Origin: Selaginella tamariscina
Lineage: Eukaryota > Streptophyta > Lycopodiopsida > Selaginellales > Selaginellaceae
Reading direction: 5' to 3'
NCBI GenBank assembly: GCA_003024785.1
Contig: PUQB01000052.1
Location: forward strand, 495,729-559,728
DNA: 64,000 nucleotides
Shown: positions 1 to 64,000 of the stretch, piece after piece
How the letters are laid out: every line of letters begins with the position of its first letter
Position numbering within the stretch: position 1 is the first letter of the stretch
Notes under the pieces: generated by a model
What the model was told of the DNA's origin: nothing
The model's database searches: none
The model's input: only the letters and a program-made list of their open reading frames with translations
Position numbers and translations under genes: made by a program

Positions 1-366
1 AGGTTTTTCATGTTCTTCCAATTAGACCTCCTGTGGTTCCTGCAAATTCTTCTAGGTATGTCTTTTCGTTTATTAATATAATTTCTAGTGTGCACGCACG
101 AGTGTGCGTATGTACGTGTGTGTGTGTGCGGGCGTGCGAGAGAGGTGTGCAAACACAAATCATTATGTGTTCTGCATATATAATATATATATATATATAT
201 ATTATATAGACACACACAACACTTGTGTACAGTTTACAGGCTTAGAGTTACACTCTGTGCTTCACACACTGAAGCACATATCAAGGCGTTATATGAAGCT
301 CTTTTACCATGGATAAGTCGTAGAAAAGCAGGTAATACGGGTGTGTTGGTTGCATCTAAGTTGTAA
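1..366 (+). CDS. BIOF: 3' end of 8-amino-7-oxononanoate (KAPA) synthase gene, partial
   Basis: Two terminal exons are readable. Exon 1-55 ends at an AG|GTATGT donor and encodes HVLPIRPPVVPANSSR. Exon 240-366 follows a TTTACAG acceptor, continues in phase as LRVTLCASHTEAHIKALYEA and ends at TAA 364-366. The stretch IRPP-VP-NS-RLRVTL-A-HT is the C-terminal signature of plant BIOF, the PLP enzyme that condenses pimeloyl-CoA with alanine in biotin synthesis. The last residues are V-A-S-K-L, a canonical type-1 peroxisomal targeting signal, which agrees with the known peroxisomal location of plant KAPA synthase. Everything 5' lies outside the window. A related alpha-oxoamine synthase is possible but less likely given the motif. 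Confidence 0.8.
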
Positions 367-1916
367 CCAGTTATCTTTAATTTTATTTTTCTTAAGTTAT
401 ATAAAAACTTTGAATAATTATTATTGATGTGTATGGTATGATTATAAAATGATCTTTTACTATATAATAAACTTATATGCTCTGTGTTGCTCTCTCTCTC
501 TCCATGTGTATGTGTTGTGTGTTGAGCTGTGCTTGTAGGGATACATAAACTAATTTAAGCTTTTATTAATAATTATTACTATAGTGTATAGAATATTGGT
601 CGTTTATACACCATCAAAGTTACTATGTATGTACACACCAATATAAAATACACACGCACCTCAAACACGTCACACACAACACATGTTTACAGGGCACGTA
701 CCACACATATATCTAATTAATATATTATATATATAAAAGACAAAATTATTTTAAATATATATATATTTTTTTATGAATTACACTCGTACATAATTTTTAA
801 TATATAGTTGCGTTAGTATTTAAATAGATTGTATTTCAAAAATGGTATATAAGAATATACTAATATTTAATGTTAAGTTTTATAAATTAAAAAATATATA
901 GATTAAGTAATTATAGACAATTAACATAAGCTGATTGATTAAAGACAATGTATTGTATTATATACAAATAGTGATGTTTCTAGAAAATTTGATATTATAT
1001 TATTGAAGGCTTTTTAATAATAGATAATCTTCAATTTTATTTTTTTAAATTTCTTATTTTAATTATTTATTATATACATGAGAAATTATTATTAAAAATA
1101 TTTATAATTCTCTTTTATTAGTAAATTAACTATAAAAATAATAAACTACTATATTTTTATATATTCTATTGATTATTATAATGTTTTATTTTTATTATGA
1201 GTGTGTAATGTTTTATTATGTGTATTATTACGCGTGCGTGTGTGCATGTATGTGTGTGATGTGTGTGTGCATATATGTGTGTTGTGTAAATGCTTTATTT
1301 TATGTGTTTATACGTGCATGTATATGTGTGTAGGTGTTTTATTGGTCTGTTTGTGTTTGTGTGTTTGAATATGTGTGTGTGTGTGTGTGTCTGTGTGTGT
1401 GTGTGTGTTGTTGTACATTATAAGTGTTAAATGTCAAAACTTGTCATAATAAAAATAAAATATTTTTAAAAATAATTATATTATATTGTGATATATATGT
1501 TTAATAAGTTATATTTAATAATAAATTAATTATAAGTTTTTATTAATTTTTTAAAAATGTTTTTTAATTTTAAAATTTATGAAGTTTTAAAATAAAAATA
1601 TAAAACTTTTACGGATACATATATATATATAATATGAAAAATTTAGGCGTATAAATGTAATTTTCCCTATATTAAATATATATACAATTTTTCAAGAAGT
1701 TAATATTATACGTATTAGTAGGAGCACGTTACAAAGTATATACTTAAAAAAAATAATTCCAATAAATATATGAAATATGAATCAAAAAAATTAAAATTAT
1801 AGCATAGTTATCGGAAGTATTTAAATTACATTTTATATATCTAAATTTAATTGTAAAACTATAATATTTATGAAATTCTCATGTTGTCCATTCATATGTT
1901 AATAGAGGTGTATATA

Positions 1917-1961
<45 letters not shown>

Positions 1962-2562
1962 TTGTTATTATTATAAATATATAAGACTCTTGAAGAATAA
2001 ATATGTAAATTTGAGTAATATATGATTTATTCCATTTGAATTGTTATAAATTATATATTTATGTGTGTGCATGTCTATGTACATCATTCTAATTTCCAAC
2101 ACAACTAATATAAATAAAATAATAATAGTAATTTATAAATAAAGTGATTGATGTGCGGATTTGCATTATAATTAAACACTATTAAAAATATTATATGAAG
2201 TTTTTTCTTAAATAAATTTATTTAAATTAATTATGTTTTAGATTTTTTATTTTTATTTAGAATTTTGTTTTCAGTTGTTTTATTTACAATGGTATTTAAA
2301 ATAATATTAAAATAAATTATTTATGTTTTGAGCTGTTATATTCTATATTGTTAAGTTTTCTAAGTGTTGATTTAAGAGTAAATAATACAGGTGCTCAATA
2401 ATAAAATAAAATGTAAATATTACGATAACTAAAATATTATTAATTAATAAATGATAAATATTTAATATTATTAAAATAATTTTATTATGTTATGTTTGTC
2501 ATAATGATTTCTATCAATTTTTTTCTTTAATTAAGATAATATTGTAAATCATGTACTTAATT

Positions 2563-2594
<32 letters not shown>

Positions 2595-2986
2595 ATATAT
2601 ACATACACATATACCCAATATCTGTGTATATTTCCATTGCATACATATTCAAAGGATGCACCAGAAAACAAGCGTTTAGGGAGAGAGGGAGAAAGAGAGT
2701 TTTAAGTACCAATTTATTCAAACCATATGAAGTACGTAAAAACAATGTATATAAAGTATATCAAGGAGTAGAAAGATTATCTAACATCTCATCAAACACC
2801 ATTTCCAAAGTTTGCCACCTGGAACATACATACTATTAATGTGCATGTACGTGTGTTGTGTGTGAGATAGTACGCATATTTGCAACTGAGGATAAAGAGT
2901 AAAGTATGTATATATGTCTGAACATAGACTCTCTCTCACACGCACGGAGGGGGAGGGCGAATACAGGTGTGTATGTATAGAGTACC
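367..2986. other. AT-rich intergenic DNA with microsatellites
   Basis: I see no credible gene here. The stretch is mostly A+T with (TG)n tracts around 1230-1415, an (AT)n tract around 1910-1957 and a (CT)n(CA)n tract at about 2563-2592. It separates two convergent genes, the KAPA synthase end (+) and the receptor kinase (-), so both 3' UTRs should lie in it. Confidence 0.6.
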
Positions 2987-5973
<2,987 letters not shown>

Positions 5974-7217
5974 TCTATGTATTCTAACTACAACCCATCT
6001 TCTATACTAAAACTTCTTAAGAGACCATCAAACTTCAAGGAGACCAATTTCTTCCTACAAAAAATACACAGAGTAGTAAGTTTTATGAATCCTATATAAA
6101 GCCAAACTTATAACAATCTGTTATGCATGTCTATGTACGTATATGTATATATATCCATCATATATATAGGACCATACATTATATATTATATTATATATGG
6201 TTAGTGGTATCCAGAGAATCTGAAAACTTTGTTACCCAGAAATTCTACATAAAAACCATGCATTGCATAGGTATATATGTATGTAACATAAAACCCATCT
6301 TGTATCTATCGAAATCGGAAAAATCCAATACCTGTGGTATTTTTCTAAGATTAACCCGGGATTAAGGCGCTAATACCACATTTCCATGGGGATTACGAAT
6401 CTACAGTGCTCAGGGTCCCAGATTGTGGGGCAAACACTGATTGTATATACATTGAAAGAGAGAGATCTACAAACCTCTGAGGATTTTGAGGAGCTCCTGT
6501 TGCATTTAGCCGCTCGAAGAAGCTTGAATCGATCCACGCCCTAGGGCACGCACGTACTCGCGCACCCCCTTAAGGGGGATGAATGAATGCTGCTGTCTCA
6601 TTCACGTGAGATATCCACCGTTGATCGCTCGACGCCTTATTTTCCGGAAAGTAGCAGGGTTCGTTGTCGGGAAATCTCCGCCACCGCTTTTTACCCGGCG
6701 GGTCCGTACACGCTACCGCGGTTTGCCAGCTAGCTTCTCGCGGAGGAAAGGGAATATTCACCTCTTTTAAATTTTAATTGCACACCTACTATATATACGT
6801 GCTATGTATTTGCGTGCGCGCATGTGCATGTGTTGACCATTATCTGAGTATATAAGACACCGTATATCTAGCTATCGTATATACTTATATATACATGCAT
6901 GTGTCGTACGTATACTGACAATACCGTTTCATGTGAGGAATATGCTAATTCAATCATTATCTTTATATAAGAAGCTTTCCATTTGGCAGTTTCTGGGGCT
7001 ATCATGTTCTAAAGACTATGATAGCACATGTAGGGCATTTAGCATGTGATGTCACACGTCATACTTATAAAAATAATAAGAAATCAAAATCTCATGTAAA
7101 TCTTATAGCAGGATCTTTAGCTTATCAAAGTTGTAGTAGTACCATTTGTGATCTATGATGTAATGTGATTACATAATCAGAAATATAATGATAATTTAAA
7201 TTATAAAACGTATTCCG
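5974..7217. other. Intergenic region, kinase upstream DNA
   Basis: This holds the upstream region of the minus-strand receptor kinase and then the upstream region of the plus-strand PPR gene. Around 6400-6760 the base composition is closer to coding DNA than in the flanks. Apart from a small PPR-like reading frame (listed separately) I see no gene. TA-rich repeats lie at 6125-6200 and 6780-6900. Confidence 0.4.
6386..6544 (+). pseudogene. Possible N-terminal remnant of a PPR protein
   Basis: A 52-codon frame from ATG 6386 ends DFEELLLHLAARRSLNRSTP and stops at TAG 6542-6544. With a one- or two-base shift the same DNA reads on as IHALGHA. The pattern DF-LL--A--RSL---IHA resembles the N-terminal helix that precedes the first repeat in PLS-class PPR proteins. 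It lies about 670 bp before the larger PPR gene, which has its own equivalent N-terminus, so it would be a second, truncated family member. The evidence is one short motif only. Confidence 0.3.
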
Positions 7218-9075
7218 TTGTCTGCTACAAAATGCGGACGGATGACTTCATGGGAGAGCGTCCGACAAGGCATTGCCTCGGCAGTGAGATCGTGCGGTGG
7301 AGATCTCTCCCAGGTGAAGCGTATCCACGCCACTATACCACGCATCCACGTGGAGCAAGATCCGTTTCTCGCAAACCACCTGATCGAGGCATACGGGAAA
7401 TCAGGAAGCTTAGAACTGGCACTCGGGGTGTTGAACGGGTTACGCACACCCAATCTCTTTACTTGGAATGCCCTCGTGTCAGCGTACGCCCGAATGGGCA
7501 TCCGGATGAAGCCAAGTATATACTCGAGAAAATGCCCCGGTTGCACGTCCGACCTTGCTCGGTCGTTATACAGGCGCTCGGTAAGGAACGTCTGGAGGAA
7601 GCCAGGGAGGTGTTTGACACCATGCCGTACCCGGACAGAGTCTCCTGGAACGTGCTGATCGCTGCATATGCCCAGAACGGGCATCTGCAGGAAGCGAGAT
7701 CCTTGTTTGAGGCAATGGAAGGGAGGGATGTCGTCACCTGGACGACCCTGATGAGAGGACACGCCATCCGTGGCGAGTCCCGGGAAGCGAGGCACATCTT
7801 CTCGAGGATGCCGGCGACAAACGATGTCTCGTGGAACACACTCATCGTCGTGTTTGCCGAGAGGGCGAACTCGAGGAAAGCAGTCTGTTGTTCACTAGGA
7901 TGCCGGACCCGACGCGGTAACGTGCACCGCGATGGTGAATGCATACTCCCAGAACGGACGTATCAAGGAGGCGAGGGCGCTGTTCGAGGTGCTCCCACAC
8001 CGCGACACCGTCTCCTGGACCAGCATGCTGCAGGCCTACGCCTCGCATGGAGACTCTGAGGTGAAGGCGACCTTCGACAGGATGCCGAACCGCGACGCGG
8101 TGTCATGGACAACACTGTTGGGTGCGTACTCGCAAGCCGGACGGACCGAGAAAGGCAAGGACCGTCTTCGAGAGGACGCCGAACTGGGACCTCGTAACGG
8201 AGAACTCGATGCTCGCTGCGTATGCCCACAACGGCCACGTGAGGACGCCGTGCTGCTCTTCCGGAGCCTCCACGAATGCGACCTCGTCTCGTGGACGTCG
8301 CTCATTGCGGGGCACGCACAGAATGGCTACTGTGTATGCGATCCACCTCTTCCACCAGATGCTCCTCGAAGGCATAAGTCCCGATGGGATCCTCTTCGTG
8401 AGCATACTTACTGCATGCAGTCACGTCGGTTAGCCTCCCAGTTGTTCGGCAGCATGGTTTCGGACCACTACATAAACCCCATACCCGAACACTACTCGTG
8501 CATGATCGACATCTTAGGTCGGACAGGGAAGCTCAAGGATGCAGAGGAGCTCGCAGACGATGCCGTATCTGCCTAATGACCTCGTTTTGGGCTCCCTCCT
8601 TGCAGCGTGCAAGAACCAACGGGACGTGAGCGCGGTACGTGTTGCAACCCGTTCCGACTGCTGGACGCACGCTCTACTGACGAGCTTGAAACAGACAGAC
8701 GGGATAAGCAGCATAAGGTGACGGAGAGCTTTACAAATTTTCTGCCGACGATGGTGATGTTGAAATGAGATGGAGATTACCATGACAATGGAGAGGATTA
8801 ACAGTCTACTTAAGGAAGAAGGATACTTGTCAGTTACATACGAGAAAGAGAAGCTGCTGTCCGAGCATAGTGAGAAGCTCGCACTTGCCTTGGGCGTAGT
8901 TAGAACTCGTCCGGGGACTCCGTTGAGGATTATTAAGAACTTGAGAGTGTGTTCTGATTGTCATTCTTTTATTAAGATGGTTTCTAGGGTACTTGGGAGA
9001 CATATTGCTGTGAGGGATGCTAGCGGGTTTCATTATTTTAGAGAGGGTAAATGTTCTTGCAAAGACTATTGGTAA
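7218..9075 (+). CDS. PLS-class PPR protein with C-terminal DYW domain (many frame breaks)
   Basis: Starting at ATG 7218, the DNA encodes an N-terminal VKRIHATIPR segment and then about ten PPR repeats with the usual wording (DPFLANHLIEAYGKSGSLEL, PDRVSWNVLIAAYAQNGHLQ, RDVVTWTTLM, DLVSWTSLIAGHAQNG). It ends in a DYW domain with LSEHSEKLA (the HxE of the cytidine-deaminase fold), RVCSDCHSF (CxxC), HYFREGKCSCKDYW and the stop after DYW. Such proteins bind organellar RNA and edit C to U in plastids or mitochondria. The frame changes at least seven times in 1.9 kb. The E/E+ region between NQRDVSAV and the DYW domain is about 40 codons where roughly 90 is usual. The deaminase residues survive, so the enzyme part is not obviously dead, but the whole may be a pseudogene. 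Confidence 0.85.
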
Positions 9076-12000
9076 ATAGATACATTTGAGTGAACTGTCA
9101 GATGAGAATCCAACGGCTGTAATAAAATATACCTTAATTTAAGAAATAATAATAATAAAGCAAAATTAGTAATTGTTTTGTTTATATGCTATTTTGTACT
9201 ATTTTTTTATAATTAAAATTTTAAACAAAATTCAATGCTAAAAATGCTATTCAAATCATTACATGTTATTCTTAGAAAATACTTCATCATTGATAGTAGT
9301 TTTTTATAATTACGATATGTTCTTAACATATACTACATCTACGTCCTTTAATAGTATATTATTATGATATTTTAATTTTCGTTATATTAAAAAATAAAAT
9401 TTAAATCATAAAATTATTATATATTCTTAATATATACTTAGTAGAATATGACTAGGATATTTTATTTAAATGTAAAATTTATTAATAAAAAAACTATAAA
9501 ATGCTTGATCGTAAGTAATTTCACGTTGGAATTTTTAAGTAATGCTTAATGCTAAAATAAAATTTAAATTATTCAATTATGATATATCCTTAAAGATATT
9601 TTAACTATATTTAAGTAAATATATTTTTAATTAAAGTTAAATATCTTTTGCTATTTATTAAGTGCACATACACATGTATATTTGTTTCGGATGTGCTTGA
9701 CTCTTTTACGCACGTATATGTTGTGTAAATAAACTGTCATAATGCAAATTTTTTCAATAATTTTAATTTTTTTAAAAAAAGAAAACTAATTACATTTTAC
9801 AAAGAACAACAAATTAAACATAAATTTTATTTTAAAAATCCTTAAACATATTTACACTTATTTTTAATTACAAGTATGTTTTTTTTTAAAATTTTAAATG
9901 ATAATATTAATTCTTGACTTTTACTTTTATACATCATAAAGAATTAAAAGTACAATAATATTATTTTAAAGTTCTTTTTCAAAGTAAAAAAAATAAAAAA
10001 GAGAAATTTTATTAAGTGATAAGTGATAAAAATAAAATGATTTAAAATCTTTAAAGAAAATATATTAAAATATTTAAAAAGTACTTTTTGATTTATAAAC
10101 TTTGATGATAAAGAACATATTTTTATAATTCTTTTTAAAATAATAATGAATAAAATAATAAAATAAAAAGTAATAATAAATAAATAAAAATTCTATAGAT
10201 AGAATATATTTCTTTTTATTTAAAAGTGACAATTGTTAAAAATATAGTTAAAAAGACTTGAACTAATAACTACTTATATAAGAACATATTAATTTTAATA
10301 GTCTATTTACTTTTAAAATATAATAACTATAATAAACAAGATATTTATGATAACTTAGAAATATTAATTATATCAATTACACATCATAAATATAAAATGT
10401 TGTACATATTTATATTTGTCTTAATATAAATTACTTAATCAATAATATATATGTCAATTACGTAAATGAGAAATGAATTAAGGTCTATTTAATTAATTTT
10501 AAAACATTTAAAATAAAATTGAATTATAATAATTCTAAATTCTAAAATGATAAAATCATATAAACATTTTGATTAACATTGATAAAGTATGTACAACACA
10601 CACACACACACACACGTGTATGTGTGTGTATGTGTATTACATACTTTACCAATGTTATTTATATATTATAAATTGAAATGTTTCGAGAGAGTTTTTTAAT
10701 ATTATAATGGATAATTTAGTAAAATACTAAATATAAAATAACAAGAAACAAATTATTTTTCAAACTAATAAGTTTAAATACATTAATACGATGCATATTT
10801 TAAAGAAGACAATACATAATATTAAAAAATTCTTTACCTAAATCGATTTTTTTAATGTGTAAAAAAGACATTAAATTAATATATTACAAATTTTTAACAA
10901 GGTGAGGGAAGTAATTTATTATGGTAATTTATTTTATTTTAAAGCAATTTTATTTTAAGAAGATTATCTTAATGACATAATTAAATTTAAAAAGTGGGTT
11001 ATACAAAATTATATTATTATTAAATGAAATAATATTATTATAATTTATATGTACATCTATACACCTCAAACATATTATTGTAATAAAATTCTTATAATTT
11101 ATATTTTAAAATCTTTGATATTTGTCAATCTTTTTAAAAATAATATTTTAATTAATTTTTTTATGTATTAAAGAATATTATATTAAGACTATACCTTATA
11201 AATATCTATATTGAGACTACATCATAATTAATCCAAATAATATAGTAACAATTGGCTAATTTTTATTAATTTTTTTTAATTACTAAATTTATTTAACCAT
11301 GTTAAAAAAGAAAACTTGTCGACTACAATTTTTATAAAAAATTATTGATTTTTTAAAGATTTTTACTTATGATTGTTATGTACAACTTTTTAAATAGAAT
11401 CTATAAATGTACATTATTTATTTTAATTGTGAATTTATAAATTATAATTCTAATTAATGATTCAATTAATAAGAATATTCTTTATAAATTTTGCCTAATA
11501 TAAGGGTAATTATTTTATAAGTATTATAAGTGAAGTATTCTCATCACTATATATATTGTTTTTTTAAAATACATATAACAATTTTATTAATAAAAATGTT
11601 ATATGTTCTTTAAATGATAAATGTTTTTAAATAAAAATAATAAAGAATTAGATTTTATTAAAGAATTCATAATATTCATGTTTCCGATGTGGAAAGACAG
11701 AATAAAGGTATATATGAATTAATAATAAAAAATCAAAAGTAAATACATATTTTAATGATAATTTAATTTAAAACTCTTTTATGTATGTTTATAAATAAAA
11801 AAGAACATGTTAATTAGAATTAAAAATACAATAAAATATATTATATATAAAATACACATAATTAAACTTTTATACAAGCTATTTGTTGTGAGGGATAATA
11901 ACAAGCGTATTATATATATATACTTATATTACAAAAAGTGAATTTTGCCCAACGTATAAAAACTATATTATAAATAATTAAAAATATATCTAAAAGTAGA

Positions 12001-12700
12001 ATATAAAAGATTACATTGTAAATTAAACATTTTAAAAACAACATTATTATTTTTATATATACACAATATACATTTTTTTTTTTATTTGCTTATAATAATA
12101 GAAACTTATTTAAATCTAAATTTAGTGGAGATTATCATTTAACAAATCTATTAATCACCACATATTTTTAAATAAATAACTTCCTTTATCACTCTTTAAA
12201 ATATAATTAATATGTTCTTAAAAGTTGATTATTAAATTAACTATAATTTTAATGTTTAATTCCACATTTTTTTATTTATAACTTGAATTATATATATGAT
12301 ATATACTGTATAATTTTATTTTAGTTAAATTTAAGGTTAATTTAACTTCTTTATTACTTAATACACAATAATTAAAACTATAATAAAAAACTTATACAGT
12401 TATACGTCCGTTGTTCGCCCAGGTAATACATGTTTACGTATGCATTCAGAATTCGTTTTCGAGACATATTAAAACACCTGTGTTCATTGCCAACACACAC
12501 ATGTGCTGATGCGTGCGTGGTTACGTGTATTCACCAGGTAAAGTGATATATCATCATACACAATATACATATTATATCATTATTCTGAATATGGAAACGC
12601 TTGATAGGAAGTTGGGAAACAAATAATTAAATATACACTGACATTTCAATCATGTACATACTATATAAATTAATTATTTTAATTATATGAAATTATACCT
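9076..12700. other. AT-rich intergenic DNA
   Basis: I see no gene here. It is very A+T-rich and without long frames on either strand. An imperfect inverted repeat around a (CA)n core is listed separately. Confidence 0.6.
10561..10690. repeat. Imperfect inverted repeat around a (CA)n/(TG)n core
   Basis: The segment AACATTGATAAAGTATGTAC at about 10575 is matched in inverse by TACATACTTTACCAATGTTA at about 10637, with (CA)n/(TG)n in the loop. Outer parts (AAACATTTTGATT against AATTGAAATGTTT) also pair imperfectly. It could be a small MITE-like element or simply a hairpin grown from a microsatellite. Confidence 0.45.
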
Positions 12701-12818
12701 TAGACTTTGATCTTAGACGGCAACATTAAGAGGTTGACAACAAACGCTGTCAACATCCACTGGACACGCTCGTCAATTAGAATATTCTTTCGGAATCCAC
12801 CGGCAAATGCCGGTCATG

Positions 12819-12825
12819 CACGTGG
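12819..12825 (+). promoter_or_regulatory. G-box / ABRE-like CACGTGG element
   Basis: CACGTGG lies about 235 bp before the start codon of the type-B response regulator, in a locally GC-richer stretch (12715-12990) that looks like promoter plus 5' UTR. A second ACGTG core follows at about 12829. G-box cores bind bZIP and bHLH factors in plants. Function is inferred from motif and position only. Confidence 0.35.
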
Positions 12826-13057
12826 GATACGTGCCACAATTGTAGCCCGTCTTTAGATCCTTAAAGCACAACCGTCTGATAACCATCCGACGGCTGAGGA
12901 GCCTCTCTCAACAAGCGGTCTAGATTGCACCCCATTTTTTCTATGCTGCTTTGTTCCTTGCGGCTATGGCTGAACTCATGGAATTCTCTACTGGAAAATC
13001 TATATATTAATCTTGGGGATTAACAGGTTTTTTATAAGTAATTAAGGAATAGTAACA

Positions 13058-15284
13058 ATGAAGAAGCCAGATATTGAGGATTTTCAAGATTATGGGTCTC
13101 TACATGAAGCCTTCCCAATAGGAATGCGTGTTTTAGTGGTGGATGATGATCCTTGTGTCTTATGATCCTTAAAAGAATGCTTCTACAATGCAAATATCAA
13201 GGTAAGTCTACCACACACACACACACACACGTACACACGCACGCACTTATATGTCTGTGTGTAGTTACGGCGTGTAGCAGAGCGATAGAGGCGTTACAGC
13301 TGCTACGGGAGAGGAAATCCAAGTTTGACCTCAATTAGCGATGTTTATATGCCGGATATTGATGGGTTTAAGTTGCTGGAGCTTATTGGGTTAGAGATGG
13401 ATCTTCCTGTTATAAGTAAGTCTAGTTAACTGTTTAGCTAGGTTTAACTAATATATACTGTTTTAAGTTTATATGCATTTGTGTATATGTATGTATGTGT
13501 GTGTGTGTGTGTGTGTGCTGTATGCACATAATGTGTATGACATATACAGTTTGTTTTAGGCCTTCTCTGTGCCGTCCATCCATCTCTCTCTCTCTCTATC
13601 TCTCACACGCACACACACACACACACACAAACTAATATACATCTTCTCTATCCATTTCTGTATAAAATTCCATACGTTTATGTGTGTTACGTGCGTTACG
13701 CATTCTTAAGATGTCTTGTAGTTTTATTAATTTACTGTATCTATAAAAACAACACTGTATCAAGAACAATGTGGTATTACATGTCAACTTTGTGTGTGTG
13801 TGTGTGTGTGTGTGTGTGAGCTCTTCTACCTCTAGATAAGCTTTTAGCATTCTCTCTCTGCACAACACACGCTCACGTCCGCTGGTGTAACTCTGTCTGT
13901 GTGAAAAATCGCATTTTATACAGTTTTATGTTCTTCTTTGCATTCTTCTTGTCCATATATATTCATATGTGTGTGTGTATGTCTCTACACACACACATAC
14001 ATATGCATGTGTTTTGTTTGTATATGTATATTATTGTTCTTTGCATACTCCTCGTGTATGTGTTTATATATATATACGTGTGTGTGTGGCTGTATTCACA
14101 TAATGTGTATGACATATACAGTCTTGCTTTAGGCCTTCTCTGTTCACACACATACGTCTTCTCTATCGATCTTCTATATTAAAATTCCATACGTTTATGT
14201 GTGTTTGTGCTTTTACGCATTATTAAGATGGTCTTGTAGTTTTACTGATTTACACTATAATTATATCCATCACAACACTATGTATATGTGATATACATGT
14301 AATATAAATACTATATATTTTAAGTGAAAGTATATCACCCAGACACATCTCATGTAAAGCCCCACTATGTGTCTGTTCATATTTCAATGTTATACACACT
14401 TACACTGTGTATAAGTAAAAGGATGTTCACACACATGTATACTATGCAAAACCCGGTATGTGCATATGTGTATGTTGCAATGCATATACACACCTTGTTA
14501 TATCTGCTAACTACTACATACACATGCTGCAGTGATGTCTGCAAACGGGGAGACAAGCGTGGTAATGAAGGGGATAACACACGGAGCATGCGACTACCTC
14601 TTAAAACCAGTCAGAATCGAGGAACTCCGCAACATATGGCAACACGTGGTACGGAAGCGTAGCATGAGGGAGATTGTGAAGGAGGAGTCGTCAGGCGAGT
14701 ACGACGAGTGTGAGAGGTTCCCGGAATATTCTTCAAAGAAGAGGAAGGAGAAGTTTGATAGCTCCTCGGATGAACAGATTGATGACATCTCCGGTCTTAA
14801 GAAGCCCAGGGTTGTGTGGACTGGGGATCTCCATCGCCTCTTTGTTAAGGCTGTCAATCAGCTCGGTGTTGAAAGTACGTATATGTATGTGGGTGTATGC
14901 ATTTCTCTATGTAATTATGCCTGTATGTACACATACACACGTTCTCTCTCACATCTTTTCTTATGCAAAAACGCTATATATGTTATTACTTTTGTAATTT
15001 ATGTATATATAATGTATGTATGTTTGCAATTCAGTACAGTGTACGTAACTAATATATATCTATATCTACATGTGTATCTATCTATATAGTCACACACACA
15101 CACACACGCTCTATCATACCCCGCTCAGTAGCTTTACATGTGTCAGCGTCTCCTGTAAGTAACTTAATGACTTGTTCACTCTCTCTCTCTTAGAGCATAT
15201 TATCATTATTGTTGCTATTTTCGTTTGTTTATCTTTATCTAAAGTATGTTTAATCTCATTTGTATGTACACATACACATGTACA

Positions 15285-15366
<82 letters not shown>

Positions 15367-15617
15367 TATATGTTTTGAGTAGTTATTAACGTGTATTCTC
15401 TTTTAAAAACGCATATTTCACACACACACACACACACGCACACACACAGCTAGATGCCCCGCTCAGTAGCTTTATGTTAACGTCTCCTGTAAGTAACTTA
15501 ATGACTTGTTCACTCTCTCTCTTAGAGCATATTATCATTATTGTTGCTTATTTTCGTTTGTTTATCTTTATCTAAAGTATGTTTAATCTCATTTGTATGT
15601 ACACATACACATGTACA

Positions 15618-15650
<33 letters not shown>

Positions 15651-16573
15651 TGCTGTATACGTATATTTCACACACACACACGTATATTAATCATGGATAT
15701 GCAGAGGCTGTACCAAAGAGGATTCTGGAGATCATGAACGTGCAAGGCCTAACGAGGGAGAATGTCGCTAGTCATTTGCAGGTGATAAAGCTTATCATTT
15801 GTAAGTTATTAAATCACACACTTTAATCCCACTGTAAAACCCGGTCATATATATATATTCTTCTATTCCTCAGAAGTACCGGCTGGGCCTCAAACGCCTG
15901 AGTGGCGTCGACATGGAGCCGCACCCAATCGCTTCGTTCCAGGCTGATGACACTGGCAGCTTCGGCGGCTCCATGTATATACGACCAGGAGGCGGCTCTC
16001 ACAAGACCCCCCGTTCGAGATCACCACAGTGCGGGAGTGGTGTCTTCGGGAGGAACTTGAACCAGCTCGACTCTGGTACACTCGCCGCCCTCAAGCAGTT
16101 ACAGAGTATGCAGCACAGAGGCAACAGCCCGAGTCCGAGTCCGAGCAGTGTGTCGAGCGCGCAGGTACTCAAGGGCCCCGGGCCCTCAAGATGCGCCAGA
16201 CCGCAACCTCCGTATACACAGGGCAACATCCATCGAGCTCGGCTCACTCAAGGTACACAGCGACTGGATCCCCAATACATGGCAAGGGAACACGAACGCA
16301 AACACTGTCATCATCAAGGAGGAGAGTAGTCCTCGGAGCGGAAGCAACAGTACGGTAGAAGAAATGGACATCTCACGGGCGTTCACTGAGCCGGCCGACA
16401 AGGTGTCTTCTCCGGTACCGTTTGAGCAGGTGTCTTCCCCGGTAGCGTTCGGACTGGGGAAGATAACCGAAGAATCGACTGCAGTACCACAGGATCTCGC
16501 GGAGTTCTGTATCGGGAGTCCGGATTATTTTGCAGTGTTCCAGCAACAGCAGAATTGGTCTACTGAATATTGA
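13058..16573 (+). CDS. Type-B (GARP) response regulator, five exons
   Basis: Exons: 13058-13201, 13265-13415, 14533-14874, 15705-15781 and 15874-16573, all with GT-AG borders and matching phase. The receiver domain has [10 protein letters not shown] (acidic pocket), [11 protein letters not shown] (phospho-acceptor Asp) and YLLKPV (conserved Lys). The GARP DNA-binding domain runs [28 protein letters not shown] and KYRLGLKRL across the exon 3/4/5 joints. A Ser/Pro/Gln-rich C-terminal part follows and ends [10 protein letters not shown]. This is the architecture of the cytokinin-output transcription factors of the ARR1/ARR10 type. Frame breaks occur in exon 1 (about 13160, one base missing so that the reading passes from CVL to MILKRM), in exon 2 (about 13332, before ISDVYM) and in exon 5 (about 16170). 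The first two lie in invariant receiver motifs, so an intact allele should lack them. Confidence 0.88.
13537..14282 (+). repeat. Direct duplication inside intron 2 of the response regulator
   Basis: The block starting GTATGACATATACAGT and running through TTTAGGCCTTCTCTGT and AAAATTCCATACGTTTATGT to the TCTTGTAGTTTTA stretch occurs at about 13537-13760 and again at about 14107-14282. The copies differ by substitutions and by microsatellite length. Together with the intron 3 duplication this explains why these introns are unusually long for this window. Confidence 0.7.
15114..15633 (+). repeat. Near-identical direct duplication inside intron 3 of the response regulator
   Basis: The segment GCCCCGCTCAGTAGCTTTA ... 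GTATGTACACATACACATGT followed by (CT)n(AT)n occurs at about 15119-15350 and again at about 15453-15650. The copies differ by only a few short indels, so the duplication is recent or has been homogenised. Both copies end in a (CT)n(AT)n tract, a likely site for slippage or unequal exchange. Confidence 0.75.
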
Positions 16574-16808
16574 ACTACCAACTAACCTTATTATTTATGT
16601 ATGTAATTCGTATTGGTCCCCTTTTACCCTTTCAAAGTGTATATGTATTATAAGTTTGTTTAAATGCAATAACATTACTTGTTAATCATTGACCATGTCT
16701 GATTCGTGTCTCCCATTATTGGTACCTTGACAAATAAATAATAACACACATACCACACACATACTTACGAACTTTGTTGTCCATAAAGAATTCTTTCTTT
16801 TATCATCT

Positions 16809-17662
16809 CTACTTTGACAACCTACCTGGTATTGTTGTTGAGAATCTCGTTAACCACCGAGGATCGAACATGTAATCCTCTGGGATCCACGAGTAGTCCT
16901 GGTTACCACCTTGCTCGGAATCGACAACTGGGTCCTCGCTCCCGAACCCCCACTGGAAGAGTCCGTCTTCGTTAGCCAGTCCTGTTCCACTGTACCAGTC
17001 TTGCTGGGCTTCCGGCTCCCCGGTACTGTCGACCGGGTTGCTGTTCTGCATAGGCTCCCTGTATGCTCTGGCGAGGATTCTTGTACCGGGGGACCGGAAA
17101 CGGAACGTCTGGTGGGTACGGAACCGATGCACCCGGCATCTGCTGAATCGGTTTGCCGATTAAACCTGGGGGCACATTCTGCTGGTACGCATGAGCATGG
17201 TTCATCAGACCCATCAGCGGACGCATGCTGCTCGGGAGGATGATCCGTGGCCTGGTTGAGACTGCAGCAGACGACGAACCGGCACTGCAGGGAGCACCGG
17301 AGGTGGTGGACGGAGGTTCAGCCTCGCACGAGGCCCGTACAGCCTCCATGCAGCCATGTCGTACGCCTGCGCTGCATCCTCGGCAGTCGCAAAGGTCCCA
17401 GCCATATCCGAGCCCTCCTCCTCGGCTCGCGTATCTCGGCAACCCATCTCCCCCAGCTCCTCTGTCGGACGCCTCTATACATGTAGAGACCGTTCTCCGG
17501 TCCTCCTTTCCCTTTCCCTCTCCCTCGTCTCGCTCCCGTCTTCTTCTTCCCGCTCTCGCTCCCTGCTTTCTCTGCAGATCCGTCAGAGCTCACCGGTGAG
17601 CCTCCTTCTCTACTTCTCTCATCGTCTCCTTCCAAACTGGCCGCCATCGGAGAAAGAATCAA
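16809..17662 (-). CDS. AP2/ERF transcription factor, DREB-like (frame breaks)
   Basis: From ATG 17662 ([10 protein letters not shown]) a Ser/Gly/Lys-rich N-terminus with a basic [16 protein letters not shown] stretch leads into one AP2 domain. [19 protein letters not shown] and RIWLG lie in one frame, then [19 protein letters not shown] and YGPRARLNL in another. WVAEIREP with RIWLGTF and YGPRARLN points to the DREB (A) side of the family, close to DREB2-type proteins. The C-terminus is acidic and aromatic ([19 protein letters not shown]), as expected of an activation domain, and ends at 16809. At least three reading frames are used, so there are single-base breaks at about 17385, 17225 and 17060. 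No intron is seen. Confidence 0.82.
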
Positions 17663-19683
17663 AACAGAAGAGTATAAGAATGTGCTACTCTCATGAATTC
17701 CACCATCGAAGACTGCAGGAATTTAAGACAGAAACAAGTCTGCTTCTGTGCACATACAGCATTCAGAGAGTCTGTATCAAAATATAATATATATTTCTCT
17801 TGTATAGGAGGGAGAGAAGATCTACAGATTCTCATGCATGTTGGGTATGGAGCCTTGACCATATAACAAATTCAGACTCATTCTGTATAGAGCAGAGAGT
17901 ACTAAATATCTGCACTACTAATATCACACCTCAATCAGTGTATCACAAGATTATAGAATCCTGGGACAATTGTATTCTATTAATAAACATCATCAGACTG
18001 TTTACTAATATAAATACAACAATTATATGTTTACAACACTAGTTTTACACATCCACCTTGTGTCACATGTATCTATATACACCTGGACTCCTCTCTCCGT
18101 TTGCCAAGTGGATATCTACAATCTAACCTAATCTTTTCTATATTACTTAACTTATATGTTTATTGCCACCTCAATTGTCATTTTCTTACCCTTTATATTA
18201 GGTTAATACGTATTATTAATGTAGGGTTGTCACCATACACAACATTTTCCAACGCTGGAAAGGTGGACTCAAGCTACAAATAGAAAGGGAGAAATTAGGG
18301 TAAACCATGGTGGGTGGTAGTGTGTTTTAAGTAATATCTCCATCAGTAAGCGTAAAACTCGAGGAAATAAAAATAAATGGTATATATATTAAACTTAATA
18401 ATAAATATTTAAATTTATATATTATATATATATATATATAGTTAAAGATGTATTTATTTAGTAATACATATACTGCTGAAGGGGACATTGAAAGTGAGGA
18501 AGAAATCGTGTGTTAGAGATACGTTGCAGAGGGCATCTCATGTTAATCTGTGCCCTTTTAATCGTTATTGCACCACGACGACTTGACGTGCTGGCACGTG
18601 TGCAGCGGCGTGCATATCTTTGACCGTCCGTACATGGGCCAAGTACAAACCTGGACCGTTAATCCAAGTGTACGAACGTCAGTTGGTACTAGGTAAGTAC
18701 ACAAGTTTATACAACCCTGTATGTATCTACGGTGTATCACATACGATTATACACTATGAATGTGTGTGCATACGTGGCATTTATGTACTGATAGAATCAT
18801 TCTTTAGGTCAAGGATGGTCGACATTTAATCTTGATTTTGATTAATACCAAATATTACATTATATAGTTCTTTATATGTTTTTTACAAAGTCGTTTTTAT
18901 ATATATATATACATGTTTGTCTGGTTTAATTATGTATTTAATTTATTAAACTATTCATAGTTTAATATTTAATAATTAAATGTAAAAGGGAATATAACAT
19001 ATAGGGGTCTATGAAAATGAAAGAATGGATTGCTTATCAGACAAATTCACTAAAGAAAGTTAAGCACTCTTATATATATTTGACGAGTTTACATGCATAC
19101 ACATACATATGTGTGTATGTGTAATTTACATTATACAAATACAAGTTATAGTTTTGATTGAGGTTAAATTTAACAACATTTGAATATTATAAAATATTTT
19201 ATTTGGGTTCTTACGTATTATTTAAGTATATAAATTATATATAATCTTATATCTAGTTCATTTTATGAAATTAAAATAATATTACGAAAGCACGTTATTA
19301 ATCTTAGAGGCATCAATGTGTTGAAGGTTAGTATTTTAGTATAATAAGTATAGAGTGACAATAACAATAATATTTAAGGAAAATAAACCACACGTATGAG
19401 CTACACACACACACATATAATAATAATAATAATAGTATTAATAAAGGGAAATTGTTTAACATGTGACACAACAAAACATTAATATGATAAACTATATATA
19501 TATATATATATATACTTTCAAACATTATTAAATTTAAGTTCTTATGACATGATTTAATTACATTTATAATGAAAAAAATATGCTATGGGCTAGTGTGTGT
19601 GTGTAAGAATTAAGTGCTTAAGGTTAAATTGCATATAACACTTTATTTAAGAAAGCACAAAACACACACGCATGTAACTTTCA

Positions 19684-19722
<39 letters not shown>

Positions 19723-20580
19723 TATTATATATATATATATGTATTAAAGGTCGAATAGACTTATATGAATTTATATTATTAGTCCACTAGTTTAGTAATA
19801 GTAATTGAGTTTGTTATATAACTTGTTTTAAATTATGTTTTGTTATAATATTTTTTATTTCTATGTTTAAATATACAATTTAAAAAAGGTTTGATATATC
19901 AATTTAAATTCATGTGTTATTATTATTGTTGTTCATTTCCTAAAGTCTCCAGGGTCACCAGTCACATAACAAGTTATTAAAATTTAATTAAAGTGAATAA
20001 TACTACAAAATTATAGTTTTATATTTTAAAAAGACTTACTTTAAAATAAACAGTTTTGATTAAGTTGTATTAACGTATAAAACCAACATGTGCATAAGAC
20101 CATAACTACATAATTATTAAGATTTAAGTTAAAAATAAATAATTATTTAGCAAGTAAATTATTCATTAAATATTCCACCAGTTAAAACCATGCAACACAT
20201 TCCAAAAGTATAAAAATCACCATTATATATTATTTTTCTTCTAGTGAGAGTTGTGGAGGTATAGTAAATAATATTATAAACGTACTTAAAGATTAAGTTT
20301 TAGTAAGCTTTAGTAGTGCTTATTAATGCAATAATAAATTATTTTAAGTGTATACTTTTATAATATATATATATAATATAATAATGTTTATAAAGTTTAA
20401 ATACTAACTCGGTAATTTTTTATGAATTCTGAAAAATAAAAAGCTTATTTTTTGTGAAACTAATCAAATATATCAAAAAAAAAAAAAAAAAATTTAAATG
20501 ATAATTGGTATAACATTTATCACAAAATCTTAAATTCTGAAAACCTTAAGAATTATAAATATTTATCATGTTACGAGCTT
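17663..20580. other. AT-rich intergenic DNA
   Basis: The right half of this gap is AT-rich with (AT)n at 18425-18442 and 19490-19515 and (TG)n(AT)n at 19684-19740. The part next to 17663 should hold the 5' UTR and promoter of the AP2/ERF gene. A GC-richer patch at 18560-18700 contains GGCACGTG but shows no coding pattern. I see no gene. Confidence 0.5.
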
Positions 20581-20739
20581 TATTTCTCTTTGCGATGCAC
20601 TTTTGTTGCTTCCTTTTTAGCAGCTTCTTGTACTCCCAAATCACATGTCTACACTCCTTTTGTAAGCATAACATGTCGCAAACCTTGGAGAACATCTCTA
20701 ACAGACGCTCTCTTTAGATATTTCCATTAAAAGCACATG

Positions 20740-20951
20740 TCAAGGCCGAAGATTATTTATTTATTTAAAAAGAATAAACAGAAATTTCTAATGGAAAAAG
20801 GAGAAAAGATATATTAATTATTTGATATATACTATGACTTGGATCACTAATTTAAATTTAAATTTGGACCATTAATCCCTTATCTTAGAATATTCTTAAG
20901 GAAATATTTTAATGTTGGCATATATTAACATCAACTTGGTGGTTCATAACA
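20740..20951 (-). repeat. Probable 3' LTR (part) of the decayed gypsy element
   Basis: It begins on the minus strand with TGTTATGAACCACC just after the polypurine tract. Parts of it recur at 40005-40365 (TCAAGGCC-AAG, the GAAAAAG-AGAAAAAGA-GATATATTA stretch, and AATGTT-GCATATA-TAACAT-AACTT), which supports a repeated LTR family. The far border is uncertain. Confidence 0.5.
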
Positions 20952-23900
20952 ATATCCCCCCTCTTTCACGATGAGTTCCACGAGTTGAACTTAAGTTCGA
21001 TATAGGCTTGTACGAGTATCAAACATAAAATACAGCAGTGACTTTTTGAGTATTACCCATGTTATCTCTAGGCTCCCAAGTGTGGTCACTAGAAAAGTCA
21101 ATTAACAAGGTAATAAAACTTATCCCAATGAAGCTTGAAGTTCAAACTAGTGTGAACTTTATATTCGAGTTCACCATCGAGCTTAATAGGTGATGGCAGT
21201 GGTACGATATGATTGAGAATGGTATTAGGTGTGTATGGCTCAAGGACGAATAAAAGATATAAATAATCTTCATGATAGGAGGACGAAACGCAACTTTGTT
21301 GATTTTATTGATGATTAAAAATGGTTCAAGGCGTTAATAATCAAGCTTTTAACATGGTCGGGTAGTCCTTAAACTACGTCAAACAAATAAGTCAAACCCG
21401 ATCATTAACTTGGAAACATGTGCAGTTTGATAATGTCAGTTGGCAGATACCTTGGTGGAGGTGATGAACCAACTCCTTATGAATAGTTTAAAGGTGATTA
21501 AAGCGGTCTTCTACTAATGGGTTACCAGAATATAAACATGAGTATGCTACGACCAACGGGGATGTTTACCATGGACTGTAAAGAATGATGACTAACATGT
21601 AAAAGCATGTATTGAAATTCTGCAAGGAAAAGAATTCAACCCAATTGTCATGATAGTAATTACTAAAGCACCGAAGGTATTGTTCCAAGGTTTGAATAGT
21701 CCGTTTAAATTGATCATTGGTTTGTGAATGATATCTCAAGGATAATTTGCACTCAATGTTCAAAAACAAAAAACATAACAATAAACTGAAGTCTATGGTT
21801 GGTGATAATATCATTTAGCAAACTATGTAGCCAATAAACTAAGCATCAATTTTGTTTTCGCTTCACTTGTGATGGATTTAATGCATGGAAAAAAATGAGC
21901 CATCTTAAAGAATCACAACCAAACATCAAACCCCTTAAATTAAGGAATGTCAGTGATGAAGTTCATGAAAATTAACTTCCAAGGACTAGTTAGAATCGAT
22001 AATGTCTAAAACAACCCATATGGATGATGGCAAGGGGTCTTGGATCAATAACAAACATCACAAGTGCATATAAAGTCTACTATATACTTTTGAAGTTGAG
22101 GCCACTAATAATTCTAAGTAATCATTGAATGTCTTATGCATGCCAAAATGTCTAATAACAAGACTATCATAACAATTCTGCAACACTTAAAGATGACATG
22201 AGCCATCTAGAACATAAACAAGATTGTTGTAAAGAAGTAGCTTATATTGAAGTTTGAACCGATTGTAGTCACCACGATTATATTGGGATCAGAACTCGAG
22301 CCTTGATATGAAGCAATATGGTTCAAAACATCTCAAGCAACAAACCATGTCAAAAATGTTAGAATCCGTTGGAGCTCGCAACACCATAATAACCATTAAT
22401 TTTAGCTGGTTTGATCCCAGAAGAACCTGCCATTGTTGGTTAAATGCCAAGTCATCAAGATGAGGACTCAAGTAAGATTGTCAGGATTGAGCATTTATTT
22501 TACTATGTTATAAACTTGGTTAATATGTAATGGCAAAGTTGAACTATGTTAGGAACTAGGCCCAATGAAATTTTCAACAACTTAAAACTATGAGATTCTT
22601 ATGGTCGTTGGAGACTATTACATGATGTAGAGAACCCTCTAAGAAGTGTCTTCATTCTTCAAACGAATACACAATAGCCAAAAGCTCCTTGTTATGTACC
22701 TCATAATTGATCTTTAATGCAAGAAACTTGCATGAGTGAATGCTACCGGGTGGAGTTGATCATCATCACTGACCTAAGACAAATGCTACTTAATGCAAAG
22801 TCCAATGCATTAGCCTTGATGATAAAAGATTTATCAAGATTTGGGTGAGTCAATATCAAAGTGGAGGTAAAAGATTGTTTCAAGGCGTTGAAGACAAATT
22901 TTACCTTTGGTGTCCACATGAACGGCTTGTCCTTCTATGTGAGTTTAGTGAGTAGTAACACGATTTTGAAGTAGTCCTTGATGATTTTGTGATAAAAGCT
23001 AGCAAAGCCATCTGGCGAGATGATATATCTTAGGAACTCTATATGGTCTTGTTTAAAACTACACTTTTTGAGCTTGGCATAAAGGCTATGGTCCTATAAT
23101 TTTTGCCATACTTGTCGAACATGCTCCTCATGCTTCTCCAATATCTTGGAATATATGAGAATGTTGTCAAGGTACAATATCATGAACATGTTCAAGAATT
23201 CGTGGAAGATGTCGTTGGCTATGTGTTGAAAGACAACCGGTGCATTCAAATGGCATTAATGTACTCAAAATGTTTGTATTGCATGCGAGATGCAGTGTTC
23301 CACTCTTCCCCTATGCAAATCTTGACTAAGTTATACGCACCTTGAAGGTCAATTTTAGTGTAGTACTTGGCTCCGACAAGATGCTCTAATAGGTTCGATA
23401 TTAGTGTAGAGAATACTGGTTTCATATTGTTACTTTATTGAGTCCACAATAATCCATTATCAAACACAATGAACTATCATTCTTTTTAACAAAGAAGATA
23501 AGTGCACCAATTGAAGACTTCAAGAATTTAGTGGAAAGGTTTTCCTCAATATATGCTTATAAAATCTCAAGTTCTGTTGAAGAAAACCTGTAAATTGAGC
23601 CCAAGGAGGTTGAGCACCTTCCATCAAGTTAATGGGATAATCATATAGCCAATGTTTTGAAAGCTTACTGGCCTTGACCGCATGAACTTCAAAGCTGAGT
23701 TTAGAGAATTTAAATTTTTTACCTCCTTCGGTAGACTAAAACATCACTTGCACCAGTCAATGGTCTGATTGTGCATCTCAAACCATGATGTACGAAAGAT
23801 AATTGGATACTTCGGATTGATGATCATGTTGAAGGAAATCCTACAAAAAGTATTTCCCAAGGTCACCTAGATAGGCTCAGACTCCTCAAAAACAACACTT

Positions 23901-24850
23901 GATGTCACATGCCAAAAATCCACAACAGAGATAGGAATTTGGTATGGAGTTTCTTTAGATAAATAGAGTGTCAACATGCAATGGTATGATTCATGAAACA
24001 AGTATTGGCTTCAAAGTCCAACATAGTTAATGCTACAATTTTGTGACCCTTGATTATACAAAGCTCAGCTTGTGTTGTAAATGACTTTCCAACTCGAGAT
24101 GATAGAATGAAGTCAGTTGTTTATAGGGACTCTTCATACTTGGAATTGTCCAACTAAATGGCTCCTACTTTGGCTGGACATAATAATTTAATTCTTCATT
24201 CAACTTATTAAGAACTTCAAAATTGTTGCTTCTACTTAGAGGCTTGGGACACTCAAGGTGAATGTAGTTGATCATGTCATTGATGGGTTGGAGATTTGTT
24301 GAGTGAATGTGGTTAATTGTGTGCCTCGGCTTGTTTGGGTAAATGATTGTGATATAATCAGGGCCACCACAGTAAAGACACAAATACAACATTGCTTCTG
24401 AATTGGGGTTAGGGGACCTCAGTGTTAAGCTTGAGTGACTTCAGACTCCATGGGAATAGGTCCTTGTGTTGGGGCTGGAGCATGTCCATGGTTTCCCATT
24501 GGTGCTACCAAGGTGAAGCCATTGCTACTATGTAAGTGTATTCCTTTGAATGAGATTGTTGAAATTGTTTTGAGTAATGTTCAAATAACCGATTATCACA
24601 CCGTACAACATGATTGATAACCTCGGAAAGACTTACTAGGTCATTATGGAATGTCAAGAGAATGTTCTTGACATTGTTACAAAGCCCTTGGCGGAATTGA
24701 TTAATTAGAGCTTCTTCATCTCATGGCATGTCACATATCAAAAGGTGGAACTCCAATGTATAATAATACTAAACAATTACCCTATTGAAGTTGGTGAAGC
24801 TTATTAATTGTGGTGTGAACATTGTAATGCACGTTGTAACTAAAGTGGGC
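20740..24850 (-). mobile_element. Decayed Ty3/gypsy LTR retrotransposon
   Basis: The minus strand shows, from right to left, a gag zinc-knuckle relic (CLYCGGPDY, about 24350), a reverse-transcriptase relic (YYTKIDLQGAYNLVKI, KKCSFKQDHIEFL, 22970-23380), an RNase-H relic and an integrase C-terminal relic (YHSQTNDQFKRTIQTLEQYL and NYYHDNWVEF, 21600-21740). At the left end GAAAGAGGGGGGATAT looks like a polypurine tract, directly followed by TGTTATGAACC as the start of the 3' LTR. Stop codons and frame breaks are everywhere, so it is inactive. The order gag-RT-RH-IN and the integrase wording identify the Ty3/gypsy group. Confidence 0.82.
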
Positions 24851-25115
24851 ATGATACGTGAAAATGGGAATATAAAATAAATTACTAATTAATACTTAAG
24901 TTTTAATTATTAATTAATCATTTAATTAATATGTAATTAAGCCTTAAATATTAATTAATTAATTAATTAATCCTTCAATAACCTTACTTAGTAAGGAATA
25001 TTCCTAAAATATCTTAGAATATTCATATTATTCTAAAAATAGTTTACAATAATGAAGAAATACTATCAAACATAATTACAAATGAAATCATTTTCTTATC
25101 AACATGTTAATTTTT

Positions 25116-26304
25116 TTATAAATACTTTCTTTCTATCATACAAAGAAATCTTTTCATTTTGTCTAAATCATCACTCTCCGGATTAATCAAATCATTTTGG
25201 TCAATATCTTGATGTTGTTGCCACCACTTAACACTCTCACGAATGCAATTGGGAGTTGCCATCCTTGTTAATACATAAGATGTGATAAGAGAAGGTCTGC
25301 ATAAAGGCTCATCTAAAAACTGACGTTCCTTAAGAATAATATTATAAAGCGCCCGGTTGCTATCCTTCATTTTATAAAATTCAATATCACGAGAAAGAAA
25401 AGCTTCAGGAAATGTATGATACGGTGGATACTGCTCACAAAAATTTTCGAGATTCTTCTTTCTGAGGCACGTATCCAAGTAGTTCACTAGCTCATCCATG
25501 ATATCGGTATCAGAATATGGATCGAAAGTGATTGGATGAATACAAGCAATGTTTTGGTTGAGCATAGCCTTCTGAGGAGAGTCGTCTACTACTAAGATAT
25601 GTGCATTCTTCGTTATCCTTAAGCGACTGATCTCCCCATGAGTCCCAATTATTCTTTCATTCTTGAAGAAGTATGGCTTGCTTTCCTTTCTTATATTGTG
25701 AAATTCGAGAGGTTTATACACATTCGCTGGTCAAAAATCCAATCTTTACGAATCACCTCTTCTGCAACACTACAATGTTTCTTAAGTAAACTCAACAGCG
25801 GTGTTAAGTTATGAATCTGCATGCATGACCAAATCCCCACAAGCGCACCCATCTCCTTAAGCTTTTGAAAGAGACGATCCAACCCTGGACGAAAAATAAT
25901 ATCATATCGAAATTTACCATGACAAGGAATGAAATCTCCTTGTTTGATTTCTGTTTTTCTATCCTCGGGCCTTTGTCGATGAAGCAGAACACCATTGACA
26001 TCCAACAACACAATATGGCCATGAGTAACATGAGATAGCGTTGCCTCTTGAATACTTTGCAAATCACTTGTTTGCTCCCTTTCACATTTATCCGTTGCCA
26101 CTATTCGTTGCCTATCCCTTCATCATTTAATTGTACATCATCCTTACAAGATTCAGATATTGCATGCGCTGAAGAAATTGATTTCGGAACTGAAGCCAAT
26201 AAAAATGATGATGCAAAAACTGAAGTGGCCCCCATGGTAACGATGTTTTGAGCTGCATTATTATCCATTTCCTGCATGAACTCTGTCATTCTGACATGTG
26301 GCAC
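25116..26304 (-). CDS. FCP1/NIF-type HAD phosphatase-like protein of the palindrome cassette
   Basis: The protein starts near 26304 with MPHVRMTEFMQEMDNNAAQ. After a break near 26100 it reaches HIVLLDVNGVLLHR, the HAD motif I position. FCP1-type enzymes have DxDxT/V here, whereas this has D-V-N, the Asn variant seen in many plant NIF-like proteins. FRPGLDRLFQKLKEMG and VGIWSC follow, and after another one-base break at about 25725 come HILVVDDSPQKAMLN (the DDSP motif) and a C-terminal helical tail ending KMKRFLCMIERKYL. FCP1-like domains dephosphorylate Ser/Thr, classically in the RNA polymerase II tail. Whether the Asn variant is active is not clear. It lies just downstream of the ParB-like gene on the same strand. 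A decayed homologue lies at 41705-42870. Confidence 0.65.
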
Positions 26305-26561
26305 AAGAAATTGTCGCCAAACCCCTCTCTTACCTCATGGCAATGCTGAAAATCCATGTTCTCAATTATTTCATTACATCTGCAAAATGATAATTAGCTG
26401 ACCTTAAAATTATCAAGGTATATTATTTACCTTGTTAATGTGTGACCCATGTTTGAACTAAAAGCTTCATTAATCCTTGAGAATTTATTTTCTGTACAAA
26501 TATAAAAGAAATATACAAAAATGCCTTATGTTACACTCATTTACAACTATTCATCACTCTA

Positions 26562-29500
26562 TCAATTCATTATCAATTCTTCTTCGCTATTACCTTCTGA
26601 ATGAGGCGAAGAAGGTCTAAGCCGCTTGTGAGATGGTTCAAGATCTTCTGCATCTTCTATTGATGTTTCCATGGGTCCTGGAGTGTGCGAATGTTCTGTA
26701 CTCCTCGAGATAACTTCCGGTCTAATATCTGATTGATGTTCGTTCTCAGACTCCGAGATTGAACCAGATTCACCTTCAGAGCTATCGCACTTATCTGGAG
26801 GGAACTTTCTCAAATACGCCTTTATGGATTCGTTGGGGTACTCAGTTGAGACCCAATCTATCCACTTGTTCAGGTCCTCAACCATGGTCTTATCCTTTCA
26901 ACGGCAAACACACATGTATGCCGAAGGTAACACTCCTTCAAGACGGACCCCCTAGTGCAGTAGTCAAAAACCCACGCATCACTGTGAGGACCCCTGATCA
27001 AGTTGACGATGCTCCGTGCCGCTTGACTTGTAATGTTTGGATAACGTACATTGCCGAATACGTCACTCATACCTATCGGTGTATCGGATGGAGGTTCAGG
27101 GCCGTTGGAGTGCAAACAGATGCCTGGCCAGTCATTTGGAAGCTTGAAATTGTTTGGCGCATTCCTAACAACCAAGTGAACAACAGTATCAATGCACTTG
27201 GGATTAGCATCGTTCATATAAAATCCTGTCCAACGATGTCTATTCTTCTTGGCGAAGGCGAAGGCAAAAGTATCGGTGACATGAGCAAGAATCAAGAAAT
27301 AAATACCTGAAAAAGTAGGTATCAGTGAAGAGCGCAAGCATGAATTCAATAATAAATACCTTCTATGTATATGCTTGCACGGCTAAGTTTCTCCACCAGA
27401 TCCTCTAGTGCCCTATCTGTCGAAAGATTTTTTGACACCCGCCGATCCATCACGAACAATTGAAACGGTTTCCTACAAGCAGTGATGTTACCCCATAAAG
27501 TCTCCGAATCTAACAACAAACATCTGTAGGGCTTGTCGTGATTCGTAGCATCCTCCTTTATAAGGTTCAATTCGGTTCTCCGCTGCTGAAGGACTGCCAT
27601 AAGAGAAGGCGTCATCCCAATGTTCTCCTTTTTGGCGTTGGCGTGCAATAGATTCTTGCCTAGATCTTCCGATTGGTTCACCCATTCGACAAGCATATCA
27701 TCGTTCGTCACATGCAAATATTTGCTAACCTCTTCATATGTTGAAGTCGAGGTCCAACCCAGTTTGTGGCAGTGTATTCCCAACCACTCCTTGAAATGCC
27801 TGACCGTCTTCAACTCCATTGCCTTGAGATGAAAAGGAGAGGTTGGGCTGCTGTTATTAATTTGTAGTTTGCCATCGATCACCAAATCAGCCAAGACTTC
27901 CATCTCCTCCATCGTTGTTCCATTTAAAGGCTTCAACCATGTGAGCTTGAAATCGTTGTCTACATCCTTTGTAGATTGAACAGACTTAGCCTTCGGCGTC
28001 TTACTGGGTTTCTTTGCAGACTTTTCTGAGGGCTCCCCTTCACTTGTCTGCTTCTTCTTCAGTGTTCCTTTTGAAAAGGATTCCATAATCCCCAACCATT
28101 TGGCAAAGATCCTATCTTCGGGGCAAGAAATCAACATCATCAGAAATGATGTTTCCTTCCCGCCCACCTGGGCAAAATCAACTGCTGCAATTTCTTCAAC
28201 TCTCTGAGGAAAAAGACAGATTAATATACCGGCGAGATAAATCCCGCCCAAACAATTTGCTTACCCGGTATTCCGCAGATTGTGTATTCCCTGCGGTAGC
28301 TCTTTGTGGTCGCTGAAGAGATTCCCACACGGCTCGCGTGTGTTTAAACTTCTCCCATATTTTGCTGTTGTAGTGGTTGGTGTCGGCAGCGTCCCATTCC
28401 GCCGATAACTTATGGTACTGCTCGATTGTGAGATTCGGCTTAGCTAAAAACGCCGATCTTTTTGTCAGCTTCTCACGGTATGCTCAGAAAGTTTTGTTGC
28501 CATCGTTCCTTTGTTGTGTTCATCGAGAAGTCGTTGGGCTGCCGTTATTGTGTGCTGGCCACTAATGATGTAGTACTTGATAGATCTTTTATTCTCCGTC
28601 TGAATCTTCATGAGTTGTTCTGGTGTTGTGATCCAGACTTTGTCAGCCCTTCCTTCTTTCATAGTATGGACACAAAACAGCATTATGTGGAACGGTATAA
28701 GAATTGTCGTCCTTCATCTTCTCCATGAGCTCAGCTACACGTTCCTGGTTGAGTGGCCTGTAATTGAAGTTTGGGTTGACGCTGCAATATTTAACCCTAC
28801 AAGGATAAATCTTATCATCCAACATCATTTCCTTGTGACTTATTGCAGCATGAGATGCCACAGGTGCAGCTGACAAAACGATTGATGATTTTCTTTTGCG
28901 ATCCGAATCAACATGTGTGATCCCCGACTGCAGCTGTTCTAGTGTTCTCGGCACACTCTTCCAGCTCCCGAAGCTTCCTAAGCAAATTGAACGTGATCTG
29001 TAGAGAACCTGAGACCGAGCCACCTTCTCAATCTCCCTTATGATGTCGCTGTGTTCTTCTTCAATGTGAAGAGGGAAGATTGCTCCACTTGCTGATTTTC
29101 TGTATTGTGAAGCAATATCTCCTGACAATACACCTACTCGATGAGTCTGAAGATCTTCGAAGTAGACATCCAGATGGATCCCCTCCATAGATGGGCTTTC
29201 GTTGAGTTGAAGAAGAACTCCAAGGTCAACATCATTAGTGAACACGTGAACGTCATTATCCACAAGTCGACAAAACCACCCGAGATTAATGTTGTAACTG
29301 ACGACCTCTGGATCCGAGAACGTGACATTGGATGGAACAAGGCATATCTGTCGAGCATCGTCCAATCTGGGTTCGCAGCCTGCTTTCGGGTGCTTGACTA
29401 GCGAATCTACTTTCCATTGTTTTGCTTGTCCATGAGATGTGACAGAGGTTAATTTGACAGCAACCATGGTTGCTCCAATGCGCTTCCCATTTATCTTAAA

Positions 29501-29701
29501 ATATGGCCAAGTTGATTCCAGAATCCCCCTGCCCATCTCTTCTCCTGCTCTTGTCTTTAATGTCACTCAATTCCACATCTGAATACAAAAATGATTAGTT
29601 CAAGTATCCGAGTATAACAGATTTTATTTTAATTCTTACCCAGAATTTGACGACGACTCCATACTAATGACTCGATCTCCTTGTTTGATCAAATCGTCCT
29701 T
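26562..29701 (-). CDS. ParB/sulfiredoxin-like plus DNA-methyltransferase-like protein of the palindrome cassette
   Basis: A first readable exon (29645-29701, LIKQGDRVISMESSSNSG) follows a TTTTGCAG acceptor. The main part has an N-terminal module (GRGILESTWPYFKINGKRIG, TMVAVKLTSVTSHG), then VNPNFNYRPLNQERVAELME and YYIISGQHTITAAQRLLDE, spaced like ParB/Srx boxes (NP--R, then G--H--AA). A 61-bp intron at 28204-28264 is almost filled by one palindrome. A Lys-rich linker and a long helical part (FKEWLGIHCHKLGWTSTSTY) follow, then a C-terminal piece with WVFDYCTRGSVLKECYLR, whose spacing resembles the AdoMet-binding motif of DNA methyltransferases, ending in an acidic Ser-rich tail at 26562. The expected DPPY motif is not seen; FVMDRRVSKN stands about where it would be. 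Frame breaks lie near 28665, 28480 and 26895. The domain calls are by eye and would need profile searches. Confidence 0.5.
28204..28264 (-). other. 61-bp intron consisting largely of one palindrome
   Basis: Donor GTAAGC after the TACCGG codons, acceptor TTTTTCCTCAG before AGAGTTGAAGAAATTGC. Between them lies GGGCGGGATTTATCTCGCC, one slightly altered copy of the 18-bp palindrome. The corresponding intron of the decayed second copy (about 44270-44395) is about twice as long and holds at least two palindromes. Confidence 0.65.
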
Positions 29702-29802
29702 CTGCAAAATAATACACTATAAAATAATTATATAAAAACGCACACACACTTGTATAAACCCGAATATACAAAAATAATACACAGAGAGAAGTAGACGTAA
29801 TT

Positions 29803-29889
29803 AACTGTCCGAAGCTCACATTTGTGTTAGTGCAAAAGAAAGATAACATTTCGTTTTAGAACCACCACAAATGTGAGCTCTGGACAGTT
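29803..29889. repeat. 24-bp inverted repeat upstream of the ParB-like gene
   Basis: AACTGTCCGAAGCTCACATT (start of the left arm, 29803-29826) pairs with the arm at 29866-29889 with about two mismatches and a 39-nt loop. It lies between the first readable exon of the ParB-like gene and the large palindrome array. It may be a hairpin in the leader or a trace of an inserted small element. Confidence 0.6.
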
Positions 29890-29997
29890 TTACATAGATT
29901 CCTAGCTTTTACTCGAAATATTATGATAAGATGATAAAAGTAAATAAAATGAGATATGCAACTTATATATACTAATACACATATATATTCACATGGA

Positions 29998-31222
29998 AGG
30001 TGCGGCGGGATTAATCTCGCCACCCCTTCAATGCCTCCTGAAAGAGTGGGCGGGATTAATCTCGCCACCTTTCTGGAGGCCTTGAACGGGAGTGCGGAAT
30101 TAATCTTGCCACCCTTCTCGGTCTCAGAGAGAACTGGGCAGGATTTATTTCTCACACCCCTTCAGTGACTCCAGAAAGGAGGCGGGATTAATCTCGCCCA
30201 CCATGTAAGGATGGTTAAATGAATTCCCACCCTTCCCAGTTCCTCCATTGGTATGTTGTAAACCTTCTACGTCTCAGACAGAAACGTTTGGGATTGGTCC
30301 ACTCACCAATGGAGAAAAAGGAAGGGTGGCGGGATTCATTTCCAACAGGCATTGAAGACTCGGCGGGATTAATCCCGCCGCCCAGGGCCTTCACTCGGTC
30401 CCTATGCGGCGGGATTAATCCCGCCGGACGCCAATTCCCTGCGCGGAATCGGGCGGGATTAATCCCGCCGCCTAGGCACTTCAGAGGCCAATGGCGGCGG
30501 GATAATCCCGCCCGATTCCGACAGGGAATTGGCGTCCGGCGGGATTAATCCCGCCTCCCAGGCCCTTCACTCGGGCCTTAGTCGGCGGGATTAATCCCGC
30601 CGAACGCCAATGCCCTGTGCGAAATCTTGCGGGATTAATCCCGCCGCCTAGGCCCTTCAGGCAGGCCAATGGCGGCGGGATAAATCCCGCCCGATTCCGC
30701 GCAGGGCATGCGTACGCGGCGGGATTAATCCCGCCCACCATGTAAGGGATGGTGAAATTAATCCCACCACCCTTCTCGTTCCCTCCATTGGTATTTTGTA
30801 AACCTTCTCCGTCTCAGACAGAGTTAGTCGGGATTGATTCAACATACCAATGGGGTAATGAAGGTTCGGATTAATCTCGCCACCGGGTAATGAAGGTTCG
30901 GAGGCTAATCCCGCCGCCCTCTCGTAAATCATGCGCTCACACATATATATTGGCTGCGGCATTTTGAACAGGGATGGGTGGGGCGGGATTAATCCCGCCG
31001 CCCAGGGAATTCACGCAGGACATGAACGGCGGGATTAATCCGCCGCCTCCGCGAAGGGCATGAGCGTGCGGCCGGATTAATCCCGGCATTCATGTCCTGC
31101 GTGAATTCGCTGGGCGGCGGATTAATCCCGCCGCCATGGCCCCAAACCATATAGCGGCGGGATTAATCCCGCCGCCGAGGCTATAAACCTATAGCGGCGG
31201 GATTAATCCCGCCGCTCGAGGG
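29998..31222. repeat. Palindrome array 1 (GGCGGGATTAATCCCGCC, about 24 copies)
   Basis: About 24 perfect or near-perfect copies of the self-complementary 18-mer. The GATTAATC cores in the regular middle part fall at 30367, 30413, 30457, 30501, 30543, 30589, 30633, 30679 and 30723, a spacing of 42-46 bp. The spacers form a repeating order A-B-C-B' of about 176 bp, where B' is B in reverse complement (for example CCAATTCCCTGCGCGGAATC against GATTCCGACAGGGAATTGG). The array lies directly upstream of the minus-strand ParB-like gene. Similar arrays lie at 34864-35158, 37448-38050 and, decayed, 45115-45895. Each half of the palindrome (TCCCGCC) resembles an E2F core, which is suggestive only. Confidence 0.9.
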
Positions 31223-31918
31223 GCTAGCGAGATAAAACACACACATAATATGTGTGTGTGATATATATATATATGTATGTATGTATTATGTATAGGAGTG
31301 TACGTGTGTGCAAGAGATAGATAAATAAATAAATTTATACAGTACTGGTACACCTAATATATGTACATAGGTATATTATATATTGTGTATATGTATATCG
31401 TGTGTATGCGTGTGAGCGAAACAAATAAAATCATACAGATAAACAAACACACACACACATATATATATAACAGGAGTGTGCGTGTGTGTGCGAAAGATAA
31501 AACTAATAAATAAATAAAATTATACAGATAAACACACACATATATATGGTGGTTATATAGATATATAATCTATAGAAAAGAGAGAGAGTCTGTGAATATA
31601 TAAGCATATATAAAACTAGTGTTGTATGTATGTATATATGTATAGGTATATATTATGTGTATATGATTTGTGTTATGCGTGTGTGAGCGAAACAAATAAA
31701 TCATACAGATAAACAAACACACACACACACACATATACATACAGGAGTGTGCGTGGTGGCGAGAGATAAAACTAATAAATAAATAAAATTATACAGAAAA
31801 ACACACACATAATATATATATGTGTGTATATAGATATATAACCCATATGAATATATAAGCATATATATAAACTAGTGTTGTATACTATTTGTTAATATGC
31901 ATTGATTATATATATATA

Positions 31919-31969
<51 letters not shown>

Positions 31970-32034
31970 GTAGTGCGCGTGTGTGTGGGAGAGATAGATC
32001 AATAAAAAAAAAATTACAGATACTGGTACACATA

Positions 32035-32117
<83 letters not shown>

Positions 32118-32364
32118 GCAAGATCAATAAAAAAAAATTAACAGATACTGGTACACATAATATATGTATGTATATATGTATATAGGTATATATATATATG
32201 TGTGTATATGTATATCGTGTGTATGCGTGTGTGAGCGAAACAAATAAAATCATACAGATAAACAACACACACACCCACACACACATATACATACACAGGA
32301 GTGTGCGTGTGTGTGCGAGAGATAAAACTAATAAATAAAATTATACGCACACTCCTATACATAT

Positions 32365-32395
<31 letters not shown>

Positions 32396-32784
32396 GATCT
32401 CACCTGTGTGCACAGCCGCCGCCGCCGATTTCACAGCCGCCGCCTCTTGAAACCCTAAGAATATACCTAAACCCTAAAGGAATTAAATATATATATCAAC
32501 CCTAATAGAATATTCCTTCTGAGAATATACTTAAACCCTAAAAAGAATAAAATATAGATTCGCCCTAAATGAATATTCTTTCATTATATTATTAGCGTGT
32601 GCGTGTGCGTGGGTGTATCACATACACCTCAAAAATATAAATCATGCAGGGATTTAACATGTGTGTGTCCATGAGAGTGTTAAAGTTTCATGTGTATCAA
32701 TACATACATACACATTGCATATATTAATACACATAATATATACATACACACGTGTATACACACAGACATACACACATATTACAT

Positions 32785-32810
32785 GGGTTTAGGGTTTAGG
32801 GTTTAGGGTT
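32785..32810. repeat. Interstitial telomere-type repeat (TTTAGGG)n
   Basis: GGGTTTAGGGTTTAGGGTTT with a little flanking homology gives about three and a half Arabidopsis-type telomere units. A second block lies at 33250-33271. Both are inside the microsatellite tract, not at a sequence end. Confidence 0.8.
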
Positions 32811-33249
32811 TTGGATTTAGGATGGATCATGCATGGTGTGTATGTATGAGAGAAGAGAGAGTGTTGAAAAATTATTTTTGTACACATTGCATATATTAGT
32901 ACACATATATACTTACACATATTATACACAGATATACATACATAGTATATGAGAGAAGAGAGACAGTACATATTATGGATCATGCATGGTGTGTATTATA
33001 CACACAGACATACATACATATTAGTACATAATATTAGAGAGACCGAGTACATATTATAAATCATGCATGGTGTGTATGTTTGAGAGAAGAGAGACAGTAC
33101 ATATTAACATGGATCATGCATGGTGTGTATGTATGAGAGAAGACAGAAAGTACACATATATACATACAGAGTACACATATATACATGCACACATGTATAC
33201 ACACAGACATACATACATATTACATGAGTAAATTCATTGTGTTACATAT

Positions 33250-33271
33250 TAGGGTTTAGGGTTTAGGGTTT
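33250..33271. repeat. Second interstitial telomere-type repeat
   Basis: AGGGTTTAGGGTTTAGGGTT, about three units, in the same orientation as the block at 32785. Confidence 0.8.
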
Positions 33272-33531
33272 GCTCCCAACAAGCTTAATATAAATATTAC
33301 ACATGTAAATTCAATGTGTTACATACAGTCACACAGATTGAGTACATATATCATACATGCGTTGAACATGATGTTTTCAATAAAGAAGCAACCTATTTCT
33401 TCAGTTTGGTTTAGGGTTGTGCATGTGTGTGCATATGTGTTTTTGTAAGTTCTTGTAATGCGTGTGTAAATTTATGATTGTGTTTATATATGTGTGCAAA
33501 ACAAACATCGAATAATTAAGAAAATAAAATT

Positions 33532-34250
33532 AATAAACACACTAGGAACATATTTTAAATTATACATAATAATTATGATTTTATCTAATATATAGCCATA
33601 TATAGTTTTAATAATATATATTAATTTAATATTGATAAAAAGGTTGAACATTGAAATATTCTTGAAATAATAAGAAATTAATTGAGAAAATCCCATTAAT
33701 ATATACAAATGTAAATTAAGTACTCAATAATTAACTAAATTAATTATCATAATCATGTTTAATATTGGAATATTCTTGGAATAATAAGAAAATAATAAAG
33801 AATATCCCATTAATATAAAGAAGATTAATTACTCAAGTAATTAAGGAAATGATATTAATATATATATTATTAAAACTATATATGACTATATATTAGATAA
33901 AATGATGTATTATTATGTATAATTTAAAATATGTTCATAGTGTGTATTAATTTAATATTGATAATAAGGTTTAACACATGAATATTCTTGAAATAATAAC
34001 AAATTAATTGAGAAAATCCCATTAATATATACAAATGTAGAATAATTACTGCAATAATTAAGAACAAGACTAATTTAATTATGATAATCAGGTTTAATAT
34101 TAGAATATTCTTCAAATATTAATAAAATATTAAAGAATATCCCATTGATACTAGGAAATGAAAACTAAATACTCGAGTAATTAAGAAAATAATAATAATA
34201 AACAGACTATGAATATATTTTAAATGATACATAATAATATATTAATTTAT
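33532..34250. repeat. AT-rich direct and inverted repeat cluster
   Basis: A block with CATATTTTAAATTATACATA and ATATAGTTTTAATAATATA occurs at about 33532-33621, in reverse complement at about 33852-33945, and in part again at about 34200-34250. A second block (GAATATTCTTGAAATAATAA followed by TCCCATTAATATA) occurs at about 33650-33715, 33765-33820, 33985-34035 and 34100-34150. No gene is visible. Confidence 0.65.
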
Positions 34251-34518
34251 TTATTGTATAAGTATATATTTATATATATATATATAATATAAATATACTT
34301 GAATACTAAGAATGTAGAATATAGTCTAAAATTTCGTAATATTAGACAGCTTGAATCACTTGAATAACATTAAATGCAATTTTAAAATATTCATTGGAAC
34401 TGGAGAGTATATATGTCAGAGTGTCGGATATTTGTGTCAACTCATCTTAAATTTTATTTTCTGTCTTTTTAAAAAATTTGAATTTCTGACATATGTATTG
34501 TCGGTCTGACATGTAAAT

Positions 34519-34704
34519 TTGAAAATGCATTTAATTTCCCACTCAAATTCAGATCTGGTTCTTTCTCCGGCAAGGGTTTCTTCATTTCTGTATTTTTCAC
34601 TCTTTAGATCTTCTTTTTTCTTCATAGTGATCATCTCAGGAGCGAGATTAAATTGGGTGCTATTCTTTATAGGAAAGTACGGCGCCTTCAGTGCTGTTTA
34701 CAAG
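34519..34704 (+). other. Candidate leader exon for the DUF7869-type gene
   Basis: The DNA up to TACAAG|TAAGTATT (donor at about 34703) is less AT-rich than its left flank and has CT-rich leader character (GATCTGGTTCTTTCTCCGGC). It sits just left of palindrome array 3. If the 35-38 kb segment were turned round, this exon would lie upstream of the first DUF7869 exon on the same strand. The 60-codon frame it contains has no recognisable protein motif, so a 5' UTR exon is more likely than coding. Inference from position and splice site only. Confidence 0.3.
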
Positions 34705-34863
34705 TAAGTATTATAAACAAATTTAAAAATACTTATTAAGATTCACTCTCTTACATTCTCTCTTAAAATTACAATTTAGGGGTTTAGAAATGCATTAGGA
34801 TTATAATATATTCCGTTAGGGATTTATCACGTTTAAATATCCTTTTAACTTAATATTCTAGGT

Positions 34864-35158
34864 TAACCGGGGCGGCAGGATTAATCCGGCCATTTCTTTT
34901 TCGCCTCTTTGAAGAAGTGGCGGGATTAATCCCGCCACCATCTCCCGGGCAATGCTTCTCCGCCACTGAAAAAGAGTGGCGGGATTAATCCCGTCGATAA
35001 CCTTCTCAACTGATGAAGAGTTACCAGAATTATTAAAAAGAGTTGTCGGCGGGATTAATCCCGCCAACCATTTTAGGAGGCAGGGAAGGGGTGGCGGGAT
35101 TAATCTCGCCACCACTTCCCTGTTTTAAAGATTTGGGGACAGGATTTATCCCGAGACT
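34864..35158. repeat. Palindrome array 3 (six copies)
   Basis: Copies of the GATTAATC-cored palindrome with cores at 34879, 34924, 34983, 35053, 35098 and 35143. Three of the five intervals are exactly 45 bp although the spacers differ from those of the other arrays. The array abuts the 3' end of the minus-strand part of the DUF7869-type gene. Confidence 0.85.
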
Positions 35159-35159
35159 C

Positions 35160-37305
35160 TTTGAAATCACAGTCACAAGCAAAGCACAACTTTTTTTGGA
35201 GATGCAATTTTCAAAAAGATTCATCATATGCGGTAAGGTAAGTGCACTTGTCCTTTTTGTAGACCTTGCTGAAGAACGCATCAATATCTTCATGAGTGTG
35301 ACCAACCATAAGGAAACTGAGCGTGATTGTTTCAAACACACCTTTGGCAACAAGCATTGACAAGTATGCTAGCACATATCTAGAAAATAAAAGTAAGTAT
35401 GAGCTTGAGAAACCCTTAAGTAAAATGATTTACCTATTTTTGTTCTCGCCTGCACAATTATCCATCTGTAAAAGCAAATGACGAGGAAGCTTATTTGATG
35501 TTGAGGACACATGTACACTATTTGAGCTAGATCCCTCCACTGAACCTGAACTCTCAACAGGGCCATCTGTTTTTTGTGCAGGTTGCTGACAATGCCTCTC
35601 ATATTCCCAAGTAGCCTCAAGTGCAGACGTGTTCATGAGAGCATTATGTAAAGGTTGAAGGTGTTGTTTCTTCACTTTGAGATCACTGATAGGACTTGTC
35701 TGTGAGTGGGCTTCAAGGTTTCTGAAACACATGGCTAACGACCCAATAGTGAAATTGGAGTCGCTAGACCAATGTGGAAGTGAAAAGTGTCCATATGACT
35801 CACAACCGTGTCCATGTGTTAGCACACATGTTAAAGAAATCGGAAGTTTCATGACATTTCCAAGGCACTTTGTGTTGCAAAGAGCTTTGGAATGCTGGTC
35901 TTTGAATGATCCATCTTGTCATGGATCAAGCACAGGTACTCTGATGGGCGTGATACAGAAAGCATGCGGTGTGCATAGTACTGAGACCGACAAGTTTGTT
36001 GTGCAATCATGTGGGCCTCCATCTTCCTTTGAATGGTAGTGATCTCCACCAAGGTTTTTGCACAAGCCTCTGCAGCCTTCAATGATGTACAAGTGTCACA
36101 CTTAGAAAAGCTAGAGTGTTTTGCAATCTCCACATCCTTAAAATGAGTATTCCATATGTTGTTGAAGGTACTAGTGCAGATTGCTTGGAGCCCCATCAAA
36201 CTGAGGCACTTGTTCACATGTTCACACAGTTTCAATTGAGTGTAGATTGAAGGTAAAACCTTGAGATTTTCCCTGACCCCTGCATTTGTGGTTCGGCATT
36301 TGTGAGGCATCCTGTCTGCATTTGCTTCCACAAAAGCCTTGAGTATTCTCTATGGCTGCCATGATGTGAGAGCGGGTTTTGACCAAGCCAGTGTTCCCAT
36401 GAACTGAGGTTCGCGCTCCATCTAGCCACTCATCCCTCCGATGGTAGAACGTGGTCTTTGGGATCCCGTATATACTGTACCAAGCTTTGAAGCAGATGGC
36501 CACCTTATTAAATACCATGGATGTACTCTGATAAACCTGTGTCCGAGGCCATTCCATCAATACACCCAGTTAGTGCAGCATATACAAACTCATGCCTTTG
36601 CTTTTGGGTGAGCATACGAAAGACATGTCTACATTGGGTAATTTCATTCCGGTCTGCCATCTGACAACACTTCTTCTTGCAAACAGTCAATCATGGAAAT
36701 GCTCGTAACACTTTCGGAAGATGTAGGATCCATCTTTACCCTCTTGCTGAAACTTGCAGGGGAAGATCTACAACCCATGAATCGCCTTTTTCTTACAATA
36801 GGACCAATGCAAGGAACCTCTTCAAATATGAGTTGTTCTTCCGGGTTGTTATTATTGAAATCCAACCCAGAATATGTTGAACCATCTTGCCGTCTTAATT
36901 CAGATGTTCGCCACCTCACGAGGGATCCAGGATACAATGTGCCATTAGGTGAAACCTCTGTCACAACTACACCCACGAAGTCGGACCCTAGTTTCTCTTC
37001 TGACACTGCTTCCATTGGATTTATAGCTGTGATGATGCCTCTTCCGACTTCAATCTCACGAAGAAAGAGAATCACCTCATCCATTACAGCAGGCAAGCCA
37101 TCATCTGGTAAACTCGTGCTACTATTTGTTTGTGACTCTGCATATTTTGTGTCAGCCTTGATTCATCCAAATTCCACAATACAGGAGAACCCTCCTCAAT
37201 ATTGTGACATGATGCATTATTATCTCGAACTTCCACAGTTCCAGTGCCAACTATCTCGTTGTTCCGAAGAAGACATACTTTATCTCCAGTATTAAACATA
37301 TTGTC
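35160..37305 (-). CDS. DUF7869-type protein, N-terminal and central part (possible DDE-like transposase)
   Basis: It starts after a TTATGTGCAG acceptor at 37305 with MFNTGDKVCLLRNNEIVGTG. Next come GRGIITAINPMEAV and VGVVVTEVSPNGTLYPGSLV, a cysteine-containing entry segment (KKCCQMADRNEITQCRHVF), FVYAALTGCIDGM, FKAWYSIYGIPKTTFYHRR, VRENLKVLPSIYTQL, CDTCTSLKAA and LIHDKMDHSKT. HGHGCESYGHF and DSNFTIGSL follow, then QMDNCAGENKNR. After a 54-bp intron (35380-35433) come YVLAYLSMLVAKGVFETI, LMVGHTHEDIDAFFSK and ALTLPHMMNLFENC. The signatures DKMDHSKT, DNCAGENKNR and GHTHEDID are those I know from DUF7869 proteins in mosses, protists and invertebrates. Their spaced acidic residues suggest an RNase-H/DDE fold, which is inference. 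Several one-base breaks occur (37090, 36680, 36540, 36320, 35850, 35230). The C-terminal part is missing here but lies inverted at 38060-38998. Confidence 0.7.
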
Positions 37306-37447
37306 CTGCACATAAATAATTGTGTTATTTATGATATCTGTTATGCAATATTTTAAAAAATCTGAATTACGGTTACTTAATAATATGCATATGCAATAAT
37401 ACATAATTATGTTTAGAGATAATATCTCATGTTGATTAATACAACTG

Positions 37448-38050
37448 ATGGGCGGGATTAATCCCGCCACGAATCCCTCCGACGAGGAACGGTCGGCGGG
37501 ATTAATCCGCCACCGACTCAACCCCTTCGGAGAGAGTCGGTGGGATTAATCCCGCCTTGGACTCCCTCCGACAAGGAAGAGCCGGCGAGATTAATCCCGC
37601 CGCCTCTTCCTCCTCGGGGGAGTCCGGCGGGATTAATCCCGCCGACTCTCTCCGACGAGGAAGGGAGTCCGGCGGGATTAATCCCGCCGCCGACTCAACC
37701 CCTTCGGAGAGAGTCGGCGGGATTAATCCCGCCTTGGACTCCCTCCGTCAAGGAAGAGCCGGCGGGATTAATCCCGCCGCCTCTTCCTCCTCGAGGGGAG
37801 TCCGGCGGGATTAATCCCGCCGACTCTCTCCAACGAGGAAGGGAGTCCGGCGGGATTAATCCCGCCGACTCATCATCGCCGGAGAGAGTCGGCGGGATTA
37901 ATCCCGCCGGACTCCCTTCCTCGTCGGAGGAAGAGGCGGCGGGATTAATCCCGCCGGCTCTTCCTTGTCGGAGGGAGTCCAAGGCGGGATTAATCCCGCC
38001 CACAATTCTTACGACGGGGAATGGGTGGCGGGGATTAAAACCCGCACATA
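37448..38050. repeat. Palindrome array 2 (about 14 copies, 45-bp period)
   Basis: Copies start at 37626, 37671, 37716, 37761, 37804, 37849, 37891, 37938 and 37983, with more on the left, an almost constant 45-bp step. A four-copy unit of about 180 bp is repeated: the spacer GACTCAACCCCTTCGGAGAG appears near 37505 and again near 37691. Several spacers are reverse complements of others (TTGGACTCCCTCCGTCAAGG near 37734 against its complement near 37962), so the right part mirrors the left. It separates the two oppositely oriented parts of the DUF7869-type gene. Confidence 0.9.
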
Positions 38051-38059
38051 ACTCTCTCC

Positions 38060-38998
38060 AAAACTAAGGTGCCAGACTTTAAAAAATTTCTCAAGGAGTA
38101 TATAAAAGAAGGGAGTGATTCTTTAGTTGGTCACCTTGTGCCGCTACAATTCTTTTTCTCCATACGAGATGGTATACCTATTATGCAGTACAAGTTACAG
38201 CCATCAGAGCAGGAGTGGTTACCGAAAGAGGGCTTAATGCTCTTCAAAAGTGGAGAGGATGGAAAGCCACTTCTCCCAGAAGGACAACCAGACCCTATTC
38301 CATTGAGTGCCCAGCTCAAGGAACAAGAGGTTATTATTGATGGCATCAAAAAATATGTGGCATGGGTTCAAAAATCGATGCCAAAGAATTCTGATAAGGC
38401 AAACTGGTTGCTCAGAACTATATAAGCATGTGGTCAACTATTGGGAGACTGTTGTTCGAGAGTTGGAAGGGCCTACTGTCACAAGTACAGAATTGCAACA
38501 CCCTTTTTGGCCTAAAACAAGGTGGCGAGAGGAGATTGAAATGACATCACTGAGCACAGACGACATAGAAGCCAGTAGTGATGTGGAAGTGCAAACCCCA
38601 CATTTTGTTGGACAAAGGAACCAAAAACCTAAAGCATATTTTGATTGCTGCAAGGATCTTCAAAAACTAATGATGGTTCTCATTACTCCAGATGCGTCAT
38701 ATAATCAGCCTATTTGGATGGGTCAAATTATCGACACACCTTGAAGTAATCACAAAAAATAGTATTGTTAAGGTTGCATGGTTCAAACCACAAAAAAGGC
38801 GACACGAGAAGGAGAGCGAAAAGATATAATGGATGCCTAGAGAAAACATGGTCTCCCAATCAAAAAGACCCAGCATGTTTTATAAATGTTAAATCCATTC
38901 GATATGGGTGGATGTCAAGAAGCGTTGATAAAGTCACGATTACAAAACTGCAAGGGAATGTATGTTTTCTGAAGCTTAAAGCAATTACAAAATTATAA
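38060..38998 (+). CDS. DUF7869-type protein, C-terminal part in inverted orientation
   Basis: After an AG acceptor (AAAACTAAG, about 38065) the frame reads PDFKKFLKEYIKEG, GHLVPLQFFFSIRDGIPIMQ and SEQEWLPKEGLMLF, the C-terminal wording of DUF7869 proteins (a hydrophobic F-F----G--MQYK core). After a break at about 38415 it continues with NYWETVVRELEGPTV and QTPHFVGQRNQKPKAYFDCC. After further breaks near 38740 it reads GCLEKTWSPNQKDPACFIN and YGWMSRSVDKVTITKLQG, ending near 38998. It picks up just where the minus-strand part at 35160 stops, but on the opposite strand and beyond a palindrome array. A decayed second copy of residues from the middle of this part lies on the minus strand at 40700-41165. 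Confidence 0.65.
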
Positions 38999-38999
38999 A

Positions 39000-40004
39000 A
39001 TATCATATATTTAATATTCATAATTATTATAAACTCTTTAATAATAGTACCAAATTGTATACTTAACTATATAAATTTAAAAAATGATATGGAAGATTGA
39101 CTATATTATTATAGGATTTTATATATATATTATTACTACTACAAATTTTTAATTAATAATGTTATATTTAAATATTAATATTTTAATAACAACATCAATA
39201 TTTATATAATTACCTCTTATGCTCTTCCTTAATTGTTATATTAGGCAATATATTATATAATTTAATACATTCTACTTTTATAATGTTATTAATTTTGTTC
39301 AATGAATGCTATAATTTATTAAAGGGTAGAATACAAAATAGAATATTCTAAAGAATATTCTCTTTTCAAACATATATTCTAAAGAATATTCCTTTAATAT
39401 TAGAAAATGCTAATTAAATAGTTAAAATTGCTAATTATTAGGAAATGGGACTATAGCCATGCCCATTTTAGTTACAACTTGCATTTGTTAGTGTCACAAA
39501 AATAATGCTTAAACTCCGAAAAGAATAGTTTGAAGTTATTCAACAGTTGTGAATTTTTCTTTTACAAAAGTGCAAACCAAGCTCAAGCTATGTTGGTGAG
39601 TAGTAGTCCAACTAGACCTACCTTTGGATGATCATCTACATAACAATTAGGGTTCATCAAAATGATTAGGTAAACCTAATTCATGAATTAATGGAACTAT
39701 GATCTTATGCTATTGAATCTTTTTGTCTCGTGGTGGTGTAGAGGAAACATGAGCTTGAAGGAATAATTGGATTTGTCATGTGAGTTTGGTCACTTGTTGT
39801 ACCAGCTTTTGACCCTCATGATTTTGTCATTCCTTAATCCTCACAAGCTTATATTTTTTGCCATCAACTATTAATTTTCACTTGTTAGTCGTTGGTTTTC
39901 TTATTGTAAACTTTCCAACATGCATGTATAATCTTACTGAGTGATTTCAACCATTATCCTAGCATGACTAAAACGCAACTAGCATAAAGGAATTTTAGTT
40001 CAAA
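39000..40004. other. AT-rich DNA with possible retroelement leader
   Basis: 39000-39440 is AT-rich without genes. 39530-39950 has a less biased composition, and short minus-strand stretches could be a decayed gag or leader belonging to the LTR fragment at 40005-40365, but no motif is clear enough to call. Confidence 0.35.
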
Positions 40005-40365
40005 ACTATCAAGGCCAAAGCCTATATTAGAGAACAAACATAATCTTTTAGTGAAAAAGAGAAAAAGAAGATATATTATAGCTTAGTATTATAAAAATTG
40101 GTTAATAATTGGTGTTAACTTGGAATACTAAAACCCTAATAATTGGTGTTAACTAAAACCCTAACCCTAGCCTTTGGCATCCTTGAACCATCAATATAGA
40201 TTTAAATTTGGATCTTTAATTCTAAATCTGAATTTCAATCTAAACCTCTAGTTTGGAATTTGAATTTGAACCATTAGTTTTTTATCTTAAAATATTTTTA
40301 AAAATATTTTAATGTTTGCATATACTAACATTAACTTAATATATTCTAGTGGTTCATGATAACAC
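40005..40365 (-). repeat. LTR fragment related to the 20.7-kb gypsy LTR
   Basis: It shares with 20740-20951 the TCAAGGCC-AAG stretch, GAAAAAG-AGAAAAAGA-GATATATTA, the AAATTTGGA-C-TTAAT pattern and AATGTT-GCATATA-TAACAT-AACTT before GTGGTTCAT-ATAAC. The middle is longer here through extra AAATTTGGAT-like units. It may be a solo LTR or the end of a separate element. Confidence 0.5.
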
Positions 40366-40699
40366 TCTCAACAAAAATTAGACTTTTTATAATCCCAATT
40401 AATAATAATTAAATAATTTAATTTAGTTATTTATTAATACTAATATTTAATCTAAAAATATTTTTAAAATATTTTATGCTTAAAGAAAGAACCAAAAAAT
40501 TAATTTTTAAGAATCCCTTTAATTCTAAAGAATATAGAGTAACTACATTTTTTTTTTTATTACTTTAAATTTAAAAATACATGCATTGTCTTGCAATGTT
40601 GTTGATTATGACATTTTTAACACTTCTGGCATTTTACCCATATTGAATAGATTTACGTGTATGATGCATGCCAACTTTTTTCAACTAAAAGATTATGTT

Positions 40700-41165
40700 T
40701 TGTCTAGGCATTCATTGTATCTTTGACTCTCCTCTTCGTGTTACCTTCTTTGTGGTTGGAACCATGAAATCTTTACCTCATTATTTTTTGTGATGACTTT
40801 AGGTACATCAATAACTTGACCCATCCAAATAGCTTGGTTGTATGACTTGTCTAGAATAATGATAATGATCATTCATTAGCTTTTAAAGATCTTTGTAACA
40901 ATCAAAGCATGGTTTAAGCTTATGGTTTTTTTCGTTTAACGAAGTGTGGGGTTTGCACTTCCACATCACTACTGTCATCCACACTCCATGACATGGTTTT
41001 CAATATCTTCGTGTCACATTGTTTTAGGTTAAAAAGGGTGTTATATTTTTGTGTGTATAATAGTAGGCCCTTCTAACTTCCAAACAATTCTAACGTCCAA
41101 ACAAATCTCTCAATGGTCAACATGTGCTTATATAAGTAACCAATTACATTATTAGGATGCTTTAT
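40700..41165 (-). pseudogene. Decayed copy of the DUF7869 C-terminal part
   Basis: The minus strand reads GTTAGAAGGGCCTACTATTA ... GTAGTGATGTGGAAGTGCAA ... CTATTTGGATGGGTCAAGTT, matching 38465-38735 of the better preserved copy base for base over long stretches, but with stop codons and indels. Palindromic DNA is absent here. Confidence 0.75.
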
Positions 41166-41704
41166 TGTTATAAGTAATTGTTTTTATCTTGCTTTTCTAA
41201 CTCAACACGAGCAAAATTGTAAATCATTGGGTTTGTTATCTTGAGTGAAGTATATGCAACTTCAAGTGATGAAAAACATTTGGGAAGAGCAAGTGAGGTG
41301 GATTTTCCTTGTAAAATTTATGCAAATCTTTTTAACAGAGGCAAATGTCTAAGTAACTTAATAGCACATCTATTTTATTGATTTCTTTGTATGGGTTGAA
41401 TGTGACATGGTGTATAGCCATTATAATCTGGTTAAGCATTGTCTTTTGAAGAATATTATTAATCAACAAAATCTAAAGATTATCAATAAGCATTTTTGTA
41501 AATGCCTAACCTTTGAACCATGTACTCTTCCATTTTGAAGAAGATTGGTTTGTCCTCAGTGTTTTTAGAAAAAAGAGTTAAAAGTGATTTGCAAATGCAT
41601 CTTTACAACATTGTTGATTCCATATGAATTACCTTGTACATCGCTGCATTGTAAACATAAAGCTTATGAATGAGCACTTATATGTTGTGGCACATTGTGC
41701 ATGA

Positions 41705-42870
41705 CTAAATACCCACAATTGCATTCATCTCTTTAAGCTCGTTAAAAAGTATTGTCAAGCCAAGGCACAAGACAATATCTTCACAGAGGCTATCACCACG
41801 AGGTACTAAGATTTCTTGTTTAATCTCTCTATGTCTTTCTTCAAGTTTTATTGCTGGAAAAGTTGCTGTTAAAATAAAAAAAAGACAAGGTGGCGATGTG
41901 ACTTGCGACAAGGAAGTTTCTGGCAAGTTTGGTGATATATAGTACATTATACTTGGAAGATTGTTAGAAACAAATGTAAATTCCCTTGGTCTAATAGCAA
42001 TCATCTCATCATTGCTTGTCTCTAGAACTTCCATTCCTAAGCATTGAGCTTGCACACTCTCAACAATATCCTCCTTATCTCCATGCTCTATTGTGTTTGT
42101 CGGTATGACCTCCTCAATGCCAATTTTCATACTTAATTAAACCCCATGCATGGACTCCTCTTCTTCCTACACAAGTGAAGTTTAGGGACACTAGTCAAGT
42201 ACATTTATTGCTTCTTGTATTCTAACCATCATTTGTTTTGGCATTATCATCATTAAAGGTTTGATTTGGAAAGGCTCATTCAAAATCACCATTAAATCGT
42301 TGTTGCACTCTTGAACATTAAGTTATTTTTCTTCTTAGAGTTTTGGATCTCAAGGAAATTGGTATTGCCTCACTTGTGTAAAATAATCAATGAAAAAAAA
42401 CCAATCAAGTGCATTTACTACTACTTGTATTATACTATTATTAAAGATTTAATTTGAAGAGGTTTTTCACTTTCATCATTCATAACCTCATTGAAAATCA
42501 CTACTAAATCATTGTTACATTCTCAAACATTAACTTGTTCTTGTTCTTTTCTTTGAAGTTCTTGGATCTTAAGAAAATTATTATTTTCCATGGAAGAGTT
42601 AAAACACAATAAATTCCAAATGACAATATGCATTTCCATCTTCTTTTTTTTTTTATCTGGCCTAAGAAATTAAGGTTTAGAAACTACATCTTTTGATGAG
42701 AGGATAAATCCCATGGAGCAAACCACTCATTGGAACCCACTATAGTTATCTCTATTGAGACAATGTCTTTAATGTTGAAGTCATGCATGAACTTGTTGTT
42801 ATGACATGTGGCATAATAAATTTTTGCTATATCCTTCTCTTGTCTTATGATGTTGAGAAAAATCCTCACT
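41705..42870 (-). pseudogene. Decayed copy of the FCP1-like phosphatase gene
   Basis: The piece at 41705-42130 keeps EERHREIKQEILVPRGDSL and LFNELKEMNAIVGI, matching DRKTEIKQGDFIPCHGKF and LFQKLKEMGALVGIW of the copy at 25.1-26.3 kb. The catalytic DVNGVL region has become FILTATF. The upstream piece at 42684-42869 (KIYYATCHNNKFMHDFNIKD) matches the N-terminal exon of that copy (NFLCHMSE--FMQEMDNN). Stops and frame changes make it a pseudogene. Confidence 0.65.
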
Positions 42871-43099
42871 CTCCATTGTTATGTTGTCTTTACAAAATTA
42901 TTGTGAGCTATCATTAAAATTATCAAGGCAATATATTGTTTACTTTGATAAAATGTGTGACTCATGTTTAAACTAAAGGTTGCATTAATCCTTGAATTTT
43001 TATTTTTTTTATACAAATAATACACAGTAAAACTTGCCTTATGTTATACTCATTTACAACTATGTTTGACTACCTTTTAATTATCTTCCACTTTGTACC

Positions 43100-44790
43100 T
43101 TTAGAGTAGCTCGAAGGCAGTCTTCATCGCTTGGGAAATTGTTTGTTAGCATTCTTCTCTTCAAAAGACGATGTTGATCCAAAGTTTTATTTATCATCAT
43201 TCTCTAAAAGATACCTCCTCTTTCCCTTTGGTTGGTGTTGCAAAAGACACTTAATGCTCAGCTGAGTGAAAGCAGACGCCTTGCCACTCATCTAAAAGGC
43301 TAAAGTTTTCTTGTGCATTTTTAATAATGAAGTGAACAATCATATTGAAACTTTTGGGATCTATGTCATTCATGTTATATCTAGTCATGTAGTGTTTATT
43401 TGCTTGGCAAAGTTGATTGCAAAAGTTATCAATTATATTAGCAAACAAACAAAAAGTAAATCCCTTTAGCGTACGTGCTCTTACAATCGAGCATGTCAAT
43501 TAGATCTTAGAGCCCTTTCTTCATGGATGGGCTACCCAGTACACGCAAAATCCATCATAAACTACTAGAATGTCTTCATGCAAGCAACTACAACACCCTA
43601 GGTTGTATCTGACTCTAATTATAGTATCCTATAGAAATTGTCATGCACGGTGGCATCAACCAGTATCACCTTCAACTCAATCCTCTGCTGCTCAAGGATT
43701 GCCATAAGAGGAGGGATAACGCTTTATGTTCTTCTTTTTGATACTTGCATGCAAGAGATACTGGGCCAGATCTCTCCTCAAGTCTAACCATTATTTGAGC
43801 ATATTATTGTTGGTCACCTTTTAAATAATCCTTGGCCTCCTCATTGGACTCAATGTCTATCTAAGTTTATGACAATGTATTTTTAACTACTCTTTGAAGT
43901 GCGAATGTGCTCAGGTTGATTTGTAGTTAGTTGTTGAGCACAAGATTTGCTACCACTCGCATCTCCTCCACTATTATTTTGTTGAGAGGCTTCAACCATG
44001 TGAGTTTGAAATTAGTGTCAACATCCTTCTAATGTAAGACAGCCTTTGGCTTCACTAACTTTGTTGGTTTCTTTGAAGAGGATTGCTTCTTGACATGCAC
44101 ATGCTTCTTCTTCATCCCCTTGAGTGTTTCGTTCGTGAATGCCCTCATGCTAGTCACCTACTTATTGAGCAGCTTGTCTTTGGGTAGGAAATGAAACATT
44201 ATTAAGAAGAATGTCTAACTTCCACTCACCTCAAAAAAATTCAAAGCTGCAATCTCTTCAACTTTTTGAAATTGGAAGAATAAGCATGCAAATTTGTTGG
44301 TTTTGATAAATACTACCCAGAAAGTGGGCGGGATAAATCCTGCCTAGGAGATGGGCAAGCTGCCTAGGAAGTGGGCGAGATAATCTTGCTGGAAAACATT
44401 CTTATCCAATATGGCATGCTATATTTATCCCCTGTTGTGACTTTGAGTGCTCTCCCAAGGTTTTGCCATATTTGTCATGTGTGTTGGAACTTCTTTTATA
44501 TCTTATTGTTGTATTCGTTAGTGTCAGCAACATCCCACTTCGCATATAGTTTATAGTACACTTGGACAATAAGACCCAACTTTGCCAAGAATGGGACTCA
44601 TTTTCTCAATTTATCACAGAGCCGCACCGAAAGTTTGTTGGGCATGTCACCTTTCATGTGTGCATCCAATAAACGTTGGGCTGATATTATCTTATGTTGG
44701 CCATTGATGATGTAGTACAGTGTTGACTTGCTCTTTTGGTACTTCTTGAATTCATGAGTCTCATTCCCAAAGTAAGTTTTAACCTAACCA
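43100..44790 (-). pseudogene. Decayed copy of the ParB-like/methyltransferase-like gene
   Basis: The minus strand shows LYYIINGQHKIISAQRLLDA (against YYIISGQHTITAAQRLLDE), then KWDVADTNEYNNKI, an intron of about 125 bp with at least two palindromes (44320-44392), and VEEIAALNF. Farther on it has YNMNDIDPKSFNMIVHFIIK and LLDEWQGVCFHS, matching FYMNDANPKCIDTVVHLVVR and LPNDWPGICLHS of the 26.6-29.7 kb gene. Many stop codons are present. The ParB-like N-terminus upstream of 44790 is not recognisable. Confidence 0.7.
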
Positions 44791-45114
44791 TCCACCTACC
44801 CCTAAACTTAACCCAAGGGATTTAGGGCATGGGGTTGGGGCAACCCTAAGGGTGTTTTTAATTATATTCGACATGTCAAACTCACCAATTGAGATGTCAA
44901 AAATGAGGGGAGAGTTTTCTAAATAGAGGTGCTAGCTTTGCCTAGAGTTTCTTGAAAATACATAATAACACATGGCTGTACCATCACTAGATACTCAAGT
45001 GCACTAAGCAAGCTTATTTCCTTAACACCTAGGGGTTATCAACATAGTTCAATAAGTAATAATAGTCAACATTCCAAAGTAAAGAATAAATCATAATAAA
45101 AAACTATGATAACT

Positions 45115-45895
45115 TTGGTAGGATAAATCATGTTGTGGGTCTCAAAATAACCTAGCATTGGGCAGGATAAATCCCACCCAAGGATGGAGATGACAAAATG
45201 GCCTTTGGAAGGTAAATCCCACCTAAGGCTTGGAAATGGTAAGATGGTTTTTGCAAGATAAATCTTATTGTGGGTCCCATAAGTAACCCATTGTTGAGTG
45301 GGATAAATCCCACCCAAGGATGGAGATGGCAAGCCTTTGTGAGATAAATCTTGCCCAAGGTTACATTTATCCTGTCAAAGCCATCTTGTCATTTCAATCC
45401 TTGGGTGCAATTTATCCTGACGAAGCCATTTTACCATCTCCCATCCAAAGTTAAAGATGGTAAGATGGCTTCAGCAAGATTATCCCGCCAAGGATGGAAA
45501 TGGCAAGGTGGCTTCGGTAGGATAAATCCTACCCAAAGTTAAAGATGGCAAGATGGCTTTAGCAAGATTAATCCCTCTTAAGGATGGAGATGGCAAGATG
45601 GCTTCGACATGATAAATCCTAGATCTTTAGATGGACAATCCTTGCATGAGCATAGAAGGATAAGAAGGAAAAGATGCAGGTTTGGGCATGATAAATCCTA
45701 CCAGTTTCTAAGGAGGGCAAGAAAGCATTGGCAAGATAAATCTCATTGATGCCAAGAAAAATCTTGCCAATGTTGAGAAAGACACAAATGGTTTAGTGAG
45801 ATAAGTCTGTGCTTAGAAGGGCTCGCAAATTTTGATGGGATAAATTCCATCAAATCTCATGGACTAATGTAGGCATCAACGGGATAAATCCCGCC
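45115..45895. repeat. Palindrome array 4 (decayed, GGGATAAATCCC cores)
   Basis: Roughly fifteen cores of the form GATAAATC, often flanked by CCCACC, TCCTACC or TCCCGCC, lie upstream of the decayed ParB-like gene, the same relative place as array 1. The first cores are at 45122, 45166, 45212, 45257 and 45302, again about 45 bp apart. Spacers read CAAGGATGGAGATGGCAAG and variants. Loss of most CG dinucleotides relative to arrays 1-3 fits decay of methylated CpG sites. Confidence 0.75.
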
Positions 45896-46435
45896 TTGCA
45901 AAGGAGAACATGAATGGTTTGACAAGGTTCCCATTGCAGAGTTATCAATTGGATTAAAGTTGTTGGGGTGATGGGTTCATAATACAGGTACTTTACCATA
46001 TATCATGGAGGTTTTTATAGAGTCAATCTAGGGTTGACATCTAGCAAGCCGCCTTCATGGCACCAGGTAAAAACTCTAACACCTTGGAAAGGGGAATACA
46101 CACGAACTTAGAGATTAACATCATCCTGATTGATTGAGCTCCTTCTCTATTAAGAATAAAACATAATGGATACACACCCACACACACATGCACACATATA
46201 TATACTTATATGTTAAAGGGAATCAATAGTTGATAATGTAAATAATGGAGTGCATCTAGTAGAATAAGGATGTATTTGCTTGGATATTTAAAGGGTTACC
46301 TTTGCAGTTATTCAAAGCTCGTCACAAAGCTTAGTTAAGAATAGAGGTATATAATGAACCTAACTATTCAAAATAAATAATGAGACTGACAAGTAGCTAT
46401 TGATTGAATTGACTTTGTGTATTTGATTTACAAAT
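45896..46435. other. Spacer between palindrome array 4 and a gypsy relic
   Basis: I see no gene. The stretch holds a short (CA)n(TA)n tract at about 46165-46210. Some of it may be the leader of the following retroelement relic. Confidence 0.4.
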
Positions 46436-47060
46436 TGAAATGGTTATGACTTATCATTATTGTTCTAAAAAGAATAGACGCTTGAGGATTTGTGTAAATT
46501 ATAAAAAGTTGAATGCAATCATAAAAAGAACTTTTTTTTTATTCCATTTTAATTTCATTCATGAAAGCAATAAAGTTAGTAACAGGTCGTGAGAATGTAC
46601 TCATTTAAGAATGAGTTTAGTGAGTACAATTAGGTGACAATTACACATGAGAATTAAACAAAGATGATATTCATCACAAAATGCCATTTGAGTTGTGCAA
46701 TTCAACTATTACATTCTAGAGGTTGGTACAATATATGTCTCAAACAATTTTACGGATTTCAATTGAACATTTTTTAATGACTTCTCAGCATATAAGAAGA
46801 ATTAATAATTTTGATTTAAACCATTAAATAAATTATGGTGGTGTAGATCAACAAATTTCATGGTGGTTTTTAATGATTTTAAATTATATATAATATATAA
46901 ATTTATTAAAAATTAGGGTTTATTATTCAAAAATAGTAAAAAATCATAGTTAAAACCAAAATTATTAATCCTTATAAATATAACAATGTACATGATCATG
47001 TTTGACATTATAGTTAATGTTTAAATGTTATAAGGAATTTAATACGCTATTGAATTTTAC

Positions 47061-47166
47061 ATGAGATGACAATATGGAGGTTGTTAAGGCATATTGTCTT
47101 TAAGGAAGAGATCATGAGATGACAATATGAAGGTTGTTAAGGCATATTGTCTTTAAGGAAGATATT
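47061..47166 (+). repeat. 53-bp tandem duplication
   Basis: The unit starting ATGAGATGACAATATG and ending near TAAGGAAGA occurs at 47061-47113 and 47114-47166 with about four differences. It lies in the gypsy relic. Confidence 0.85.
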
Positions 47167-47546
47167 ATAGTGGATCAAAGTGATGTCAATCAAGACAATT
47201 GTAAAAATGCTAATTCTTTAAAACTTGACTAAGTTATGGACGTTTCTCTATAAGGCAAGGTTTTATTAGAAGTTCATTTGATAGTATGCACATAAGGCAC
47301 AACCATTAACAAAGCTACTTGCAAAGGACATACTATATAAGATGGAAGCCCACGAAAGAGCGTATGAGGAGATTAAATGAAACATGGTGGAAGCTCTCAT
47401 TCAAATTGGGATAGAGAGTTTTAATTATAACCAACAACTTGAGTAAAATGTATGACAAAATGGACATGTTGAGGCCCATTACTAATGGAAGCTATTTAAT
47501 GACCCCCATGGAAAGAACTTACTTTCAATAAAGAGTGCTAACGGTA

Positions 47547-47613
47547 ACAAAGTTTTAGTACTACCTACTAGAGAACCACAACAAAGTTTTAGTACTACCT
47601 ACTAGAGAACCAC
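47547..47613 (+). repeat. 34-bp tandem duplication
   Basis: ACAAAGTTTTAGTACTACCT plus 14 more bases is repeated exactly, starting at 47547 and 47581, in the gypsy relic. Confidence 0.9.
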
Positions 47614-47770
47614 TTTGTTCTGGTGGTGGATCCATGCCCTACTCTATTTGGCTAACAAGCCATAGCTCATTGGGAGACCAACAAAATGGTAGTATGTTAT
47701 AACTTGTAGTTCATGTGCATCAATTCACTTCAGAGTTCTTCATCAGCACATCCCAAAACCAAAGTGTCCC

Positions 47771-49272
47771 ATCTAGTCTCTAACCTGGTATTTCATAAAA
47801 TCTAATATTACATATTCATGATCGGGCCGTGTGTATGACCCAGACCATACACCTTGTTGAAATCCTTTGGCACTTTTAGGTGAGTATTAATCTATATGGT
47901 GTTAAAATACGTCGTGCGTGCGTGCGTGCGTGCGTGTGTGTGAATACTTATCTACCGCAAACTTGCACTCTGGACATACATGTATCTGTGTCCGTGTGCC
48001 TAGAATCTTATAATGGTACATAAGTATTAAGTACGTATATCGGTCCATACACACTATATATATATGCAGATAAATGGACACACACCCGCAGTTATTTTGG
48101 ACGCAAATAATAATTAATCTTATTTGATATTGTATAAACAGTGACTTTGACACGTGTAAAAGAATCTTTATCCTCATCTTATATTTTAACACGTGTATAA
48201 ATCTAATAAGATTCACTTTAAATAAATAAAGATAAAAATTCCAATGGTTCAGATTATACGCCGTGTTGTACATCAAAATGAGATTAGTTCATATTCAATG
48301 CACGTAATAGCACCGTCGATTTATAAAAGTTCAATGGTGAGGATTAAACCGTATACGACACGTAATGCTGATGCAGTACTTTTGTTTTTATAGTCCACTA
48401 AGTACACATACGGAATTCCATATTGCACGGACATGTACATGTAGACGTGGGTATGTAAATGTCTGACAACTGCACACGTACTATATACATACATAGAAAA
48501 CTAAAAACAACATTATGAACATACATATGTACGTATACGTACCATATCATTAATAGACAAACGCAAGCACTATCGTAACGTTTTAAATTAAACTGATTAT
48601 ACAATATATATTTCTTAATATATAAGGTTTAGACATTATTGGAAACATTGGTTGACATTAACATCAAAAGACTATTGGTTACAAAATTGACTAATTTACT
48701 ACGTGACAATGAAGTGTTCTAACACGTAATTGGGCATTGACATACTTGACTATAAATCACGACTTAGTGTAATATATGATATTATATATTTGACTGAATA
48801 CACTCAAATATATAATTTTTTATTTCATATAATACATTTTACGGTTTAATATGAATTAATTATGAATTATTATAATTAATTTTTCATCTCACCATTTATT
48901 ATTTTTTAATCATTCATCTTGACTCAATATTTTATTTTGTTCAAAAGACCAATATCAATTTAGATAAATAACTAATTTATCAGCGAAATGAGATACAGGA
49001 ATTAGTTGCAAATAGTGATTTGCTACCAAATTTACTTATATATTAAGTTATTTAAATTATATACTAATAAATTTAATTAACAATTATAACATAAAACCGT
49101 TAATATATATTATTTAATTAAGTTAGTCTTAACTAACTATAATAAATATTAATTTTGAATTGTCGGTAGAAATGACTGCGGCTCATTGCACTGTTTTATA
49201 CTTCCTACGACTATTAGATGAAAGACATTTTTCAATATATAAGTAGAGATATTCTCAAATCAGATTTGTAAT
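47771..49272. other. AT-rich intergenic DNA upstream of the P450 gene
   Basis: No gene is visible. A (CGTG)n/(TG)n tract lies at 47912-47942. Several CACGTGT/ACGTG cores occur (48152, 48190, 48298, 48360), which are common in plant promoters, but they lie about 1 kb upstream of the P450 start, so their relevance is uncertain. Confidence 0.4.
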
Positions 49273-51039
49273 ATGGAGCTCATTTTGTTGGGACTGTTAT
49301 TCCTCACATTATGTTATACGTTTTCTTCATATTTCCAAAAGAAGAAGCTGCCTCCTTCACCTGGTTTGCACTTCCTATCTTTGGGCATATACATTTACTA
49401 GGGAGCTCACCACAGCGTTCCCTGCATGATCTCTCAAAGAAATACGGAGATTTCATTTACCTCAAGCTCGGTGCAGTAAAACACTATCGTAGTGTCATCG
49501 GCAGCCATGGCAAAGGAGGTTCTAAAAACACACGACCACATATTCGCATCGAGGCCATACGTTACACAAGCCACGCACTTCGCGTATCTCACACGACATT
49601 GTATGGGCACGTATGGAGAGTATTGGAAGAGCCTGAGAAAGATATGCAACCTGGAGCTCTTCTCATCTAAACAAGTGCAGCTTTTCCAGAGCATGAGAAA
49701 GGCCGAGGTCTCCCAGTTCTTGTCCGAGATAGTGCAGTATTCTGTAGAGGGCAGAAAGATCGATCTTGGCGGAAGATTGGCGATCTAACATTCAATTTCA
49801 TGATGAAGATGTGCTTCAGTAAGAGCTTCTCGAGTACGAGCAATGCGCGGGAGAAAGAGAGGGCCTTGCTGTTCAAGAAACACTTCAACCAGGCGTCCAG
49901 GAAGGCGCTACAGTGTACATCGGCGATGTTCTGCCTGCTCTCAGATGGATGGATATGTTTAGTATTCGGAGACTCGATGCACTCTATGTGAAGATGGATG
50001 GCTTTCTTACGGAGGAGATCCAAGAACACGAAGCAAAGCATGATAGACAAACAAAGGATTTCATGGATATCATGCTGTCTCTCAACAAGGATGGTTCTTT
50101 AACCAAGCAAGCTATTAAAGGAGTACCTTTGGCAAGTCTATATAATACTGCTAATTACTTACTAACTAGTTGATGTACTTGCTACAGGATATGCTCGTTG
50201 CTGGGAGTGACACCACTGCAGTGTTGATTGAATGGGCTATCGCAGAGCTTCTCCGAAATCCAGAACTACTAATAAAAGCTCAAAAGGAGCTAGAAGACGT
50301 CACAGGTGTGTGTGTGTGTGTGTGTTCATATGTATGCAAATACACACATATACACACTATCTATGTATATAGGAAGGAAAACGGCACTTAGAAGAAGAAA
50401 GACATTCCCAAGTTAAGTTATTTACAAGCTATTATTAAGGAGACATTAAGCTTCATCCACCAACACCATTGATGCTTCCTCATGAGTCTACAGAAGAATG
50501 CCAAGTGCTTAATTATGTGATACCTGCTAAAACAAGGTTAATTATCAGTGCTTATGCTATTGGGAGGGATCCTTCCGTGTGGAAAGAGCCATTGAAGTTC
50601 GATCCAGACAGGTGTGCGTGCGTGTGCGTGTGCGTGTGTGTGGTGGCCCCATACATCGTCATTTTTATATGTTTACAGCTGTATATGCATTATGTGTACG
50701 CGTGTATGTGTGTAGTTAAAACCAAATAGGGTTTAGGGTTTATAGGGTTTAACATAAAATTTTAAACAGGTTTTAAATGCTTCAGTGGACGTGAGAGGGC
50801 AGCAGTATGAAGTTCTTCCGTTTGGTTCAGGCAGGCGGATATGTCCAGGTGTCCAGCTGGCACTCGTGGAAGCACACTATGTTTTGGGCAGCCTGTTGAA
50901 CGTTTTTGATTGGCAGTTGCCGGACGGTTTATGTCCGGCGGAACTTGACATGTCGGAAGGTATTGGGGCTGTTGTGCCAATGGCATCCCATCTTGAGCTC
51001 GTCCCTAGAGTTAACAAGTTGTTTGCTGACAAATTTTAA
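49273..51039 (+). CDS. Cytochrome P450, CYP71 clan (frame breaks)
   Basis: ATG 49273 starts a hydrophobic anchor ([20 protein letters not shown]) and the PPSPG hinge. Then follow [58 protein letters not shown] (helix C, W---R) and helix I with [20 protein letters not shown]. The K-helix region is ETLRLHPP once a one-base gap at about 50450 is allowed for, and the heme loop is [10 protein letters not shown]. Three introns are visible: about 50123-50187, about 50306-50370 and about 50611-50769. A base is also missing in the TTTT run after the last acceptor (50770). Membrane-bound monooxygenase of the ER, of the type used in specialised metabolism; the substrate cannot be read from the sequence. 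Length fits about 500 residues. The frame breaks could be assembly errors. Confidence 0.85.
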
Positions 51040-52061
51040 TTTATTAAACATGGCAATATTCATCATATATCTTTATTAAACAGGGTTTGTGACAGTTTTT
51101 TATGTACTGTTTTATCGTTTAGTGGTGTCTCTTGCGGGAATCCTGATTGAATTATAAGGATAATAACCACACTATCGTAAATAATTAGATAATTTAATCC
51201 TCATTTGGAGGCATATACATGGTTTATAAATAAATAAATAAAATGTCATATTATGCTTTAGCTTTCAGAGTTTGACTAGGAGATCTATGGAAGACATTTA
51301 GACACGTACACCGAGCCAAAACCATTTGATTCAGGACTGTTTACGAGGACAAATGTAACATTCTATATACATTATTATGCGTAGTGACACATAAAAACTT
51401 TTGAAATAGAGATATATTGAAGACATTTAGACACAACTTGATTTACACTGAGTCAAAACCATTTGATTCAAGACCATTTACACACCAGATAAGAACCGTG
51501 CCACGTGTTGTATGTATTCCACGTGATAAGGCATAGAATTTTATATATAGTCTTATTTTTATAAACTTACAAATAAAGTTTTATAATGTAACTATGGTAA
51601 ATGTGTAAGTTACTCTAGTCATTAAGGTATACATAAAGATTAATCTTATAATTAAGATAATCTATTATAGATTATAAGATACTTCAAATATGATTAGGAA
51701 TATAATTTTTATTTATATATATAAATCTTTTTTTGAATATAAAGGTTTATCTTAAGTTTCCTTCTTTTCTTAAATTCTTATCATATGTTGTTTCAGGATT
51801 CTTACATTAGTGTAAGATAACTTTAGTAATTAAGGTATATACAATAGTCTAATCCTATAAACTTATAATAGATTATCTAATTATAGGATTAGCCTCTACA
51901 TATATTTTAATTACTAAGGTAACCTAGTTTAAGGTATTTAATTAAAATTAATTTTTGAACATACTTCATTATTAATATATATTAGATATTATTAAGATAC
52001 TTTAGTTTGTTATCATTGTAATTAAAATTTAAGAATTTAAACCATTTACTTTAATACATTA
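51040..52061. other. Intergenic DNA between P450 and LTR element
   Basis: No gene is visible. A sentence-like repeat (AGACACGTACACCGAG ... AAAACCATTTGATTCA) occurs twice, near 51300 and 51430, and AAGGTATA-ACA-TAGTCTAATCCTATAA-like stretches recur near 51620 and 51830 in both orientations, so small dispersed repeats are likely. Confidence 0.4.
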
Positions 52062-52216
52062 TGTAAGATCCATGTACGGTTGCACGTGCACATACTATTA
52101 TTAGCCTAGTGGTTTTTATAACCGTTATTAGTTTCAATTTAGACCACTCGCTCTTGTATATAAGTTAGGGTTCTTGAATTAATGGATATACACATTTTAT
52201 ATTTCGAGCTCTCACA
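52062..52216 (+). repeat. 5' LTR
   Basis: Starts TGTAAGATCCATGTAC and ends CTCTCACA. It matches 55396-55556 along its length, including CTCTTGTATATAAGTTA and ATGGATATACACATTT-type stretches. CTTGTATATAAG contains a TATA box. No standard tRNA-Met primer site (TGGTATCAGAGC) follows. Confidence 0.8.
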
Positions 52217-55200
52217 TTGATGGAGGTGAGGGGCACCTCTAATTGTCCTTACAGAGTGTTCGGATTTGTGTCTTTTTGTTGATTTTTTTTGTCTTTTATA
52301 TTTAGTTTTTCCATTGTTTAAATCTATTTCTTTCTTATAGATTTTGTCTTTTCTTTGTTCATGGATTTATAACATGCAAACCCTTTGTCTGTGGAGCAAC
52401 TACTCATGCAATTGTTGGATGCTATGCAGATGCAACTGAACAATCACTCTTAACCGATGGCAATATCACAGCCCAGGGTTCTGCTCTTGTTGCAAACCCT
52501 CGTGTTTGGCCAGATTTCTTTCGCAAAATCCTGGAGATGATGTGTACCATTAGTTTGACCATTTCACCGTGGTTGCCACATATCATCCATGAGATGGTGC
52601 TCAATGTTTGCGCAAGTTTCCTACTTGTCTTTAAGGGATGGCGTTGCAGGGTACAATGGTCTAAACGTTGTAACTTGTGGAGATTATAGTATTCTTTCAA
52701 AGATCTTCAAACGTGCATTTGGGCATGTGGCGACTGTGATGATGTTTTCAGTAGTTGCATCGTATTCGTTAGGAACCATCTGAGTCGATGATGCAGTTTG
52801 GTGTTCGCTTTCGGAGCCTTTTGCTGCATGCATAATTTAATATGTCAAAACGCATCAAGTTAGGTATGTTTGTGGCCAACACTTCGTCAAGATCTTGTAG
52901 GGCTTGTGCATGCACTAGCTTCAGTGACTCTTGATGATGCTTTGAGGTTGGCACAACGATATGAGTCGTCACCTCTCTCACTTGCACCTTCACATTCTCT
53001 TGTTCCACTTCATGTTGGGGATGGACCTGCTCCGATGAAGGTTGATGCTATTGCTGCTTGTGTACTAGCAAAAGGTGGGCCCGTGGACGTGCAGTTGATT
53101 GTTGGGCATGTGATGAGGTTGGACACACGTATTAGCGTTGTCAACGGGTTCCCGATTGGCGTCCCCCATTTTGGGGTGGGGCCTTAGCGTCAATATTTGA
53201 TTGGCGCTGCTGCAGTAGAAGGTCATGATGCAATGGATCTTCTGGGAAACAACGAATCGCACAAGTAAAGGGGGTCCTTGTGCGAATAAATTAGTGATTC
53301 TTCCATCTTTCTTTTGGGGGTTCACTGGGCACCAATTCATCCGATCTTCACTTTTCAAGCTCGATTTAATCACACGTGTTTTTCTTTCAGTATTGGTGGA
53401 TACAGGTTCGAGTTTGTCCTTATTTCTTAGTCTGTTATTACACGTTACAACCTTCATTTGCGTCGTGTGGTAGAACCAGTCTTCATTTTGTACGGCAACG
53501 GACACACTCATGCTTGTTTGTGGGATGAAGTTAACATTGTTATTCGTGTGAATGATTATGAGCTTGAGCTTCAATCTCTGCGAGTGGTGCTGAGTCAAGC
53601 TTTTCACCTTATTCTTGGTATGGATTGGTTGACTCGCAATCATGCAAGTGTGACTTCGAAAAGTCTCCCCCCTGTTTGACTCTCCCTCATCTTTCTTCAA
53701 TTCCTCTTATTTTTATTCCACTTCGTCCATCTGCTTCCACTTTTGTTTGCATCATTTTTATTTCACCTTTACTTCTAACCATCTTCCCTTCATGTTCCTC
53801 ATTTTCCTTTCTAGATCCATTAGATAATCGTCGTGCTGCAGTCATTGATCAACTTAAGAAGAATTATGCTAATTTTTCAACTTCGACTTGTTATCCAGGG
53901 TTAAAATTGCGACACGCCACCCTATTCCAACCAGGGATGTTAGGCCGATCAAGGTATTTGTTTGGTGCCAGTCACCAAAGGAGCTCAAGATCTTATGAGC
54001 AAATGTTAAGGAGATGTTGGAGAAAGGTGTTATTTAAAAATCTCGAAGTCCTTAGGTGTGCGAACCTCATCTTGTGACAAAGCCAGATGGGAGCATTTGA
54101 TTCTACATTGACTATCTACCATTAAATGATGTAACTATTTTAGATGTGTACCCACTTCTTCATACTGCAGACCTTTTGAATTGACTGAGGCGAAGCCATT
54201 GGTTTACCAAGTTAGATCTCACTTTTGGATATTGGCAAGTTTTGATGGCTGACATGGACATTCCCAAGACTTTTTTCGAACACCATTTGGCATGTACGAA
54301 TTCTTGGTGATGCCTTTTGGTTTGAGCAAACTCCAGCAACTTTCTAACATATGATGGACGAGGTTCTCTGCGATATGCTGGAGGTGACTGTCGACTTCAT
54401 CGATGATGTTTTAATTCACTCGGATGGAACGTGGAGGAGCATGTCGGTGATGTATGTAAGGTTTTGGATCGCTGCGGGAAGTTGGTTTGAAGTTGAAGCC
54501 ATCTAAGTGTGTTTAGATTCAAGGACACCACTTATTTGGGTTATTGCATTTCACGTGAAGGTTTCCAATTCGATCCTGACAAACTAGTTGCAATTTTGAA
54601 GTTCACTACGCCGAAGTGTGTGAATGATGTGCAACACTTTCTTAGTAAGGTACAATATCTGAGTCGTTTTGTGAATCATCTTTTAGATCGTATTGCATCG
54701 TTACGGTGTTGCTAAAGTCGTCAATGACTTTTTTGTTTGGTTTAAGGATTGCAAACAGGCATTTGCAAATCTCAAAGAGTTATTGACGACTCCTTCATTT
54801 TTGACGTACCCGGATTACACTCGTCCTTTCATCTTACGCGTAGATACTTCTGACATCGGTCTCGGGGTGATTGATGCAGGAGAGTACGAGTGCATCCCAT
54901 TGCGTACATCAGCCGTACTTTACAACCAGCAAAGGTGAACTACTCCACGATAAAAAAGGAGTGTCTAGCAGCAGTTTGGGGTTTGAGAAGCTCCATGTTT
55001 ACTTACATGGTTCTTGAATGATGTTGGAAGGTGACCATGCAGCAGTCACTTTATTGTTGAAGCGAAAGAATTTGATTGGGCGTACTGCTCAGTGAGCCTT
55101 AAAACTTCAAATTTACAACTTTGAGGTTGTTCATCACCTAGGGAGTTCCATGGCTGATGCTGATGCTCTTTCTTGAGCTTCTCTTCTACCTTTTCTTTTT

Positions 55201-55395
55201 TCTTTTGCCCTTGAGGAGCCAGTTCCAGCATTAGTAAACTTTTGGACAAAGATTCTATACCATTAGCAGTTGTTGTGCTTGACGTTCAGTGTCTGCAGAA
55301 TTAAAAGTTAGATTTGCCGTCTTTGAATAAGATTCATGATGCCCATTTACCAGTGAACCCTAACTAGCTTATATCTTTCCGAGAGGAGGGGATGA

Positions 55396-55556
55396 TGTAA
55401 GATCCATGTGTACTACTGCATGTGCACATATTATTATTAGCATAATAAATTTTAATAGCCGTCTGATTGGTTTTAATCTAGACCATTCACTCTTGTATAT
55501 AAGTTAATGTTCTTCAACTAATGAATATACACATTTCTATATTCCGAGGTTTCACA
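55396..55556 (+). repeat. 3' LTR
   Basis: Starts TGTAAGATCCATGTGTAC directly after the polypurine tract GAGAGGAGGGGATGA and ends TTTCACA. It differs from the 5' LTR by several substitutions and small indels, so the insertion is not recent. Confidence 0.8.
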
Positions 55557-56613
55557 ATTTTTAAATATACTTCATAGTTAATATCCAAACTTTTTATAAT
55601 ATATTATTAAAATAGAGTGGACATTGTTAGTTTCCTTCAAAATGCTGGAGTGATATCTTTAAAAAATAAGTGTTATTTTAATTCATTTCATCAAAGTGTC
55701 ACTTAAACCATACTTAATTCCATATATATTTATTTTATATCCTTATGCCTAAATTCTATAAAGACATTTTATTTAAACTCAAGCACCCCATAACTACAGT
55801 GATTGTATTTTGAAGTGTTATTTAAAGTGACTAGGTGGTATTTGTAATCACTTTATGATTTTTAAAGTCATTATTTTAATTTAAAATAACATTTAATTAA
55901 TGTTAAAATTTAAGAAATAACATCAAATCGTGAATGTCTTGTAGTAGAACAAGTGACACCCTACTAAAATTGGGGCCTTAAAATTTACTAAATAAATTTT
56001 AAAATCAAATAAAATTTAAGACATATAAAAAATATATTTTCTCACTTTAATTAAAATAACACACACACACACACACGCACACACATGTTTTTTATTACAC
56101 ATTATTATTAGTGAGTAATCAGGTGAAATGAATACATTCAATAATATTCTTAATAATTATTTTTAAAGAAAAAAAATAAAATTCTAATTTAAAGACTTAC
56201 TATAATTAAAACACACATACATGTACACACACTTAAATTATAATTTTAAGAGTTATTCTAATTCCAAATAAGATAATATGATATTCAACAAATTCAAAAC
56301 CATTTTTATTAATTTTAAAATTAAAAGAAATTAAATTAATAAGCTTACAATTGCATTTTAATTTTATTTAAATTTGAATTTAAAAGTTTGCACTCTTTTA
56401 TCTTTCCTTCTTAATATATATTATAACATATTATATTTATTTTTAAACCACCGTAACATAATTATAAATTGTTATATATATATTATATTATGCCATATAC
56501 TTTCATGACATAAATATACATTACTTTTATTAGTACATAAAGAGAGAATGTAATTGTATAGATGCATATAACATACATTAAAGTCATAAATAAAATAAGA
56601 AACAAACCACTTA
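55557..56613. other. AT-rich intergenic DNA
   Basis: No gene is visible. The first bases after the 3' LTR (ATTTTTAAATATACTTCATA) resemble 51952-51975, some 90 bp before the 5' LTR, so the element may have landed in, or caused duplication of, a dispersed repeat. The right end is the 3' flank of the minus-strand hydrolase gene. Confidence 0.4.
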
Positions 56614-56943
56614 CTATGACGAAGTAACCATGGTTTCAACAATCTTATCGGGAAGCCCTGGAACTCCGTTCAAATAGTGACCCTCGTTGGGCACCTCGTG
56701 GTAATGGACCCATGGTAGCTTGTTCATGATCATCCTCTGTAGCTCCAGGGGGACAAGAAAGTCTTCAGTTCCTTGCCAAACGTGTACAGGGACGCCAGGC
56801 TTTTCCACTTCCGTGGGATCGAACTCCCAATCTCCAAACATCACTATTGAGTCTCGAACCATGCATTCCGCTATTCCCTGCTGTTTTGCCTCCTCTGCTA
56901 CCTGCACGCGTGTACTTAGAGGTGTGTGTGTGTGTGTGTGTGT

Positions 56944-57024
<81 letters not shown>

Positions 57025-57570
57025 TGTGCATAGAGTATAAACGTATTAGTTATTGCTATTAAGTAGTTGCATCTAACATGGTATATTATTAAGTAAATTG
57101 ATAGTAAATGTAGTAAAGTCACTACATAGTTCGAGAGCATAATGTATTATATATATGCAAACAAATTGTTTCTATATTGAATACTATATGTATGACTCTG
57201 ACTCGTATATACATAGATTAGTAAAACAGATAGCCTACGTTCTAGTCTATATGTGTACATGAACTCATTTATATAGACTAACCAGTGGATCACCAAACTG
57301 TCTCATGTACATGCGAATTTTCCAGTCTGAGGGGCACATCTGGGATTCTTGGGGATCGACTGTAGTAGAAGTGGGCAGAACCTTCTGTGTAAGCCACCAA
57401 TAAGCTAACACGGTGCATAATGTGCCACACTTAAGTAAATCCGGTCACCAATAGGTTGCTTTCTAAACACTGCCTTCCCTTCTGGTGTTTGAAGACTCGG
57501 CCACCAATAGTTTACCACTGGTACAACCATAGTAACACCTGCTAACCTGTATATATATATAATATATATA

Positions 57571-57608
<38 letters not shown>

Positions 57609-59979
57609 CACACATACAAACACATATACTGTGTATGTGTATACGAACACACACAGAGGTTACCATATGTGTATACACGTGTAATATGCCGTCGTGTCTG
57701 ATATGACATAGAGTACACTATAGCTACATACACATAGACAACCTACAAAAGCAATATGTATATACATACTCATACATACATACTACATATGTATGTTTTA
57801 TATATACACGCAACAACCTGCATACAGAACACACACAGGTTATATGTATGTGTGCGTGAATGTATATATGTATATGTATACTACATATAATATATGTGGA
57901 TGCATACATACTACACACTACATATATGTGCGTATATTTACACACATATACTCGCCTGTGAGGTATGTATTTGAGGCATCCCCAAGCACCGTGGCCACCA
58001 ATAGAGTACGAAAGCAAGAAAAATTTGGGGCCGAGCTCAAGGGCATCTGCGAGTTCTTCTATGTCATGGGCTTCGGACCGTACGTTCCTACGTGGATTCG
58101 GGTCGCTCTGTCCGTACCCTGCCCTGTCGTAGCCAAGAAGGTAGATTCCCAGCCTCTCTATTGTCTCCTGAAATACTTAGATGGTAAAACTCCATTTAAT
58201 AAACATGCCATATATATAAGCACACACACAACATAAGCATTTTGTTTGTGTACGCAGATACGTGCTTTGAGACAGCTTGAGCATATAAAGAATACACGAG
58301 AGAGAGAGAGATGCTTCCAACAAACAAACACAAGCACATACATGCGCAAGAATAGACAAGATTACAAATTTTGCCAAGGCATCTGCAAACTTTGTATATG
58401 TAGCCAGAGGCAACAAATGCATATATATACAAATACACATACACACGCACACAGTTTACTATATGTACATACATATAGTACATATAGTAAACTGTGTGCG
58501 TGTGTATGTATATTTGTGTGTAATAGCACCTTTGAGACAGGGAACAGATCGTGTCGAGATCTGCTGTAAGCATGAACAACGACAATTTTGTGGTTTGCCT
58601 CCTGTTTAGGAACACCACTTTCTTTGTAGGCTAAGTACCGGCCGTCACTTAGCCTGACACGTGGAGCCGTCACAGGAGGTCCATTGGGTGTTCCACATAC
58701 TCTTGGAGGCGGTGGTCGAACAGCGACGATGAACCATGCGACCACAACTGTCACCGCTAGCAATCCAGCCTTGACCCATAGCCCTGTACACAGAATCTGT
58801 CCACATTAACATATACACACACGTGTATATATGCAAGTACATAAGTCTGTGTATGGTTGTCGTAGAGAGAGAGAGAGAGAGAGTATGATGTATGATGTTC
58901 ATGTATGTTATTAGTGTATATATGTACGATCTATGACGAGTTGCTTGTTTATTAGATCAACTCGTAATATATTTCACCTATCACCACACACATGTACTCG
59001 ATTTGACAGAATGCGTCACCCTGTATGTGTATGTAATATACACACACATAGACCACAGCTTTATTGATTTATTTGATCCTTTGTTCTTAAAGTCGTTCAC
59101 TGCTTCATATGTATCCGTTATGGTAGTAATTTAATATACATGCATATACACTAGAATTAAAATATAAAACGGAAATTTTGCTAGAAATTCAAAATGCGGT
59201 GTAGATGAGTATGAATTAGAAGATCTAAGTATGAAATAGAAAATAACTAGATCTAATAAACCAGAAAAATTAGCTATGTATGTGTGCATGTAAATACATA
59301 GACGAACCCACGGTGTTATGATATATACAACGTCAAGCGTATCGTATATGTGCATATATATGATATATAGAATTAAATGTGGTCTGTGTAAAATTAACTA
59401 TGGTGGCAGTTACATATATGTTAGATTTGAGACAAATGGGGATTTTCATAATGTTCTAAAACTAGTTCGTGATTTACTAGTTGGATGCATTTCATACTTA
59501 AAAAGTCGATCTAAGTAAGAAATAAATCACAAACTACAAACTACATACTACCAACTCGCACACACTGCACATATGCATATATACATATGCACAACATAAT
59601 GCTGGAGTATATTATATGCTCAAACTATTCTCATAATTCTTATGCATGCATTTTATGCACACACACACATACACAAAGGTCCACATACGTATGTGGGGTG
59701 CAAAACCCAATACAATCATATATGTTCGTATGTACAACTAAAAACATATATACTACCATATATATTAAAGTATGTTTCTTATGACATACCCGCAACTTTA
59801 CGACGCACATACACATAGTATAGGTATGTGTAAACGGGTGCAAGCCCAATACAAATATACATGAGAAACAAAATCCGACCCAAATATTTCACCTGCAAAG
59901 ATATAACATATACATACAAATGCACTGTAGATCTCCTATAATGCTGTGAATCTAAGTAGATGTGTGCGTGTGCGTGTGC

Positions 59980-60048
<69 letters not shown>

Positions 60049-60151
60049 ACGTACCCCTGATGAGCTGGGGAATGGATGCGGAGCTGCGATTGTTCTTCTT
60101 GCGTGTGATCGCCCTCGCCTTGGACGCGGAAATCCTCCCACTAGCAGCCAT
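56614..60151 (-). CDS. Alpha/beta-hydrolase superfamily protein, five exons
   Basis: Exon 1 is 60055-60151 (MAASGRISASKARAITRKKN). Exon 2 is 58530-58783 (a hydrophobic anchor AGLLAVTVVVAWFIVAV, then RPPPPRVCGTPNGPPVTAPR and LSDGRYLAYKESG). Exon 3 is about 57956-58167 (YLLGYDRAGYGQSDPNPRR, then LLSYSIGGHGAWGCLKYIPH). Exon 4 is about 57285-57545 (LAGVTMVVPVVNYWWPSLQT), and exon 5 is 56614 to about 56900 (FGDWEFDP, VHVWQGTEDFLVPLELQR, VPNEGHYLNGVPGL). The likely triad is Ser in SYSIGG, Asp in GTED and His in EGHY. The usual GxSxG has Ser at its first Gly, and the usual HGF oxyanion strand reads HAY. The wording matches a plant-specific membrane-anchored hydrolase family of unknown substrate. Exon 3 seems to end at a GC donor (AG|GCGAGT), and exon 4 has a one-base break near 57415. 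Confidence 0.83.
58431..58515. repeat. Long hairpin in intron 2 of the hydrolase gene
   Basis: A 38-nt arm (58431-58468, beginning AAATACACATACACACGCAC) is complementary to 58478-58515 with one mismatch around a 9-nt loop. The arms contain CAGTTTACTATATGTAC. It could be a small foldback element or an RNA hairpin. No mature small RNA can be inferred. Confidence 0.8.
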
Positions 60152-60459
60152 GGATGAGCCCTAAAACGCACTATTTTTTTAATAACCCTCCTTTAATCAT
60201 CTGAATTACCGTTAATCAACACCCTTAATTTTTCGCATTATGACCACGCAAGGGTCATTTATATATACAATCATAGACCATGATTTCACACTTCAATTAT
60301 AAATATTAATTAATAATTAACAATAAACATATATTAATGAAAAAATTTAAACACAAATATTTCTTTTCTGTTTAAATTAAACTAAACTCGGCATATCCCT
60401 TGAATATCCATGCGCATAAACTTCGAATATCCTAGGTATCTTGATCTAGGGTTTATGCT
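60152..60459. promoter_or_regulatory. Short divergent promoter between hydrolase and ARP3
   Basis: Only 308 bp separate the start codons of the two divergently transcribed genes. The stretch is AT-rich, and 12 bp before the ARP3 ATG it holds AGGGTTT (60448-60454), a telo-box-type motif common in plant housekeeping promoters. Shared regulation is plausible but inferred. Confidence 0.45.
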
Positions 60460-60508
60460 ATGGATGCAACAAGCAGGCCCGCAGTTGTGATCGACAATGG
60501 CAAGCGGG

Positions 60509-60555
<47 letters not shown>

Positions 60556-62025
60556 TGTCTACACACACACATACACACACACACACACACACGGATATAT
60601 CCAATATACATTTCTGTATACATTTCTGCAGGTATTCCAAGATCGGATTTGCAGGGAATGTAGAGCCTTCATTCATCATTCCTACTGTAGTTGCAACAAA
60701 TGAATCGTGCCTAGGCTCTTCTTCCCCACAGGGCAAAGGTAACTGGCTTGCACAACACAATGCAGGTGTAATGGCAGATCTGGATTTCTACATTGGGGAT
60801 GAAGCTTTGGCCAGGACTCATGCTTCTACGTATACTCTCAGCTCTCCTATTCGTCATGGCCAGGTACTTTCTTTCTGTATGTGTGTGTATACACATTCAT
60901 ACTCTATATACATACTCATACTATATACATATAATGTGTATATCTATATATGTATATATACGCACATATATTTCCATAGTTCCACATTTTTTGGATGTAT
61001 ATGTACGTAGAAACTTGTTTTATGTCTATACATACCACATATACATATTTAAAGTATATAAATACATAAATGTATGCACGTACATATGTTTATTTACACA
61101 CACACACACACAACATGTATGTATAGACGTAGCAATGGCATGAACTACATATGATTACATACGTATACAGCTCACACACATTTTTGCACTGCAGAGATAT
61201 TGATATGTATGACACACTCATATGTGGACGTATGTGCATATACACACGTAAACACATTATGTGCATGCTTACTTCGCATTTATCTTTGTTCTAAATGTAT
61301 GTGTGTGCATCTCACTCACATTCATATAATAGTTATATGGATCTTTACAAAAGTTTTCATCAGATGTAATGTATCAAATCGAATGTGTATTGATGTTTCA
61401 CTTACGCACATGCGATACTTACATATCGCCAATACATGCATGCGCGTCTAACAGACATATATATCTAATGAGGCCCGCGTGTATATGTAATAGGTGGAAA
61501 ACTGGGATTCAATGGAGAGATTTTGGCAACAGTGTATATTCAACTATCTACGGTGTGATCCAGAGGACCATTATTTTCTGCTAACGGAGAGCCCGTTAAC
61601 CGCCCCAGAGAATCGTGAATACACGGCTGAGATCATGTTTGAGACTTTCAATGTACCAGGCTTATACATTGCTGTACAAGCTGTTCTTGCTCTTGCTGCT
61701 GGCTATACCACGTCCAAGGTACGTGTGCGCGTGCGTGTGTGTATGACAATGTTGTCATAAAAATATACAGAAAAGGTGCTTGAAACATGTGTCTATGTGT
61801 ATGCGCGTGTGTATGTTATATTTAGAAGGTGCTTCAAATACGTCTTCTCTCTCTCATATTATATACATAGTTATACATATAGGACATGCATTATGTGTGG
61901 ACTAAGTAATATATACATTATACAGGAAAATGCAAAGAATCCTGCATTTATATGCTTTCTTTGGAAATATCCTGCTACATTGGTAGAGTATTAAGTATAT
62001 ACCCAATTTATGCATATGCATGCCT

Positions 62026-62069
<44 letters not shown>

Positions 62070-63501
62070 TGTATCTTATAGAGTCATGTCTTTACGCAAT
62101 TTATACGTGCCACATGTGTATCATATATAATTCAATGCATGGTCTACTGTGAATATCTAATTATAAAGATATACAGATGCTTGTATATGGTATGTACATG
62201 TTAGTATATATCTGATACTATAGAAAAGGCTTTTCTTAATAATTATTAATTTTATATTCTATGTTGATATGTATACTAAACTAGTTTTTTGAAATTTACA
62301 GTGCGAAATGACCGGTGTTGTGGTAGATGCTGGAGATGGTATAACACATATTGTTCCTGTTGCAGAAGGCTATGTAATGGGAAGCAGTATAAAATCTATT
62401 CCCATTGCTGGTCGAGATATCACCTCCTTCATCCAGCAGCTTATGAGAGTATGTATCTGTATGTAACTCGCAGTGTCTATATCATGTCTCCTGTAAGTTT
62501 ATCTATAGATATATGTGTTATTAGTTAATGTTTGTGTATATATAGACATAGTTGTGTATCGAGTGATAATTAGTTGTATATATTTTGTATATATACTACA
62601 GATTCATTGTCTATATATATGCCACATAGACACGACACGTGTCTTTTCTTTAGGAGCGCGGAGAGCCTGTTCCGCCTGAAGATTCATTCGAAGTAGCAAG
62701 AAGAGCGAAGGAGTCATTTGGCTATACATGTGCAGACATTGTCAAGGTACATTTTTATTCTTTTCTAATTCTTTTGACATTTTGTTTGATTAATTAATTA
62801 ATTAATTTGGTGCAGTTGATTGCAGGAGTTTAATAAGCACGATAAGGAGCCCTCGAAATATATTAAACAGTATACCGGGATTAACTCTAAGACTGGACAA
62901 CGCTATACCTGCGATGTTGGATACGAGCGTTTTCTTGCAGCTGAGGTTCTCTCTCTCTAATGTTGAGTTTTAACACACGTGCGCGAGTTAATCGCACACA
63001 CATACACACACGCACACACAGTATAGGTAGCTATATATTGAATAATAAAAATAATTATTATATAGTTAGTATTTTTCTACCTAGACTTGACAAGTGTATT
63101 TACAGGCCTTTTTTGCACCAGAGATATGCAGTAGTGAGTTTTCGACACCACTTCCTGAGGTTGTCGACAAATGTATTCAATCTGCTCCTATCGACACCCG
63201 ACGTGCACTTTACAAGGTAACTATAATAACATATGCATGTGTATACGTGTGTTTGTAATGTAATGTTTGGCAGAATATTGTATTGTCTGGAGGTTCTACG
63301 TTGTTCAAGGACTTTCAAAGGAGATTACAACGCGATATAAAGAAGATAGTTGATTCTCGGACCACAGCAACAGCCGCACGACACGGTGGAGATGTCAAGG
63401 TGTGTGTGTGTGTGTCTAAGCTTGCACCTACGTATTCCATACACCTATATATACATGTATACAAAGTGTTCAAATATATTTATACACATACATGACATAT
63501 G

Positions 63502-63532
<31 letters not shown>

Positions 63533-63908
63533 TTTGCGATCACCCACAGATTATAATCCTTTATGTAACTAAATTACACACACTATATATGTACTACAAT
63601 GTAAAATATACTAATGGTATCATATTTATATACAGGCTGTTGATGTTAACGTGGTTGGTCATCCAATGCAAAAGTTTGCTGTGTGGTTTGGCGGCTCAGT
63701 TTTGGCTTCTGCCTCAGAGTTCTACACGGTAAAACTGTTCTTATTAATATTACTAATTCAGTTTATTATCAATCAATTAATTGCTCTATTAATGCATTAC
63801 TAATGTAAGTTTAATTAATCCTTGCAGGCTTGTCACACAAAAGCTGAGTATGAAGAATATGGACCTGGCATATGTCGAACAAATCCAGTGTTTAAGGGTA
63901 TGTTCTAG
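60460..63908 (+). CDS. ARP3: Actin-related protein 3 (Arp2/3 complex subunit)
   Basis: ATG 60460 ([15 protein letters not shown]). Successive exons read [173 protein letters not shown] and [18 protein letters not shown], then [13 protein letters not shown] and TAG at 63906-63908. Order and length (about 420 residues) match plant ARP3 throughout, including the nucleotide-binding DNG and DAGDG loops. ARP3 pairs with ARP2 in the complex that nucleates branched actin. Introns carry (CT)n, (CA)n and (GA)n microsatellites. The first exon ends CGG|GTAATC, but the phase requires one G less, a probable homopolymer error at 60490. Otherwise the frame is clean. Confidence 0.95.
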
Positions 63909-64000
63909 TGTTTAACTATGATTTATATTATCAATCTCTTTTCTATGATTCACTATATGAACATTGTTCGTGCTCTTCTCCAACTATAAACATAATATTA
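63909..64000. other. 3' flank of ARP3
   Basis: AT-rich DNA after the ARP3 stop codon, presumably 3' UTR. No polyadenylation site can be fixed from sequence alone. Confidence 0.4.

Follow-up and report, generated by a model that had tools for sequence, protein, structure and literature searches.

An internal inversion splits the DUF7869 gene in one copy of an abundant DNA transposon of Selaginella tamariscina

Why do two parts of one gene lie on opposite strands, with arrays of palindromes between and beside them? The case stands in a window of 64,000 nucleotides (contig PUQB01000052.1, positions 495,729 to 559,728), whose own numbering is used below. A sequence-only reading had proposed that a DUF7869-type gene was split by inversion of the stretch between two palindrome arrays, that the arrays mediate this inversion, and that it may act as a reversible on/off switch. 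We compared the locus with sister copies in the same assembly, the only one searched (300,702,823 bases (300.7 Mb), 1391 contigs). The split by inversion is borne out, as the gene parts are colinear and uninverted in nine of nine fetched sister copies, which were chosen among the best matches and are a non-random set. The event itself is, with high probability, an end-joining inversion that happened once, in this copy alone, a decayed member of an abundant transposon family. The gene and the turned segment have the following parts.

35170-37305, minus strand: upstream coding part of the DUF7869 gene, frameshifted (Pfam, homologs, sister alignment)
near 35370-35430, minus strand: apparent 53-base intron of the upstream part, a candidate from splice consensus only
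38067-38998, plus strand: downstream coding part of the DUF7869 gene, in its original orientation, frameshifted (order in 15 homologs, sister alignment)
34519-34704, plus strand: candidate leader exon (GTAAGT donor at 34705; same donor in sister copy C671)
35170-38066, minus strand: inverted segment (uninverted in 9 of 9 sisters, base-exact junctions)

Two minus-strand pieces (35433-35918 and 35214-35429) match DUF7869 (PF25273) in Pfam with E-values of 1.7e-12 and 2.6e-17. The plus-strand piece corresponds to the downstream part of a DUF7869 family protein. It is matched by 15 of 19 homologs, lies after the minus-strand pieces in all 15, and has no match in the other four, so that the C-terminal continuation expected from family order is indeed what this piece encodes. 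PF25273 is carried by all 19 homologs, which have acidic residues in common with the family of the window gene. Pfam states no function for DUF7869 proteins, whereas here the gene is part of a 14.66-kb element that also has terminal repeats, palindrome arrays and a phosphatase gene. The acidic triad and the predicted fold suggest a transposase-like protein in which DUF7869 would have the catalytic role. A Foldseek search against the PDB gave no match at E <= 0.001.

Base-level alignment to the sister copies places the breakpoints at 35169/35170 and 38066/38067, which enclose 2,897 bp. In BLAST, the sister order is window 24.8-35.17 kb, then 38.07 to 35.17 kb reversed, then 38.06-39.48 kb, in nine of nine copies; in five of them BLAST left the array part near the breakpoint unaligned or multiply aligned, and the left side of C108 and C113 was fetched or matched partially. 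All sisters (C1015 to C113) read TTTGAAATCA followed directly by TAGTTTTGG at the array-side junction and CTTGTGACTG followed by AGGTGCC at the exon junction. The window junctions instead join TTTGAAATCA to CAGTCACAAG and CCAAAACTA to AGGTGCC. Not one base was lost or gained at either of them in this comparison, so the inversion is conservative. The breakpoints have three bases (AGT) in common, one base off the cuts.

The coding breakpoint lies inside the DUF7869 domain, about 40 residues past the GHTHEDID motif: the domain covers residues 343-477 of protein P0002, which the plus-strand piece matches from residue 435. In the sisters the two gene parts are fused directly in one open reading frame, and C671 has 345 open residues spanning the uninverted junction, which makes an intron at this place unnecessary. 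The sequence-only reading had placed an array between the gene parts as an intron, with an AG acceptor before 38060. No array lies there, and the acceptor is superfluous, with 38066/38067 being the inversion junction in coding sequence. Copies that are colinear and intact across the junction region thus exist elsewhere, which that reading had itself listed, together with reads of only one orientation in all tissues, as speaking against a switch. Its uninverted arrangement was correct in other respects, as both gene parts stand on one strand, in family order, behind the leader in the sisters. The leader exon also fits, since in C671 the array is enclosed by a GTAAGT donor after the leader and a CAG acceptor ahead of the first coding piece; its status stays that of a candidate. 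From these splice signals, the array apparently sits in the first intron, between the leader and the first coding piece.

30004-31213, no strand: array 1, a separate palindrome array adjoining the start of gene A
34874-35110, no strand: array 3, the piece of the intron array outside the inversion
37451-38000, no strand: array 2, the piece of the intron array carried inside the inversion

The arrays are real, with 34 palindrome matches in the window (<=2 mismatches) against 0.00 expected. At the array-side breakpoint, nine of nine sisters have 13-18 palindrome units in a single run; this is the one array whose two pieces, parted by the breakpoint, are arrays 2 and 3. Around the coding breakpoint, none of the nine has a palindrome within 300 bp. 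The arrays therefore do not bound the inversion, because its second breakpoint cuts coding sequence without nearby palindromes. The turned segment is not the stretch between the arrays but 35170-38066, array 2 included.

The split gene belongs to a complete transposon copy.

24827-39484, no strand: whole DNA transposon copy, 14,658 bp (ends aligned with sisters; empty site in C1164)
24822-24825, no strand: left target-site duplication TTGT (single TTGT at the C1164 empty site)
39485-39488, no strand: right target-site duplication TTGT (single TTGT at the C1164 empty site)
24827-24852, plus strand: left terminal inverted repeat, 26 bp (sister comparison)
39459-39484, minus strand: right terminal inverted repeat, 26 bp (sister comparison)
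25119-26119, minus strand: NIF/FCP1-like phosphatase gene (PF03031, E 2.3e-7 for 25694-26119)
26565-29566, minus strand: gene A (open frames, Pfam, protein search)

The 26-bp terminal inverted repeats match each other imperfectly and are common to the sister copies. One extra A at 24826 separates the left TTGT from the element. Target duplications are 4 bp long in six of the seven sisters in which both ends were read, C895 being the exception, and terminal inverted repeats with duplications of a fixed length are marks of a cut-and-paste DNA transposon. C1164 (6000-15999) has flanks about 98% identical to those here, a single TTGT and no element. This is an empty site, and the insertion is therefore probably polymorphic between haplotypes. 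Membership in CACTA (En/Spm) was rejected: the element ends begin ATGCAC and the duplications are 4 bp, whereas CACTA ends start with CACTA and make 3-bp target duplications. Duplications of about 4 bp occur in the Sola and Academ superfamilies. Gene A had no relatives at E <= 0.001 among 6410 candidates in a protein search. In a search for relatives in viral contigs, three stretches fit a pattern and none was confirmed by tblastn. The sequence around the element (20855-24825 and 39485-40337) is retrotransposon-like, with reverse-transcriptase-like frames recognized by eye, and it holds repeats (20855-20937 and 40257-40337) that share 84% identity. Inside the element, runs of the plant telomere-like TTTAGGG (32785-32821 and 33250-33272) lie between its two genes. 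Pieces of host genes (receptor kinase, PPR, response regulator) were also seen by eye in translations, in keeping with a land plant.

Genome-wide, the uninverted exon junction has 2102 matches (1031 + 1071; <=3 mismatches), against 0 for a reversed-pattern control, and the left end of the element has 1574. The right inverted junction has one match, the window. The left has two, the window and one with 3 mismatches that resembles a variant of the uninverted junction. The inversion is thus private to the window copy in this assembly, and a multiplied inverted subfamily is ruled out, each inverted junction being present once. At least 39 further copies of the plus-strand part are 99% identical to it (40 of 1987 candidates scored). 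Among the 39 plus and 39 minus parts listed elsewhere, eight pairs are adjacent and colinear, one of them also among the nine sisters, and none within 20 kb is opposed. The family consists of large DNA transposons that are very abundant and were recently active.

Compared with the nine sisters, the minus-strand part has 12 substitutions of its own, five single-base indels within the coding stretch, and private deletions of 8 and 72 bases. The plus-strand part carries five private substitutions (one junction site left out) and six indel events, some of them outside the gene. Private frameshifting indels flank the coding breakpoint on both sides. Some of the single-base indels may be assembly errors, as the sisters have private ones too; the 8-base deletion hardly is. 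From its sequence, the window copy is a decayed pseudogene copy of the transposase-like gene. Private substitutions number 33 in 5463 bases (33400-37440 and 38063-39484) versus 2 in 5123 (24827-29950), with two junction sites omitted and the left half compared with seven sisters only. Their densest bin is 34.5-35.0 kb, arrays and satellites aside. C:G to T:A changes make up 21 of the 33 (context 5 CG, 3 CHG and 13 CHH). The substitution cluster near the inversion (33000-38500) could possibly stem from mutation close to the repaired breaks or from recombination with an older copy.

What, then, turned the segment? If the arrays acted as inverted repeats or recombinase sites, the segment would flip reversibly and turn the gene on and off, and in the window the two visible arrays do flank the minus-strand part of the gene. 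That impression dissolves in the sisters, which have one array and, around the second breakpoint, no palindrome for 300 bp, with only AGT in common between the cuts. A segment that flips back and forth is also at odds with inverted junctions that each occur a single time while the uninverted exon junction occurs 2102 times, and a working gene under such control with the private single-base indels and the 8-base and 72-base deletions. Because of these frameshifting indels, turning the segment back would not alone restore an open gene. Nothing shows the segment flipping back, and we put the chance of an array-driven switch at next to nil. An artefact, created while reads of near-identical copies were assembled, is very improbable. 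The very many near-identical copies and palindrome-rich stretches of this single assembly invite such an error, but the coding breakpoint lies outside any palindrome or inverted repeat, the junctions lie outside repeats common to both ends, neither junction gained or lost a base, and private substitutions flank each of them on both sides. It is likewise scarcely credible that the element's own transposase, or the gene A protein, made both cuts in an abortive transposition. The breaks do fall within the transposase's own element and the joining is conservative and loss-free; yet neither breakpoint looks by eye like a terminal repeat, the junctions have no target duplication, and each inverted junction is present once.

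We favor a private end-joining inversion. The DUF7869 transposase-like gene came in with the high-copy 14.66-kb DNA transposon, whose insertion made a 4-bp target duplication. The palindrome array of the putative first intron and the coding exon would then each have suffered a break, and double-break end joining would have rejoined the ends, which now stand in the wrong orientation with nothing lost or gained. The inversion cut the gene within its DUF7869 domain and divided the array in two. Loss-free conservative junctions are less usual in end joining than junctions with small losses. The window copy, if still mobile, would presumably need transposase from sister copies.

Reversible inversion switches are of the bacterial phase-variation type. 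The window inversion is like them in that a segment in inverse orientation splits a gene. It differs in having no inverted repeats at both ends, no associated recombinase, a single orientation at the window copy in the assembly, and no open gene. Another comparison comes from Ling and Cordaux 2010 (PMC3004938), who describe whole bacterial insertion sequences that invert by recombination between their terminal inverted repeats. Both are inversions within a DNA transposon that alter the copy; in the window, by contrast, it is an internal 2.9-kb segment that turned, between a cut in an array spacer and another in coding sequence. Our literature searches found neither the DUF7869 name nor a description of this element family.

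The finding is thus a base-resolved internal inversion that breaks one copy of an abundant DNA transposon. The element family is more interesting than the inversion itself. It can be sketched as a high-copy DUF7869 element that also bears a phosphatase gene and palindrome arrays, and this sketch points to a role as transposase for a domain of unknown function. We suggest, tentatively and with more doubt than confidence, that DUF7869 elements are distinct, perhaps unnamed giant (~15 kb) DNA transposons with 4-bp duplications, a phosphatase gene, a second gene without known relatives, and long arrays of an 18-bp palindrome beside both gene starts that are perhaps self-regulatory. Such elements might make up several per cent of the genome, and breaks in their palindromes might occasionally rearrange copies, the one in the window being a case. 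At 40552-45900 lies a relative of the element, much older and decayed, with remains of gene A and the phosphatase on the minus strand at about 74% DNA identity where alignable. Its downstream DUF7869 part, likewise on the minus strand, directly adjoins the phosphatase; this older relative has therefore also been rearranged, by other breakpoints.
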